Source of the DNA: Siphonodentalium dalli | Lineage: Eukaryota > Mollusca > Scaphopoda > Gadilida > Siphonodentaliidae | Assembly: GCA_032622095.1 (NCBI GenBank) | Contig: CP136062.1 | Span: 57,736,420-57,800,419, forward strand | DNA length: 64,000 nt | Reading direction: 5' to 3' | Shown: in pieces, positions 1-64,000 of the stretch | How positions within the stretch are numbered: the first letter of the stretch is position 1 | Layout of the letters: the number at the start of each line of letters is the position of its first letter | Notes under the pieces: model-generated | Seen by the model: the letters and a program-made list of their open reading frames with translations, nothing else | The model's database searches: none | Told to the model about the DNA's origin: nothing | Made by a program: the position numbers and the translations under genes

Positions 1-1368
1 GTCCGTCATTAGATGAGGATATTCAACTGTTGATAATATATTTATAATGCATGCACTAATTAAACTATATTTAACAGAGGTAAGAAATTATATTGCACCT
101 TTGTTGATCTGAGGAAAGCCTTCGATACTGTATGGCGAAATGGATTATGGGTAATCTAATTTGAAATGGGATCACCGGTAAAATTTAAAAAATAATAAAT
201 AGCATGTATAGTAGTTTAAGTCTTGTGTTATATCAAATAACAAGAGTAGCAAATATTTTATGTGTGATGCAGGGGTGAGACAAGGAGGAAACTTGTCCCC
301 TCTTTTATTTTCACTCTTTATAAATGATATGGAGTCTTTATTATCAGACTGCGCGATAAGCGGTCTGAGTTACGTAGACATTTTATTTAAAAAACAGTTT
401 GGCACACACATGAAGCTGCTTGTTATATTATATGCAGATGATACTGTCATTTTTACTGATGACAAAGAAAGCATGCATAGAGCTCTTAATACTTTCTTTG
501 ATTACACAGAAGCGTTAATGAAGGTTAATGTTACCAAAACTAAAATGATAATATTTTGCACACAAAAAAACGAGACATTGGCCACGTTTTATACTGGGTG
601 ATGAGCCAGTGGAGGTGCATTGAATAAAATGGCCCGCATTGAACGCATTTATTCCCAACACAGAATTGGAATTTTAGAATTACCAAAACCAAAAATAGGT
701 GACATGGTTAGGTGACATGACAGTATCGAAGTATAATCATATAAATGACTAAAAGCTTTAAGTATGATGGTTTATTAATGGTGTGGTGTTAGCCAACCAC
801 GGTTGAAATATGGACTTTCACTATGTCAAGAATATTCAATTTGAACAGGAAGTGTTAGAACGCATTTTGGGTTTTCCAAGAAATATAAATACGATAATAC
901 AAAAATAATCAGGAACAATAGATGGAAAGATACGTGACGTCAATAATGCGTTTTTTAAATTCTGTGTTCCAAAGTATCACAATATTAATATCTGCACCGT
1001 GATTGTTGCAACATATATTAACTTAATTAAATCTATCATCCGAGCAGAAATAAATCATGTTGTATGCTATGATCATGAGACTGAAAATTCAATATGTCTG
1101 TATCTGAAGTAGAAATTATTCCATGAATTGAAAACAACCAGATTCTGTTGAATACATGTGTATCAAGCAAACGGCTGTGAAATAAACTTCATAAAGCTTC
1201 ATATTGTCAATCGGGATTCTAATTTTAGGAGTTAATAATTGGGCTGCAAGTAGTTCACGGATGATGACGTGTTATAAATGAGGACATGCATGAATGATTT
1301 TGATCACTCTCCTGTGAGTTATGTTGTCTTTGTCAAGAGAGATGTGTGTTGAAGTTAGGCAAACTTAC
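1..1368 (-). other. Intron or flank downstream of exon 11
   Basis: No exon of the lipid-transfer gene is seen here. 78-601 is a decayed plus-strand reverse-transcriptase fragment. About 602-1000 may be more of the same element but too decayed to read. The rest is AT-rich single-copy-looking sequence. Confidence 0.5.
78..601 (+). pseudogene. Non-LTR reverse transcriptase fragment, broken
   Basis: Two separated pieces of a reverse-transcriptase palm domain. Near 95-150 the frame reads FVDLRKAFDTVWRNGLW (motif A with its catalytic Asp), followed by a stop and a frame change. At 260-601 an open frame holds GVRQGGNLSPLLFSLFINDM (motif B) and LYADDTVIF (motif C, YADD), then the thumb-like KMIIF. 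Motif order and spacing are right for a LINE RT, but there is an insertion of about 20 residues before YADD, and no endonuclease. It is a different family from the LINE at 57864-60690, which has FADD and GVPQGS. It is a dead fragment in an intron. Confidence 0.82.
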
Positions 1369-1523
1369 TAGTTTTTAAGTGTCACATATGACGTCTTCAC
1401 TCCTTTGATGACACCCATAATGTCTCGGTATGTGTCGAAGAAGGGTTTTCCGAGTATAAGCAGTTGGTTGAGAGGATCAAAGTACCTTTTCAATAAGGCT
1501 TCTAAATCACCGTGGAGTTGTCT
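1369..1523 (-). CDS. LLTP-like gene, exon 11 (last visible)
   Basis: A 155-bp exon from phase 0 to phase 2. The acceptor is TTTTTTTCAG before AGACAACTCC and the donor is AAAAACTA before GTAAGT. The peptide RQLHGDLEALLKRYFDPLNQ continues as helix (LLILGKPFFDTYRDIMGVIK). Read without splicing it would stop at TAG straight after Asn. The donor splits that codon after TA, so the gene is taken to continue below position 1. If the donor were not used this would be the C-terminus. Confidence 0.78.
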
Positions 1524-2293
1524 CTGAAAAAAATGTACATAATTTTGTACACGTACCGTTGTCTGCAAAAAACGGACACTTTAGCTCTTACAGATACCCC
1601 AACATATATGACACGTAAGTAGTCAAATCCTAGGATAATCAGCTTACTAGCTGAGTAAGACCAGGGCCCTTCGAATTGAGTGTTTTCATTTCGAATCGAA
1701 TCAGGCGAGCGATTAGAAATTGAATCGAATCTCAAATCAAATCATTGTTACTGAGCCAAATCAGTTAAAATACATAGAACTTCAAAGAAACACCTAAAAT
1801 TGACTGGTGAAAACCTCCTGCATGGTGATCGTCGATGTAGTTCAATATTCGCAGATTATGCGATTATCTGTGCCTAAGTAATCGTTGAGAACAGATAAGA
1901 GAACAAATGTCAACGTAAATACAGACAAACCTACCGCGTGATGCCCATTTCAATTCATTGAATAGCGCAGTATTTTCGCTACACTTGCTATGATTGTGTT
2001 GTCTGCCGCTTGAACTGACAGACTTACCAGACAATGTTTACAAAATACTCAGGACTTAGATTCTGACTCGCATTTACGCAAATCAAACAAAGATCTATAA
2101 TTTGGCATACATGTGTGTTATGGAATTCCCATGATTCCTGGAACGACACTAGCACACGACCTTGTACGGCTTTAGTTCAGATTGTTTGGCTTCGGCAACC
2201 CATTCCAGTGGCCTGGTTTGCTTCAGCAAATGGCTTCGGCATTGCTGATTGCCGGAGCCATATTATGAGGGCTGCAAGGCCAATACGGTAATA

Positions 2294-2420
2294 TACAGTA
2301 ATGCCCTAAGTAATGACTCCTTAACTTTTCTGGATTTAGTCGGAAATATGGCTTGTTGCCATTCATCGGAAAGCTCTCGGGGATGACTATAAGGAGTCGA
2401 TTATTTAGGGCATTACTGTA
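2294..2420. mobile_element. B-family hairpin MITE, shortened
   Basis: The ends TACAGTAATGCCCTAA and TTAGGGCATTACTGTA form the inverted termini with TA at each edge. The middle retains one arm and part of the loop; the other arm has lost most of its length. Confidence 0.8.
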
Positions 2421-3639
2421 CAAAAAGATTCTAGATTCTCAATGACTCCCGACCTTGTTTTTGGTCCCTTCCAGCTCAATTTAATTTATTTTGATAGTTT
2501 TTGCTTAACCTTCAAAGTACATTGCAATGACGGTTATGACCATTAATCAGTCTACTTTGATCAAATTGGGCAATTTTAATCACCTTGCAACTATTTTATA
2601 TGGTAGGATACTGCATCAATTTCTAGAATTGTCCACGACCAGTTATGTTAGTAAGAATTAAATATTAACAAAATAAAATTTGTCCACCTGCCGCACTTTC
2701 CCAAAAAAGTTGTATGAGAATCTTGTGATTTATTTATGTTCGACTAAAATAAATACTGGGATATTTTAATAACTGTCCTTAATATGCTTGGACATGATAG
2801 CCGAGGGGTCACTCTTGGTTACCAGTCGATCCTTCATACTAGTATTTTCCTGCTAGTCCGGCGGGTCGGTGTGGTGCTGTCCACCCAGTAAGTAGTTACT
2901 AGGCCTTGACATCCCCTTTGCCATAATGGCATAAACCATAAAACAAATACTGGGATATTTTAATAACTGTCCTTATGCTTGGACACGGTAGAGCATCCTC
3001 CTTTTATATTCCTCTGCATGTAATTGTCTATGTGTTTTCTCCCATGCAGTGGTGTTTGCCCCATGTAATTGTCTATGTGTTTTCTCCCCGTGGTGTTTGC
3101 CCCATGCATATTAATCATTCACATATCAGCTCGATCGTACTTTTCATCATACGTACAACGTACACTATACATTTGCTATACACAGCCAATCAGAACACAC
3201 ATAACTCAATTCTGCCTTTTCGTGTTATGCAATTTTATACAAGCTTTTATTAGTTAATTTAACCACCACCCTCCCTCCCCTCTCATATTGCTGGTATATA
3301 GCTAATTTATTTCAGACTTTCCAGAACGTTCAATATGCATGTTGCCCTCACCTTCTTGTCTTACACATTACATTGCTTCTATTATTCATGGCTGTTTTTT
3401 ATTTACCAAATAAACAGCTCTTATCGCAATACATTTGTTTCGAATGAACTCCATTGTCCTCTGGGGGAAATGCTCTGCTGTGGCCTGGGCATAAAAATAT
3501 TAATTCAGAACACTCTTCAGTTTTCTTCGCAACAATCCCATGAAGGATCTTTATCATAGGTATTAAATCTATTTTATTTTTAGGCTGAGTTAGTTATGTT
3601 GTTGGTGGAGCAAAGCAATGCTGTTAACTTAAGAGAACA

Positions 3640-3856
3640 TACAGTAATGCCCTAAATAATCGACTCTTTAACCACAGCAGAATTATGGGTAACTTTTCAG
3701 GATTTAGTCGGAAATATGGCTTATTGCCATTCATCGGAAAGCTCTCACTGAGAGCTTTTCGATGAATGACAACAATCCATATTTCTGACTAAATCCTGAA
3801 AAGTTACCCACAATTCTGCTGTGGATAAGGAGTCGATTATTTAGGGCATTACTGTA
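3640..3856. mobile_element. B-family hairpin MITE, complete (217 bp)
   Basis: A near-perfect palindrome with arms of about 107 bp: TACAGTAATGCCCTAAATAA, then a CACAGCAGAATTATGGGTAA phrase, GGATTTAGTCGGAAATATGG and CATTCATCGGAAAGCTCTC, followed by the mirror image. TA at both edges fits a Tc1/mariner-type target duplication. Confidence 0.9.
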
Positions 3857-3936
3857 CTAATATTGTTCTCAAATTAACATTTTCATGGTCTTTGGTAGAT
3901 TTGATTCAAGACAAGACCATTATCTGACGGGAGCAT

Positions 3937-4213
3937 TTAACCCTTTCTATACAGAATGGATTGTCCCATCAGTTAAAATATATACATTGGAATGGTCTAT
4001 TATTCACCTGGAGGGATGTTTGGGAAAAATATAAGTAGACAACAGACAAATATATAATACAAGCGCGGCGAAGCGCCAAAAGATTCAGATTCTTTGGTGG
4101 GAAATGTTCAGATAATAAGCTCAATAAACAGACATATGACGTTTGTTGAACTAATTATCTGAACATTTCTACGGGAACCAGTCGTTGATGAGTTTTTGTA
4201 AAGAAAGGGTCAA
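3937..4213. mobile_element. piggyBac-like MITE
   Basis: TTAA then CCCTTTCTATACAG at the left and GTAAAGAAAGGG at the right, followed by TCAA (probably a mutated TTAA). It matches 10444-10680 in inverted orientation. Confidence 0.75.
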
Positions 4214-4582
4214 AGACATATTATGGACATGTTTCAGTGAGTGATATTTAAAAGTTAGCACACAGGAACTATGCCAACCTGGGGAATGTAACATTCTACA
4301 AACATCGCCAAAAATTTCAAAGAAATCGACCGGACCACTCCATAGTAAACATCGTTCTGAACTAAGCTCAATTGTAAATATTTACATCTAGAATCGGTAT
4401 GTAAATATCTGTGATAAACTAACACAATTGATTTCATCATGAAGAGTCGTTGCTTTTAATTAATATATAAGAATAACATGTGTGTGTTGTCAATTTGGAT
4501 TAATAATCGTAAAAATAGCTACTTTGAGCAAGAGTATTCTCAATTTCTAGTTGGTCACCCTACCTGTGTGTTTCATATCACT
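4214..4582. repeat. Dispersed 370-bp repeat, copy 1
   Basis: Shares AACATCGCCAAAAATTT, CTCAATTGTAAATATTTAC and TTTCATATCACTTTAA with 10034-10443 (inverted) and 61433-61755. Always next to piggyBac-like termini, so probably part of a larger non-autonomous element. Confidence 0.7.
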
Positions 4583-4903
4583 TTAACCCTTTCAGTGCCA
4601 AGTCCGATTTTTGTATCAACCCATATTTCCTTGATCATTTTTCAAATTTATTGATTATAATAATGTGTATCAGAAAATATATCAACAACAGCTGTTTAAA
4701 ATATTTCAAAAGGTCCGAATTATTATGACTTCCAATCGTATTGCAACAACTAACACAGCCAACACTAATATATTTCTGAACATCTATGACCCTAAATGAC
4801 TCATATAATTAATGAATTCAAAAAGGCGAGAATGATCCTGGCTTTATTTTAATCATTTAGATTTGATAAAAACGGTGAAAATAACAATTTGAAAAACATA
4901 TGG

Positions 4904-5014
4904 TACAGTAATGCCCTAAATAAACGACTCCTTAACCACAGCAGAATTATGGGTAATTTTTCAGGATTTAGTCGGAAATATGACTTATTGCCATTCATCA
5001 GAAAGCTCTCACTG
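4904..5014. mobile_element. B-family MITE, left half
   Basis: One arm only, from TACAGTAATGCCC to GAAAGCTCTC; the mirror arm is missing. Confidence 0.8.
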
Positions 5015-5380
5015 ATTGGCACTCATTCAACAACAAGACTACATACATGGCCATCATTCGCAGAATGGGGTTAGTTTTCACATAGAGAATATCTGCTAAA
5101 CTTCATAGAAATGCTACCATATATTTTGAGAAAAAAACAAAATATGAGGGGAAACTTTTTTGTTTATATGTCAGTGTAACCCACTAATATCCGAGCTTTA
5201 TAGGAAGGACCTGTTGACTAAATTTGTATGCAGGATGGCAGAAACATTGAAGGGAAAGTAGAAAATCTTTTCCCATTGTAAATATGTAGATATCTGTACA
5301 AATGTCAGTCGAGGGCAAAGTGGCTTGACCCCCGACAACATCACCCCTGTTTTTTGTATCAAATTAAAATAACAACTAAC

Positions 5381-5538
5381 CACTTGCATGGCACCATCAC
5401 TGAATCCAGCTGAGACATCGTCACTTAGAGCATCTATGAAATCTTCCAGTTCTTCTGGCAAGGACACAACGGCATCTTGAATATCATCTACAATGTCTCT
5501 AATTTCATCCCCAATGTTAAGCCAGTGCATCACTTTAC
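5381..5538 (-). CDS. LLTP-like gene, exon 10, acidic helices
   Basis: A 158-bp exon from phase 1 to phase 0. The acceptor is GTTCATACTTACAG before GTAAAG and the donor is CAAGTG before GTTAGT. A GTGGTT donor three bases earlier would drop one Val and keep the frame. The peptide is KVMHWLNIGDEIRDIVDDIQ, then DAVVSLPEELEDFIDALSDD, strongly acidic and amphipathic. The DEIRDIVDDIQDAV stretch echoes MVDDIQADV in exon 7, which points to an internal repeat of one helical unit. Confidence 0.82.
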
Positions 5539-5648
5539 CTGTAAGTATGAACCAAATAGGGTCCTGTGAACATTTGGTATTAAAAATATTTGATTCATCC
5601 TGCATATTCGATTCAACAATCATAGTCTGGCTGTCGGGCTGAATATAT

Positions 5649-7785
5649 AAGGTCTACCAGGAAAAAAATCTTAACAAGCTAAATTTGGTATCGTTGGAAA
5701 GAGGAGATCGTCATGTATAACATATCCAAAATCCGCTAAAATCCGCTTTGGGGAAAATGTTCTACAGCGCCCTGAATAGGGGTGGGTTCTAACGTAAATT
5801 ATTAAGGTAAGTATGCGATATGTTATGGCATAGGGATTACGTAGTTGTACAACTATGTGTGAAATTGGAGCAACGGAGCGAATAGAGTGACACGGACAGA
5901 AAATAATACAATCGCGGCCATAAAATGGCTGTCAAATTGGCCGCAACTCCAAAACATACCACGACGAAAGCAACATATTGGATAACCACATAGGAGTGGA
6001 CATACGTAATAGTAATGTACATTCATGTTGTTTAGTATCTTTAAACGTACACAGATCATTAAAATATCCATCTGCATGATGTATTGGTCATTTCAACGCA
6101 AGTCAAACCCAATGGTTAAATTTCTGTTTTTTAGCTTATCCAACATCCAACTGTCCGGACAAAATATAATAATTTTGGTCATGCAACACACAAAGTAATG
6201 TTTCGCCATGCAGTGTATGGTAGTTTCATTGGACATTGTGATTAATTATTGAATGTAACACATACACCGAAGTGCACACCCTTGTGGTATAAAGACTAGT
6301 TAGATTTATGGAATTTGCTGCACTCTCCGTGATAATATGCCATACACATATGTCCCAATGCTTATCACACTGCAAAGAAACATCAATATCTTCAATAGAT
6401 TAGCGCCACATCTCACGAGATCAAAGAGATGGTACATCTTACAGATTATTTAAGACTAATTTTCACGCGGCTACCAAACCGGTTTATTATTGGAACATTT
6501 TGTTCAAATTACTTCAGTCCCCACTTTACAACTGGGATATACTACCACACAATGCACAATATTAATTTTCAGTATCGTTTTGTCTTAAAATATCTTACCA
6601 GTACCACCCACGTAATTGTGCTAAATAGCAAGGGTTCATCGTTTAAAGCTGTTATTTCAGCGTTGAACATTCGCTAAATGTTGCTTTTTGTGGTTTTGTG
6701 TACAGCAACTATATGTAACTTTAGGGATAAGGGACAAACGCGGTGATGCGGTTGCAGAAATCGTAGTAATTTTCGCATATATGTGGCTTCGGTGAATATA
6801 ACGAAATATAATTTCCAGATATCAACACAGTCTCAACCACAGAATATGTAAACTATATTGGTCAAGTTTAGAATTTATTGAAGATGGCTTTGTACTCCTC
6901 TGTGTTTTTGATAAATTGTGTTCATAATATACCACCATGCATTCTTGTGATAAAAGCGAAATATTCGTGTTTTATCACCTGATTGGAGGCAACTATGATT
7001 ACTATTTTGAGATAGAGACAATGGAATCTTCACATTTTACCCAAACATGTATGCATATATCTTATATTGTTCCATAGCAGTGCATTTTGAAAGGGTTAAT
7101 TTTGTAGATATCAAAATAAATGATAATCGGTCACATTCACGAGACTACTCTGACGACATATATTTCTGCTTCTAGAAAACATCACAGAATCAATACATCC
7201 ATATCAAATCGCATTTAACTGTTTAATTACACATATAATCACACGATTCAACATAAAAAGTACATATAAAACTGCGTTATTGTTCCATTTATGTGTGCCC
7301 AAAAGTCCAGATTTAACCGTTGCATGAGACCCTGCTTTCGATTGCTCTCTCGTGATATTCATTAGGGAGAATTCTTACGTCTCTGATCAAACGTTTCTCT
7401 TATACTCTGCAATGAATATCCTCAAATAATTCGAACGTTTGTTCTATCTTATAGGACTAGCAATTACATGTTTCACAAAGTGTAAATTTCATTCACTTTT
7501 CTCCATTTTGGCGTCCGTTTTGGGAAAGACATTCTACAAATATGGTTTACGGCTAAACATTGTTTGTCAATATTTAAATTTATTGCGAATTTGGCATTAA
7601 TTGTTGCATCTACCGCAGAAATTCAACAATTTCAGATATTAACAATCATATTGGGCGCCATCTTGAATAGAGAATTTTCCCCAAAGCGGATTTTAGCGGA
7701 TTTTGGATATGTTATTCCTCAGATTCTGCTCGACAAAATTACACTAAAAACAGCTTGTTAATAATTTTTTCTAGGTCCAATGCTT
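5649..7785. mobile_element. Inverted-repeat element, 2.1 kb
   Basis: About 115-bp inverted ends. The left holds ATCTTAACAAGCT and CATATCCAAAATCCGCTAAA; the right holds the complements (TTTTAGCGGATTTTGGATAT, AGCTTGTTAATAAT). The same end sequence occurs alone at 31345-31440. The interior has no recognisable transposase. Confidence 0.65.
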
Positions 7786-9090
7786 AAACGACCAGACTAT
7801 CAGTGGTGAATCTTGATGTATCAAATATCTTTGCGATGATATTTTATGTCGGAAAATTACACCCAAATGAGTGTGATCGGGCAGAAAGCAGTGTTCTGTA
7901 AAAAGCACACATCCGTGACATTGATGTAGAGACGTAAGTTTGATCGTCTTGAATGTCCCTTTCAACATGCTGACCAACCTTCTTTGAAAGTAGTGACTTT
8001 GGGTGCTTACAGATCATATTGACGAAATACACCTGAAAACGACTGAGGAAACAAAATGCATTAGCCATTATCAAGATCGACGAAAATAATGTGCAAAACT
8101 CAACATTCAGTATATTTAGTCTTTTTTAGTATGATGATCAGACTGGAAGAGTTTGATGACTTTAAATTATGAATTGCTAATTTAAGCTACAAAGAGGTCA
8201 CATCTCAGCATTCAAACAAAGAACATACACATGGATTCATGGAACTTCGATAGGTAAGCATGTGCGGTCCATTTCCAATTCCGAGTTGGAATGCCTATGT
8301 TTGTAAATATAAACAGATTATGTAGTGACGTTCTTTCTCTGTGTTAACAATTACTAATGTAATTCCATACTGAATCAGATATATGTCATATATGTCACAT
8401 CTCTTTCAAAAATTGGGACTGTAGTAGTAACTAGTTATAATATATTGACCTCCTACCTGAAATCAGGTAACTAAATAGAATTATTGGTGCCTAAACATGA
8501 TGAATATTGTTGTCAGGGTGTATAAGCCCTACTTATCACCCTTTGATTAATTGTTGTAATTAATTTCCCGACAGAACATGGCTTTAATTTCGGAGAGCTA
8601 TAATCAGCCCTCAAAATTAAGAAAAATTTCCCATTGCACAAAGTTAATGCTGAGGCATGATATATTCCACATGTTGCCACAGAATTTCCCATGGCATTGC
8701 TTATTTTCCGAGGCCAATTTTCAGGACTGTATAATGCAAAAATTACAACAATTTATTCAACATTAACTACAAAATTTATAAATTTCTGATTTCTATATGA
8801 GGAATGGATATGATGAGGTATTTACCAGACTCTCCAAACATGGGGTTTTCTCGCTAATCGCTATCGGCCACTGAACTGATATAAAATCGATACGATTCGC
8901 GAGTACTGTCAGTATTCTGTTTGGGACGTATTTGAATAACACAGGACCCTAGAACCAAAGATCATTTGAGCGATTTTTCGATCATATGATTGAAAAAGTC
9001 CAGATGAGTTGGAAGAAATATCTCCAAGGTAAACAAGGGCATCGCTGGGGCATGACTAAATACGTTTGTCAGTTTACATGTAAATTGTTA

Positions 9091-9240
9091 TTAACCCTTT
9101 CAGTACAAAGTCCGATTTTTGTATCAACCCATATTTCCTTGATCGTTTTTCAAATTTATTGATTATAATAATGTGATACATTGATGGAAAGAGGTCTTAT
9201 GGGTTGATACACAAATCGAACTTGGCACTGAAAGGGTTAA
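9091..9240. mobile_element. piggyBac-like palindromic MITE
   Basis: TTAA at both edges (9091-9094, 9237-9240), with CCCTTTCAGTACAAAGTCCG and CGAACTTGGCACTGAAAGGG inverted ends. A further right-hand terminus of the same kind ends in TTAA at 9528-9531, and a left-hand one begins at 4583. Confidence 0.8.
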
Positions 9241-9544
9241 AGCTCTACCATGATTTCCAGCTGCAACCTGAATAAAATTCAAATTTAGAATGTTGTGTAT
9301 TTTTCTGCTTTAGAACTCTGCTGCTAGGACTGTTGCTGTTGAAGGCTTTGCTAAGCTTCTTCTATCACGGAGAGTTATCTCCGTCAAAATATTGACGCAT
9401 CTCATTCTGACTTGGTATAACCCTCTCACTAAAGAAGACAATGTATCACATTATTATAATCAATAAATTTGAAAAATGATCAAGGAAATATGGGTTGATA
9501 CAAAAATCGAACTTGGCACTGAAAGGGTTAAGTCAGGTGAATTA

Positions 9545-9760
9545 AGTTTAAAAAAAGACCATATTACTCTGTACAAATAATTGGTCGAAACCCATAGTTG
9601 TCCTGTATTTTTAGCTAGAAACAGACATACCAATTTTGGTTCTGATCAAATAATTCAAACTGTAGTTATCAGTCAGAAACCAAAACTATTAAGGGATGGA
9701 AGAACAGACGGATGCCTCGATAGACGGATGGACAGACTGATTACAAAAACGACCTTTTTT
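9545..9760. repeat. Dispersed repeat, GGACGG type, diverged
   Basis: Shares the TTTAGCTAGAAACAGACATACC and CAAATAATTCAAACTG order with 34620-35010, ending in degenerate GACGGATGGAC. Confidence 0.6.
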
Positions 9761-9839
9761 TCAAACAAGTGTATAAAAACGAATCAATTTCTTAAAGATG
9801 TGTTAAAACTGAGCCATATCGCACTTCTTTTTGACTAAC

Positions 9840-9910
9840 CTTTCTGCATCTGCATAGATTTAACCAGTTTGTTTTTACTTTCGATACCCATCACTATGGC
9901 CATCTTTATT
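9840..9910 (-). CDS. LLTP-like gene, exon 9 (small)
   Basis: A 71-bp exon with a strong acceptor (a T-run then GCAG before AATAAAG) and the donor GCAGAAAG before GTTAGT. Only one frame is open, the one that needs two bases from exon 8, and it gives 23 residues (IKMAIVMGIESKNKLVKSM, then QMQK) plus one base. This exon is too small to stand out as an open reading frame. Its support is the splice sites, the phase fit on both sides and the amphipathic composition. Confidence 0.7.
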
Positions 9911-10033
9911 CTGCAAAAAAAAAACAATTTTAAAACACAGACAGTCGATGTGTCATTTATTATTTTACTTTTAAAGCTGAGACACTATTGTTTGATTTTA
10001 ATTTTGCTGCCAAGAAAAGTCCACAGAACTTAA

Positions 10034-10443
10034 AGTGATATGAAACACTGCGGAATGGTGATCAAATAAAAATGGAGAATAATCTTGTTCAAAGTTGTTA
10101 TTTTGACAAATATTATGGCAACACACATCGTTATTCTTATATATTAATTAATTGCAGTGATTCTCGAAGGTGAAATCGTTTTCGTTAGTTTATCGCAAAT
10201 AGTTGCGTCTCGAATCGAGAAGTAAATATTTACAATTGAGGGTATACAATGTAGTTCAGACGATTATTTCTATGGAGTGGTAAGGTAGATTTGCTTAAAA
10301 TTTTTGGCGATGTTACTAAAATGCTACATTCATCCAGTTGACATAGCGCCTGAATGCCAACTCATCAGTTTCATATACCAGAAGAAGTCCATAGTATGTC
10401 TTTAACAGTGTATCTCACAGTTGTTATCTGGAATCAAAATTAA
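10034..10443. repeat. Dispersed 370-bp repeat, copy 2 (inverted)
   Basis: The reverse complement of copy 1, preceded by TTAA at 10030-10033. Confidence 0.7.
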
Positions 10444-10680
10444 TTAACCCTTTCTTTACCAATGACTATTGATGAGTAGATCCCTTAGGAAATGTTCAGA
10501 TAACAAGTTGAACATTCAACAATCAACCATTTCCCACCAATGAATATGAATAATTCTGCGCTTGCATTATCTTTTCACATGTCAGTTTTTATTACCTGAA
10601 CACCCCTCCAAATGAATAATAGACTGTTCCAATGTATACTTTTATGGGAGAATCCATTCAGTATATATAGAAAGGGTTAA
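10444..10680. mobile_element. piggyBac-like MITE
   Basis: Exact TTAA at both edges (10444-10447 and 10677-10680) around CCCTTTCTTTACC and ATATATAGAAAGGG. It is the inverted relative of 3937-4213; both contain the GGTGGGAAATG phrase. Confidence 0.85.
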
Positions 10681-10699
10681 GTCAGGATTTGTTGACACT

Positions 10700-11265
10700 C
10701 ATAATACTTGGCCAAGCCCGTCGTTTGCAGAATGAGGTCCCCAGTAGGTGAATTTAATGACGCTATCCTGCATAGCAAACTAGCATCACTAAATTCACCC
10801 TCTGGGAACCTTATACTGCTTAGGCCTCATCTTCTCTGGAAAGTTTCTTTATTATCAAATTTCTACAGAAAAATCTTTAGTGTGCCTGTAATTTGCAGAA
10901 TGAGTCCCCAGAGGGTGAATTTAGTGATTATAGCCTGCTACGCTCATCTGGAAAGTTCCTTTATTATCAAATTTCTATAGAAACTTCTTCACATAGATTC
11001 TATATCTTTTATAGTTTAGATTCTCTATATTCCCAAATTTGCAGACGACACATTGCATAACCAAGGTTCCAATGGGTGTACATCACAATATTCACCATTT
11101 GGGAACTTCAATTTGAGTCTATGTTTCCCATAGCAGATGAGGCCATGCAGAATGAGGTCCCCAGAGGGTGAATTTTGTGAAGCTAGCCTGCTATGTGGGA
11201 TAGCATCACTAAATTCACCCTCTGGGGACTTCGTTCTGCAAATGACAGGCACACTAAACTCATGC
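10700..11265. repeat. C-family composite, rearranged, next to exon 8
   Basis: C palindromes (GAATGAGGTCCCCAGAGGGT arms) at about 10725-10815, 10895-10960 (half) and 11145-11250. Between them is the core with TCCCATAGCAGATGAGGCC and AAATTTGCAGACGACACA. It ends about 30 bp past the exon 8 donor. Confidence 0.75.
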
Positions 11266-11292
11266 ATGCATACTGAACAAATATTAACTAAC

Positions 11293-11435
11293 TTTTGAAT
11301 TCCTTTTGTAACTCCAGATATAGACTGTTTTGGACTTTTGAATATGTTTTTCACAGCATCAAAGATAAGACGAATTCCTTCCGTAATCTCCCTGGCAACT
11401 CGTGGCAGTGTGATTTTAATCGGCTCTGATATATC
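11293..11435 (-). CDS. LLTP-like gene, exon 8, amphipathic helices
   Basis: A 143-bp exon from phase 0 to phase 2. The acceptor is TTAATTTTTTTGTAG before GATATATC. The donor is ATTCAAAA before GTTAGT. This donor was chosen over a second GTTAAT four bases further on because only the first gives phase 2, as exon 9 needs. The peptide DISEPIKITLPRVAREITEG continues as a helix (IRLIFDAVKNIFKSPKQSIS). Character and composition match exon 7. Confidence 0.78.
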
Positions 11436-11492
11436 CTACAAAAAAATTAAATATATATCTTTAGGGTGCCTGTCTCTTCCTACACCAAATAC

Positions 11493-12449
11493 TAGAGCTG
11501 AAACGGTTGACCCATTCTTCTAACCGGTTAACCATCGGGGTTAGCCGGATTTCAACCGGTTAACCGCTAATTTATGCCGGCATTTGCTATGCTCCAGGGA
11601 CAAACCTAGGTGAGAAATAGTAGCTGAAATAAAGACCTTATTCACGGCATTTAACGATATTCAAAAACACGCATTCACTGTTCTTTTGCTGGCTCTCGTA
11701 ATGGGGAATGAGCAAGTGAAATTTGCGAATGGCAGGGGATCGCTTATTTGCAATTGCCGGTGATCAGCATGCTTGGCATCTGTAAAACGAGTAACAATAG
11801 TATGGGTAATTGGGTATTGGTAAAACGAGTAACACAACTATACATTAAAGATCTGTAATATATCATTACCATCATTGGTATATCCTCCAATGAATTATAA
11901 ATAAAGACTAAAACGTAATACCTCATAGCTATATAATATTATAGCACACTTCCGATTTACACGATTCCATTTAATAACAATCGATAGCCGTCATCCCTTC
12001 TCAAATTTCAACATGAAATAATACCGAGTCTGATGGGGTGTCAATCAGATGACAGTTTCACTGATTCAGTGACATCATTGCTTTGAACTATCCCACCTTG
12101 ATACACAGTGACTGCACACGTGCTCTCGTCGGAAGATCATAGATAACTTCAAAGGGCCGGAATTGATTGAAGGTCGCCGACACTTCCAGACAGTTCGAGA
12201 ATTGCTACTCAGTATCTGATACTACCACGTGTACCAATTAATGCTTGCATTGCACTCTACTATAGGTGACACAGGGTTTAGTATTAGTTTTGCATCGTTT
12301 AACTTAATATTATGAGTATACCAGGGCATGATTCACGTTCACATTCAACTGACAGAGCGGGATGCGGTTTTGTCCGGTTCATTTTTTTCTAACCGGTTAT
12401 GTCGTTAACCGGATGCTAACCGGTTATCCGTCTATCCGTTTCAGCTCTA
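11493..12449. mobile_element. Non-autonomous hAT element, 957 bp
   Basis: Inverted termini TAGAGCTGAAACGG and CCGTTTCAGCTCTA, flanked by a perfect 8-bp direct repeat CCAAATAC (11485-11492 and 12450-12457). The 8-bp duplication is diagnostic for hAT. Several AACCGGTTA motifs lie within 100 bp of each end, as expected for transposase-binding subterminal repeats. No transposase is seen. Confidence 0.92.
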
Positions 12450-12562
12450 CCAAATACAGCATTTAAAATAAAAGTCTGTGTAAAAGACTTAAATCTGTTT
12501 ATTATTAAAGGTACTCAATCCTGATTAACACTCCTAAATTACTATTTCTTTGGCTTTGGCTT

Positions 12563-12890
12563 CTTTTAACTCTGTGTGGCTTTCGCAAAGAGATCTCGTG
12601 CAATCTACCTTGCAGCTCTTTTAACTCTGTGTGGATTTACTAAAGAGATCTCGTGCAATCTACCTTGCAGCTCTTTTAACTCTGTGTGGCTTTTGCAAAG
12701 AGATCTCGTGCAATCTACCTTGCAGCTCTTTTAACTCTGTGTGGATTTACTAAAGAGATCCCATACATGCTTGTACTCTCTGGAGTCTTCCCAGATGGAT
12801 TTAATATAAACTGTAACCTTGTGGGTCTTTTACTCTGTGTGGCATTTCCAAAGTAATCTCATGCAAACTGCCATGTGGGTCTTTTACACA
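12563..12890. repeat. 55-bp minisatellite
   Basis: CTTTTAACTCTGTGTGG recurs at exactly 55-bp steps (12563, 12618, 12673, 12728), then a diverged copy at about 12827. Copies 1 and 3 share GGCTTT..CAAAGAG, copies 2 and 4 share GGATTTACTAAAGAG, so the working unit is a 110-bp dimer. Confidence 0.88.
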
Positions 12891-14417
12891 TTCTAATTTC
12901 AATGGTTTATTTTGTTGATTAAAAAGAATACCAAAATATACATTGAACAGAGTATTACATAATTGGATAGATTTAAACCCATGTAGTGCTCTAATTTCAG
13001 TATTCCAAATTGTTCAATATGCAGACAATATGCCCTCTTGAGGGATGTAATGTTCAAACATTACTATTGAAAACTAACTCATTTATATGGTGCAGCATTT
13101 GATTGACAAATTATGGACAGCTATCACCATACCAAAAAAACCCACATACCAAATACCAAACCAAAAACCCACACAACATAAATACACAATTATCATTTTG
13201 AGAGAGGTGCGTTGTGGCATATTTCTTATAGTCCTTCAGCCAATAGCTGAAAAATGGACATGTCGGTACCAAACTGGTGGGCAAATTCTAACTGCACTTT
13301 TTAAGTAGTTTAATATCTCAGCTATCCAGCTAGGCATGATAGCAATGTCAACTCGGTAGTTTCTAACGAAAATCGCCTTTAAAGTAACATACCATTCACG
13401 AAAATGGATTTTATTCTCGCCAGTGGGGATTTCATTGTGTCTGCGGAAAAAGCCGACACTAATATCGTATCTTATGTGTCCAAGTTATGATAAATATTGC
13501 CAGATTTAATACGGAATCATTTTATTGTCGGAATATAAGCACTTCAGCATGGGTGACACATCGTAATTCGGATTATACAAATGCATTTCATCAGCTATAA
13601 AACGCAGGTGAATCATATACAAACACGTTTCACTGTCAAATGGTTTGACAAAGTATACTATATCTGCTTTTCGATATTCTGATTGGATCAGAATGAGAAA
13701 GTAACAGCATTTATCGCAGTCATTGGCTCAAAGTTGAAACACGCGCTTTACGTTCTTTTTGGAATATAGAGTTATCGGTCTTGGCAATATATATAGCTGA
13801 AAAATACTGCTGTCATTTTTAACTGGGGAGCAAATTCTTAACTCTCAATGTAATTTTGTGTAAATCAACAGTCCTGCTATCCGGGAATGTAGAATATCAA
13901 TGTCAAATCGTAGTTTATTATCTAAAATCGGCATTAGTTAAGCAAATATGGGTATGAAGACAAAATTTCTTATATCATGATTGGGAGAGTATTGCTTTAC
14001 CATTTCGCGAATGTTCTCAGAACGTATGGCAAATTTCGGAAGAATGTACTAATCGCCCTCGTGAAAACACATGGATATACTTTGACCGATCGTTGCATTG
14101 ATTAGATCATATATTATGTCGCACTCACACACTTTGCTTCTGTGTGAATCTATCTGTATTAGCATCATGATGTCTTACCCTCGACTATATAAACGGCCCA
14201 AAGTTCCTACCATATGTTATGGTGGCCATAGACTAGAACACTTGTGGATTGATAGCACCAGGTTGACTAGAATAACAAGACAGTCAATGACTGTGGGGTC
14301 GCTCACCAGACTGCAAAGACTGATAAGACTGGGACTCTGGAGACCATAACAGTCAGAATTTTCATAATCACTTTAAAAGAAGTAGATATCTAAAGAGTTA
14401 AATCTAAAAAAAAAATT

Positions 14418-14940
14418 TGTAGTTATGTCCCTGGCCCCGCCCACATTTGACCCAGTGACCTGATTTGAACAAATCTGAACCCCAGTCACCCAAGGATCCT
14501 TCATACCAAATATGAACCCATATAGCCTGATGGTATTTGAGAAGAAGTCATTTTAAGAATATTATGGAGTGAAAGAGTTATGGCCCTGGCTTCGCAACTA
14601 TTTCACCAAGTGAACTCATTTGAACAAATCTGAATGTGAGTCACCTAGGGAACATCCACACCAAATATGAAACCATTCGGTCTTATCGTTCTGAAGAAGA
14701 TGTTTAAAAGAATTACTATGGTGGGAAAGAGTTATGGCCCTGGCTTCGCAACTATTTGACCCAGTGACCGCATTTGAACAAATCTGAATGAGAATCACCT
14801 AGGGAACATCCACACCAAATAGGAACCCATTTGGTCTTATGGTTCCAGAGGAGAAGATGTTCAAAGAATTGTTGTCGGACAGATGGACGGACAGACGATG
14901 GACGGACGGGGAGTGATGACTATAGCTCCACCAGAGCTAA
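14418..14940. repeat. Dispersed repeat with GGAC tail
   Basis: Three staggered copies of a TTTGACCCAGTGACC/CATTTGAACAAATCTGAA unit with GAGTTATGGCCCTGGC, ending in GGACGGACGG-like repeats and ATAGCTCCACC. No coding content. Confidence 0.75.
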
Positions 14941-14969
14941 AAACCACAGGTAGGGTGGCTGGATGATAA

Positions 14970-15280
14970 TTAAATCTCTTATCTCCGCCACTATTTGAAC
15001 AAACGTGAATCCCCATCTATGAGATCCATTCATTTGTTAATTTCAGACGGTAGATTTTAAAAGTTGAACTGAACTGATTTTCCTAAAATGACCCCAAATC
15101 TGAACAAATCTAAACCCCAGTCACCGAAGGACCTTCCATACCAAACATAAGCTAAATAGTCCAGATGGTTCTTGCGAAGAAATTGTTTTAAGAATTACTA
15201 TGGAAGGAAAGAGTTATGGCTCTGACTATATAAACCCATTTGGTCTTTAATATGTATTGGAGAAGAAAACAATTGATGGA
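14970..15280. repeat. Diverged copy of the GGAC-tailed repeat
   Basis: Shares GAACAAATCTAAACCCCAGT and AAAGAGTTATGGC with neighbours; the tail is short and degenerate. Confidence 0.6.
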
Positions 15281-15448
15281 CGGATAGAGACATAATGACA
15301 GATGGATGGATGGGAGAACAGTCTGACATAGAGACTGACAAATTCAATCCAATATACCCCCCAAGTTTTCTTTGCAAAATCAGGGTATAATGAGTTCAAC
15401 TGGATACTGGTGGTTAAGAAAATAATATTCGAACAGCCAAGTCTGAAC

Positions 15449-15870
15449 ATAGTGTCTGACATTTGCAGAATGAGGTCCCCAAAGGGTGAATTTAATGACG
15501 CAATCCTGCAATGCAAGCTAGCATCACCAAATTCACCCTCTGGGGACCTCATTCTGTTTAGGCCTCAACTGCTATGGGAGACATAGCATCAGATTGAAGT
15601 TCTCCAGTTAAAGTTGGTTATGTGCACCCATTGGGCACCTCAATTATGCATTTTATATTCACAAATTAGGGGATATAGAAACTAAACAAAAGGGAAAAAG
15701 TAAGTAAAAATGTAAATTTAAGTGCCTATATACTTCCCAGAAGATGAGGCCAAAGCAGAATGAGGACCCTGGCTAGTGTATTTGGTGATGCTGCTAGCCT
15801 GCTGTGCAGGGTAGAATAACTAAATTCACCCTCTGGGGACCTCATTCTGCAAATGCCAGACACACTAAAT
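15449..15870. repeat. C-family composite: hairpin, core, hairpin
   Basis: A palindrome at 15455-15560, a roughly 190-bp core (GGCCTCAACTGCTATGGGAG to CTTCCCAGAAGATGAGGCC), and a second palindrome at 15765-15865. The outer edges are AGTGTCTGACATTTGCAGAA and its complement. This is the clearest whole copy. Confidence 0.8.
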
Positions 15871-16185
15871 TCAAGTTAGAGAACAATAATTTGTTTTGAT
15901 TTTATTTTAATAACACACACTGGCATGAGTGCTAGCTAAGCATTAGTTCACACCTGTCAGCCTGATAAACATCTCAATTGATGACTGTGTATTTATATTA
16001 ACTCTCTCTCTGTAGCTAATACAATTGACTTAATCTGCTGGTGGGAGAGATCCTGTGAGTTGGGAGATGAGATGGGGTGGAATTCTGTTGGTTGGGGGCA
16101 GGGTGGGGGTTTGGGTCATGTGGGGGGAGGGTGATAATTTTTTTTGTATGTTAAATTGATCAAGGAGTTCAATCTGAATTTTTTA

Positions 16186-16600
16186 TTATTTTTTTTTGGA
16201 ATTATATCCCTGGCTCCACCCCTATTTGACCCAGTGATCCCATTTGAACAAATCTGAACCCGTCATTCAATGACCCTCCATACCAAATATAAACTAAATC
16301 GGCATAATGGTTCTAGACAAGAAGTCGTTATAAGAATTACCAAGGAGGAATATAGTTATGGCCCTGGTTTCGCAACTATTTGACACAGTGACCTGATTTG
16401 AACAAATCTGAATGACAGTCACCTAGGGAACATCCACACCAAATATGAACCAATTCGGCATTACGGTTTCAGAGGAGAAGATGTTCAGAGGAGAAGATGT
16501 TCAAAGAATTGTTCATGGACGGATGGACGGACGGACGGACGGACGGACGACGAGTGATGGCTATAGCTCCACCGGAGACTTCGTCTCAGGTGAGCTAAAA
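16186..16600. repeat. Dispersed repeat with GGAC tail
   Basis: Same unit as 14418-14940, with a perfect GGAC run near 16517-16550 and the end ATAGCTCCACCGGAGACTTC, then a TCAGGTGAGCTAAAA tail. Confidence 0.78.
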
Positions 16601-16624
16601 ATCAATGATCAAAATGCAAAAATG

Positions 16625-17192
16625 TAATTTTTTTGTTTTTAGAGTTATGTCCCTGGCTCTGCCCCTATTTGACCCAGTGACCCAATTTGAACAAATCTGA
16701 TTCCCAGTCACCCAAGGTCCCTCAGTACCAAATATAAGCTCAATCGGCCCACTGTTTCTTGATAAGATGTCATTCTAAGAATTACTATGGAGGAACAGAG
16801 TTATGGCCCTGGTTTCTCAACTAATCAACCTGGTGACCTCATTTGAACACATCTGTACCCCAGTCATTCAAGAACCCTTCATACCAAATATAAGCTAAAT
16901 CGGACCAATGATTCTAGACAAGTCATTTTAAGAAGTACTATGGAGGGAAAGAGTTATGGCCCTGGCTTCGAAACTATTTGACCCAGTGACCTCATTTGAA
17001 CAAATCTGAATGGGAGTCACCTAGGGAACATCCACACCAAATATGAACCCATTCTGTCCAATGGAATCAGAGGAGAAGATGTTCAAAGAATTGTTGACGG
17101 ACGGATGGACGGACGGACGGATGGACGGACGACGGACGAGGAGTGATGACTATAGCTCCACCGGAGACTTCGTCTCAGGTGAGCTAAAAAGC
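16625..17192. repeat. Dispersed repeat with GGAC tail, second copy in tandem
   Basis: Repeats 16186-16600 head to tail with the same GGAC run (17095-17140) and the same GTGAGCTAAAA end. Confidence 0.78.
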
Positions 17193-18008
17193 ACAAGTCT
17201 ACTTGTTTCCGTCCCAAATTAACTAAGTTTATGCCAGTCTTTGTAGAAATACATGTACACCCGGAGTCTCAGATTCATAAGGATAATTTATATGTGGGCA
17301 TGTAGTTTCTGCATGAATCCATATTCAAATGAAAGATCTGCATGTGAGATTGCACGATTCATAATTATGTGTAGGCCTATATCATGATGGGCCGGGGCTG
17401 CTCATAAATATCCTATTCAGCAATTTCAGCTATATGTATATATTGTGGGCCATTCGTACACGCATATCGTTCTATACTGTGTGATGATCTGCCCAACATC
17501 AGTACTGGAGACTGGGACACACTAATGTATATCCCTATATAACACCGATACATATCCTTATATTTCGGCGCCGTGCCGATCGCGATATACATATATAGCT
17601 AATATAGTCTTGTAGGACGACTATCGGCCTTGATGGCGAATATCACAAATCAGTGCTAGTCAGTTAATGAAATATTTCGATTAGAATACATGTAGTATAT
17701 ATATACTGCACACTCTTACATGCAGTACTGTCTCTGTTTTGGTGCCGGTGTTTGTAATCGAAATGTCACAAAAGCTCCATATATTAGCTTATATATAGGG
17801 CCTATATATATTCCTGTGGGTTGAGATCTGCAAACAGTATTAGCAATCTCTCAACTGATTGTCTGCAGAATAGCCGAAATAACATTCATTATGTTTCAGC
17901 TATACATACAGTCCTATCGGAACTGCCATCGTTTCTTTGATCAGAGTGTAAGCGCGGACACAAATAGCGCAAAATCACAGGCCCCTGCGCACAAGCACTG
18001 ATAATCAC

Positions 18009-19342
18009 TAGTGCTGGGACGGTTGTCCGGATAACCGGTTACGGTTCGGTTACGTTTGTCAACCGGTTGGAGGAGGCCACAACCGGATAACCGTAATATT
18101 GATAACGATCGTACTATCATCTAGTACTCCGTGTAAATGCTGCCGAAATCATTTACGGAAGTTTAAGTAACGAGAGTAAGTAATAAGAAGCCGCTTAGAA
18201 GCGATTTGGACAGTTGATCATGATTGTGTATTCATATATCTCACAACACATGCCTGTTTGATCACAGGCAGCTTTTCTAGACATGAAACCAACAACTACA
18301 CTCTGTGTCAGTCTGTGAATCACTTGCTACACATTCAATGCCAATTTCCTTTGGCGGCATTACATGACGTTCCGGCTGCACGCGCACCGCGGCATACATC
18401 AAAGCAATCAATTCTAGACGTTTACTACGTCATCAATAGTATGTCTGTATTCTTGAAACTGCCCCCTGGCATTACCATTAGTTCTTCTCAAAGCGATGAC
18501 AGAAGACCTACAAAAACGGAAACCGAACGTTTGGGGACATATAGTCCTAATTGAAGATGACGAGAAAAAAAAGAAGAAGAAATGGGCGGTATATATGCAA
18601 GGCCTGCCGAACGCGATTCGTTTATTCTGGATCAACATCCAATATGAAGTCGCACATCCAGAAAAAACACATAAGCCTACTGGGAGTGGGAACTCAAAGT
18701 ATATCTAGTGATGTGTTCGATAACTTTATTTCCTAAACACTGGCTGGGGCTTGCGTAATTAATCACGACGATTTAATTTTGTTTGGATTTGTTTATTAAA
18801 TAATTGAAGTAACATCATGTAGCCACTGTTATTAATACATACCTGCCTAGATACTCAAACACTAGTAAACATTACTAAACAGTATACCTACCTTCAGTAC
18901 CTTGTTTGGGCTAATCGTGCCCGGGATATAATACACGAGGGAGGGGATATAATACACGAGGGAGGAACTATATTTCGTCGCTGAAGGTTTTGCAAGCAAG
19001 CATTATTTATGCGGTGCGGAACTCCCGTAAACATCGATATACTAGCGCACCATTGATATATATTATATTTTAGTTTGTTTGGGCTCAAAACTGAATTAAT
19101 TTATACACATTTACCGCTATTTGATCGCCGCAGTGGGAACGCATTGTACGACCAAGACATCGTTTGTGATCGCATGTATTTCAATGTTTCCGGGACGCGT
19201 AATGAACACTTGTTTTGCCGATATCGTGAACAGTGTATTCAATCTCATACTTAGGGTAATGCTGGTCGCGGTTAACCGGTTATGGTTAGGTTAATGCCGG
19301 TGGTTAACCGGTTAGGAAAAAACCCCAACCGTCCCAGCACTA
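18009..19342. mobile_element. hAT element with BED-finger remnant, 1334 bp
   Basis: 16-bp inverted termini TAGTGCTGGGACGGTT and AACCGTCCCAGCACTA, with a perfect 8-bp target duplication ATAATCAC (18001-18008 and 19343-19350). Subterminal CCGGTTA motifs are clustered at both ends. Only the start of a transposase (BED zinc finger) remains. Confidence 0.94.
18490..18736 (+). pseudogene. hAT transposase N-terminus, BED zinc finger, frameshifted
   Basis: Two overlapping frames together give a BED-type zinc finger: KRKPNVWGHIVLIEDD in one frame, then after a shift at the A-rich stretch near 18565, CKACRTRFVYSGSTSNMKSH with the second His in IQKKH. The CxxC and HxxxxH spacing and the STSNMKSH phrase are typical of BED fingers in hAT transposases, which bind the element ends. 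The catalytic DDE part is absent, so this is a deletion derivative inside the hAT element at 18009-19342. Confidence 0.8.
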
Positions 19343-19506
19343 ATAATCACCTACTACGTTGAACGCGAAGACGTTCGACGGGCTTCCGTAGTTTTGACGT
19401 CTCCACATCGCGTGCTCTTATTGTAACGTCAAATGAATCCTCTATCCTTTATGTCCTAAAAATTGTAAGAAAAATTTATAAAAAAAATGATAAAAAATTG
19501 TTAGGA

Positions 19507-19572
19507 CAATGTATTCTCTTATATATGCGAGTCGACCATAGGTGCTATATAAGAGAATGCATTGGCACAGGG
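19507..19572. repeat. A-family palindrome next to exon 7
   Basis: Arms TATTCTCTTATATATGCGAG and TATATAAGAGAATGCATTGG around GTCGACCATAGG; one base group is lost from the right arm. It ends about 32 bp past the exon 7 donor. Confidence 0.8.
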
Positions 19573-19604
19573 TAAAAAATCGGTAATATGTCTTTAATGC
19601 TTAC

Positions 19605-19937
19605 ATTGTAGAATGATGTGACATCAGCCTGGATGTCATCAACCATGCCCTGGATTCTTTGTATGATGCGTTTAAGGCGTCCAATAAACGGCAAGCCACG
19701 AAGTTGTACGGCGTCGGTCTGATTGTCAATGAAATCTTCAATTATTTTCTTCAGCATCACAGGGAACTGTTTGATAATATCCATGAAATCATTGACAAAG
19801 CCAACAAAACCTTTATTTTTTAACAACTTGACCAAATTTTGTATCCTGTCGACTGATGTTTTCACTGGTGTTACAACAGCAGCAATAATTTTGTCAAAAA
19901 TATTTGCCAAGTCCTTCACTGAGTCAACTCCAAAATC
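19605..19937 (-). CDS. LLTP-like gene, exon 7, amphipathic helices
   Basis: The longest exon, 333 bp (111 codons), phase 0 at both ends. The acceptor is ATTTATTTTTCAG and the donor is TACAAT before GTAAGC. The peptide is almost all amphipathic helix rich in Ile, Val, Phe, Lys and Asp, for example DLANIFDKIIAAVVTPVKT, FVNDFMDIIKQFPVMLKKII and RLKRIIQRIQGMVDDIQADV. Such helices suit a lipid-surface-binding segment, but their order is not one recognised from vitellogenin or apoB. An A-family palindrome ends about 32 bp past the donor and a B-family hairpin begins 49 bp before the acceptor. Confidence 0.85.
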
Positions 19938-19986
19938 CTGAAAAATAAATTTAAAGAAAGAATTTTAATGGATCTTGTCATCAAAA

Positions 19987-20249
19987 TACAGTAATCGACC
20001 CCTTAACCACAGCTTAATTATGGGTAATTTTTCAGGATTTAGTCGGAAATATGGTTTGTTACTATTCATCGGAAAGCTCTAACTGAGCAACAAGCCATAT
20101 TTCCGACTAAATCCTGAAAAATTACCCATAATTCTGCTGTGGTTAAGGAGTCGATTATTTAGGGCATTACTGTAGTAAGAAAATCAGCAGTCAGAAATGG
20201 GCATAATTCTGCTGTGGTTAAGGGGTTGATTATTTAGGGCATTACTGTA
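19987..20249. mobile_element. B-family MITE plus an extra right-half copy
   Basis: A full hairpin (19987-20174) missing about 10 bp near its left end (the GCCCTAAATA part), followed by a second right arm (20195-20249) ending again in GGGCATTACTGTA. Confidence 0.82.
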
Positions 20250-20269
20250 ATTCTGACAAAAACAAGAGG

Positions 20270-20600
20270 TTGCACCACAGGTGCTGGAATACCCCCATGA
20301 TGACAAATTGAATATAGACAGGTCGGAAACCAGAACGGAAAATGAACACAACATCAATGAACCCTCTTGTGAAAGCCCTCCTGATGCCAAACCTGCATAG
20401 CAAATTTCAACGAAATCCAATAACACATGGTTGAGATATATATGAGAGGACTGATGGAAATCCAACATTTTCAAATAAACACAGAGGGATAACTCTTGAA
20501 TGGAAAATATGAACAACGTCAAAGAACCCGCTTTTGAAAGCCCTCCTGATGCCAAAGCTGCTTACACAATCTGATAACCCATTATTATTATTATTATTAT
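20270..20600. repeat. Dispersed repeat with ATT run
   Basis: A segment with AAAGCCCTCCTGATGCCAAA occurs twice (about 20374 and 20538), followed by an ATT run at 20581-20600. Parts recur near 22030-22160. Confidence 0.6.
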
Positions 20601-22906
20601 AGATACATTTAGAACGCATTATACAATAAATTAGTTTCAATGCGCTTACAATACAAACATGGCACACATCCTAAAATAATAATGCACGAATGAATAAAAA
20701 AAATTATATACAAAGAACCTAACTAGATAATACCAACTTAACCTAATAATCAACCGCAGTAAGGCAATAATAACAGCTAGACCATTTAAAATACTCGAAG
20801 ATATACAATTGAATCACAGCTAAAATTATATGGTGAAAGTAAAAGTTAATATATGGGTTAAACGGTCTAGACTCGCACACACATAACAGACTCTGGTAAA
20901 CAGCTATCGAAGAACACCTTTTTTTTGCAGATTGAAGCATATCTCGAACAAGTGAGTCTTAAGTTTTCACTTGAATTTGGGGAAAGTAGCACAATTCCGG
21001 ATGTCCATTGGAAGTCTATTCCAGTTGTTGATGGAAGTCTCTTGGAAGCACCTAATTCTGTAATTGATGTTAGGCTTCCTGGTCGCTTTGCGGATATCTT
21101 TCCCACTGGTACATGATCGTGTCACACCCCCACAGACCAGAGCTGTTAAGTTTCATGGATTGTCCGTGAGACTCCCGGATTGCCACGGTAATTCTACAAA
21201 TACGGATAACCCCCAATTTCTCCCGGATTCAGCAAAACCCCGCATTCAAAATCCCAAAGAAAGATGTTCAAGTTTTTTGTTTTTAAAATTCGTGCATTTG
21301 CGGGAGATTCTCCGAATGACAGGGATTTCCTTATTTCCGGTAACATAAATACCCACACATTGACATTCACAGAATGTACCGTCGGTAACTTTGTTGATGT
21401 TCCCTCTGATTGAAGTCTGATATTAATAAATTTTCACACTCTGGTGAAGTCACACTCATAAAGGGTGTTGTTATAGTATACAATCTGTATAATCACAAGT
21501 GTGCAGCTCTATTGGAAGGCCCCATTGACACATATTTCTTAGTAACGGATTAGTGGTATGCATTAAAACTGTAAGACGGGTCATTTTTACTTTCGGTTTC
21601 ACACATACATGTCCGGTTGTAACCTGTGTAACTCGAGTTCGTTTTTACTTATTTTAAACAAAGTTTCTGCTTCTTAAAATTTTATAATATATGGTGGAAT
21701 GTGTGCATTTCTTTTGGCGGTTAAACCATAAGACGAGTCCATTTTGTAGTTTATTCCGATTTTGTACTTTCGGTTTCACGCATATCCGGCTGTATCCGGT
21801 GGAATTCTGAGAACTTTTACTTCGTTTATACGAAGTGTCTGCTTCTTTCTCTTCAATAAATGGTGGTATCTCCCACTCACAGCAGCTCTATTACTATTTA
21901 CCAACAGGACATTCATTACCATTTTATTTAGGTTTATATATTTATAAAATAAACAAAATTAGAAACTCATAAAAACTATGTAATCTTCATCATAAAAATG
22001 ATTTTTGGAACATGAACATATTTGAGTGGTATGCAAAAATCTCCCGGATTGACATTTTCAAAACTAAACAGGTCTGGCGCAGAAGCAAGGATGAACGCAA
22101 ACCCCCACAGATGGATAGACGTATGTAATCCAGTATACCCCCCATCTTTTGAATGGGGGTATAATGATCGGACTGGGCAATCTACATACCAGATTTGATG
22201 GCAATTGGATAACTCTAAATAAGGCCAATATATAAACAAGTGCAATGCCAAGAGTGACATATGCCCCAAATGCTCAGTTTAGTGAGTGGGCAATACGAAA
22301 TATTTGTTTGGATGGAAAATTTATATTTTTTAAATCCAAGAATTGGTATCCTTTCTCTTTAAACTGGGCTATCAATACACCAAAGCACAACAAAATCTTA
22401 TGATCCATGCCAAGTTACAAGTTGATATTTTCATACAGGAACAAAATTAAGAAATTTCCCAAACCAAACAACGGCTGCAACTCTGGTAATAATGAATGGA
22501 CAAAACCCGAAGTATGCTGGGCTATCACCATACCAAACCACAACAGTATCTGATGTATCATGCCCGAATTACCAGGGCCGAATTACAAGGGCCGTAACTC
22601 TCAGTGGTAGAAATGAATGGACAAAACCTTTAGTAAGTCACTGCCTTTCCCCCAACCTGTGCTATCACCTAGTGATACAGTTTTACTGGACCGGCAATCA
22701 GCTTCGGCCGATATTTGAGTTATCTGTTTACAATTGGATTTGGCAAAAATATCCTGCCATTATTATGGCATTCCGATTATTTCCACTTTCATTGCAGCAA
22801 AGCAAGAAAACGGTAGATAAACGTCCAAATGAACTGTTGTTTTAGGTGTTGTACAGTAAGTAATGGTATGGTCAGTCTTTGACATTTAAATAATACTGCA
22901 TGGTGG

Positions 22907-23150
22907 TTAACCCTTTGAGTGCCAGGTCGATTTTTGTATCAACCCATATACCCTGTGCCAATGCATTCTCTTATATATGCGAGTCGACCATAGGTCGCCT
23001 CGCATATATAAGAGAATGCATTGGCCTAATAATTATTATTATTATATTTTTTTTTTTTACAATTTTAATAATTTATTCTTATATTCTTTAACAGACTTAT
23101 TTTGTAGGTTTAGGGCCGATGAGATCGGCCCCTGGCACTCAAAGGGTTAA
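22907..23150. mobile_element. piggyBac-like MITE with nested A palindrome
   Basis: TTAA at both edges; the inverted ends TTAACCCTTTGAGTGCCA and TGGCACTCAAAGGGTTAA are perfect over 18 bp. The centre is an A-family palindrome (22959-23027). The body is 236 bp. Confidence 0.9.
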
Positions 23151-23975
23151 TACAGTGGACAAACAGTAAAGCGAAATCATATGCATTGGGTAACTTTGAT
23201 ATCAATTAAATTGGGTACCGAAAATAGACTGCCGACTTCGCCGTATGCACAATTGGGAATAAATTGGGGACCACATGGTCGAATACCCCACACAGATTAT
23301 AGCCTGCTTCTGTGGCATTTTGAATTGTATAAATAACAAACTTTCGATTCAGTATTAAAGTAGATGACTGTCTCTCTAAAAGAAGCAAGCAGGCTGACTG
23401 ACTAAGTTTCAAGTTCTTGTCAAAGGCCGTCAGCTGTCCTTTGATGTAACTAAAATAGATTCCGGTCCGATAGTGTGTCAAAGTACAATGTGGTCACCAC
23501 AAATGCTCAGAGATATGTCCTTGAACGCTTGACACAATTATGACGAGCCTCATACAAAATCTTAAATTTATCGGTGGATAAATGTCTTCATTATCTGATC
23601 ATAAATGTTTATCATATTATCAGCTAATAATATTAATGAAATATTAATTTATCAATCGCTTACATTCGGTAAATTTGACTATACTGCAGCTGTATACTGT
23701 GCAGTTAAATCACCAATCAGTTTAATGAATGTATCGTCATCGACCGATTAGTAAATTTTAACAACTGTGAATCGGCCGATGGTGGTTTCACTATATCGGT
23801 TTATCACTAAATTTAGTGAACACATTTTCTGTTGCAGTTGACATCGCTAATGACGTTGTCAACATAATCGGTTTGTTTTGTCCAAGGATAAGACAAATAT
23901 TTTTATTGAAGTCTTTGAAATCTTCTGTATTTTCCTTTAAAAGTAGCATACCTTCATGATGCTCAGGTCGTATCC

Positions 23976-24179
23976 TACAGTAATGCCCTAATTAATCGAC
24001 TGCTTAACCACAGCAGAATTATAGGTAACTTTTCAGGATTTAATCGGAAATATGGGTTGTTGCCATTCATAGGAAAGCTCTCGGGGATGGCAACAAGCCA
24101 TATTTCCGACTAAATCCTGAAAAGTTACCCATAATTCTGCTGTGGTTAAGCAGTCGATTAATTAGGGCATTACTGTGTA
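23976..24179. mobile_element. B-family MITE next to exon 6
   Basis: A hairpin with both arms, CAGTAATGCCC at the left and GGGCATTACTGTG at the right (last base changed). It lies 30 bp past the exon 6 donor, between that donor and its diverged second copy. Confidence 0.87.
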
Positions 24180-24209
24180 TGGCCCTGTCATGGTAGCAGA
24201 ATAACATAC

Positions 24210-24355
24210 CTTCATGATGTTGAGGTCATATCCTATATAGCCTTGGTAGCAGAAGAATGCTTTGAATATATCCTTCTTAAAGTTAATGATGCCCGCATTG
24301 ACTGTTACATAAGCATCGTCGTAGCAATCCACTTCAAAATGTCCGCTTAGTGGCT
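24210..24355 (-). CDS. LLTP-like gene, exon 6, beta-rich region
   Basis: A 146-bp exon from phase 1 to phase 0. The acceptor is TTTTTTTACACAG and the donor is ATGAAG before GTATGT. The peptide has alternating strands: GHFEVDCYDDAYVTVNAGI, then FKKDIFKAFFCYQGYIGYDL and NIMK. A diverged second copy of the last roughly 24 coding bases plus the donor lies at about 23946-23976, on the far side of a MITE (23976-24179). The upstream copy is taken as the real exon end because it joins the rest of the exon in frame. Confidence 0.83.
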
Positions 24356-25580
24356 CTGTGTAAAAAAATTCACATTTAAATACAAACGGCTAGTTTTGAG
24401 CTTCCTCTAATACATACATAATAACAGGGTTTCCACCAAACTCCATGCAAGGTTTACCTCCCTTGATGACTCGATAAGACCGCTGCTATCGGCGACATTT
24501 TACCCACATTTGGTGGACTTCCACAATATTAAGATATATACTAAGCGAACAGGGCAACATGCTGCATGCCCTTGTTAAGCACACAAAATATCGAACAAAA
24601 TTTGTGTAAATTTTGAACCTTAAGTTTGAAAAAACCCACTAAAACCGAAGAACTATAGTTCGAAACGGTGTGATTTGGTTCTCCGATTATTTTATCAAAA
24701 CGAAAGTCAAAAAGCACGTGTACGACATTATCACATCTCGCACGGCAAGTCAAACATAAAAGTTCTAATTTGCTGCAATCTTGACAAGTAGCTTGCGAAA
24801 ATCGTCAACAAAACTACGCTCTGATATTCCATTATATCATTATGTTTTAGTGCGGGAATTGTTCTCAAAGCACATAGAAAATTTGACCTTGGAGCAGTCG
24901 GGTTTCGCCATTTTTGCTGGAAAACCCCATGCTAAATATAGAGCTTCACGGTTTTTCGGTATTTAGTCATATCGCGATATCATTTTTTATATCGTGTAGT
25001 CGGTTTCGAAAAAAATGGATAGTCGGTATATCGTGGGTGACGATATTCCAATTATGTAGTCGGTTTTTTTATTTAAAATTGCCAAAAACGTATGAAACTT
25101 AGTGAAATGTCTTCCTATAAGCAAGGAGACAAAGAGGCAGATCAAGGAGACAAAGAGACACATGTTTTGGATCAAGCGCTACCGGCGTTTTTTTTTATTA
25201 ATGCAAATGGTTGTATCAGTAATTGAATAGTGTCAACGCCTTCGTTCATGCGCCTCATCAGAGTGTGTTGTCGGAAGTAATAAAACAATTTCATTCCGTG
25301 TACATGCATCAAAGCCATAACCCAATGTCCTCACAGCGCATTCATTCGCGATCACAGCTCATTGAAGTTTTTACGAGCGCTAACGTTTGTACACATGGTG
25401 TCGACACATTGCACCATTGTTGGTTTACTTACACCCTGGCCAGTGTGAGAAACAAAATATGCCATATACATATAATTTGTATAGTCTTCTGTATTCAAAT
25501 GTTTTCATGATGCCTCGACTTTAAGTTTCCAAATTTACTAAACATTCTCTTCGTTTGCCACAAAAACATTATTCCCTTAT

Positions 25581-25689
25581 CCCTTTCATGACGGGAGCTG
25601 CGCTGGTGCAGCATTAAAGACCCTGTGACAGTGCAATCTCTAATATATGAGAGTCTCCCACAGGGAGACTCGCATAAATAAGAGAATGC
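25581..25689. repeat. A-family hairpin with CCCTTTCATGACGGG end
   Basis: Starts CCCTTTCATGACGGGAGCTG, then a hairpin with ATATATGAGAGTCTCCC and GGGAGACTCGCATAAATAAG arms. The same start is at 26098, about 39939 and (inverted) about 61748-61782, so it is a family terminus of piggyBac style. Confidence 0.7.
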
Positions 25690-25720
25690 TGGCTTACATG
25701 GTCAAGGTAAATATTGTTAG

Positions 25721-25786
25721 GCCAATGCATTCTCTAATATTTGCGAGGCTCCATGTGGGAGACTCGCATATATAAGAGACTGCATA
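25721..25786. repeat. A-family hairpin
   Basis: GCCAATGCATTCTCTAATAT on the left and ATATATAAGAGACTGCAT on the right around GAGGCTCCATGTGGGAGACTC. Confidence 0.75.
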
Positions 25787-26097
25787 CCTATACAGTATAA
25801 AAGCATGACATAATTGACATTTAATTTTAATTAAAAAGGAAGAGAGGAGAAACCAAAGGACCTAAGTTCATGCTCAACTTGCTAAGAGACTATCTCAACT
25901 ATTATATTACTGTTTGGAATCCGACCTTAGGTTACCACTACATTCTTCATTGACTATTATCAGGAAATATTAAATATTAACAAATCACATCTTCAAGTTT
26001 ATGCTGAATTATGCTGAGCAAACTAATTTCCACGACGACACGAAAACCTGCTCTGTGATAGGGTCCCAAATTTAGGTTTCCAGGTCCCTTTTAGGTT

Positions 26098-26206
26098 CCC
26101 TTTCATGACGGGAGCTGTGCTGGTGCAGCAATAAAGACCCTGTGACAGTGCAATCTCTAATATATGAGAGTCTCCCATAGGGAGCCTCGCATAAATAAGA
26201 GAATGC
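26098..26206. repeat. A-family hairpin with CCCTTTCATGACGGG end
   Basis: Nearly identical to 25581-25689, including the terminus and the hairpin. Confidence 0.75.
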
Positions 26207-26724
26207 TTTTACTTTTATGTTCCCGGGTCCCTTTCCCTTTTGCCAAATTTCCCTCCCGACACATATACTATACCCCTACCCAATGTCCTCATCCAAAAAT
26301 TAATGCATAAATCACTCAGGCTTAAGGATACACACATTGACAATACAAATATACATGCAAGCTCTGTATTCTAAAAGATATCAAAGCGGAAATCACAAAA
26401 AGCCACATGTTTGATTCTGCCACGAAAACAATGTCAAATAAAACATGTTCCTATATCCGATTTGTATTGATTATATAGACCAGATGTTAGCCTAGTGCTG
26501 GGCGGTATTTCGGTATACCGATTATAATCGGTAAGATTGTCAATACTGTTACCGTCATTTTTTTCCATAATCGGAAAACCTTGAGGATGGTATTATCGTG
26601 GTTACAGGTCATACTGGACCGTTACTGGGTACATTGTGGTTTACCTTTATCGGAATACAAAGAAACTACTTCTCTTCACCATAGTTATCTTTCATAATTT
26701 GAAAGAAACTGTTCATTCTTCACT

Positions 26725-26905
26725 TACAGTAATGCCCAAAGTAATCGACTCCTTAACCAGAGCAGAATTATGGGTAACTTTTCAGGATTTAGTCGGAATT
26801 ATGGCTTGTTGCCATTCATCGGAAAGCTCTCGGGGAGAGCTTTCCGATGAATGGCAACAAGCCATAATTCCGATTACTTAGGGCATTACTTAGGGCATTA
26901 CTGTA
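26725..26905. mobile_element. B-family MITE, rearranged right end
   Basis: The left arm is complete. The right arm lacks its CTGTGGTTAAGGAGTCG part and repeats GGGCATTACT twice at the end. Confidence 0.82.
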
Positions 26906-28102
26906 AGTCACTTCTTTCCTGATGATATTTGCCAAAAAATGCATTCCTTTGCTACCGGGGACATAATCCAGCCCAATATTATATTGCAAGTTATGATTGT
27001 ATCATTCTGCGCTATTTTTAAACCACTGAATGCTTGGGACAGCTCATTATTTAGCGGGGTGTTATCGAGTGGGAATGATTGATCACGTTCATAAACGTGG
27101 ATTTATATGTATGATTTATAATAATTCAATCGAGAAGTGAATAACAGTCTACAAGTTAAATACTTTGAAAGTAATACACCTTATTTCCCGGCATTTAATA
27201 AAAACATTATGGCCAAAAAATAAAGTGTTTTGGTTCTCGGGCAATTTTTTTCTTCAAATCAGAGTTTTATTTTTATTTTTTATTTTTTTCTGCGCATAGT
27301 AAGCATGGACAAAGATACCTTACTCTGTCTAGTAATAACCAGAAAGGTAGAGGGAACTGTTATGCATATAAACTCATTTAGTCTTATATACAAATGACAT
27401 TGTACTACCAGTGTATGACTGGGATTACCTAACAATATATAATGCCCCTGACATTAACTACTGTTATTGTTGTCTAAAAACTGATACCTCCCCATTCTAA
27501 TATGTGATCCTGAATTGAGTCCTGTGCCTTTCAATTGTATAAAGTTACAATTAGTGTAAGTTGTTCACAATGACTAATTGTAAGAAGAGCATGAGGATCA
27601 GCTAATCATTTTCTTAATTGTAGTCATCTACTTCATGTTGTAAGTCTGCAAGTCACTTTTTAACACATTACATGTTAGAGCTCAATGCACACTAATATTC
27701 AACACATATCTGCTATGGACATGTTGATAAAATAAAAAATAAATAAAAATAAAAAAAACAAACAAAAAAACAAAAAAAAAACATTCGTAAGTTTTTTTGT
27801 CATAACATCAGGCATTGCAATAAAAAGGCCTAATGCGGCCCTTTTTATTCAATGCGGCGGGGCCTGAGAACCAAAACCTTTTTTTTTTTGGCCTATACAT
27901 ATTCACACCGGGCGAAACATTCCAATATCAACTTAACAGGACGTGCTCTGTGCGAGTCAGCAGGGGTTATTTCAAAGCTCTTGGATGTATCCGCTGAATG
28001 ATGCTTGCATAACTCATATTTATTACCTGTATTTGAGATCAGCATACCTTGTAATGAATCCATGCATGATGCATGCAAACAAATGATACATTGCCACTGC
28101 TT

Positions 28103-29450
28103 TAGGGCGCTGCGATTCGGGCATTATTAATTCGATCCGATTTGGATACATAATCGCGATTCGATTCGATTCAGCAAACGTAGACCATTAAATCGGACAT
28201 TGGGCGAAAAATCAAGGTAAAAATTGTCAACGAGGTCCGCATAACTGATCTGATTCGTATGTGAATGTCCCGACGTCTGTTCTTGGCGAAATACAGACGC
28301 AATTTGTAATCAAATAGGCTATTTGAATAATTTAGATAACTTGAACTATCGGATTCGTGCACAAACGACAAGTCCAATCTCGCCAGGAAGACGTTTGTCT
28401 TGTATGTGAGAGAAAACCTCGATTTCAAATACACATGCGCAGATGCGCTATTCAATTTTACACTAACAGTCACTGTTATCTGTTCCTCACGCAATCGTCG
28501 ATGAATTTGAATTCCGGATTAATGATATTATCACTCATTATCAGAACATTGCATTAGCAATTATACAATTTGTATATTGATAAAATGTATGTGAGAGGCA
28601 GTCATATTGCAGTGGTTGTCTTACTCGTCCAGTCACCCACGGCCCACCCCGATATTAGACTATTAGTGGACTTAAATAAATTATATACTAAGTTCATGTT
28701 TAGTTATTAAAAAAAGACACAACTCATCAGATATTTGATGATTCAAATGAAAATATAAATTGTCATAATAACTAAAGTTGATCGCCATTCATGTTCCGAT
28801 GCATGCAAACTAAAACTATGGCTATACGCTATATATAGTGAAGGTTATTCCCTAATTTCCCAGTTTTCCCCACTAGCAGACGTAAATAGAACTGACGTCA
28901 CGGCTGAGCTGATCTAAAATATGGACTGCTTACAAATGTAGAACCGCTGGGTAATTTACGGACTAAATTACGGTCTATATATATATTCCCATGTGTGCTA
29001 CATATTGTTAAGCTAAGCTTTTGAATGGACAAGCCTGTCCGTGCATGTATAGAAAGAAGAAGATGGAATGGAGCATACACATGTCAATATTTCCGCCATG
29101 TCGCGTATTTACTAGTACGCCGCAAATGAAAAAATGGATCCATTTATCGCTATTCTGAGATCATGTTCCCGGCGACGTGGACCGAATTGCAGTATGATGG
29201 TCCATGCATTTTGAAAGGGCAACATGGGAGTTTATTCAATTGTATCACAGGATATTTTGAGAATTTGATGTGCTAAATGCTTTGGATTAACGGTAAAACG
29301 ATCGATCTGGGCCCGCTACTAGAAACGCGCAGTGTACCGGTACTTAAGATTCTTTGAGATAATCGAATCGAAAAACTGGTACTCAAAATCGAAAACGATT
29401 CGATTCAGAGGGATGAATCGAAAATCGAATTGATGCATCGCAGGCCCCTA
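28103..29450. mobile_element. Non-autonomous hAT element, 1348 bp
   Basis: Imperfect inverted termini TAGGGCGCTGCGAT and ATCGCAGGCCCCTA. The flanking 8-bp repeat is CACTGCTT/CACTGTTT with one mismatch. Clustered ATTCGATTCGAT motifs near both ends (28110-28175 and 29350-29435) fit hAT subterminal repeats. No transposase motif is found. Confidence 0.8.
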
Positions 29451-29837
29451 CACTGTTTGTTAATCCATTATTTTATAAAACGGAGAGTTGGGTGTGTGTG
29501 TTTCCTTATTCATTGTAAGCTATTCGATTTCCTAAAAAAAAAACAGTTGACTTGTGTACCAAACGATCACTACTCAACGGGGGTTTTAAGAAAATATTTG
29601 AAATAATCGGTAATACTGTATACCGTGGTCTAAAACTATATAAAGTTATCATCCGGAAACCAAAATAGCCTGCAATTCAAAATCAACAAGGACCATAACT
29701 GGTAAAATTGGTTGACCTCATCCATATTTGAACTTGACCTGTGTCCCTAACCAATAGGTCACATACCAAATATTGTATGATTTCATTAATTGTTACTGAA
29801 ATCATCTGGGATGGCAATCAGTGATTTCTATAGTCAT

Positions 29838-30217
29838 CAGAACGGCCCTGTGCCAATGCATTCTCTTATATATGCGAGTCGACCATAGGTCGCCTCGCAT
29901 ATATAAGAGAATGCATTGGACTAAAAAATCTTTTTTACCATTTTTTCTTACAATTTTATAATTTTTTCTTACATTTTTTAACAATTTTATAATTTTTTCT
30001 TACATTTTTTAACAATTTTATAATTTTTTCTTACATTTTTTAACAATTTTATAATTTTTTCTTACATTTTTTAACAATTTTTATAATATTTTTCTACATT
30101 CTTTGACAATTTTATCATTTTTATTATGTGTTAAGCCAATGCATTCTCTTATATATGCGAGGCGACCTATGGTCGACTCACATATATAAGAGAATGCATT
30201 GGCACAGGGCCGTTCTG
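29838..30217. mobile_element. A-family MITE, complete (380 bp)
   Basis: Perfect 20-bp inverted termini (CAGAACGGCCCTGTGCCAAT and its complement), two A-family palindromes (29850-29920 and 30135-30205), and between them about five copies of a 31-bp AT-rich unit (29935-30125). It matches the inside of the two insertions in the satellite array. Confidence 0.85.
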
Positions 30218-30389
30218 TTGGGTAAAGGACAACCAGAGGTTTGACTGTCCAAAAAAAGTGAAAAAAATATGGCTCTTTCGATACTCAAATTATGTTCTCG
30301 TAATTTGGTAGCAACTTGAAATCGAAATGGCAATCATGTATCTACTTATGGACAGACTAATGTAAGCTGACCCCAACAACTTGAAATTG

Positions 30390-30540
30390 CAAGCCTTGAA
30401 ATAGTGTGTCTGTCATTTGCAGAATGAGGTCCCCAGAGGGTGAATTTGGTGATGCTAGCCCGCTATGCGGGGTAGCATCACTAAATTCACCCTCTGGGGA
30501 CCTCATTCTGCAAATGACAGACACACTATTTCAAGGCTTG
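30390..30540. repeat. C-family palindrome, near-perfect, past exon 5
   Basis: A 151-bp inverted repeat: CAAGCCTTGAAATAGTGTGT at the left and the exact complement at the right. The arms run through GAATGAGGTCCCCAGAGGGT to a small loop at GCCCGCTATGCGGGG. It lies 22 bp past the exon 5 donor. Confidence 0.9.
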
Positions 30541-30562
30541 AGGAGATGATAGTGGCACATAC

Positions 30563-30756
30563 TCAGCATCAGCTCAATCCGGTTACGAATGATGAGTCCA
30601 AAACTAGCTCCGAGTTGTGACGAACCAAGTGACTTCTCCCATTCTACGCCAGGTGTCTGGACGAAGAACTGGACTCCGCCTTTTTCATCATATGAGAATG
30701 ATATGAGGTCGGCTCCTCTCCTAGTTCTGGCTAGTATTGGATATGTGTAAGCCTTC
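30563..30756 (-). CDS. LLTP-like gene, exon 5, start of beta-rich region
   Basis: A 194-bp exon starting in phase 2 and ending in phase 1. The acceptor is TTTATTTTCAG before GAAGGC and the donor is GATGCTGA before GTATGT. The peptide changes character from helices to likely beta strands: GADLISFSYDEKGGVQFFVQ, then SQLGASFGLIIRNRIELML. This fits the switch from helical domain to lipid-cavity beta sheet in LLTPs. Two palindromes of one repeat family flank this exon closely: 30390-30540 lies 22 bp past the donor, and 30793-31200 begins 36 bp before the acceptor. Confidence 0.83.
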
Positions 30757-31523
30757 CTGAAAATAAACAATAATAAAGTGCACCCAATGGATATAGTGTG
30801 TCTGACATCTGCAGAATGAGGTCCCCAGAGCGTGAATTTAGTGACACTATCCCACACAGCGGGCTAGCATCACCAAATTCACCCTCTGGGAACCTCATTC
30901 TGCTTAGGCCTCAATTGTCAGAGCAGTTCCCCAGTTGAAGTTGGTGATGTTCACCTGGCCATTAGTCACCCCTTGATTATGCATTTTTTCTTCTGCAAAT
31001 TGAAGGATATAGAAATTGAACAGAAGGGAAAAAGTAACTGAAAACAATGTTAATTTTAGACTATAGATACTTCCCAGAAGATGAGCCCTAACAGAATGAG
31101 GTCCCCAGAGGGTCAATTTAGTGCTGCTTTGCGGGGTAGGATAACTAAATTAACCCTGTATCAGTACCTCATTCTGCAAATGACACATACACTATCTCAA
31201 AGCTGGAATTTTTAAGCTATTTATCTCAAATAATTTTTGATGATTTTGGGGAAACAGCAATAGTTATCTTATTGATTTTACAATAAGGGACAGCAAAATT
31301 GACACAAAAAGACATAAATAGGACCCTATTTCAAAGAGCTGTAGAAAGATTTCCCCAAAGCGGATTTTAGTGGATTTTGGATATGTTCTTCCCCAGATTC
31401 TGTCCGATGAAATGACACCAAAAGCAATCTAGAACAATCTGTTCTAAGTTCACCTCAAAATCAAGTCTCAACGACCAGACTTGAGCATTTATTTGTTTAT
31501 GCGAATAACCCATTATCACTTAC
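30757..31523 (-). other. Intron 4
   Basis: A C-family composite (30793-31200) fills more than half. 31345-31440 matches the inverted-repeat end of the 5649-7785 element (the AAAGCGGATTTTAG phrase). Confidence 0.65.
30793..31200. repeat. C-family composite before exon 5
   Basis: Hairpin (30800-30905), core (30905-31090) and a diverged second hairpin (31095-31195). It begins 36 bp upstream of the exon 5 acceptor. Confidence 0.8.
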
Positions 31524-31654
31524 TCAAAAACTAAATCCTTTTGTTTATTATTAATGTTCTTGCGAGCTGGATGATTCATGTAGTGTCGTCCTGCGATATG
31601 CTTCACAGTATCACTGTCCTCATTCAGAACTAAATTCAACAAGGCTGTAGCACT
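31524..31654 (-). CDS. LLTP-like gene, exon 4, helical domain
   Basis: A 131-bp exon. The acceptor is TTCTTGTCTGTTGCAG, an excellent polypyrimidine tract, and the donor is TTTTTGA before GTAAGT. It starts in phase 0, matching exon 3, and ends in phase 2. The peptide SATALLNLVLNEDSDTVKHI continues into AGRHYMNHPARKN, a further helix pair. An acidic turn followed by a helix ending in NHP fits the end of a HEAT-like repeat. In this gene it directly continues exon 3 (HLSCGE then SATALL). Confidence 0.83.
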
Positions 31655-32541
31655 CTGCAACAGACAAGAACATCAATTCAAATATTTACTTTTATTTATT
31701 ACTGTACGTACACTTATTCTCAAAATAAGTGTCCCTCTCGACCGTGTTGGATCTGACGTGAGATTGCGTTGAAAAATGACCATCAACGCAGATCTAGTGT
31801 TAATGCAACGCGGTCGTAACGTTACTCCTATGCAGTTGTAATTTTCAATGCTGTCAAGGTAACAGTCAATGCATTAATATAACGCAGTCAGTGTAGCCAT
31901 CAAAGCAACAAAACGCTGTGAGATAACCACCAATGCAACATAACATGGTGAAGGTGGTCGTAAACAAAATGGAACAGTGCCTTTGATTCCACCAGCGATA
32001 CGACAAGATGTCTTTATGACGGCCTGACAGGCATGTTTTGTCTGCCGAGCGATATGATGGCCAGATATATTGTCATATTACAGTCATTTTTTTTATCTGT
32101 CTTGTTGGCTTATAAATACATTAGTTTATTAAGAAACTGGCCACAGGTTTGTTTTATTAGGTATCATCTTTTTTAGTTTAAAACAAGTATTTTATATACG
32201 CAGGTAAGAGAGTATTTTTAAATCGCATATTTTAAATGGAACTCTGCTGGCAATAAAAAAAGTCAGGTATCTTGTGCTGTCACATCGGCACATGCACACC
32301 TGTCAGTCATCAAGGATTGGTTTGGGAGATTTTATGCTCTATTCGATCTGGTTGGTTGTGGGCAGAGCTTACTGTTATTTTTATAAGGAGGTCAACATGT
32401 ACATGTACTTTGACACCCAAAACCAATAAATGTGTATAACTTATTCCCATTCTCTGTGTAAAGTAGTCAAAACAAAAAGCATTTCTTCTATATTTCACGA
32501 TATGCCAAGATGATGACTCAATAAAGATTGCACCTTTAATG

Positions 32542-32673
32542 TACGGTAATGCCCTAAATAATCGACTCCTTAACCACAGCAGAATTATGGCAAATTTTTC
32601 AGGACAAAAATCCTGAAAAATTACCCATAATTCTGCTGTGGTTAAGGAGTCGATTATTTAGGGCATTACTGTA
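32542..32673. mobile_element. B-family MITE, internally deleted
   Basis: Both outer arms are present (TACGGTAATGCCC...GGGCATTACTGTA); the centre is lost, leaving 132 bp. It is nested in the 31715-35433 element. Confidence 0.85.
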
Positions 32674-33271
32674 TTGTCAATTGTCTTAGAATAATTAGAA
32701 TAATTCTGCATTTTATTTGAATTGATGTGAGTTAGAAGTGAAAATACAAGACGAAACATTTGGTTCTGTGCGGAAATAAACAAGTTGGTACTTTGAATTG
32801 AAGTTACTATTAATAACTTCATTCTACTGACTAATGAGCCGATAAAATTGAACTCTTATCTATAACTTTCAATGAAATAATACACTTTTGACCTGGCATT
32901 CGTCGTATGTACACAAGCAACTATTTTGCATCTTGTTGATCGCAGTTATTTTTGGGTGCATCTGTATCTCTCAACCCAGAGCTGCACGTGAATGACGTCA
33001 GCATATATAATTAAGGAATTTGGCAAGTGGACTGTGTACTAGCAATAAAAAAATTTGCTACATTGTAACTGCATGTTGTTTGAGTGCATATGATTACTTA
33101 TTGTCACTTTCTCTGCGAGATTAGCTTTCAAGTTTCATGCTCGATCAAAGCAAAGGACCATGCTGTCGTGGCTTTGTTTAAACTATTCAAAAGCTGTACA
33201 CGTGTAATAGACTTGAACATTACTTAGGTTCATAAATTATTTGCGAGCAAAAAATACCTTACAACAAACAC

Positions 33272-33418
33272 CAAGCCTTGAAATAGTGTCTGTCATTTGC
33301 AGAATGAGGTCCCCAGAGGATGAATTTAGTGATGCTACCCTGCATAGCGGGCTAGCATCACCAAATTCACCCTCTGGGGACCTCATTCTGCAAATGACAG
33401 ACACTATTTCAAGGCTTG
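33272..33418. repeat. C-family palindrome
   Basis: A near-perfect 147-bp inverted repeat with the same CAAGCCTTGAAATAGTGTC ends as 30390-30540; no core. Confidence 0.88.
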
Positions 33419-33499
33419 TACAACACGCTCTTTATTGTTTCATTCTGATGAACAATCTGGTCCCGATTTTATAGATTCATCAATTTCAATGAACGGAGA

Positions 33500-34123
33500 G
33501 TCAATTTCAAGGGAGGCCCACAGGGGTCGATGTGGTTTTCTGACCTGACACCAATGTTCAAAGAACTGCACTGGCTACCAATTCAAGCCCGCATTGACTA
33601 TAAAATTGCTGTCTTATGTTGTAAGAAATTTGATTGTCTCTCGCCTCTCCCTGTGTATATTGCATCTCTTCTTTCATGCTATGTACCTGGTAAACTAGGC
33701 TTAAGGTCAGCTGATAAAATATTACTTGCTGTCCCCAAACGTGACCTTGTTAATTATGGTCGTCAATCTTTTGAATGCTACGGCCCAAACCTTTGGAATT
33801 CACTCCCGCTTACACTTAGGAATTTTGCTACTTTGGAATCTTTCAAAACAGAACTCAAAACGTATCTGTTTAAACTTCACTATGGCAACGACGACCACCA
33901 AAGCTAAGCACATATTTCCTGCATTGTTTTATACAATACACACACCCTTCATCCTGATTTGTATATGAATTGTTTGATTTATTTCATTGTAGTTATTGTT
34001 TGTGTGTACATGCGTATATGTGTTTGAATATGCTGGAGCTCTGTCATCTGTTGTATCATTGAGCGCTTTGGGCCTCATAGGATAAGGCGCTTTAAAATTG
34101 CTATACATTATTATTATTATTAT
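33500..34123 (+). mobile_element. CR1/L2-like LINE, 3' end only
   Basis: A plus-strand 5'-truncated LINE. It carries the C-terminal part of an ORF2 and a typical 3' tail with GAGCGCTTTGGGCC, AAGGCGCTTTAAA and a terminal ATT run (34107-34123). It lies inside the larger inverted-repeat element at 31715-35433. Confidence 0.8.
33530..33907 (+). pseudogene. LINE ORF2 C-terminal fragment
   Basis: 125 codons matching the region after the RT in CR1/L2-type LINEs: LTPMFKELHWLPIQARIDYK, then KLGLRSADKILLAVPKRDL, then GPNLWNSLPLTLRNFATLES and FKTELKTYLF. The HWLP..RI.YK start, the R-S-x-D-x-x-L-L-x-V-P core and the LWNSLP motif are characteristic. No RT motifs precede it, so it is a truncated remnant without activity. 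Confidence 0.85.
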
Positions 34124-34499
34124 GTAGTCAGTGGATTTAAAAACAAATATTATTGTATATTGACATTGTCTTACATGGCACAATTATAGAAACATTCAGT
34201 TCATGGTATAATAGTAGGCAACGGCACGCATTATGCATATTAACCACATCAAGATAAATAATGGGAATTTTAGTCATTTGGATTATATATATTTTATACT
34301 GTTACTAAGCCTTTTAAATGCATTCCTCGTTCCCTTTGCAATGCCATGTACATGTTCACTCTCCAACAGTACTGTAGCAGACATTTATGGTAATAAATTT
34401 GTGTGTTGTGTTTTACTCCATACATTGGGAAACACAACCACATAACCGCTCAGTTCGATACACTGATACATGTACTTGTTTATATTTTAACAAGAGCTA

Positions 34500-35010
34500 G
34501 GGCATGGCAAAATATGCCATTTAGCCATTTCGAATTGTACTACCGCAAAATAAAATAATAATTTGAGCTTACATTTAAAGAATATCTGATATACCCCTAA
34601 TTTCAATGCCAAAATGTGGTCAAATTCTAAGTCGAAAAAGGACGATAACTCATGTAAAAATAATTGGACGGAACCCATATTCAAGCTTGGCTTGTATCGT
34701 TAGCTGGGGAATACACATACCAACGCTGGTTTAGATCAAATAATCCAAACTGGAGTTATTGGTCATAAACCAAAAATGTTAACAGATGGTCAAATTCTAA
34801 GTTGAAAAAGGTATGTAACTCATGGAAAAATAATTGGACGGAACCCATATTCGAACTTGGCCTGTATCTTTAGCTGGGAAATACACATACAAACTTAGTT
34901 TCAGATTAAATAATCCAAACTGGAGTTATCGATCGGAAACCAAAATGTTAACGGACGGGCGGACAGATGGACGGACGGCTAGATGGATGGACTGATTACA
35001 TAATACAACC
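34500..35010. repeat. Dispersed repeat, two copies in tandem
   Basis: A roughly 200-bp unit (ATTCTAAGTCGAAAAAGG to AACCAAAAATGTTAACAGAT) appears twice, then a GGACGGACGG-type tail at 34957-34990. Confidence 0.72.
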
Positions 35011-36331
35011 TTTTATCAAAAGGGCATATAAAAAGCCTTAAATTACACAATTAAAATCTTTAAGCTTCAATAAAAGTTACAATAAAATGCCCGATTTGGA
35101 ACGAATGAATGCGTTGCTATATGATATTCGGTTGTCGGAGAGTGGGGACATGACACGAAATAAGTCAGAGATGAAGGTAAATAAAACAAATTTGAATGGT
35201 ATAAAATTGACTAACGTGACTCATCATCTGTAAATATACTTTTTAGCGCAACTCGTTTAACATAAACACTGTCTGAGTTAAACTTCAACGTGGTCTGCGT
35301 TAACTTCAAACGCGGTCCACTCAATTTAAACGCAGTCAACACATTATCAACGCAATGATCGCATTGTGTTGGCATAACAACCACATTGTTAACGGCTGAT
35401 AACCACATTAAAAGGGACACTTAATTTGAGATATACATTAGTATACACGAAGGGTTAACCTAGCCCAAGTCTGCTCGTACAAAAACCAGCTAAGATAATA
35501 GGATAGTGAGATGCTACTTTTAGTACAAGAACGTCCCATTACCATTTGTATGACAGGGTTTACGTGTTAGTGACCAGCTCACATAAAATCACAATTAAAT
35601 CTAATAAAATATCACAATTGCGACAATAATGGGTTTATTCCATAGAAGACATGATATTTGTTATGAAAACCACATCAGTTGTCAATTGAAAGCAGTAATT
35701 TAATGTGAAAAGAGACATTTACCACAGTGTTGACATATTTTTAAAAGTATGCGAATAAATTGACCTCACTAAGTGACATTGGCATATTCCAGAGAAAATA
35801 TTCTAGCAATTGCAAGGTAAACATAAACAAAACCACATGGTCGTAAATTGAATTAATTCTATCACTTACACCTGGTAATTTGTAAATATAAACGAGAGGC
35901 CGATCACGATCGGCAGATGTTAACCCATCCCTTGGCGATAAAAATTTACTATGATCAGCATCATAAATGAGAGTTTTGGTGTTGAATTATATGAGTATAC
36001 TGTATGTACTATTATAGACAAATGTACATAACACAAATATTGGAATGTATGGGTCACCGGCATTTATATAAGAGAATGCACTGGTACAAGGTATGTAATG
36101 CTAAACCAACACAGCCTTGGGTTAAATGTGAAAGGTGTGACCTGAACATGGAATACTTGGGTTAAGAGAGTCCAAGTCTACTGTTAATATCATGTGATGT
36201 TTATTGTTGAATCTTTATTTTAAATTAGATACCATAGCCTTCTTTATCAGATTATTTGCACATTGGCATAAGAGACATCAGAAAATGATATAGCCTTATC
36301 AATAGCTAAGTAGTCCAAAGGCATGGCATAA

Positions 36332-36620
36332 CATTGGTGAATTGGATTTAATGTTGCTCCAAACAGATTTACAGGTACATAACAAGATTTTGTACCGATT
36401 TAAACAAATTTGGTGTGGTGATTCGGGGTACACTTGGCAGAGTTATAATGGTGTTAGTTTTTATCCGGACATCACAATATGTGTACCATACTATGGTGAA
36501 TTGGATTTAATGTTGCTCCAAACAGATTTACAAGTACATAACACAAGATTTTGGACCGATTTAAACAAATTTGGTGTGGTGATTCGGGGTACCCATTGGC
36601 AGAGTTATAATGGTGTTAGT
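36332..36620. repeat. Tandem duplication of a 164-bp segment
   Basis: GGTGAATTGGATTTAATGTT starts both copies (about 36332 and 36496). They are nearly identical through AGAGTTATAATGGTGTTAG; the second copy ends early. Confidence 0.82.
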
Positions 36621-37199
36621 TTTTCAAATTTTCAAACTTAAAAAAATAATTATTTTTAATTATTTTTAAAAAGGGACACATTGGGAACCTTTTTAATCAA
36701 CTTGTATCATAATCATCAATATCAAAATGAAAACAAGTGGTCAATCCGGACATCACAATATGTGTACCATACTATGGTATAGGTACACATACAAATCAAA
36801 ATAAATTAATCAATTAATAGGGGCAAAGAGTGTGTCAAAATAAACCAATATAAAATGAGACATGGTATCAGATGAAAGTATCCGGAATGTTGAGATGTGT
36901 TAATCATTAACTACAGAAATCCATGCAAGTGAGATAACAGAAGAATGATTAATTGAAATTTAAAATGAGAACATCCCTACAAATGAATAATAGAGTATTC
37001 CAATTAAAACTTTAGAACCGAATGGGACAGTCCATTGAATCGTGAATGGGTTACAGATTCACCACTATCATAGAGCTATGTCCTATATACAGTGGCTAAA
37101 AATAACTAATATTTCAATAAGACATCAGTTCTGCAGTCTCTCAGAACACTATCTATGCAGTTAAGCTTGCATTACTGGTAGTTAATTGTAATCTACCTG

Positions 37200-37679
37200 G
37201 GTTATCAAAAACTCAAATCTGTTCAATTCTTAGTTGAAAAAGGGCCATAACTCTGGTATAACAAATCAGATCTAACCCATATTCGAACTCGATCTGTATT
37301 TTGAGTTGAGAAACTCACATACAAAATTTGGTTCCTATCAGTTGAAAAATTGTTGATTTAACGAAGCATTCATGAATTCTATGTCAAAGGGCCATAACTC
37401 CATAAAAAAATATCGGATCAAACCCATATTCGAACTCGATATGTATTTTGGGCTGAGCAACTCACATACCAAATTTGGTTACAGTCAGATAATATTTTTT
37501 TGAGTTATGGCAGCATACATGAATTCTAAGTTGAAAAAGGGCCATAACTCCGTAAATAAAACTCCGATAAAATCCATATTCGAACTCGATCTGTATTTTG
37601 GGCCGAGAAACTTACATACCAAATTTTGTTCCGATCAGATAGAAAATATTTCAGTTATCGCACCATGCGTAAAGTGTCT

Positions 37680-37713
<34 letters not shown>

Positions 37714-37790
37714 GGACAGACGGACGGACGGACTAACGACGAGTGGTCAATCCGGACAACGACACTATGTTTACCATACTATGGTATGGG
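37200..37790. repeat. Dispersed repeat, three copies with CAGA/GGAC tail
   Basis: AGTTGAAAAAGGGCCATAAC, then CCATATTCGAACTCGATCTG, recur three times, followed by a CAGA run (37680-37712) and GGAC repeats, then CGACGAGTGGTCAATCCGGA. Confidence 0.75.
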
Positions 37791-38539
37791 TAAACATAAA
37801 AAGGCTTATATATCGTGAGATGTTCCATGTAAGAAATGTTTAACTAATAAGTAATATAGGACCACTTACAATAAAAATAAACACATATAAATAGTGATGG
37901 AATATATGAACAGGACACGCTGTTTGTTATGGGCGTATTCGACTGACAGCTTTAGAAGCCGAACTTAGCCGAGAACATTACGGAACACTTTGGCTTTCAG
38001 CTAAAACTTAAACAAACTGATGTTAGTCCTAATAAACCGCAATATTCTATGTGTAATTTAACATGAAAGTTAGATTATTATACACAATTATGACCAAAAT
38101 ATGTCACTCTTTCAAATATATATAGCATCAGGCATTGATTTGTTAGGAAAAATCAAGTAAAATAGACTAAAATTCCCGCCACCAACACTGGGCATAACTC
38201 ATGTCATACAAATGGTAACGGGACATTCTCGTACTAAAACTAGCATCTCGCTATCCCAATATCTTAATAGCTGGTTTTAGTATGAGCACACTTGGATTAG
38301 GGTTAAACCTTTCATGACTGGATCCTCACATATAAAAGAGAACCCACTGGCACAGGATCTTTAATGCTTCACCAATGCAGTTCCCGTTGAATTTAATTGT
38401 AAATTAATGAGATATCATTTGCTGAATGAGTATTTGGCATTAGACACAATGCAATATCTGTCACAAACTCTTTGATAATTGGAAAGTTGCTGATGAATAG
38501 TTGCTTGATTTCCATCTATTCATTGTTAGGATGTTCAGC

Positions 38540-38693
38540 TACAGTAATGCCCTAAATAATCAACTTCTTAACCACAGCAGAATTATGGGTAATTTCCGAT
38601 GAATGGCAACAAGCCATATTTCTGACTAAATCCTGAAAAATTACCTATAATTCTGCTGTGGTTAAGGAGTCGATTATTTAGGGCATTACTGTA
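38540..38693. mobile_element. B-family MITE, internally deleted
   Basis: The outer inverted ends are intact. The left arm has lost the segment between GGGTAATTT and CCGATGAATGGC. Confidence 0.85.
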
Positions 38694-38934
38694 GTTTGTA
38701 TGGTGAACTTATTATATTAGCCTCCCTACAAATGAATAAATCAATGGGTTGTGTAAAGACCTACTACATTTTGTATCTGCTTGTGTCACCTGAACATTCA
38801 AATTGATCTGGAGAGAAAGTAAAATATACAATTCAGGCTTATATACATTCAGAGCTGGATCAGAGAACAAATTCAAGAATACATTTGGGACGGCAAACCT
38901 GGCACGCAACAAACATCGTTGAGATGATGTCAAG

Positions 38935-39165
38935 CCTTGAAATTGTATGTCTGACATTTGCAAAATAAATCCCCAGAGGGTGAATTTAGTGACGCTATCC
39001 CGAAAAGTGGGCTAGCATCACTGAATTCACCCTCTGGTGACCTCATTCTGCTAAGGCCTCAATTTGGGGTGAATTTGGTGATGCTAGCCCACTGTAGATG
39101 GCACCATCACTAAATTTACCCTCTGGAGACCTCATTCTGCAAATGTCAGACACACTATTTTATTT
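38935..39165. repeat. C-family hairpins in tandem, no core
   Basis: A palindrome at 38945-39058 followed directly by a second, shorter one (39065-39160). Confidence 0.75.
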
Positions 39166-39237
39166 CCAAGCTTGGATGACGTCTACCGTTAACTGCTGTT
39201 GGGAACAATCCCTCATAATGTATATAAGCCTGAGCTT

Positions 39238-39603
39238 AGTGTGCCTGTCATTTGCAGAATGAGGTCCCCAGAGGGTGAATTTAGTGATGCTAGCCCGCTA
39301 TGCTTATCTTCTCTAGAAAATTCCTTTATTATAAAATTTGTATAGAAATTTTTTAGTTTAGTTTCTCTATATCCCCAAATTGGCAAATGACACATGGCAA
39401 AATTGAGGCTCCCAATGGGTGTACATCACAGTATTCACCATTTGGGAACTTCAATCTGAGTCTATGTATCCCATAGCAGATGAGACAATGCAGAATGAGG
39501 AACCCAGAGGGTGAATTTGGTGATGCTAGTCCGCTATGAGGGATAGTGTCACTAAATTCACCTTCTGGGGACCTCATTCTGTAAATGACAGACACATTAA
39601 ACT
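39238..39603. repeat. C-family composite past exon 3
   Basis: A half palindrome, the core in the opposite order (TTGGCAAATGACACATGGC ... CCCATAGCAGATGAGAC) and a full palindrome (39490-39595). It ends about 52 bp past the exon 3 donor. Confidence 0.78.
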
Positions 39604-39654
39604 CAGACTTGAATGTATATGGCATACTGCAGCACACTGTGTTATTTAACTCAC

Positions 39655-39878
39655 CTCACCACAGGACAGATGCCGCATACCATAAGCCGCTGCTCGCCGC
39701 CATCCCTCGTGACCTTTATTGGGTTCCATGTAACTCTGTAGGATTGGAACCGAGCTAGAATGACCAGCATTTCCGATACTATTGATCAGAACCAACTTTG
39801 TGACAATATGCTGTTTTGCTGTTTTATCCCGATCCAAGGCAGATCTCTTTTTACGGAGATTTAGACGATTAGTTTCTT
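39655..39878 (-). CDS. LLTP-like gene, exon 3, helical domain core
   Basis: A 224-bp exon. The acceptor is TATTATACAG before AAGAAAC and the donor is GGTGAG before GTGAGT. It starts in phase 1, matching exon 2, and ends in phase 0. The peptide opens with a basic stretch (LNLRKKRSALDRDK), then carries KLVLINSIGNAGHSSSVPIL and, after a short gap, GWRRAAAYGMRHLSCGE. The GNAGH...IP.L..Y spacing and the W-R-x-A-A helix that follows are the clearest family signature in the window for vitellogenin/apoB-type lipid transfer proteins. LRKKR might be a furin-type basic site, but that is speculation. A hairpin repeat ends about 52 bp past the donor. Confidence 0.85.
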
Positions 39879-39936
39879 CTGTATAATATAAAACGGGTCA
39901 AAAGATTCAGGTTGACCAACTCTCCACCCTCACATA

Positions 39937-40055
39937 ACCCATTCATGGCGGGAGCTGGGCTGCTGCAGCATTTCAGATCCTGTTCCAGTGCATTATCTTA
40001 TATATGTGAGAGTCTCACATAGAGAGCCTTGCATATATAACAGCATGCACTGGCC
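39937..40055. repeat. A-family hairpin, diverged
   Basis: A CCCATTCATGGCGGGAGCTG start, then a hairpin around TCTCACATAGAGAG ending GCATGCACTGGCC. Confidence 0.65.
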
Positions 40056-43000
40056 TACTAGGCAGTCCTCAACATTGGCCACAGCAATAAGCATTGCCAT
40101 GGAAAACGCCATGGCAACATGCGGAACCAAACATGCCACAACATTAAATTTGCCAGGTATAGTGATGAGCCGATGATCGGAAACGACAATCGGAATCGGC
40201 TGATTGTGGCCCATCGGATGACAATCGATACTCGGGTTTCAACATAGTCATTTCCGATTGTCTAAATAATAATCAGGGGCTTGTTTTTCTTCAATAAACT
40301 TTTTTAAATATGATGAAGTTTTGTTGAATAAATGAGCAGTAAACATGGGGAAAGTGATACCAAACACAAACTTGAAATACAGTCATGTCCTCTTAAATAT
40401 CCCGGCCGTACCTGGGTCTCCTATATTACAGTGGGGATCGCCGGGATACTTTGGGTTAGAGCGAGGCTGAGAGGGTTACGCCTTGATTGCGCATACTCAT
40501 AAATTATTGGCAAACCGGAACAGTTGTTTCAGTCGATTGATTTCGTTAGCATGGTGATGTACACAAAGTACATCTCATGGGACTCATGTACGCCGATAGG
40601 TAACTTTATTGTTCGTCAACATGTAGACATTTTGATTTATGTATGTCAGACTATCAAAAATCAAAATGTATGCATACGCAGTACAACAAAGCTATCTATA
40701 TAGAACACGTAAGTTAAGACACACAGCGTAACACATGTATAAACTGGAGAAACCGAAAGTGCATGTCACGTGACATTTAATTGCGCAGCTGACTTCACTG
40801 TTTGTTCAATTAAATTGAGCATAATATAACATGTGTATTAGTTGTCTCCGGCGTGTCGATTGTAAACCATTCCCATAGTTTGCTTTTAAGTTTTGTCTTG
40901 TCCATGATTCCGCGTAATTTCACCCAACACAACTTGTCATTAATGATTAACTTTAAATAGTCGAAGATAATGTCATTCCATCCAGTCAGCGTCAGGTGAC
41001 GCATTGTATAGGTCACCACCAATGATTTTTTTGATGACCACGCCTAAATCAACAAGTTATTATTTTATATATGCGAGGATGGGTTCACATTGTCCTGGAA
41101 ATTCTTTTGGCCAATTTTTTGGCCATATCAGAATTCCTTGAGCCATTTTTCAGAAAGTTTTGCCAAATTGAAAAAAAAAAATATTAGATCATCGAGAAAA
41201 CAGAATCTGAAACAAAAATATAAAGAACACACACTAACATGACTGAAAATCTTTGAGTTGGACAATGGAAATGCACACAAATGGGAACAACAAAACATGA
41301 AATAGGTCTAGTATATCAAAGCAGGAAAGTGATTACGAAAGTACACTGTTCTAGCATTTGATCAACATTATGATGGTAAGTATAAGCATGCACGACTTTA
41401 GATAAATTGTTGTTCATAAACAGGCTAGCAACTGATGATTACCTGTTAACATATTAAGGGTTGCATGGAGATCTGATGATAATTTGAGAGGTGATTGCTG
41501 ACTACCTGTTAACAGATTAAGGGTTGCATGGAGATCTGATGTTAATTTGAGAGGTGATTGTTGATTACCTGATAACATATTAAGGGTTGCATGGAGATCT
41601 GATGATAATTTGAGAGGTGATTGCTGACTACCTGTTAACAGATTAAGGGTTGCATGGAGATCTGATGATATTTTGAGAGGTGATTGCTGATAACCTGATA
41701 ACAGATTAAGGGTTGCATGGAGATCTGATGATAATTTGAGAGGTGATTGTTGATTACCTGATAACAGATTAAGGGTTGCATGGAGATCTGATGATGATTT
41801 GAGAGGTGATTGCTGATTACCTGTTAACAGATTAAGGGTTCCATGGAGATCTGATGATAATTTGAGAGGTGATTGTTGATTACCTGATAACAGATTAAGG
41901 GTTGCATGGAGATCTGATGATAATTTGAGAGGTGATTGCTGATTACCTAATAACAGATTAAGGGTTCCATGGAGATCTGATGATAATTTGAGAGGTGATT
42001 GCTGATTACCTGATAACGGATTAAGGGTTGCATGGAGATCTGATGATAATTTGAGAGGTGATTGCTGACTACCTGTTAACAGATTAAGGGTTGCATGGAG
42101 ATCTGATGATATTTTGAGAGGTGATTGCTGTTTACCTGATAACGGATTAAGGGTTGCATGGAGATCTGATGATAATTTGAGAGGTGATTGTTGTTTACCT
42201 GTTAACAGATTAAGGGTTTCATGGAGATCTGATGATAATTTGAGAGGTGATTGTTGATTACCTGATAACAGATTAAGGGTTGCATGGAGATCTGATGATA
42301 ATTTGAGAGGTGATTGCTGATTACCTGATAACGGATTAAGGGTTGCATGGAGATCTGATGATAATTTGAGAGGTGATTGCTGATTACCTGTTAACAGATT
42401 AAGGGTTCCATGGAGATCTGATGATAATTTGAGAGGTGATTGCTGATTACCTGATAACGGATTAAGGGTTGCATGGAGATCTGATGATAATTTGAGAGGT
42501 GATTGCTGACTACCTGTTAACAGATTAAGGGTTGCATGGAGATCTGATGATATTTTGAGAGGTGATTGCTGTTTACCTGATAACGGATTAAGGGTTGCAT
42601 GGAGATCTGATGATAATTTGAGAGGAGATTGCTGATTACCTGATAACAGATTAAGGGTTCCATGGAGATCTGATGATAATTTGAGAGGTGATTGCTGTTT
42701 ACCTGATAACAGATTAAGGGTTCCATGGAGATCTGATGATAATTTGAGAGGTGATTGCTGATTACCTGATAACAGATTAAGGGTTGCATGGAGATCTGAT
42801 GATAATTTGAGAGGTGATTGCTGATTACCTGTTAACAGATTAAGGGTTGCATGGAGATCTGATGATAATTTGAGAGGTGATTGCTGATTACCTGATAACA
42901 GATTAAGGGTTGCATCGAGATCTGATGATAATTTGAGAGGTGATTGCTGTTTACCTGATAACAGATTAAGGGTTCCATGGAGATCTGATGATAATTTGAG

Positions 43001-46000
43001 AGGTGATTGCTGATTACCTGATAACAGATTAAGGGTTGCATGGAGATCTGATGATAATTTGAGAGGTGATTGCTGATTACCTAATAACAGATTAAGGGTT
43101 CCATGGAGATCTGATGATAATTTAAGAGGTGATTGTTGATTACCTGATAACATATTAAGGGTTGCATCGAGATCTGATGATAATTTGAGAGGTGATTGCT
43201 GATTACCTGATAACAGATTAAGGGTTGCATGGAGATCTGATGATAATTTGAGAGGTGATTGCTGATTACCTGATAACAGATTAAGGGTTGCATCGAGATC
43301 TGATGATAATTTGAGAGGTGATTGCTGATTACCTGATAACAGATTAAGGGTTGCATGGAGATCTGATGATAATTTGAGAGGTGATTGCTGATTAACTGAT
43401 AACAGATTAAGGGTTCCATGGAGATCTGATGATAATTTAAGAGGTGATTGTTGATTACCTGATAACAGATTAAGGGTTCCATGGAGATCTGATGATAATT
43501 TGAGAGGTGATTGCTGATTACCTGATAACAGATTAAGGATTGCATGGAGATCTGATGATAATTTGAGAGGTGATTGCTGATTAACTGATAACAGATTAAG
43601 GGTTCCATGGAGATCTGATGATAATTTAAGAGGTGATTGTTGATTACCTGATAACAGATTAAGGGTTCCATGGAGATCTGATGATAATTTGAGAGGTGAT
43701 TGCTGATTACCTGATAACAGATTAAGGGTTGCATGGAGATCTGATGATAATTTGAGAGGTGATTGTTGATTACCTGATAACAGATTAAGGGTTCCATGGA
43801 GATCTGATGATAATTTGAGAGGTGATTGCTGATTACTTGATAACAGATTAAGGGTTGCATGGAGATCTGATGATAATTTGAGAGGTGATTGCTGATTACC
43901 TGTTAACAGATTAAGGGTTCCATGGAGATCTGTCTGATCTGATGATAATTTGAGAGGTGATTGCTGATTACCTGTTAACAGATTAAGGGTTGCATGGAGA
44001 TCTGATGATAATTTGAGAGGTGATTGTTGATTACCTGATAACAGATTAAGGGTTCCATGGAGATCTGATGATAATTTGAGAGTTGATTGTTGATTACCTG
44101 ATAACAGATTAAGGGTTCCATGGAGATCTGATGATAATTTGAGAGGTGATTGCTGATTACCTAATAACAGATTAAGGGTTGCATGGAGATCTGATGATAA
44201 TTTGAGAGGTGATTGCTGATTACCTAATAACATATTAAGGGTTCCATGGAGATCTGATGATAATTTGAGAGGTGATTGCTGATAACCTGATAACAGATTA
44301 AGGGTTGCATGGAGATCTGATGATAATTTGAGAGGTGATTGCTGATTACCAAATAACATATTAAGGGTTCCATGGAGATCTGTCTGATCTGATGATAATT
44401 TGAGAGGTGATTGCTGATTACCTGATAACAGATTAAGGGTTGCATGGAGATCTGATGATAATTTGAGAGGTGATTGCTGATTACCTGTTAACAGATTAAG
44501 GGTTCCATGGAGATCTGATGATAATTTGAGAGGTGATTGCTGATTACCTGTTAACAGATTAAGGGTTGCATGGAGATCTGATGATAATTTGAGAGGTGAT
44601 TGCTGATTACCTGATAACGGATTAAGGGTTCCATGGAGATCTGTCTGATCTGATGATAATTTGAGAGGTGATTGTTGATTACCTGATAACAGATTAAGGG
44701 TTGCATGGAGATCTGATGATAATTTGAGAGGTGATTGCTGATTACCTGATAACAGATTAAGGGTTGCATGGAGATCTGATGATAATTTGAGAGGTGATTG
44801 CTGATTACCTGTTAACAGATTAAGGGTTGCATGGAGATCTGATGATAATTTGAGAGGTGATTGCTGATTACCTGATAACGGATTAAGGGTTGCATGGAGA
44901 TCTGATGATAATTTGAGAGGTGATTGCTGATTACCTGTTAACAGATTAAGGGTTCCATGGAGATCTGTCTGATCTGATGATAATTTGAGAGGTGATTGCT
45001 GATTACCTGTTAACAGATTAAGGGTTGCATGGAGATCTGATGATAATTTGAGAGGTGATTGTTGATTACCTGATAACAGATTAAGGGTTGCATGGAGATC
45101 TGATGATAATTTGAGAGGTGATTGCTGATTACCAAATAACATATTAAGGGTTCCATGGAGATCTGTCTGATCTGATGATAATTTGAGAGGTGATTGTTGA
45201 TTACCTGATAACAGATTAAGGGTTGCATGGAGATCTGATGATAATTTGAGAGGTGATTGCTGATTACCTGATAACAGATTAAGGGTTCCATGGAGATCTG
45301 TCTGATCTGATGATAATTTGAGAGGTGATTGCTGATTACCTGATAACAGATTAAGGGTTCCATGGAGATCTGATGATAATTTGAGAGGTGATTGCTGATT
45401 ACCTGATAACAGATTAAGGGTTGCATGGAGATCTGATGATATTTTGAGAGGTGATTGTTGATTACCTGATAACAGATTAAGGGTTGCATGAAGATCTGAT
45501 GATAATTTGAGAGGTGATTGTTGATTACCTGATAACAGATTAAGGGTTGCATGGAGATCTGATGATAATTTGAGAGGTGATTGCTGATTACCTGATAACA
45601 GATTAAGGGTTGCATGGAGATCTGATGATAATTTGAGAGGTGATTGCTGATTACCTGTTAACAGATTAAGGGTTCCATGGAGATCTGTCTGATCTGATGA
45701 TAATTTGAGAGGTGATTGCTGATTACCTGATAACAGATTAAGGGTTCCATGGAGATCTGATGATAATTTGAGAGGTGATTGCTGATTACCTAATAACATA
45801 TTAAGGGTTCCATGGAGATCTGATGATAATTTGAGAGGTGATTGCTGATAACCTGATAACAGATTAAGGGTTGCATGGAGATCTGATGATAATTTGAGAG
45901 GTGATTGTTGATTACCTGATAACAGATTAAGGGTTCCATGGAGATCTGATGATACTTTGAGAGGTGATTGCTGATTACCTAATAACAGATTAAGGGTTGC

Positions 46001-49000
46001 ATGGAGATCTGATGATAATTTGAGAGGTGATTGTTGATTACCTGATAACGGATTAAGGGTTGCATGGAGATCTGATGATACTTTGAGAGGTGATTGCTGA
46101 TTACCTAATAACAGATTAAGGGTTGCATGGAGATCTGATGATAATTTGAGAGGTGATTGCTGATTACCTAATAACATATTAAGGGTTCCATGGAGATCTG
46201 ATGATAATTTGAGAGGTGATTGCTGATAACCTGATAACAGATTAAGGGTTGCATGGAGATCTGATGATAATTTGAGAGGTGATTGCTGATTACCTAATAA
46301 CATATTAAGGGTTCCATGGAGATCTGATGATAATTTGAGAGGTGATTGCTGATAACCTGATAACAGATTAAGGGTTGCATGGAGATCTGATGATAATTTG
46401 AGAGGTGATTGCTGATTACCTAATAACATATTAAGGGTTCCATGGAGATCTGTCTGATCTGATGATAATTTGAGAGGTGATTGCTGATTACCTGATAACA
46501 GATTAAGGGTTGCATGGAGATCTGATGATAATTTGAGAGGTGATTGCTGATTACCTGATAACAGATTAAGGGTTCCATGGAGATCTGATGATAATTTGAG
46601 AGGTGATTGCTGTTTACCTGATAACAGATTAAGGGTTGCATGGAGATCTGATGATAATTTAAGAGGTGATTGCTGATTACCTAATAACAGATTAAGGGTT
46701 GCATGGAGATCTGATGATAATTTGAGAGGTGATTGCTGATTACCTAATAACATATTAAGGGTTCCATGGAGATCTGATGATAATTTGAGAGGTGATTGCT
46801 GATAACCTGATAAGATATTAAGGGTTGCATGGAGATCTGATGATATTTTGAGAGGTGATTGCTGATTACCTAATAACAGATTAAGGGTTCCATGGAGATC
46901 TGATGATAATTTGAGAGGTCATTGCTGATTACCTAATAACAGATTAAGGGTTGCATGGAGATCTGATGATAATTTGAGAGGTGATTGTTGATTACCTGAT
47001 AACATATTAAGGGTTCCATGGAGATCTGATGATAATTTGAGAGGTGATTGCTGATTACCTGTTAACAGATTAAGGGTTCCATGGAGATCTGATGATAATT
47101 TGAGAGGTGATTGCTGATTACCTGTTAACAGATTAAGGGTTGCATGGAGCTCTGATGATAATTTGAGAGGTGATTGCTGATTACCTGATAACAGATTAAG
47201 GGTTGCATGGAGATCCGATGATAATTTGAGAGGTGATTGCTGATTACCTGTTAACATATTAAGGGTTGCATGGAGATCTGATGATAATTTGAGAGGTGAT
47301 TGCTGATTACCTGATAACATATTAAGGGTTCCATGGAGATCTGTCTGATCTGATGATAATTTGAGAGGTGATTGTTGATTACCTGATAACATATTAAGGG
47401 TTCCATGGAGATCTGATGATAATTTGAGAGGTGATTGCTGATTACCTGTTAACAGATTAAGGGTTGCATGGAGATCTGATGATAATTTGAGAGGTGATTG
47501 CTGATTACCTGTTAACAGATTAAGGGTTGCATGGAGATCTGATGATAATTTGAGAGGTGATTGCTGATTACCTGTTAACAGATTAAGGGTTGCATGGAGA
47601 TCTGATGATAATTTGAGAGGTGATTGCTGATTACCTGATAACAGATTAAGGGTTCCATGGAGATCTGATGATAATTTGAGAGGTGATTGCTGATTACCTG
47701 TTAACAGATTAAGGGTTGCATGGAGATCTGATGATAATTTGAGAGGTGATTGCTGATTACCTGTTAACATATTAAGGGTTGCATGGAGATCTGATGATAA
47801 TTTGAGAGGTGATTGCTGATTACCTGTTAACAGATTAAGGGTTCCATGGAGATCTGATGATAATTTGAGAGGTGATTGCTGATTACCTGTTAACAGATTA
47901 AGGGTTGCATGGAGATCTGATGATAATTTGAGAGGTGATTGCTGATTACCTGATAACAGATTAAGGGTTGCATGGAGATCCGATGATAATTTGAGAGGTG
48001 ATTGCTGATTACCTGTTAACATATTAAGGGTTGCATGGAGATCTGATGATAATTTGAGAGGTGATTGCTGATTACCTGATAACAGATTAAGGGTTCCATG
48101 GAGATCTGTCTGATCTGATGATAATTTGAGAGGTGATTGTTGATTACCTGTTAACAGATTAAGGGTTCCATGGAGATCTGATGATAATTTGAGAGGTGAT
48201 TGCTGATTACCTGTTAACAGATTAAGGGTTGCATGGAGATCTGATGATAATTTGAGAGGTGATTGCTGATTACCTGATAACAGATTAAGGGTTGCATGGA
48301 GATCCGATGATAATTTGAGAGGTGATTGCTGATTACCTGTTAACATATTAAGGGTTGCATGGAGATCTGATGATAATTTGAGAGGTGATTGCTGATTACC
48401 TGATAACAGATTAAGGGTTCCATGGAGATCTGTCTGATCTGATGATAATTTGAGAGGTGATTGTTGATTACCTGATAACATATTAAGGGTTCCATGGAGA
48501 TCTGATGATAATTTGAGAGGTGATTGCTGATTACCTGTTAACAGATTAAGGGTTGCATGGAGATCTGATGATAATTTGAGAGGTGATTGCTGATTACCTG
48601 TTAACAGATTAAGGGTTGCATGGAGATCTGATGATAATTTGAGAGGTGATTGCTGATTACCTGTTAACAGATTAAGGGTTGCATGGAGATCTGATGATAA
48701 TTTGAGAGGTGATTGCTGATTACCTGATAACAGATTAAGGGTTCCATGGAGATCTGATGATAATTTGAGAGGTGATTGCTGATTACCTGTTAACAGATTA
48801 AGGGTTGCATGGAGATCTGATGATAATTTGAGAGGTGATTGCTGATTACCTGTTAACATATTAAGGGTTCCATGGAGATCTGATGATAATTTGAGAGGTG
48901 ATTGCTGATTACCTGTTAACATATTAAGGGTTCCATGGAGATCTGATGATAATTTGAGAGGTGATTGCTGATTACCTGTTAACATATTAAGGGTTCCATG

Positions 49001-52000
49001 GAGATCTGATGATAATTTGAGAGGTGATTGCTGATTACCTGTTAACAGATTAAGGGTTGCATGGAGATCTGATGATAATTTGAGAGGTGATTGCTGATTA
49101 CCTGTTAACATATTAAGGGTTCCATGGAGATCTGATGATAATTTGAGAGGTGATTGCTGATTACCTGTTAACAGATTAAGGGTTGCATGGAGATCTGATG
49201 ATAATTTGAGAGGTGATTGCTGATTACCTGTTAACATATTAAGGGTTCCATGGAGATCTGATGATAATTTGAGAGGTGATTGCTGATTACCTGTTAACAT
49301 ATTAAGGGTTCCATGGAGATCTGATGATAATTTGAGAGGTGATTGCTGATTACCTGTTAACAGATTAAGGGTTGCATGGAGATCTGATGATAATTTGAGA
49401 GGTGATTGCTGATTACCTGATAACAGATTAAGGGTTGCATGGAGATCCGATGATAATTTGAGAGGTGATTGCTGATTACCTGATAACAGATTAAGGGTTG
49501 CATGGAGATCTGATGATAATTTGAGAGGTGATTGCTGATTACCTGATAACAGATTAAGGGTTGCATGGAGATCCGATGATAATTTGAGAGGTGATTGCTG
49601 ATTACCTGATAACAGATTAAGGGTTGCATGGAGATCCGATGATAATTTGAGAGGTGATTGCTGATTACCTGATAACAGATTAAGGGTTGCATGGAGATCT
49701 GATGATAATTTGAGAGGTGATTGCTGATTACCTGATAACAGATTAAGGGTTGCATGGAGATCTGATGATAATTTGAGAGGTGATTGCTGATTACCTGTTA
49801 ACAGATTAAGGGTTCCATGGAGATCTGTCTGATCTGATGATAATTTGAGAGGTGATTGCTGATTACCTGATAACGGATTAAGGGTTGCATGGAGATCTGA
49901 TGATAATTTGAGAGGTGATTGCTGATTACCTGATAACAGATTAAGGGTTGCATGGAGATCCGATGATAATTTGAGAGGTGATTGCTGATTACCTGTTAAC
50001 ATATTAAGGGTTGCATGGAGATCTGATGATAATTTGAGAGGTGATTGCTGATTACCTGATAACAGATTAAGGGTTGCATGGAGATCTGATGATAATTTGA
50101 GAGGTGATTGCTGATTACCTGTTAACATATTAAGGGTTCCATGGAGATCTGTCTGATCTGATGATAATTTGAGAGGTGATTGCTGATTACCTGATAACGG
50201 ATTAAGGGTTGCATGGAGATCTGATGATAATTTGAGAGTTGATTGTTGATTACCTAATAACATATTAAGGGTTCCATGGCGATCTGATGATAATTTGAGA
50301 GGTGATTGCTGATAACCTGATAACAGATTAAGGGTTGCATGGAGATCTGATGATAATTTGAGAGGTGATTGCTGATTACCTAATAACATATTAAGGGTTC
50401 CATGGCGATCTGATGATAATTTGAGAGGTGATTGTTGATTACCTGATAACAGATTAAGGGTTGCATGGAGATCTGATGATAATTTGAGAGGTGATTGTTG
50501 ATTACCTAATAACAGATTAAGGGTTGCATGGAGATCTGATGATAATTTAAGAGGTGATTGCTGATTACCTAATAACAGATTAAGGGTTGCATGGAGATCT
50601 GGTGATAATTTGAGAGGTGATTGCTAATTACCTAATAACATATTAAGGGTTCCATGGAGATCTGATGATAATTTGAGAGGTGATTGCTGACTACCTGTTA
50701 ACAGATTAAGGGTTGCATGGAGATCTGATGATAATTTGAGAGTTGATTGCTGATTACCTGTTAACAGATTAAGGGTTGCATGGAGATCTGATGATAATTT
50801 GAGAGGTGATTGCTGATTACCTGATAACAGATTAAGGGTTGCATGGAGATCTGATGATAATTTGAGAGGTGATTGCTGATTACCTGATAATGAATTAAGG
50901 GTTTCATGGAGATCTGATGATAATTTGAGAGGTGATTGCTGATTACCTGTTAACAGATTAAGGGTTGCATGGAGATCTGATGATAATTTGAGAGGTGATT
51001 GCTGATTACCTAATAACAGATTAAGGGTTCCATGGAGATCTGATGATAATTTGAGAGTTGATTGCTGATTACCTGATAACGGATTAAGGGTTGCATGGAG
51101 ATCTGATGATGATTTGAGAGGTGATTGCTGATTACCTAATAACAGATTAAGGGTTCCATGGAGATCTGATGATAATTTGAGAGTTGATTGCTGATTACCT
51201 GATAACGGATTAAGGGTTGCATGGAGATCTGATGATAATTTGAGAGATGATTGCTGATTACCTGATAATGAATTAAGGGTTTCATGGAGATCTGATGATA
51301 ATTTGAGAGGTGATTGCTGATTACCTGTTAACAGATTAAGGGTTGCATGGAGATCTGATGATAATTTGAGAGGTGATTGCTGATAACCTGATAACGGATT
51401 AAGGGTTGTATGGAGATCTGATGATAATTTGAGAGGTGATTGCTGATTACCTAATAACAGATTAAGGGTTGCATGGAGATCTGATGATAATTTGAGAGGT
51501 GATTGCTGATTACCTAATAACAGATTAAGGGTTCCATGGAGATCTGATGATAATTTGAGAGTTGATTGCTGATTACCTAATAACAGATTAAGGGTTGCAT
51601 GGAGATCTGATGATAATTTGAGAGGTGATTGCTGATTACCTGATAACGGATTAAGGGTTGCATGGAGATCTGATGATGATTTGAGAGGTGATTGCTGATT
51701 ACCTGATAACGGATTAAGGGTTCCATGGAGATCTGATGATAATTTGAGAGGTGATTGCTGATTACCTGATAATGAATTAAGGGTTTCATGGAGATCTGAT
51801 GATAATTTGAGAGGTGATTGCTGATTACCTAATAACAGATTAAGGGTTCCATGGAGATCTGATGATGATTTGAGAGGTGATTGATGATTACCTGTTAACA
51901 GATTAAGGGTTGCATGGAGATCTGATGATAATTTGAGAGGTGATTGCTGATTACCTAATAACAGATTAAGGGTTCCATGGAGATCTGATGATAATTTGAT

Positions 52001-54110
52001 AGTTGATTGCTGATTACCTGATAACAGATTAAGGGTTCCATGGAGATCTGATGATATTTTGAGAGGTGATTGCTGATTACCTGTTAACAGATTAAGGGTT
52101 CCATGGAGATCTGATGATATTTTGAGAGGTGATTGCTGATTACCTGTTAACAGATTAAGGGTTCCATGGAGATCTGATGATATTTTGAGAGGTGATTGCT
52201 GATTACCTGTTAACAGATTAAGGGTTCCATGGAGATCTGATGATATTTTGAGAGGTGATTGCTGATTACCTGTTAAAAGATTAAGGGTTCCATGGAGATC
52301 TGATGATAATTTGAGAGGTGATTGCTGATTACCTGTTAACAGATTAAGGGTTGCATGGAGATCTGATGATAATTTGAGAGGTGATTGTTGATTACCTAAT
52401 AACAGATTAAGGGTTCCATGGAGATCTGATGATAATTTGAGAGGTGATTGCTGATAACCTGATAACAGATTAAGGGTTGCATGGAGATCTGATGATAATT
52501 TGAGAGGTGATTGCTGATTACCTGATAACAGATTAAGGGTTGCATGGAGATCTGATGATAATTTGAGAGGTGATTGCTGATTACCTGTTAACAGATTAAG
52601 GGTTCCATGGAGATCTGATGATATTTTGAGAGGTGATTGCTGATTACCTAATAACAGATTAAGGGTTGCATGGAGATCTGATGATAATTTGAGAGGTGAT
52701 TGCTGATTACCTGATAACAGATTAAGGGTTGCATGGAGATCTGATGATAATTTGAGAGGTGATTGCTGATTACCTAATAACAGATTAAGGGTTCCATGGA
52801 GATCTGATGATAATTTGAGAGTTGATTGCTGACTACCTGTTAACAGATTAAGGGTTGCATGGAGATCTGATGATAATTTGAGAGGTGATTGCTGATTACC
52901 TGATAACGGATTAAGGGTTGCATGGAGATCTGATGATAATTTGAGAGTTGATTGCTGATTACCTAATAACAGATTAAGGGTTGCATGGAGATCTGATGAT
53001 AATTTGAGAGGTGATTGTTGATTACCTGATAATGGATTAAGGGTTCCATGGAGATCTGATGATAATTTGAGAGGTGATTGCTGATTACCTAATAACAGAT
53101 TAAGGGTTCCATGGAGATCTGATGATATTTTGAGAGGTGATTGCTGATTACCTAATAACAGATTAAGGGTTGCATGGAGATCTGATGATGATTTGAGAGG
53201 TGATTGCTGATTACCTAATAACAGATTAAGGGTTGCATGGAGATCTGATGATGATTTGAGAGGTGATTGCTGATTACCTAATAACAGATTAAGGGTTCCA
53301 TGGAGATCTGATGATATTTTGAGAGGTGATTGCTGATTACCTAATAACAGATTAAGGGTTGCATGGAGATCTGATGATGATTTGAGAGGTGATTGCTGAT
53401 TACCTAATAACAGATTAAGGGTTGCATGGAGATCTGATGATGATTTGAGAGGTGATTGCTGATTACCTAATAACAGATTAAGGGTTCCATGGAGATCTGA
53501 TGATATTTTGAGAGGTGATTGCTGATTACCTAATAACAGATTAAGGGTTGCATGGAGATCTGATGATATTTTGAGAGGTGATTGCTGATTACCTGATAAT
53601 GGATTAAGGGTTGCATGGAGATCTGATGATAATTTGAGAGGTGATTGCTGATTACCTAATAACAGATTAAGGGTTGCATGGAGATCTGATGATATTTTGA
53701 GAGGTGATTGCTGATTACCTAATAACAGATTAAGGGTTGCATGGAGATCTGATGATATTTTGAGAGGTGATTGCTGATTACCTGATAATGGATTAAGGGT
53801 TGCATGGAGATCTGATGATATTTTGAGAGGTGATTGCTGATAACCTGATAACAGATTAAGGGTTGCATGGAGATCTGATGATAATTTGAGAGGTGATTGC
53901 TGATTACCTGATAACATATTAAGGGTTGCATGGAGATCTGATGATAATTTGAGAGGTGATTGCTGATTACCTGATAACAGATTAAGGGTTGCATGGAGAT
54001 CTGATGATAATTTGAGAGGTGATTGCTGATAACCTGATAATGGATTAAGGATTCATGGAGATCTGATGATAATTTGAGAGTTGATTGCTGATAACCTGAT
54101 AACAGATTGA

Positions 54111-54491
54111 CCCTTTACCCAACAAACCGGCCAAATAAAGCTTCAACAGCCAAAAATATCTTCGGTCTGTCTCAATAGAATCATACAAATATGGATATCA
54201 TTGGAACCGGCTCCTTGACCACATTGTGATAGTTACAATTATGCCCTGTGCCAATGCATTCTCTTATATATGCGAGTCGACCATAGGTCGCCTCGCATAT
54301 ATAAGAGAATGCAACGGCCTAAAAAAAATCTTTTTTTTAACACTTTTTACCAATTTTTCTTACATTCTTTAACAATTTTATAATTTTTAATGTGTTAAGC
54401 CAATGCATTCTCTTATATATGCGAGGCAACCTATGGTCGACACATATATAAGAGAATGCATTGGCACAGGGCCCTTCTGTTGGGTAAAGGG
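54111..54491. mobile_element. Palindromic MITE inserted in the satellite (copy 1)
   Basis: A non-satellite insertion bounded by perfect 14-bp inverted termini, CCCTTTACCCAACA and TGTTGGGTAAAGGG. It carries two A-family hairpins (TCTTATATATGCGAG arms) near 54250-54310 and 54400-54470 with a T-rich spacer. The satellite resumes on the right at TTGCATGG. The CCC terminus beside a TTAA-like site (TTGA on the left) is of piggyBac type. Confidence 0.8.
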
Positions 54492-55622
54492 TTGCATGGA
54501 GATCTGATGATAATTTGAGAGGTGATTGCTGATTACCTGATAACGGATTAAGGGTTGCATGGAGATCTGATGATAATTTGAGAGGTGATTGCTGATTACC
54601 TGATAACAGATTAAGGGTTGCATGGAGATCTGATGATATTTTGAGAGGTGATTGCTGATTACCTGATAACGGATTAAGGGTTGCATGGAGATCTGATGAT
54701 AATTTGAGAGGTGATTGCTGATAACCTAATAACAGATTAAGGGTTGCATGGAGATCCGATGATAATTTGAGAGGTGATTGCTGATAACCTGATAACAGAT
54801 TAAGGGTTGCATGGAGATCTGATGATAATTTGAGAGGTGATTGCTGATAACCTGATAACAGATTAAGGGTTCCATGGAGATCTGATGATAATTTTGAGAG
54901 GTGATTGTTGATTACCTGATAACAGATTAAGAGTTGCATGGAGATCTGATAATAATTTGAGAGGTGATTGCTGATTACCTGGTAATGAATTAAGGGTTGC
55001 ATGGAGATCTGATGATAATTTGAGAGGTGATTGCTGATTACCTGATAACAGATTAAGGGTTGCATGGAGATCTGATGATAATTTGAGAGGTGATTGCTGA
55101 TTACCTGATAACGGATTAAGGGTTGCATGGAGATCTGATGATAATTTGAGAGGTGATTGCTGATTACCTGTTAACAGATTAAGGGTTGCATGGAGATCTG
55201 ATGATAATTTGAGAGGTGATTGCTGATTACCTGATAACAGATTAAGGGTTGCATGGAGATCTGATGATAATTTGAGAGGTGATTGCTGATTACCTGATAA
55301 TGGATTAAGGGTTGCATGGAGATCTGATGATAATTTGAGAGGTGATTGATGATTACCTGATAACAGATTAAGGGTTGCATGGAGATCTGATGATAATTTG
55401 AGAGGTGATTGTTGATTACCTGATAACAGATTAAGGGTTCCATGGAGATCTGATGATAATTTGAGAGGTGATTGCTGACTACCTGATAACAGATTAAGGG
55501 TTGCATGGAGATCTGATGATAATTTGAGAGGTGATTGCTGATAACCTGATAACGGATTAAGGATTCATGGAGATCTGATGATAATTTGAGAGTTGATTGC
55601 TGATAACCTGATAACAGATTGA

Positions 55623-56013
55623 CCCTTTACCCAACAAACCGGCCAAGACCGGACAAATAAAGCTTCAACAGCCAAAAATATCTTCGGTCTGTCTCAATAG
55701 AATCATACAAATATGGATATCATTGGAACCGGCTCCTTGACCACATTGTGATAGTTACAATTATGCCCTGTGCCAATGCATTCTCTTATATATGCGAGTC
55801 GACCATAGGTCGCCTCGCATATATAAGAGAATGCAACGGCCTAAACAAAATCTTTTTTTTAACACTTTTTACCAATTTTTCTTACATTCTTTAACAATTT
55901 TATAATTTTTAATGTGTTAAGCCAATGCATTCTCTTATATATGCGAGGCAACCTATGGTCGACACATATATAAGAGAATGCATTGGCACAGGGCCCTTCT
56001 GTTGGGTAAAGGG
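55623..56013. mobile_element. Palindromic MITE inserted in the satellite (copy 2)
   Basis: Nearly identical to 54111-54491 except for a 10-bp addition (near 55650), with the same 14-bp termini and the same position in the monomer. It lies 1512 bp from copy 1, so it arose by duplication of array plus insertion rather than by a second jump. Confidence 0.82.
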
Positions 56014-56452
56014 TTGCATGGAGATCTGATGATAATTTGAGAGGTGATTGCTGATTACCTGATAACGGATTAAGGGTTGCATGGAGATCTGATGATATTT
56101 TGAGAGGTGATTGCTGATTACCTGATAACAGATTAAGGGTTGCATGGAGATCTGATGATATTTTGAGAGGTGATTGCTGATTACCTGATAACGGATTAAG
56201 GGTTGCATGGAGATCTGATGATAATTTGAGAGGTGATTGCTGATAACCTAATAACAGATTAAGGGTTGCATGGAGATCTGATGATAATTTGAGAGGTGAT
56301 TGCTGATTACCTGATAACGTATTAAGGGTTCCATGGAGATCTGACGATCATTTGAGAGGTGATTGTTCAATAGCCTTGAAACTTTTGGCCAAATGAAATT
56401 TTCTTCGGCCATTTAAAAAAAAACAGTGTGAACCTTGTTTGAAAGGCTCGCA

Positions 56453-56682
56453 TACAGTAATGCCCTAAATAATCGACTCCTTAACCACAGCAGAATTATG
56501 GGTAATTTTTCAGGATTTAGTTGGAAATATGGCTTGTTGCCAGCTGTTGTTGCCATTCATTGGAAAGTTCTCAGTGAGAGCTTTCCGATGAATGCCAACA
56601 AGCCATATTTCCGACTAAATCCTGAAAAGTTACCCATAATTCTGCTATGGTTAAGGAGTCGATTATTTAGGGCATTACTCTA
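56453..56682. mobile_element. B-family MITE, complete, right end interrupted
   Basis: A 230-bp hairpin with a small internal addition (CAGCTGTTGTTGC near 56540). Its right end reads ACTC then TA, where the foldback element at 56683 begins. Confidence 0.85.
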
Positions 56683-57391
56683 TAAACACATCAAAAAAAG
56701 AAAGTCCCCTCCTAATATATTTGGTAATATTTTATGAGATATTCGATGGATTTTGACAAAACTTTACGCAAATAAAGTGGTATCTGAGACACAACCTGTG
56801 CGAGGCACCATCCTGTGAGTTATGTTAATATGGCCAGCTGAGCCCGAATTGAATGGAAGGGTGCTTTTCAAAAGTTGCAAAACACTGACATAGAGTGGAC
56901 AGCCACTCCAGTGTTCCATTGTTCACACAAGTTGTTACTGGCTGTAAATGTGGTCCAAAAGTGACACTGTGAGTCCACGTTAACATGTGTGTCATCTTAC
57001 ACCTTGAAGTTTCACGCCGTGAGGAACACAGAGTTATTGAAATCAGTCTCTTTGAAGCCATTTTTTCAGTAAACCGTGTTTCCCACCATGTAGGCCATTG
57101 AGTTACCAACAGATAAGGATGTTCCAAGCCTGTGCGAGAAGTGGGGTCCAAGGCACAGCCGAATGGACTGTGATCATTCTACCTGTATTTTTGCAACTTT
57201 TGAAAAGTGCCCCTATTCTATTCAATTCGTGCTCACTCAGCCATAGCTCACCTCACAGCACAGTGCTTAGCTCACTTGATGTCTCTGGTACCACAAATCA
57301 TTTGTGGAAAGTTTCATTAAAATCCGATTAAATATCTCCAAAAATATTACAGAATATATTAGGGGGGGACTTTCTTTTTTTGAGGTGTTTA
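56683..57391. mobile_element. Foldback element with TA target duplication
   Basis: Inverted ends TAAACACATCAAAAAAAGAA and, reversed from the right, TAAACACCTCAAAAAAAGAA, extending about 38 bp to TAATATATT. TA flanks both sides (56681-56682, 57392-57393). Inner regions are also inverted (GAATTGAATGGAAGGGTGC against GCCCCTATTCTATTCAATTC), so the element is one long imperfect hairpin. It sits in the right end of a B-family MITE. Confidence 0.78.
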
Positions 57392-57753
57392 TAAGAGAAT
57401 GTATTGACACTGGGTTTTCGCAAAATTTCAGGAAGCAAGAAATGCATGAGATTCAAGGCTCAAAATAATAATTTGTTTACTGACTGTCAAAATGACAGGC
57501 ACCAAATGGATGGTGTTGGTCATTTCAAAATGGTGCCTGTCAAATTTTCAGATGTACTGTATGAGACAGTATTTAAATTTCCAATCAACTTATTATTCAT
57601 CAATGATGCGCACATTTTAGTGACCGTCCAATTGCCACCTAGAAAAAACCAAACTTTACGTCGATTAATAAATACACATTCAATTCAACATAATTATATT
57701 CACTATGAATTGATCTGAAATTAAAAAAGGACAAATTTTTATTTTCAATGTCC

Positions 57754-57863
57754 AATTTGGCCAGAAGTGACTCCTTGGACAGATAGATTGTTTAAAGATT
57801 TGCATTGGACAAAATGTCCGACAGATACAGAAGTGTACTGGACATAAGCTATTTTTTGTCAGA
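57754..57863. repeat. 110-bp target-site duplication, left copy
   Basis: Identical base for base to 60691-60800. It starts AATTTGGCCAGAAGTGACTC and ends TTTTTTGTCAGA. The two copies bracket the LINE exactly. Confidence 0.92.
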
Positions 57864-60690
57864 CAATGACCGTGACCGGCCACTTATTTTGAGCCTTGAT
57901 GAAATTGACTATGACTATGACTATGATTATTTATTCATAACTCATTCATATGATATTTACAATTATATACACAGTGTAATAGTATAACATTCAATGAGCT
58001 ATCGGGGACAGCATAACCAAGAAGGTTGTCTACCTGCCGTCCCCGTTGAAAAGTAATATAACTATACATGTAATAATAATTTTAATTTATCTAGGTTTTG
58101 TCTTGTTAACTTTAAAAATTGGTATATAAATGTCTGTTTTTTAATAAATAATAGTATAATTCGTTTGTCGTTCACCGTTCATCGCTCAGTTTGTGATATG
58201 GTATGTAAAGTACAAGCATGTGGAGTATGGATATGTGGATGAGGCCAGCGGAGAATGATAATTGTTTAACCAATGGGTCGGACAAGGCATTCGAATAATA
58301 CATTCATGTATTTCCTGCGATAGGGTGATGATGCACTTGTATTATCTATCATTCTCTCTTGTTATACAATGTCAGTTATCGCTATACGAATATTATACTA
58401 CTTATTACACATCGTTGCAGTCAGGACAATTTTTGTATGTACATTTGGGATTCAGTTGATATGAAGATAGCCTATTTCGAGAGTAATCATTTTTGAACAT
58501 TGTTCGTGTTGGAAGACGTTTTAGTTTGTCGTCCAGGGAATTCCACATCTTCGGAAGATAGTGTTCTGGTAAGTTTTCCGAGAAGACACTTTTCGGTGTC
58601 CCAGATTTGAGCATACCATCTTGTCGCGTGTCATTTTGGGAACTTGTGAAGAAATTTTCAAATGAATTTGGTAACTGGTCATGAAACCAGTCATGCACAA
58701 TGAGATTTGAATGCAGGGTATAGATATCATTAAATTTTAAAATGTCATTTGTTTTAAATAGCGGATCTGTGTGACTATTGTATTTTTTATTGTTTATTAT
58801 GCGCATGGATTTTTTCTGCAGTTTGAATACTCTATCACTTTTATTCGAATTTCCCCATATATGTATAGCATACATCAAATGACTGTGAACTATTGCATAG
58901 TATAACGATTTGAGTGCTTCGCGTGGTAAGAAGTGCTTAATTTTATTCAGACTATAATTTGCGCTGGCAATTCTAGCGCACACATGATTTATGTGATGAT
59001 GAAATTTCAAATTTTCATCCAATTTCACACCTAAATATGTTAATGATTGTTCGTGTCTCGTGTTACCAACCTGTGTAATTTCGGTGTTGTTGATCCTAAG
59101 TGATAGATTATCGCCCCTATGCGAGTTGTTCATAGGATGAAAGAGAATATATTTACATTTTGAAGGATTTATTTGTATATAATTTGCACAACACCATTCG
59201 AAGAATTTTGCTATTTCGGTATTCATATACGCTTTTAAGTCGTGTGTGTTATTACCATATGTATATAGGGTTGTGTCGTCAGCAAATGAAAGTAGCGAGA
59301 GGGTGGTTGCATCTTTCATGTCGTTAACGTAAATTAGAAAAAGAAGAGGTCCTAAAATTGACCCCTGGGGCACTCCACAACTAACATCTAAAGTTTCAGA
59401 GAGGGTATTTTTAAAGCATACACATTGTTGTCTATTAACTAAATAGCTACGAAACCAGTCGTTTGTAAGACCTATAATTCCATAGTGGGATAGTTTAGAT
59501 AAGAGTATTTCATGATTTATAGAGTCAAATGCTTTCGAAAAATCAACTAATAATGCTAATGTTGAATCTCTAGATATTTGGTCATTATTTTGTGCAACTG
59601 AACTTAGGAGTTGAATTATTGGATGGTAGGTTGAGTGTTTGCTACGAAAACCATACTGGTGTTCGTACAATATATCATTGTCGTTAAGAAAGTCTCTGAG
59701 TCTGATGGCCATTATTTTTTCCATAATTTTGGAAAATATAGGAAGTATACTTATCGGTCGATAATTATTGAAATTAGAATTATCGCCCTTTTTAAAGACT
59801 GGAATAACTTTCGCCAGTTTCATGTCATCTGGAAATTTACCCACTTTGAATGAACGATTAATTATGTGGACTAGTGGTTGTGCTACTTCATTAATTGTTA
59901 CTTTCATAAGTTTGCTGGAAATATTATTTAAATCAAGAGTATGTTTTGGTTTTATTTTGAATGCTGTTAGGATTACTTCTTGCTCATTTGTAGGGAGAAG
60001 TTTAAAAATATGTGGATAATGGCCCGTAAGATAATCTACATGTGAGTTTTCAGTATGAGGTATCGAGTTGACTATGTTGTGTCCAACATTAACGAAGAAT
60101 GAATTGAAATGGGATGCAATATCTTTTGGGTCAGATATGCGTTCGCCGTTGTTGATGAATTCGTTTGGTGGTATGACTGATGATTTATTCTTGCTGATTA
60201 TACTTCTAAGGATTTTCCAAGTGGCTTTCATGTTGCCCCTGTTTTCATTGAAAATATTCTTATATTAAAGCGATTTACTCTTCCTGATGACTTTATTATA
60301 TATATTGCAGAATGTTTTATATTTTTTTATGTTTAGATCGGTTGGATTTTTTAGTTTCGTTCTATATAGTTTGTTTTTTGTATGCGAAGACGTTAGGACT
60401 CCAGAAGTGATCCAAGGATTTTGTTTTATGAATCTTTTAGGGATGTGAATATTAGTTACTGGGAAGGCTGTATGGAATGCATCGGTATACGTTGTAATAA
60501 ATCTGTTGTATGATTCGTTTGGACACTGGCAATTGTATACATCATCAAACGATGATGTGGTAAGAATTTGTTTGAACAAGTTCATATTTTTTTGTGAATA
60601 AACTCGCCGATCACGCGTAGAGCTCATAAGTGGCGCCGGTGATTTAGTCCCATGCATGTAGAAACATGCCAAATGATCAGAAACATCGGT
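57864..60690 (-). mobile_element. 5'-truncated Jockey/CR1-like LINE
   Basis: A minus-strand non-LTR retrotransposon between two perfect 110-bp direct repeats. It begins (at the 60690 end) inside the endonuclease domain, keeping only its last motif (SDH within TDVSDHLACF). It then carries the full linker, RT and C-terminal region, and ends at 57864 after a TATGAC/CATAGT short tandem repeat near 57910-57935. The tail is a microsatellite-like run, not poly(A). The element is 2.83 kb, so the 5' half is missing. Confidence 0.88.
58405..60672 (-). pseudogene. LINE ORF2: endonuclease end plus reverse transcriptase
   Basis: One continuous frame of about 755 codons with a single nonsense codon (TAA at 60265-60267). 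After the stop the same frame runs on for 11 codons to a Met at 60231 and then 608 residues. Counting from that Met: NNYRPISILPIFSKIMEKI at about 155-173 (RT fingers), LVDFSKAFDSI at about 228-238 (motif A, catalytic Asp), CGVPQGSILGPLLF at about 285-298 (motif B), SFADDTTLY at about 315-323 (motif C). A Cys-rich end (CTYKNCPDC) follows just before the stop. It would copy LINE RNA into DNA at a nick. With the endonuclease lost by 5' truncation and a stop present it cannot be autonomous. The near-intact frame suggests a recent insertion. Confidence 0.9.
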
Positions 60691-60800
60691 AATTTGGCCA
60701 GAAGTGACTCCTTGGACAGATAGATTGTTTAAAGATTTGCATTGGACAAAATGTCCGACAGATACAGAAGTGTACTGGACATAAGCTATTTTTTGTCAGA
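60691..60800. repeat. 110-bp target-site duplication, right copy
   Basis: The right-hand copy of the direct repeat at 57754-57863. The bases outside differ on both sides (CAATGTCC/CATCGGT before, CAATGACC/AATTTGAT after), so the duplication ends cleanly. Confidence 0.92.
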
Positions 60801-61226
60801 AATTTGATAGATCATGTCATGAATCTCTACTCAGATCTAGAGTCAATGCCCATAGAGATCATATATAATGTATTCCACCAGTTCAAAACCTGGGAATTTT
60901 TTAGAAGTTCTGACAGGCAACTTTAATTTATAACATTGAAGAAATAATGAAGGAAATGTATTTCTTAGTAAATAACTGTTCCCTAATCATTTATTTCAAA
61001 GTAGGTGAAGGTTCCAGCTTGAGGTTGCATGATTTAGGCGACAGTCAGAAATAGAAATCCTATGTTTTCTCTTTGTGGATGTATGGTTTTCCTTATTTAA
61101 TCTCTTAGTTTTTGAGTTGATTGTCCTAATAATCATATATTTTGATTTCCATTATCATATACAGAAGCTTGGTCTACAAGGTTGTTTACTCTTCCATCAC
61201 TGGAGCTTCATCAAATTTTGCGAAAG

Positions 61227-61362
61227 CCCTGTGCCAATGCATTCTCTTATATATGGGAGTCGCCCTAACAATATTTACCTTGACCTTGTAAGCCAGTGAA
61301 TTCTCTTATATATGCAAGGCTCCCTATGGGATACTCGAATATATAAGATAATGCACTGGCAC
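61227..61362. repeat. A-family hairpin pair
   Basis: CCCTGTGCCAATGCATTCTC followed by TTATATATGGGAGTC, then a second hairpin with CTTATATATGCAAGGCTCCC and ATATATAAGATAATGCACTGG. Confidence 0.7.
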
Positions 61363-61432
61363 ATAATCTTAAAGACATATTATATGTACTTATTCGGGTG
61401 CGTGAAACTGATAAGTTAGTATTCATGCACTG

Positions 61433-61755
61433 TGACAACTGGAGTCTGGAGGAATGTAACATTCTACTAACATCGCCAAAAATTTGAAGCAAATCGTCCA
61501 TACCACTCCATTGAAAACATTGTCAGAACTATGCTCAATTGTAAATATTTACTACTCGATTCGGGACGCATCTATTGACGGCAAACTAACGGAAACGATT
61601 TTGCCATGGAGAGTCACTGCATTAATTATTATATAAGAATGACGGTGTGTGTTGTCAATTTGGATATACTATTTGTAAAAAATACCACTTTGAACAAGAT
61701 AATTCTTCATTTCTATTTGATCACCATCCGGAGTGTTTCACATCACTTTAATGCT
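61433..61755. repeat. Dispersed 370-bp repeat, copy 3
   Basis: Same orientation as copy 1. It continues into CTGCACCAGCGCAGCTCCCG and ATGAAAGGGTTAA (about 61790), which shows the natural right end of the element. Confidence 0.7.
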
Positions 61756-61873
61756 GCACCAGCGCAGCTCCCGTCATGAAAGGGTTAAGCAATCCTATTT
61801 TTTTTTCTTTGTGGTTGTCTAATTTTCCTTATTTGATCACTTCGTTTGTGGTTCAGTTGTCCTAATACTCATA

Positions 61874-62090
61874 TACAGTAATGCCCTAAATAATCGACTC
61901 CTTAACCACAGCAGAATTATGGGTAACTTTTTAGGATTTAGACGGACATATGGCTTGTTGCCATTCAACGGAAAGCTCTCAGTGAGAGCTTTCCAATGAA
62001 TGGCAACAAGCCATATTACCGACTAAATCCAGAAAAGTTACACATAATTCTGCTGTGGTTAAGGAGTCGCTTATTTAGGGCATTACTGTA
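61874..62090. mobile_element. B-family hairpin MITE, complete (217 bp), next to exon 2
   Basis: The same length and structure as 3640-3856, with TA at both edges. It ends 55 bp beyond the exon 2 donor. Confidence 0.9.
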
Positions 62091-62145
62091 TGGGTTTCCA
62101 ATTTTGCATCCGGAAGCTTTGTAGACAAGGTTGTTAGAATATTAC

Positions 62146-62292
62146 CTTCATTGAATGGCTGGAGATAGTGCTCAAGCTTCTTCCGGAGTCTCGCTGCTTC
62201 TTCAGATTTAGATGTTTCGTGAAGATTCTTAGCGATAGAACCCAGTGCGAGGCACGCTCTTTTCTGTGTTTTAGAGTCCATCAGAGACTTCA
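62146..62292 (-). CDS. LLTP-like gene, exon 2, HEAT-like helices
   Basis: A 147-bp internal exon of phase 1 at both ends. The acceptor is TTATATTAACAG before TGAAG and the donor is GAAG before GTAATA. The peptide includes SKTQKRACLALGSIAKNL, then a charged helix with EEAARLRKKLEHYL. An LALGS-type motif followed by a basic/acidic helix is common in the helical (Vitellogenin_N) domain of lipid transfer proteins. The next coding base downstream is 22.3 kb away. A palindromic MITE ends 55 bp beyond the donor, at 62090. Confidence 0.78.
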
Positions 62293-62742
62293 CTGTTAAT
62301 ATAAAACAAGAAGTTGTATCTTGAATGCTGGCATACCCCCGGGAGAGTAAAAATAGGGAGAAGTCACTTCTCCTTCCCAAAATTTTAGAGAGAAGTGGAG
62401 TGGAATGAGAGAGAAGTCACAAAGCAGTGACATCCAATTAATACCTCTATATTATAATTAACTGATAAAACCATGCATTCTTCATTAATTAGCTTTAGTG
62501 TGAAGCCATTTATAATCTTTTCACACTCATTTATGCCAATATAATCCTTTCAATTGTCCTCATCTTTTCAAATCCCTTTAGTTTTCACTGTGACACTTTT
62601 CAACAGTAGGGAGAAGTCACTTCTCCTTGAGACTGAGGCAGGCAGAAGTGAGAGCTCAGGGAGACTATTTCTCCCACGTCTCCCTTTAGGCTGGTTCCTG
62701 GCATACCCCCCACTGTATCAAACTGAAACAATCCAGAATACG

Positions 62743-62761
62743 CCCCCCCCCCCCCCCCCCC
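62743..62761. repeat. Poly(C) run of 19
   Basis: An uninterrupted C tract between ATACG and ACCAAG, in intron 1. Confidence 0.9.
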
Positions 62762-62769
62762 ACCAAGTC

Positions 62770-63125
62770 TGAATTTAGTGTGTCTAACATTTGCAGAATG
62801 CAATCCCCAGAGAGTGAATTTAGTGATGCTATCCCACATGGGGCTAGCATCAACAAATCCACCCTCTGAGGACATCATTCTACTTAGGCCTCATCTTCTG
62901 GGAAGTATCTATAGTCTGAATTTAACATTGTTTTGAGTTACTTTTTCCCTTCTGTTGATTTTCTATATCCCCTAATTTGCAGAAGATAAAATAATCAAGG
63001 TGACTAATCGGTGAACATCATCAACTGGGGAACTCCAATCTCATCGTAGGACTCCCATAGCAGTATGATGAGGCCTAAACAGAATGAGGTTCCCAGAGGG
63101 TGAATTTGGTGATGCTGGCCCACTT
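62770..63125. repeat. C-family composite in intron 1
   Basis: A palindrome (62785-62885), core (62890-63075) and a half palindrome ending at GGTGATGCTGGCCC. Confidence 0.78.
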
Positions 63126-63363
63126 CAAAAAGTGGAGGTATAATAGCCAAAGAAGGATAACTCTAAAAGCAGTCATGATGGCGAACCTCCATGCCCAATT
63201 TAATTCAGATTATGAGATAACAATAGATTGGTGTTAATATTCATGTTATATTATAATTACATTGTAGAATATTATTTCGCATTTAATTCTCAGAATCCTG
63301 GATGATGCAAAACATAAACTTAATTAATCATGGCCAAATTGGCTTTATGTGAACTATACCCAC

Positions 63364-63418
63364 CTTTAATGTCATGAGCATGAAGGAAACACTGTTCCTC
63401 AACAGCAAGAATCACTGC
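63364..63418 (-). CDS. LLTP-like gene, exon 1 (first visible), helical domain
   Basis: A 55-bp internal exon. The acceptor reads TTTCCAG before GCAGTG and the donor reads AAAG before GTGGGT. It is read from phase 0 and gives 18 residues (AVILAVEEQCFLHAHDIK) plus one base of the next codon. That base (g) joins the first two bases of exon 2 (tg) to give Val, so the frame is kept. It looks like one helix of the LLTP helical domain. Earlier exons, including the N-terminal beta-barrel expected for this family, must lie above 64000. Short exons are easy to miscall; the phase match with exon 2 is the main support. Confidence 0.6.
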
Positions 63419-64000
63419 CTGGAAATACATACAAATACAGGGAATTTGAGCAATGGCAACTGAGATGTTCGAATCCCCTGAATATTGATAAATGGCCCTG
63501 TGAATATTTAAGATTTGTTTAGATGTCGAAATCGTTGGTGTGATTCAGTATCGACACTGCATCAGATCTCCTATTTTAATATTTTTTAATATCCAATTTA
63601 TCCCGATCATTGTCACAATTGCCATTTTTACAGATGGTGATGATTAACAAGGCGTGAATGCAGGCTTTCCGCCAGGTTTTGGGGAACGGGTCCTGTATCC
63701 GCCGAGGGGAAAATGCAGTCAATGTTTTCAATGGCGTGGAAACACTAGTGGACCTACTTTTGTTGTATCGGCCAATAGAAGAATCAGAGAGTAGATTTGC
63801 TGATCATTTTGCATCCATTTTCTACCCAAGTTACTATGCTATCAACTGCAATAACTTTAAAACCTAGAAAATTTATTAGATAAAAATTAATTGCCAGGTT
63901 ATAGATCACCGGTGGTGAAGGCCTTGCATTGCTCCCAGTATACGGAAACGCGCCCGTTGAAGTTAAACGACTCACTATTCAAGACTCGGCAGATAGTTCG
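63419..64000. other. Sequence upstream of exon 1, nothing recognised
   Basis: A plus-strand open stretch (63658-63867) contains ADHFASIF, faintly like the linker between endonuclease and RT in LINEs, but no RT motif is present. No further exon of the lipid-transfer gene could be supported. Confidence 0.4.

Follow-up and report, generated by a model that had tools for sequence, protein, structure and literature searches.

A 15-kb intronic tandem array in the scaphopod Siphonodentalium dalli that looks like the expanded core of a hAT-like non-autonomous element

We analysed a stretch of 64,000 nucleotides of the Siphonodentalium dalli genome (contig CP136062.1, assembly GCA_032622095.1), here called the window. 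It carries a minus-strand protein-coding gene, eleven coding stretches of which are colinear with a compact paralogue (C2:168108500-168144000), all of them on the window's minus strand. In this comparison many short matches to dispersed repeats were set aside, and frames starting inside the tandem array described below were left out. The coding stretches are the following, with exon numbers as in the preliminary description of this DNA and percentages relative to the compact paralogue.

63362..63445, minus strand, coding stretch upstream of exon 2 (edges approximate); 53.6% over 28 aa, the weakest of the eleven
62146..62292, minus strand, exon 2 of the possible Vitellogenin_N-type gene; paralogue colinearity, in-phase junction, Vitellogenin_N match
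39655..39878, minus strand, exon 3 of the same gene; paralogue colinearity, in-phase junction, Vitellogenin_N match
31523..31636, minus strand, exon 4 (edges approximate); 81.6% over 38 aa
30540..30794, minus strand, exon 5 (edges approximate); 64.7% over 85 aa
24204..24368, minus strand, exon 6 (edges approximate); 72.7% over 55 aa
19554..19943, minus strand, exon 7 (edges approximate); 52.6% over 137 columns
11292..11435, minus strand, exon 8 (edges approximate); 81.3% over 48 aa
9838..9924, minus strand, exon 9 (edges approximate); 69.0% over 29 aa
5363..5548, minus strand, exon 10 (edges approximate); 59.7% over 62 columns
1371..1529, minus strand, exon 11 (edges approximate); 64.2% over 53 aa

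Exons 2 and 3 have AG/GT borders and an in-phase junction, and they are assigned to one gene because the eleven same-strand stretches are colinear with the compact paralogue. The peptide joined from the two exons reaches 24.7 bits against Vitellogenin_N (PF01347), marginal to the cut-off of 24, while the exon 3 frame alone scores 16.2 bits and the exon 2 frame alone has no match. With a match barely above the cut-off, the gene may marginally be placed in the Vitellogenin_N type, that of a large lipid transfer protein. The locus is absent from the matches of a genome search with PF01347, phmmer found no relative of the exon 2 and 3 peptide among solved structures, and Pfam gave no family above its cut-off for three downstream exons. 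Between exons 2-3 and the nearest paralogue (L001), pS is 0.059 and pN is 0.004 (5 silent, 1 replacement); for the compact paralogue the values are 0.764 and 0.133. By these comparisons the two exons look constrained.

Exons 2 and 3 are separated in the window gene by an intron of 22,267 bp, versus 1,556, 2,020 and 570 bp in three paralogues; it is about 14 times longer than that of the nearest paralogue. It holds the following features.

41435..56370, plus strand, 63-bp tandem array with 223 anchor units, 13 of its spacings being 72 bp (Tandem Repeats Finder and anchor decomposition)
54111..54491, no strand assigned, palindromic MITE in the array, ends CCCTTTACCCAACA / TGTTGGGTAAAGGG (sequence and alignment)
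55623..56013, no strand assigned, second copy of the palindromic MITE, within recently duplicated array DNA (alignment)
~41079..56437, plus strand, putative hAT-like non-autonomous element, ~15.4 kb, expanded core, worn ends ATGGGTTCACATTG ... CAGTGTGAACCTTG (arm identity and end comparison)
41079..41434, plus strand, left arm of the element; in 15 of 17 dispersed copies the upstream flank matches it (E up to 1e-3)
56371..56437, plus strand, right arm of the element; matches the downstream flank, inside the element, of 12 of 17 dispersed copies

The tandem array spans 41436-56365 with a mean pairwise identity of 94.7%, computed on the 204 monomers of 63 bp. Tandem Repeats Finder reports a main block at 41436-55620 (period 63, 223.3 copies, 91% matches, score 23013) and a second one at 56009-56365 (period 63, 5.7 copies), and of 222 spacings in the anchor decomposition, 204 measure 63 bp and 13 measure 72 bp. 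The preliminary description had placed a 15-kb array of about 225 copies of 63 bp in an intron of a protein-coding gene, flanked by exons 2 and 3 with a family-consistent joined peptide. The anchors, the intron length, the splice borders and the colinear paralogue bear this out, the peptide with the marginal score given above; the proposed edges, 41420 and 56371, are right for the array, and the element around it extends slightly further.

Monomer differences are nearly independent of distance (at lags 1, 2 and 150 they amount to 3.06, 2.87 and 3.30 of 63), and no regular higher-order repeat unit was seen. The longest runs of identical monomers reach 6 at lag 17, whereas 200 shuffles gave at most 4, and block duplications therefore exist in the array. 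A palindromic insertion of about 0.4 kb, the first copy of which we take to be piggyBac-like, breaks the array at two places. The array DNA around the second copy is duplicated, at an offset of 1,512 bp to the left of the MITE and 1,522 bp to its right. Aligned over 393 bp, the two MITE copies differ by a single substitution and a 10-bp indel, and self-comparison at offset 1,522 gives an identity of 0.93-1.0 over 54140-54799 (60-bp steps), then 0.77 in the next step. This near-identical 1.5-kb duplication shows a recent change of length, and because of it a copy number that differs between individuals is plausible; such variation may affect splicing or expression of the gene. On the gene's strand the array contains 0 AATAAA and 2 ATTAAA; taken alone, this near-absence is unremarkable, since 18,193 of 20,000 shuffled units lack both motifs.

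The array looks like the expanded core of one copy of a hAT-like non-autonomous element, amplified in place. Compared with a dispersed single-unit copy (L008), the left arm is 75.9% identical over 373 columns (E 5e-74) and the right arm 90.4% over 52 columns. In the dispersed copies the same two arms enclose one to four core units, 12 loci having a single unit and 5 about 3-4; at E up to 1e-3 the left-arm match is absent for L011 and L017 among the 17. A single unit or an array can thus stand between the same arms, as in a MITE with an expandable internal satellite. Inverted ends of the CAGGG type, CAGGGTTCACGCTG / CAGCGTGAACCCTG, are found in dispersed copies, and hAT elements generally have terminal inverted repeats starting with CAGGG or similar. 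The 25-base left end, with up to 3 mismatches, has 313 matches in the genome, some of those listed belonging to a CAGTG sister group, and its reversed control has 0.

Of 33 loci, the 10 in which both ends could be located were scored for target duplications. The 8-bp flanks match at a mean of 4.2 of 8 positions, versus 2.53 (s.d. 0.52) in shuffled pairs, with 9 of 5,000 shuffles as high; five of the ten copies (L008, L014, L019, L021 and L032) match at 6-8 of 8 and the other five at just 0-3. The family thus has the 8-bp target duplication of the hAT type, and the window copy does not: its flanks, ATGCGAGG / TTTGAAAG, match by eye at 3 of 8, with no clear duplication, and its worn ends differ by eye from those of the dispersed copies at 4 and 2 of 14 positions. 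The state of the window copy and the five copies with poorly matching flanks are counterpoints to the expansion history proposed below. Helentrons are rolling-circle elements, and Helitrons and Helentrons have, to our knowledge, neither terminal inverted repeats nor target duplications. Unlike them, the dispersed copies here show both, and a Helitron or Helentron identity was rejected.

The same core seems to have multiplied separately at several other loci of this genome. An arm lies within about 60 bp of the array at 12 of 16 other expanded-core loci, and both arms at four (L021, L025, L026 and L032). The array of L021, with 124 core units, is bounded by family ends, each with 3 mismatches of 14, and its flanks match at 6 of 8. 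At L029 and L030 no element arm was found, and at L034 and L036 arm matches are present without properly flanking the array. Unit lengths in these other loci, read from array coordinates, are 63, 62, 68, 92, 40 and 30-33 bp. In 8 of the 12 single-unit copies the best 9-mer direct repeats 63 bp apart match at 6-8 of 9, a result weakened by the 417 of 2,000 random stretches that reach 7 or more and by the shared descent of these copies. The single-unit state may itself be a collapsed array rather than an ancestor.

The paralogues bear on the order of events. The nearest one retains some 130 bp of the same hAT-like element as a stump, without the array. This stump has 10 bases that are present in L008 and missing from the window copy, and because of these shared bases it was not copied from the window's present state. 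Another paralogue, L002, has no match to the element arms or the core unit; it therefore offers no firm date and does not serve as a clean empty site. The array may have grown long either before or after the gene duplicated; the paralogue lacks the part that would show it.

We regard it as highly probable that an insertion of the element before gene duplication, followed by expansion of its core in place, explains the intronic array. From the array, its arms, the single-unit dispersed copies, the arrays of other units elsewhere, the gene model and the paralogue introns, all of them observed, we infer an order in which a non-autonomous hAT-like element entered the intron between exons 2 and 3 prior to a same-chromosome gene duplication. 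Its core, single in many dispersed copies, would then have multiplied in place to about 225 copies, with unequal exchange or replication slippage as the inferred route. Within the array the units are well mixed, and its length still changes, as the 1.5-kb duplication shows; the array would be transcribed as part of the intron and spliced out with it.

It is very unlikely that a pre-existing centromeric or heterochromatic satellite array was brought into the intron by transposition or translocation. The array is long and homogeneous with 63-bp units, and further 63-bp arrays of the unit lie on C4 and C9. However, it starts and stops in the arms of the element, and for 222 of the 223 window units the nearest neighbour lies solely in their own array when the window and 21 loci are compared. 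Only this nearest-neighbour result was used from the between-array comparison, in which units were cut ignoring indels and distances are inflated (10.5% within the window, versus 5.3% in the monomer comparison). The unit is also scarce: at up to 3 mismatches, a 30-mer of it matches the assembly 728 times, and 209 of these matches fall within the window. The abundant, very long arrays of such a satellite were not seen in this assembly, which may hold gaps and lack centromeres, and in an array survey whose candidates were partly scored. What had been described as a heterochromatin-type satellite happening to lie in a gene is thus better read as the core of a hAT-like element.

An assembly artefact, with a wrong copy number or a wrong placement of the array in the gene, is similarly improbable. 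Long tandem arrays are easily misassembled, and the exact length is uncertain and is given as assembled. Yet both array edges continue into the element arms, and the flanking sequence to the left and right is colinear with the paralogue locus, judged on matches that exceed 150 bp or lie past window position 39000. The two 0.4-kb insertions, which differ by one substitution and 10 bp, are resolved within the array, and the same structure recurs at other loci. It is hardly credible that the array codes for a 21-residue repeat protein on the gene's strand, for instance as an alternative exon: 63 is divisible by 3, two minus-strand frames of the consensus contain no stop, and open frames of 1,834, 1,234 and 1,142 residues lie within the array on that strand, but in the one of these two frames tested the distinct substitutions (10 silent, 29 replacement, 2 stop) are neutral-like, with 9.9, 27.3 and 3.8 expected without selection, and the same core is expanded elsewhere with periods of 62, 68, 92, 40 and 32 bp, which are not multiples of 3.

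Beyond the expansion history, we give little credence to a wider idea, that one hAT-like MITE family is a satellite nursery, having repeatedly produced arrays of different units from one core in this genome, one of them lengthening this intron, and that CAG|GTAA, found 153 times in the array on the gene's strand, may form a ladder of AG|GT sites for stepwise, recursive-like splicing, with changes of array length tolerated by the gene.

The mode of expansion is already known, in the available parts of the literature, from miDNA4 of Xenopus tropicalis, and the present array is a large intronic member of this kind. As excerpted, miDNA4 is a Tc1/mariner MITE whose internal satellite unit occurs as a single monomer or a variable-length array, and short direct repeats have been proposed to seed it (Scalvenzi and Pollet 2014, per PMC12628747, PMC9659126). 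The unit here likewise lies inside a MITE, single or arrayed; unlike miDNA4, the element is hAT-like, one copy has about 225 units, different core stretches (~30-92 bp) were expanded in different copies and the largest array seen is in a conserved gene's intron. According to the same kind of partial text, the core repeats of bivalve Helentron/pearl elements are also dispersed satellite-like arrays, flanked by the conserved ends of a non-autonomous element (PMC7492417, PMC12628747). The Drosophila Y genes kl-3 and kl-5 similarly have intronic satellite through which transcription must pass and which splicing must remove, but there it amounts to megabases and is Y-linked, whereas here it is 15 kb of a transposon-derived 63-bp unit (available sections of PMC6508621). 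Tribolium TCAST, as far as the excerpts go, is likewise a satellite-like sequence found in euchromatin, close to genes or inside them, but is a dispersed major pericentromeric satellite, whereas the present unit appears transposon-born and is rare elsewhere (PMC3411249, PMC4537270). The accessible text of open-licence papers on satellites, MITEs and molluscs described no case in which the core of a hAT-like MITE has expanded to an array within an intron.

In this genome, stages of satellite birth can be set side by side: within the same arms stand a single unit, a short array or a long one, and one core gives rise to different satellite units. A natural comparison comes from the duplicated gene, because its nearest paralogue keeps a stump of the element yet has no array. 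The system would allow the effect of a long, transposon-derived intronic array on a conserved gene to be tested, and would allow measuring how fast such arrays change in length.

The preliminary description placed a 63-bp tandem array within an intron, and both the array and its placement are borne out. Tandem Repeats Finder assigns a period of 63 to 41436-55620 (223.3 copies), with 5.7 further copies at 56009-56365. Decomposition of 41434-56370 yielded 223 anchors, whose 222 spacings are mostly 63 bp (204), the others being 72 bp (13), 62 bp (two), 64 bp (one) and two insertion-bearing ones of 441 and 451 bp. Among the 204 exact monomers there are 83 different sequences; their mean pairwise identity is 94.7%, and their differences vary little with distance along the array. 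Block duplications are also present: at lag 17, identical monomers form runs as long as 6, compared with a maximum of 4 in 200 shuffles. The stretch with two inserted palindromic MITE copies recurs at an offset of 1,512 bp (24 units), or 1,522 bp on the right side of a 10-bp indel, and over 393 bp the two copies are one substitution and that indel apart. Because this 1.5-kb duplication is near-identical, the array has altered in length recently. The palindromic MITE itself (54111-54491 and 55623-56013; ends CCCTTTACCCAACA / TGTTGGGTAAAGGG), presumably piggyBac-like, sits in an array unit and was duplicated along with the array; its insertion site is perhaps a TTAA.

The unit belongs to a dispersed transposable element. 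Among the scored candidates, a 401-bp array piece matched isolated, fixed-ended stretches about 72 bp long as well as arrays on other contigs. Seventeen loci of the isolated kind were retrieved, 12 with one unit and 5 with about three or four, and their flanks are mostly similar to each other. The left arm of the window copy (41079-41434) resembles the upstream flank in 15 of the 17 (the exceptions being L011 and L017), and the right arm (56371-56437) the downstream flank in 12; the top match, the dispersed locus L008, reaches 75.9% over 373 columns on the left (E 5e-74) and 90.4% over 52 columns on the right. Farther from the core, dispersed copies carry the inverted ends CAGGGTTCACGCTG / CAGCGTGAACCCTG. 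Inverted ends of this type combined with 8-bp duplications characterise hAT elements. Both ends were found in 10 of 33 loci, and there the 8-bp flanks agree at a mean of 4.2/8 versus 2.53 (s.d. 0.52) for shuffled pairs, a value as high in 9 of 5,000 shuffles; agreement is 6-8/8 in five loci and 0-3/8 in the other five. The ends of the window copy are worn, and no 8-bp target duplication was seen there (flanks 3/8). A second end group, CAGTGTTCACGCTGGCCCAGAAATT, occurs at many places in the assembly (G000) and suggests a sister subfamily. The left end also recurs at least seven times in G000:C6:227.66-227.93 Mb (227659628 to 227928371), at intervals of 36-47 kb, an arrangement suggestive of a large block duplicated in tandem.

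Sixteen more loci with expanded cores were retrieved, with units of various lengths that include those listed here.

Expanded cores at other loci (locus, unit length, copies)
L021, 63-bp unit, 124 copies
L022, 63-bp unit, 35 copies
L025, 68-bp unit, 91 copies
L026, 92-bp unit, 58 copies
L027, 62-bp unit, 31 copies
L029, 40-bp unit, 23 copies
L031, L034, L035 and L036, arrays of 32-33 bp units

As read from match coordinates, 12 of the 16 arrays have an arm no more than about 60 bp away, and 4 of these 12 have both arms; in L034 and L036 the arm matches do not properly flank the array, and L029 and L030 gave no arm match. At 8,958 bp, L021 is a complete element whose ends enclose the 124 units. 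With up to 3 mismatches allowed, the assembly contains 728 matches to a unit-derived 30-mer (209 in the window, 109 in L021) and none to its reversed control. In a nearest-neighbour comparison of units from the window and 21 loci, those of the four largest 63-bp arrays group by locus: nearest neighbours fall in the own array only for 222/223 window units, 122/124 in L021, 10/11 in L024 and 17/32 in L022, where 13 more are tied with other arrays. Given the variable copy number, the block duplications and the recent 1.5-kb duplication, we infer that unequal exchange or slippage amplified the core on the spot. Direct repeats of 9 bp, imperfect and spaced by 63 bp, hint at a seed in 8 of 12 single-unit copies, but 417 of 2,000 random stretches also reach at least 7/9.

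Exons 2 and 3 of the host gene have AG and GT borders and, as previously proposed, join in phase. On the minus strand of the window, between 63445 and 1371, 11 coding stretches are colinear with the compact paralogue (C2:168.12 Mb), which places the array in an intron. A further 9.6 kb beyond the window held no more stretches colinear with that copy, so the amino-terminal exons were not located. The joined exon 2 and 3 peptide finds three more places in the genome, on the same contig, with both exons in order, the compact copy being one of them. This peptide scores 24.7 bits for Vitellogenin_N (PF01347) against a cut-off of 24, a slight margin, and the locus is not among the places listed in a genome search with PF01347. 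The exon 3 frame alone scores 16.2 bits and the exon 2 frame alone has no Vitellogenin_N match; joining raises the signal, but family membership is marginal. A vitellogenin-type gene has probably been copied recently at G000:C3:179.22-179.41 Mb, where three Vitellogenin_N places of equal score lie about 90-95 kb apart. The gene looks constrained from its silent and replacement changes in exons 2-3, 5 and 1 (84.5 and 284.5 sites) against the nearest paralogue, L001, where the numbers are small, and from pS 0.764 and pN 0.133 against the compact copy.

Between exons 2 and 3, the window has an intron of 22,267 bp; those of L001, the paralogue L002 and the compact copy are 1,556, 2,020 and 570 bp long. 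L001 is colinear with window 38220-40080 (91.6%), 41207-41312 (84.9%) and 60893-64000 (96.0%), the middle piece lying within the left arm of the element; neither the arms nor the unit has a match in L002. Since ten bases in the left-arm stretch are common to L001 and L008 and missing from the window, the element was most likely in the intron before the gene duplication, and L001 would have lost the remainder afterwards. The L001 junction, CAAAGCAG|GAATTTTTTAG, has GGAA in common with both sides, as would be expected of a microhomology deletion. In the window, the same intron holds a LINE-like element (57754-60800, minus strand) whose frame runs uninterrupted for about 619 aa (RVT_1 at 120 bits). 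Identical 110-bp direct repeats (57754-57863 and 60691-60800) enclose it and mark it as a recent insertion, one whose target duplication is unusually long. Several copies of a palindromic repeat (TACAGTAATGCCCTAAATAATCGACTCCTTA...), about 220 bp in length, lie in the window, at 56452-56684, 61873-62091, 3638-3856 and elsewhere, and paralogue loci carry it too.

The array is a stretch that the transcript of the gene would have to cross. On the gene strand it holds no AATAAA and two ATTAAA, versus 1.54 and 0.95 per kb in the rest of the window, a scarcity that is unremarkable because 18,193 of 20,000 shuffled units have neither. The same strand carries 153 CAGGTAA, a motif present in 32 of 20,000 shuffled units; this abundance comes with the transposon unit and is no evidence of selection. 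The CAGGTAA copies serve only as the starting point for a speculative recursive-splice reading of the array, and the fuller donors AGGTAAGT and AGGTGAGT were each found 0 times in array units. An open 21-codon frame of the array shows no codon-level constraint.

Known systems offer parallels. Xenopus miDNA4 is a MITE with an internal satellite, single or expanded (PMC12628747, PMC9659126), as in the element family here, and Drosophila kl-3 and kl-5 have satellite-bearing introns (PMC6508621), as does the window locus. The locus is a new, large, intronic case of the known type of MITE with an internal satellite. What sets it apart is how many units a single copy contains and how much the units vary within one family.
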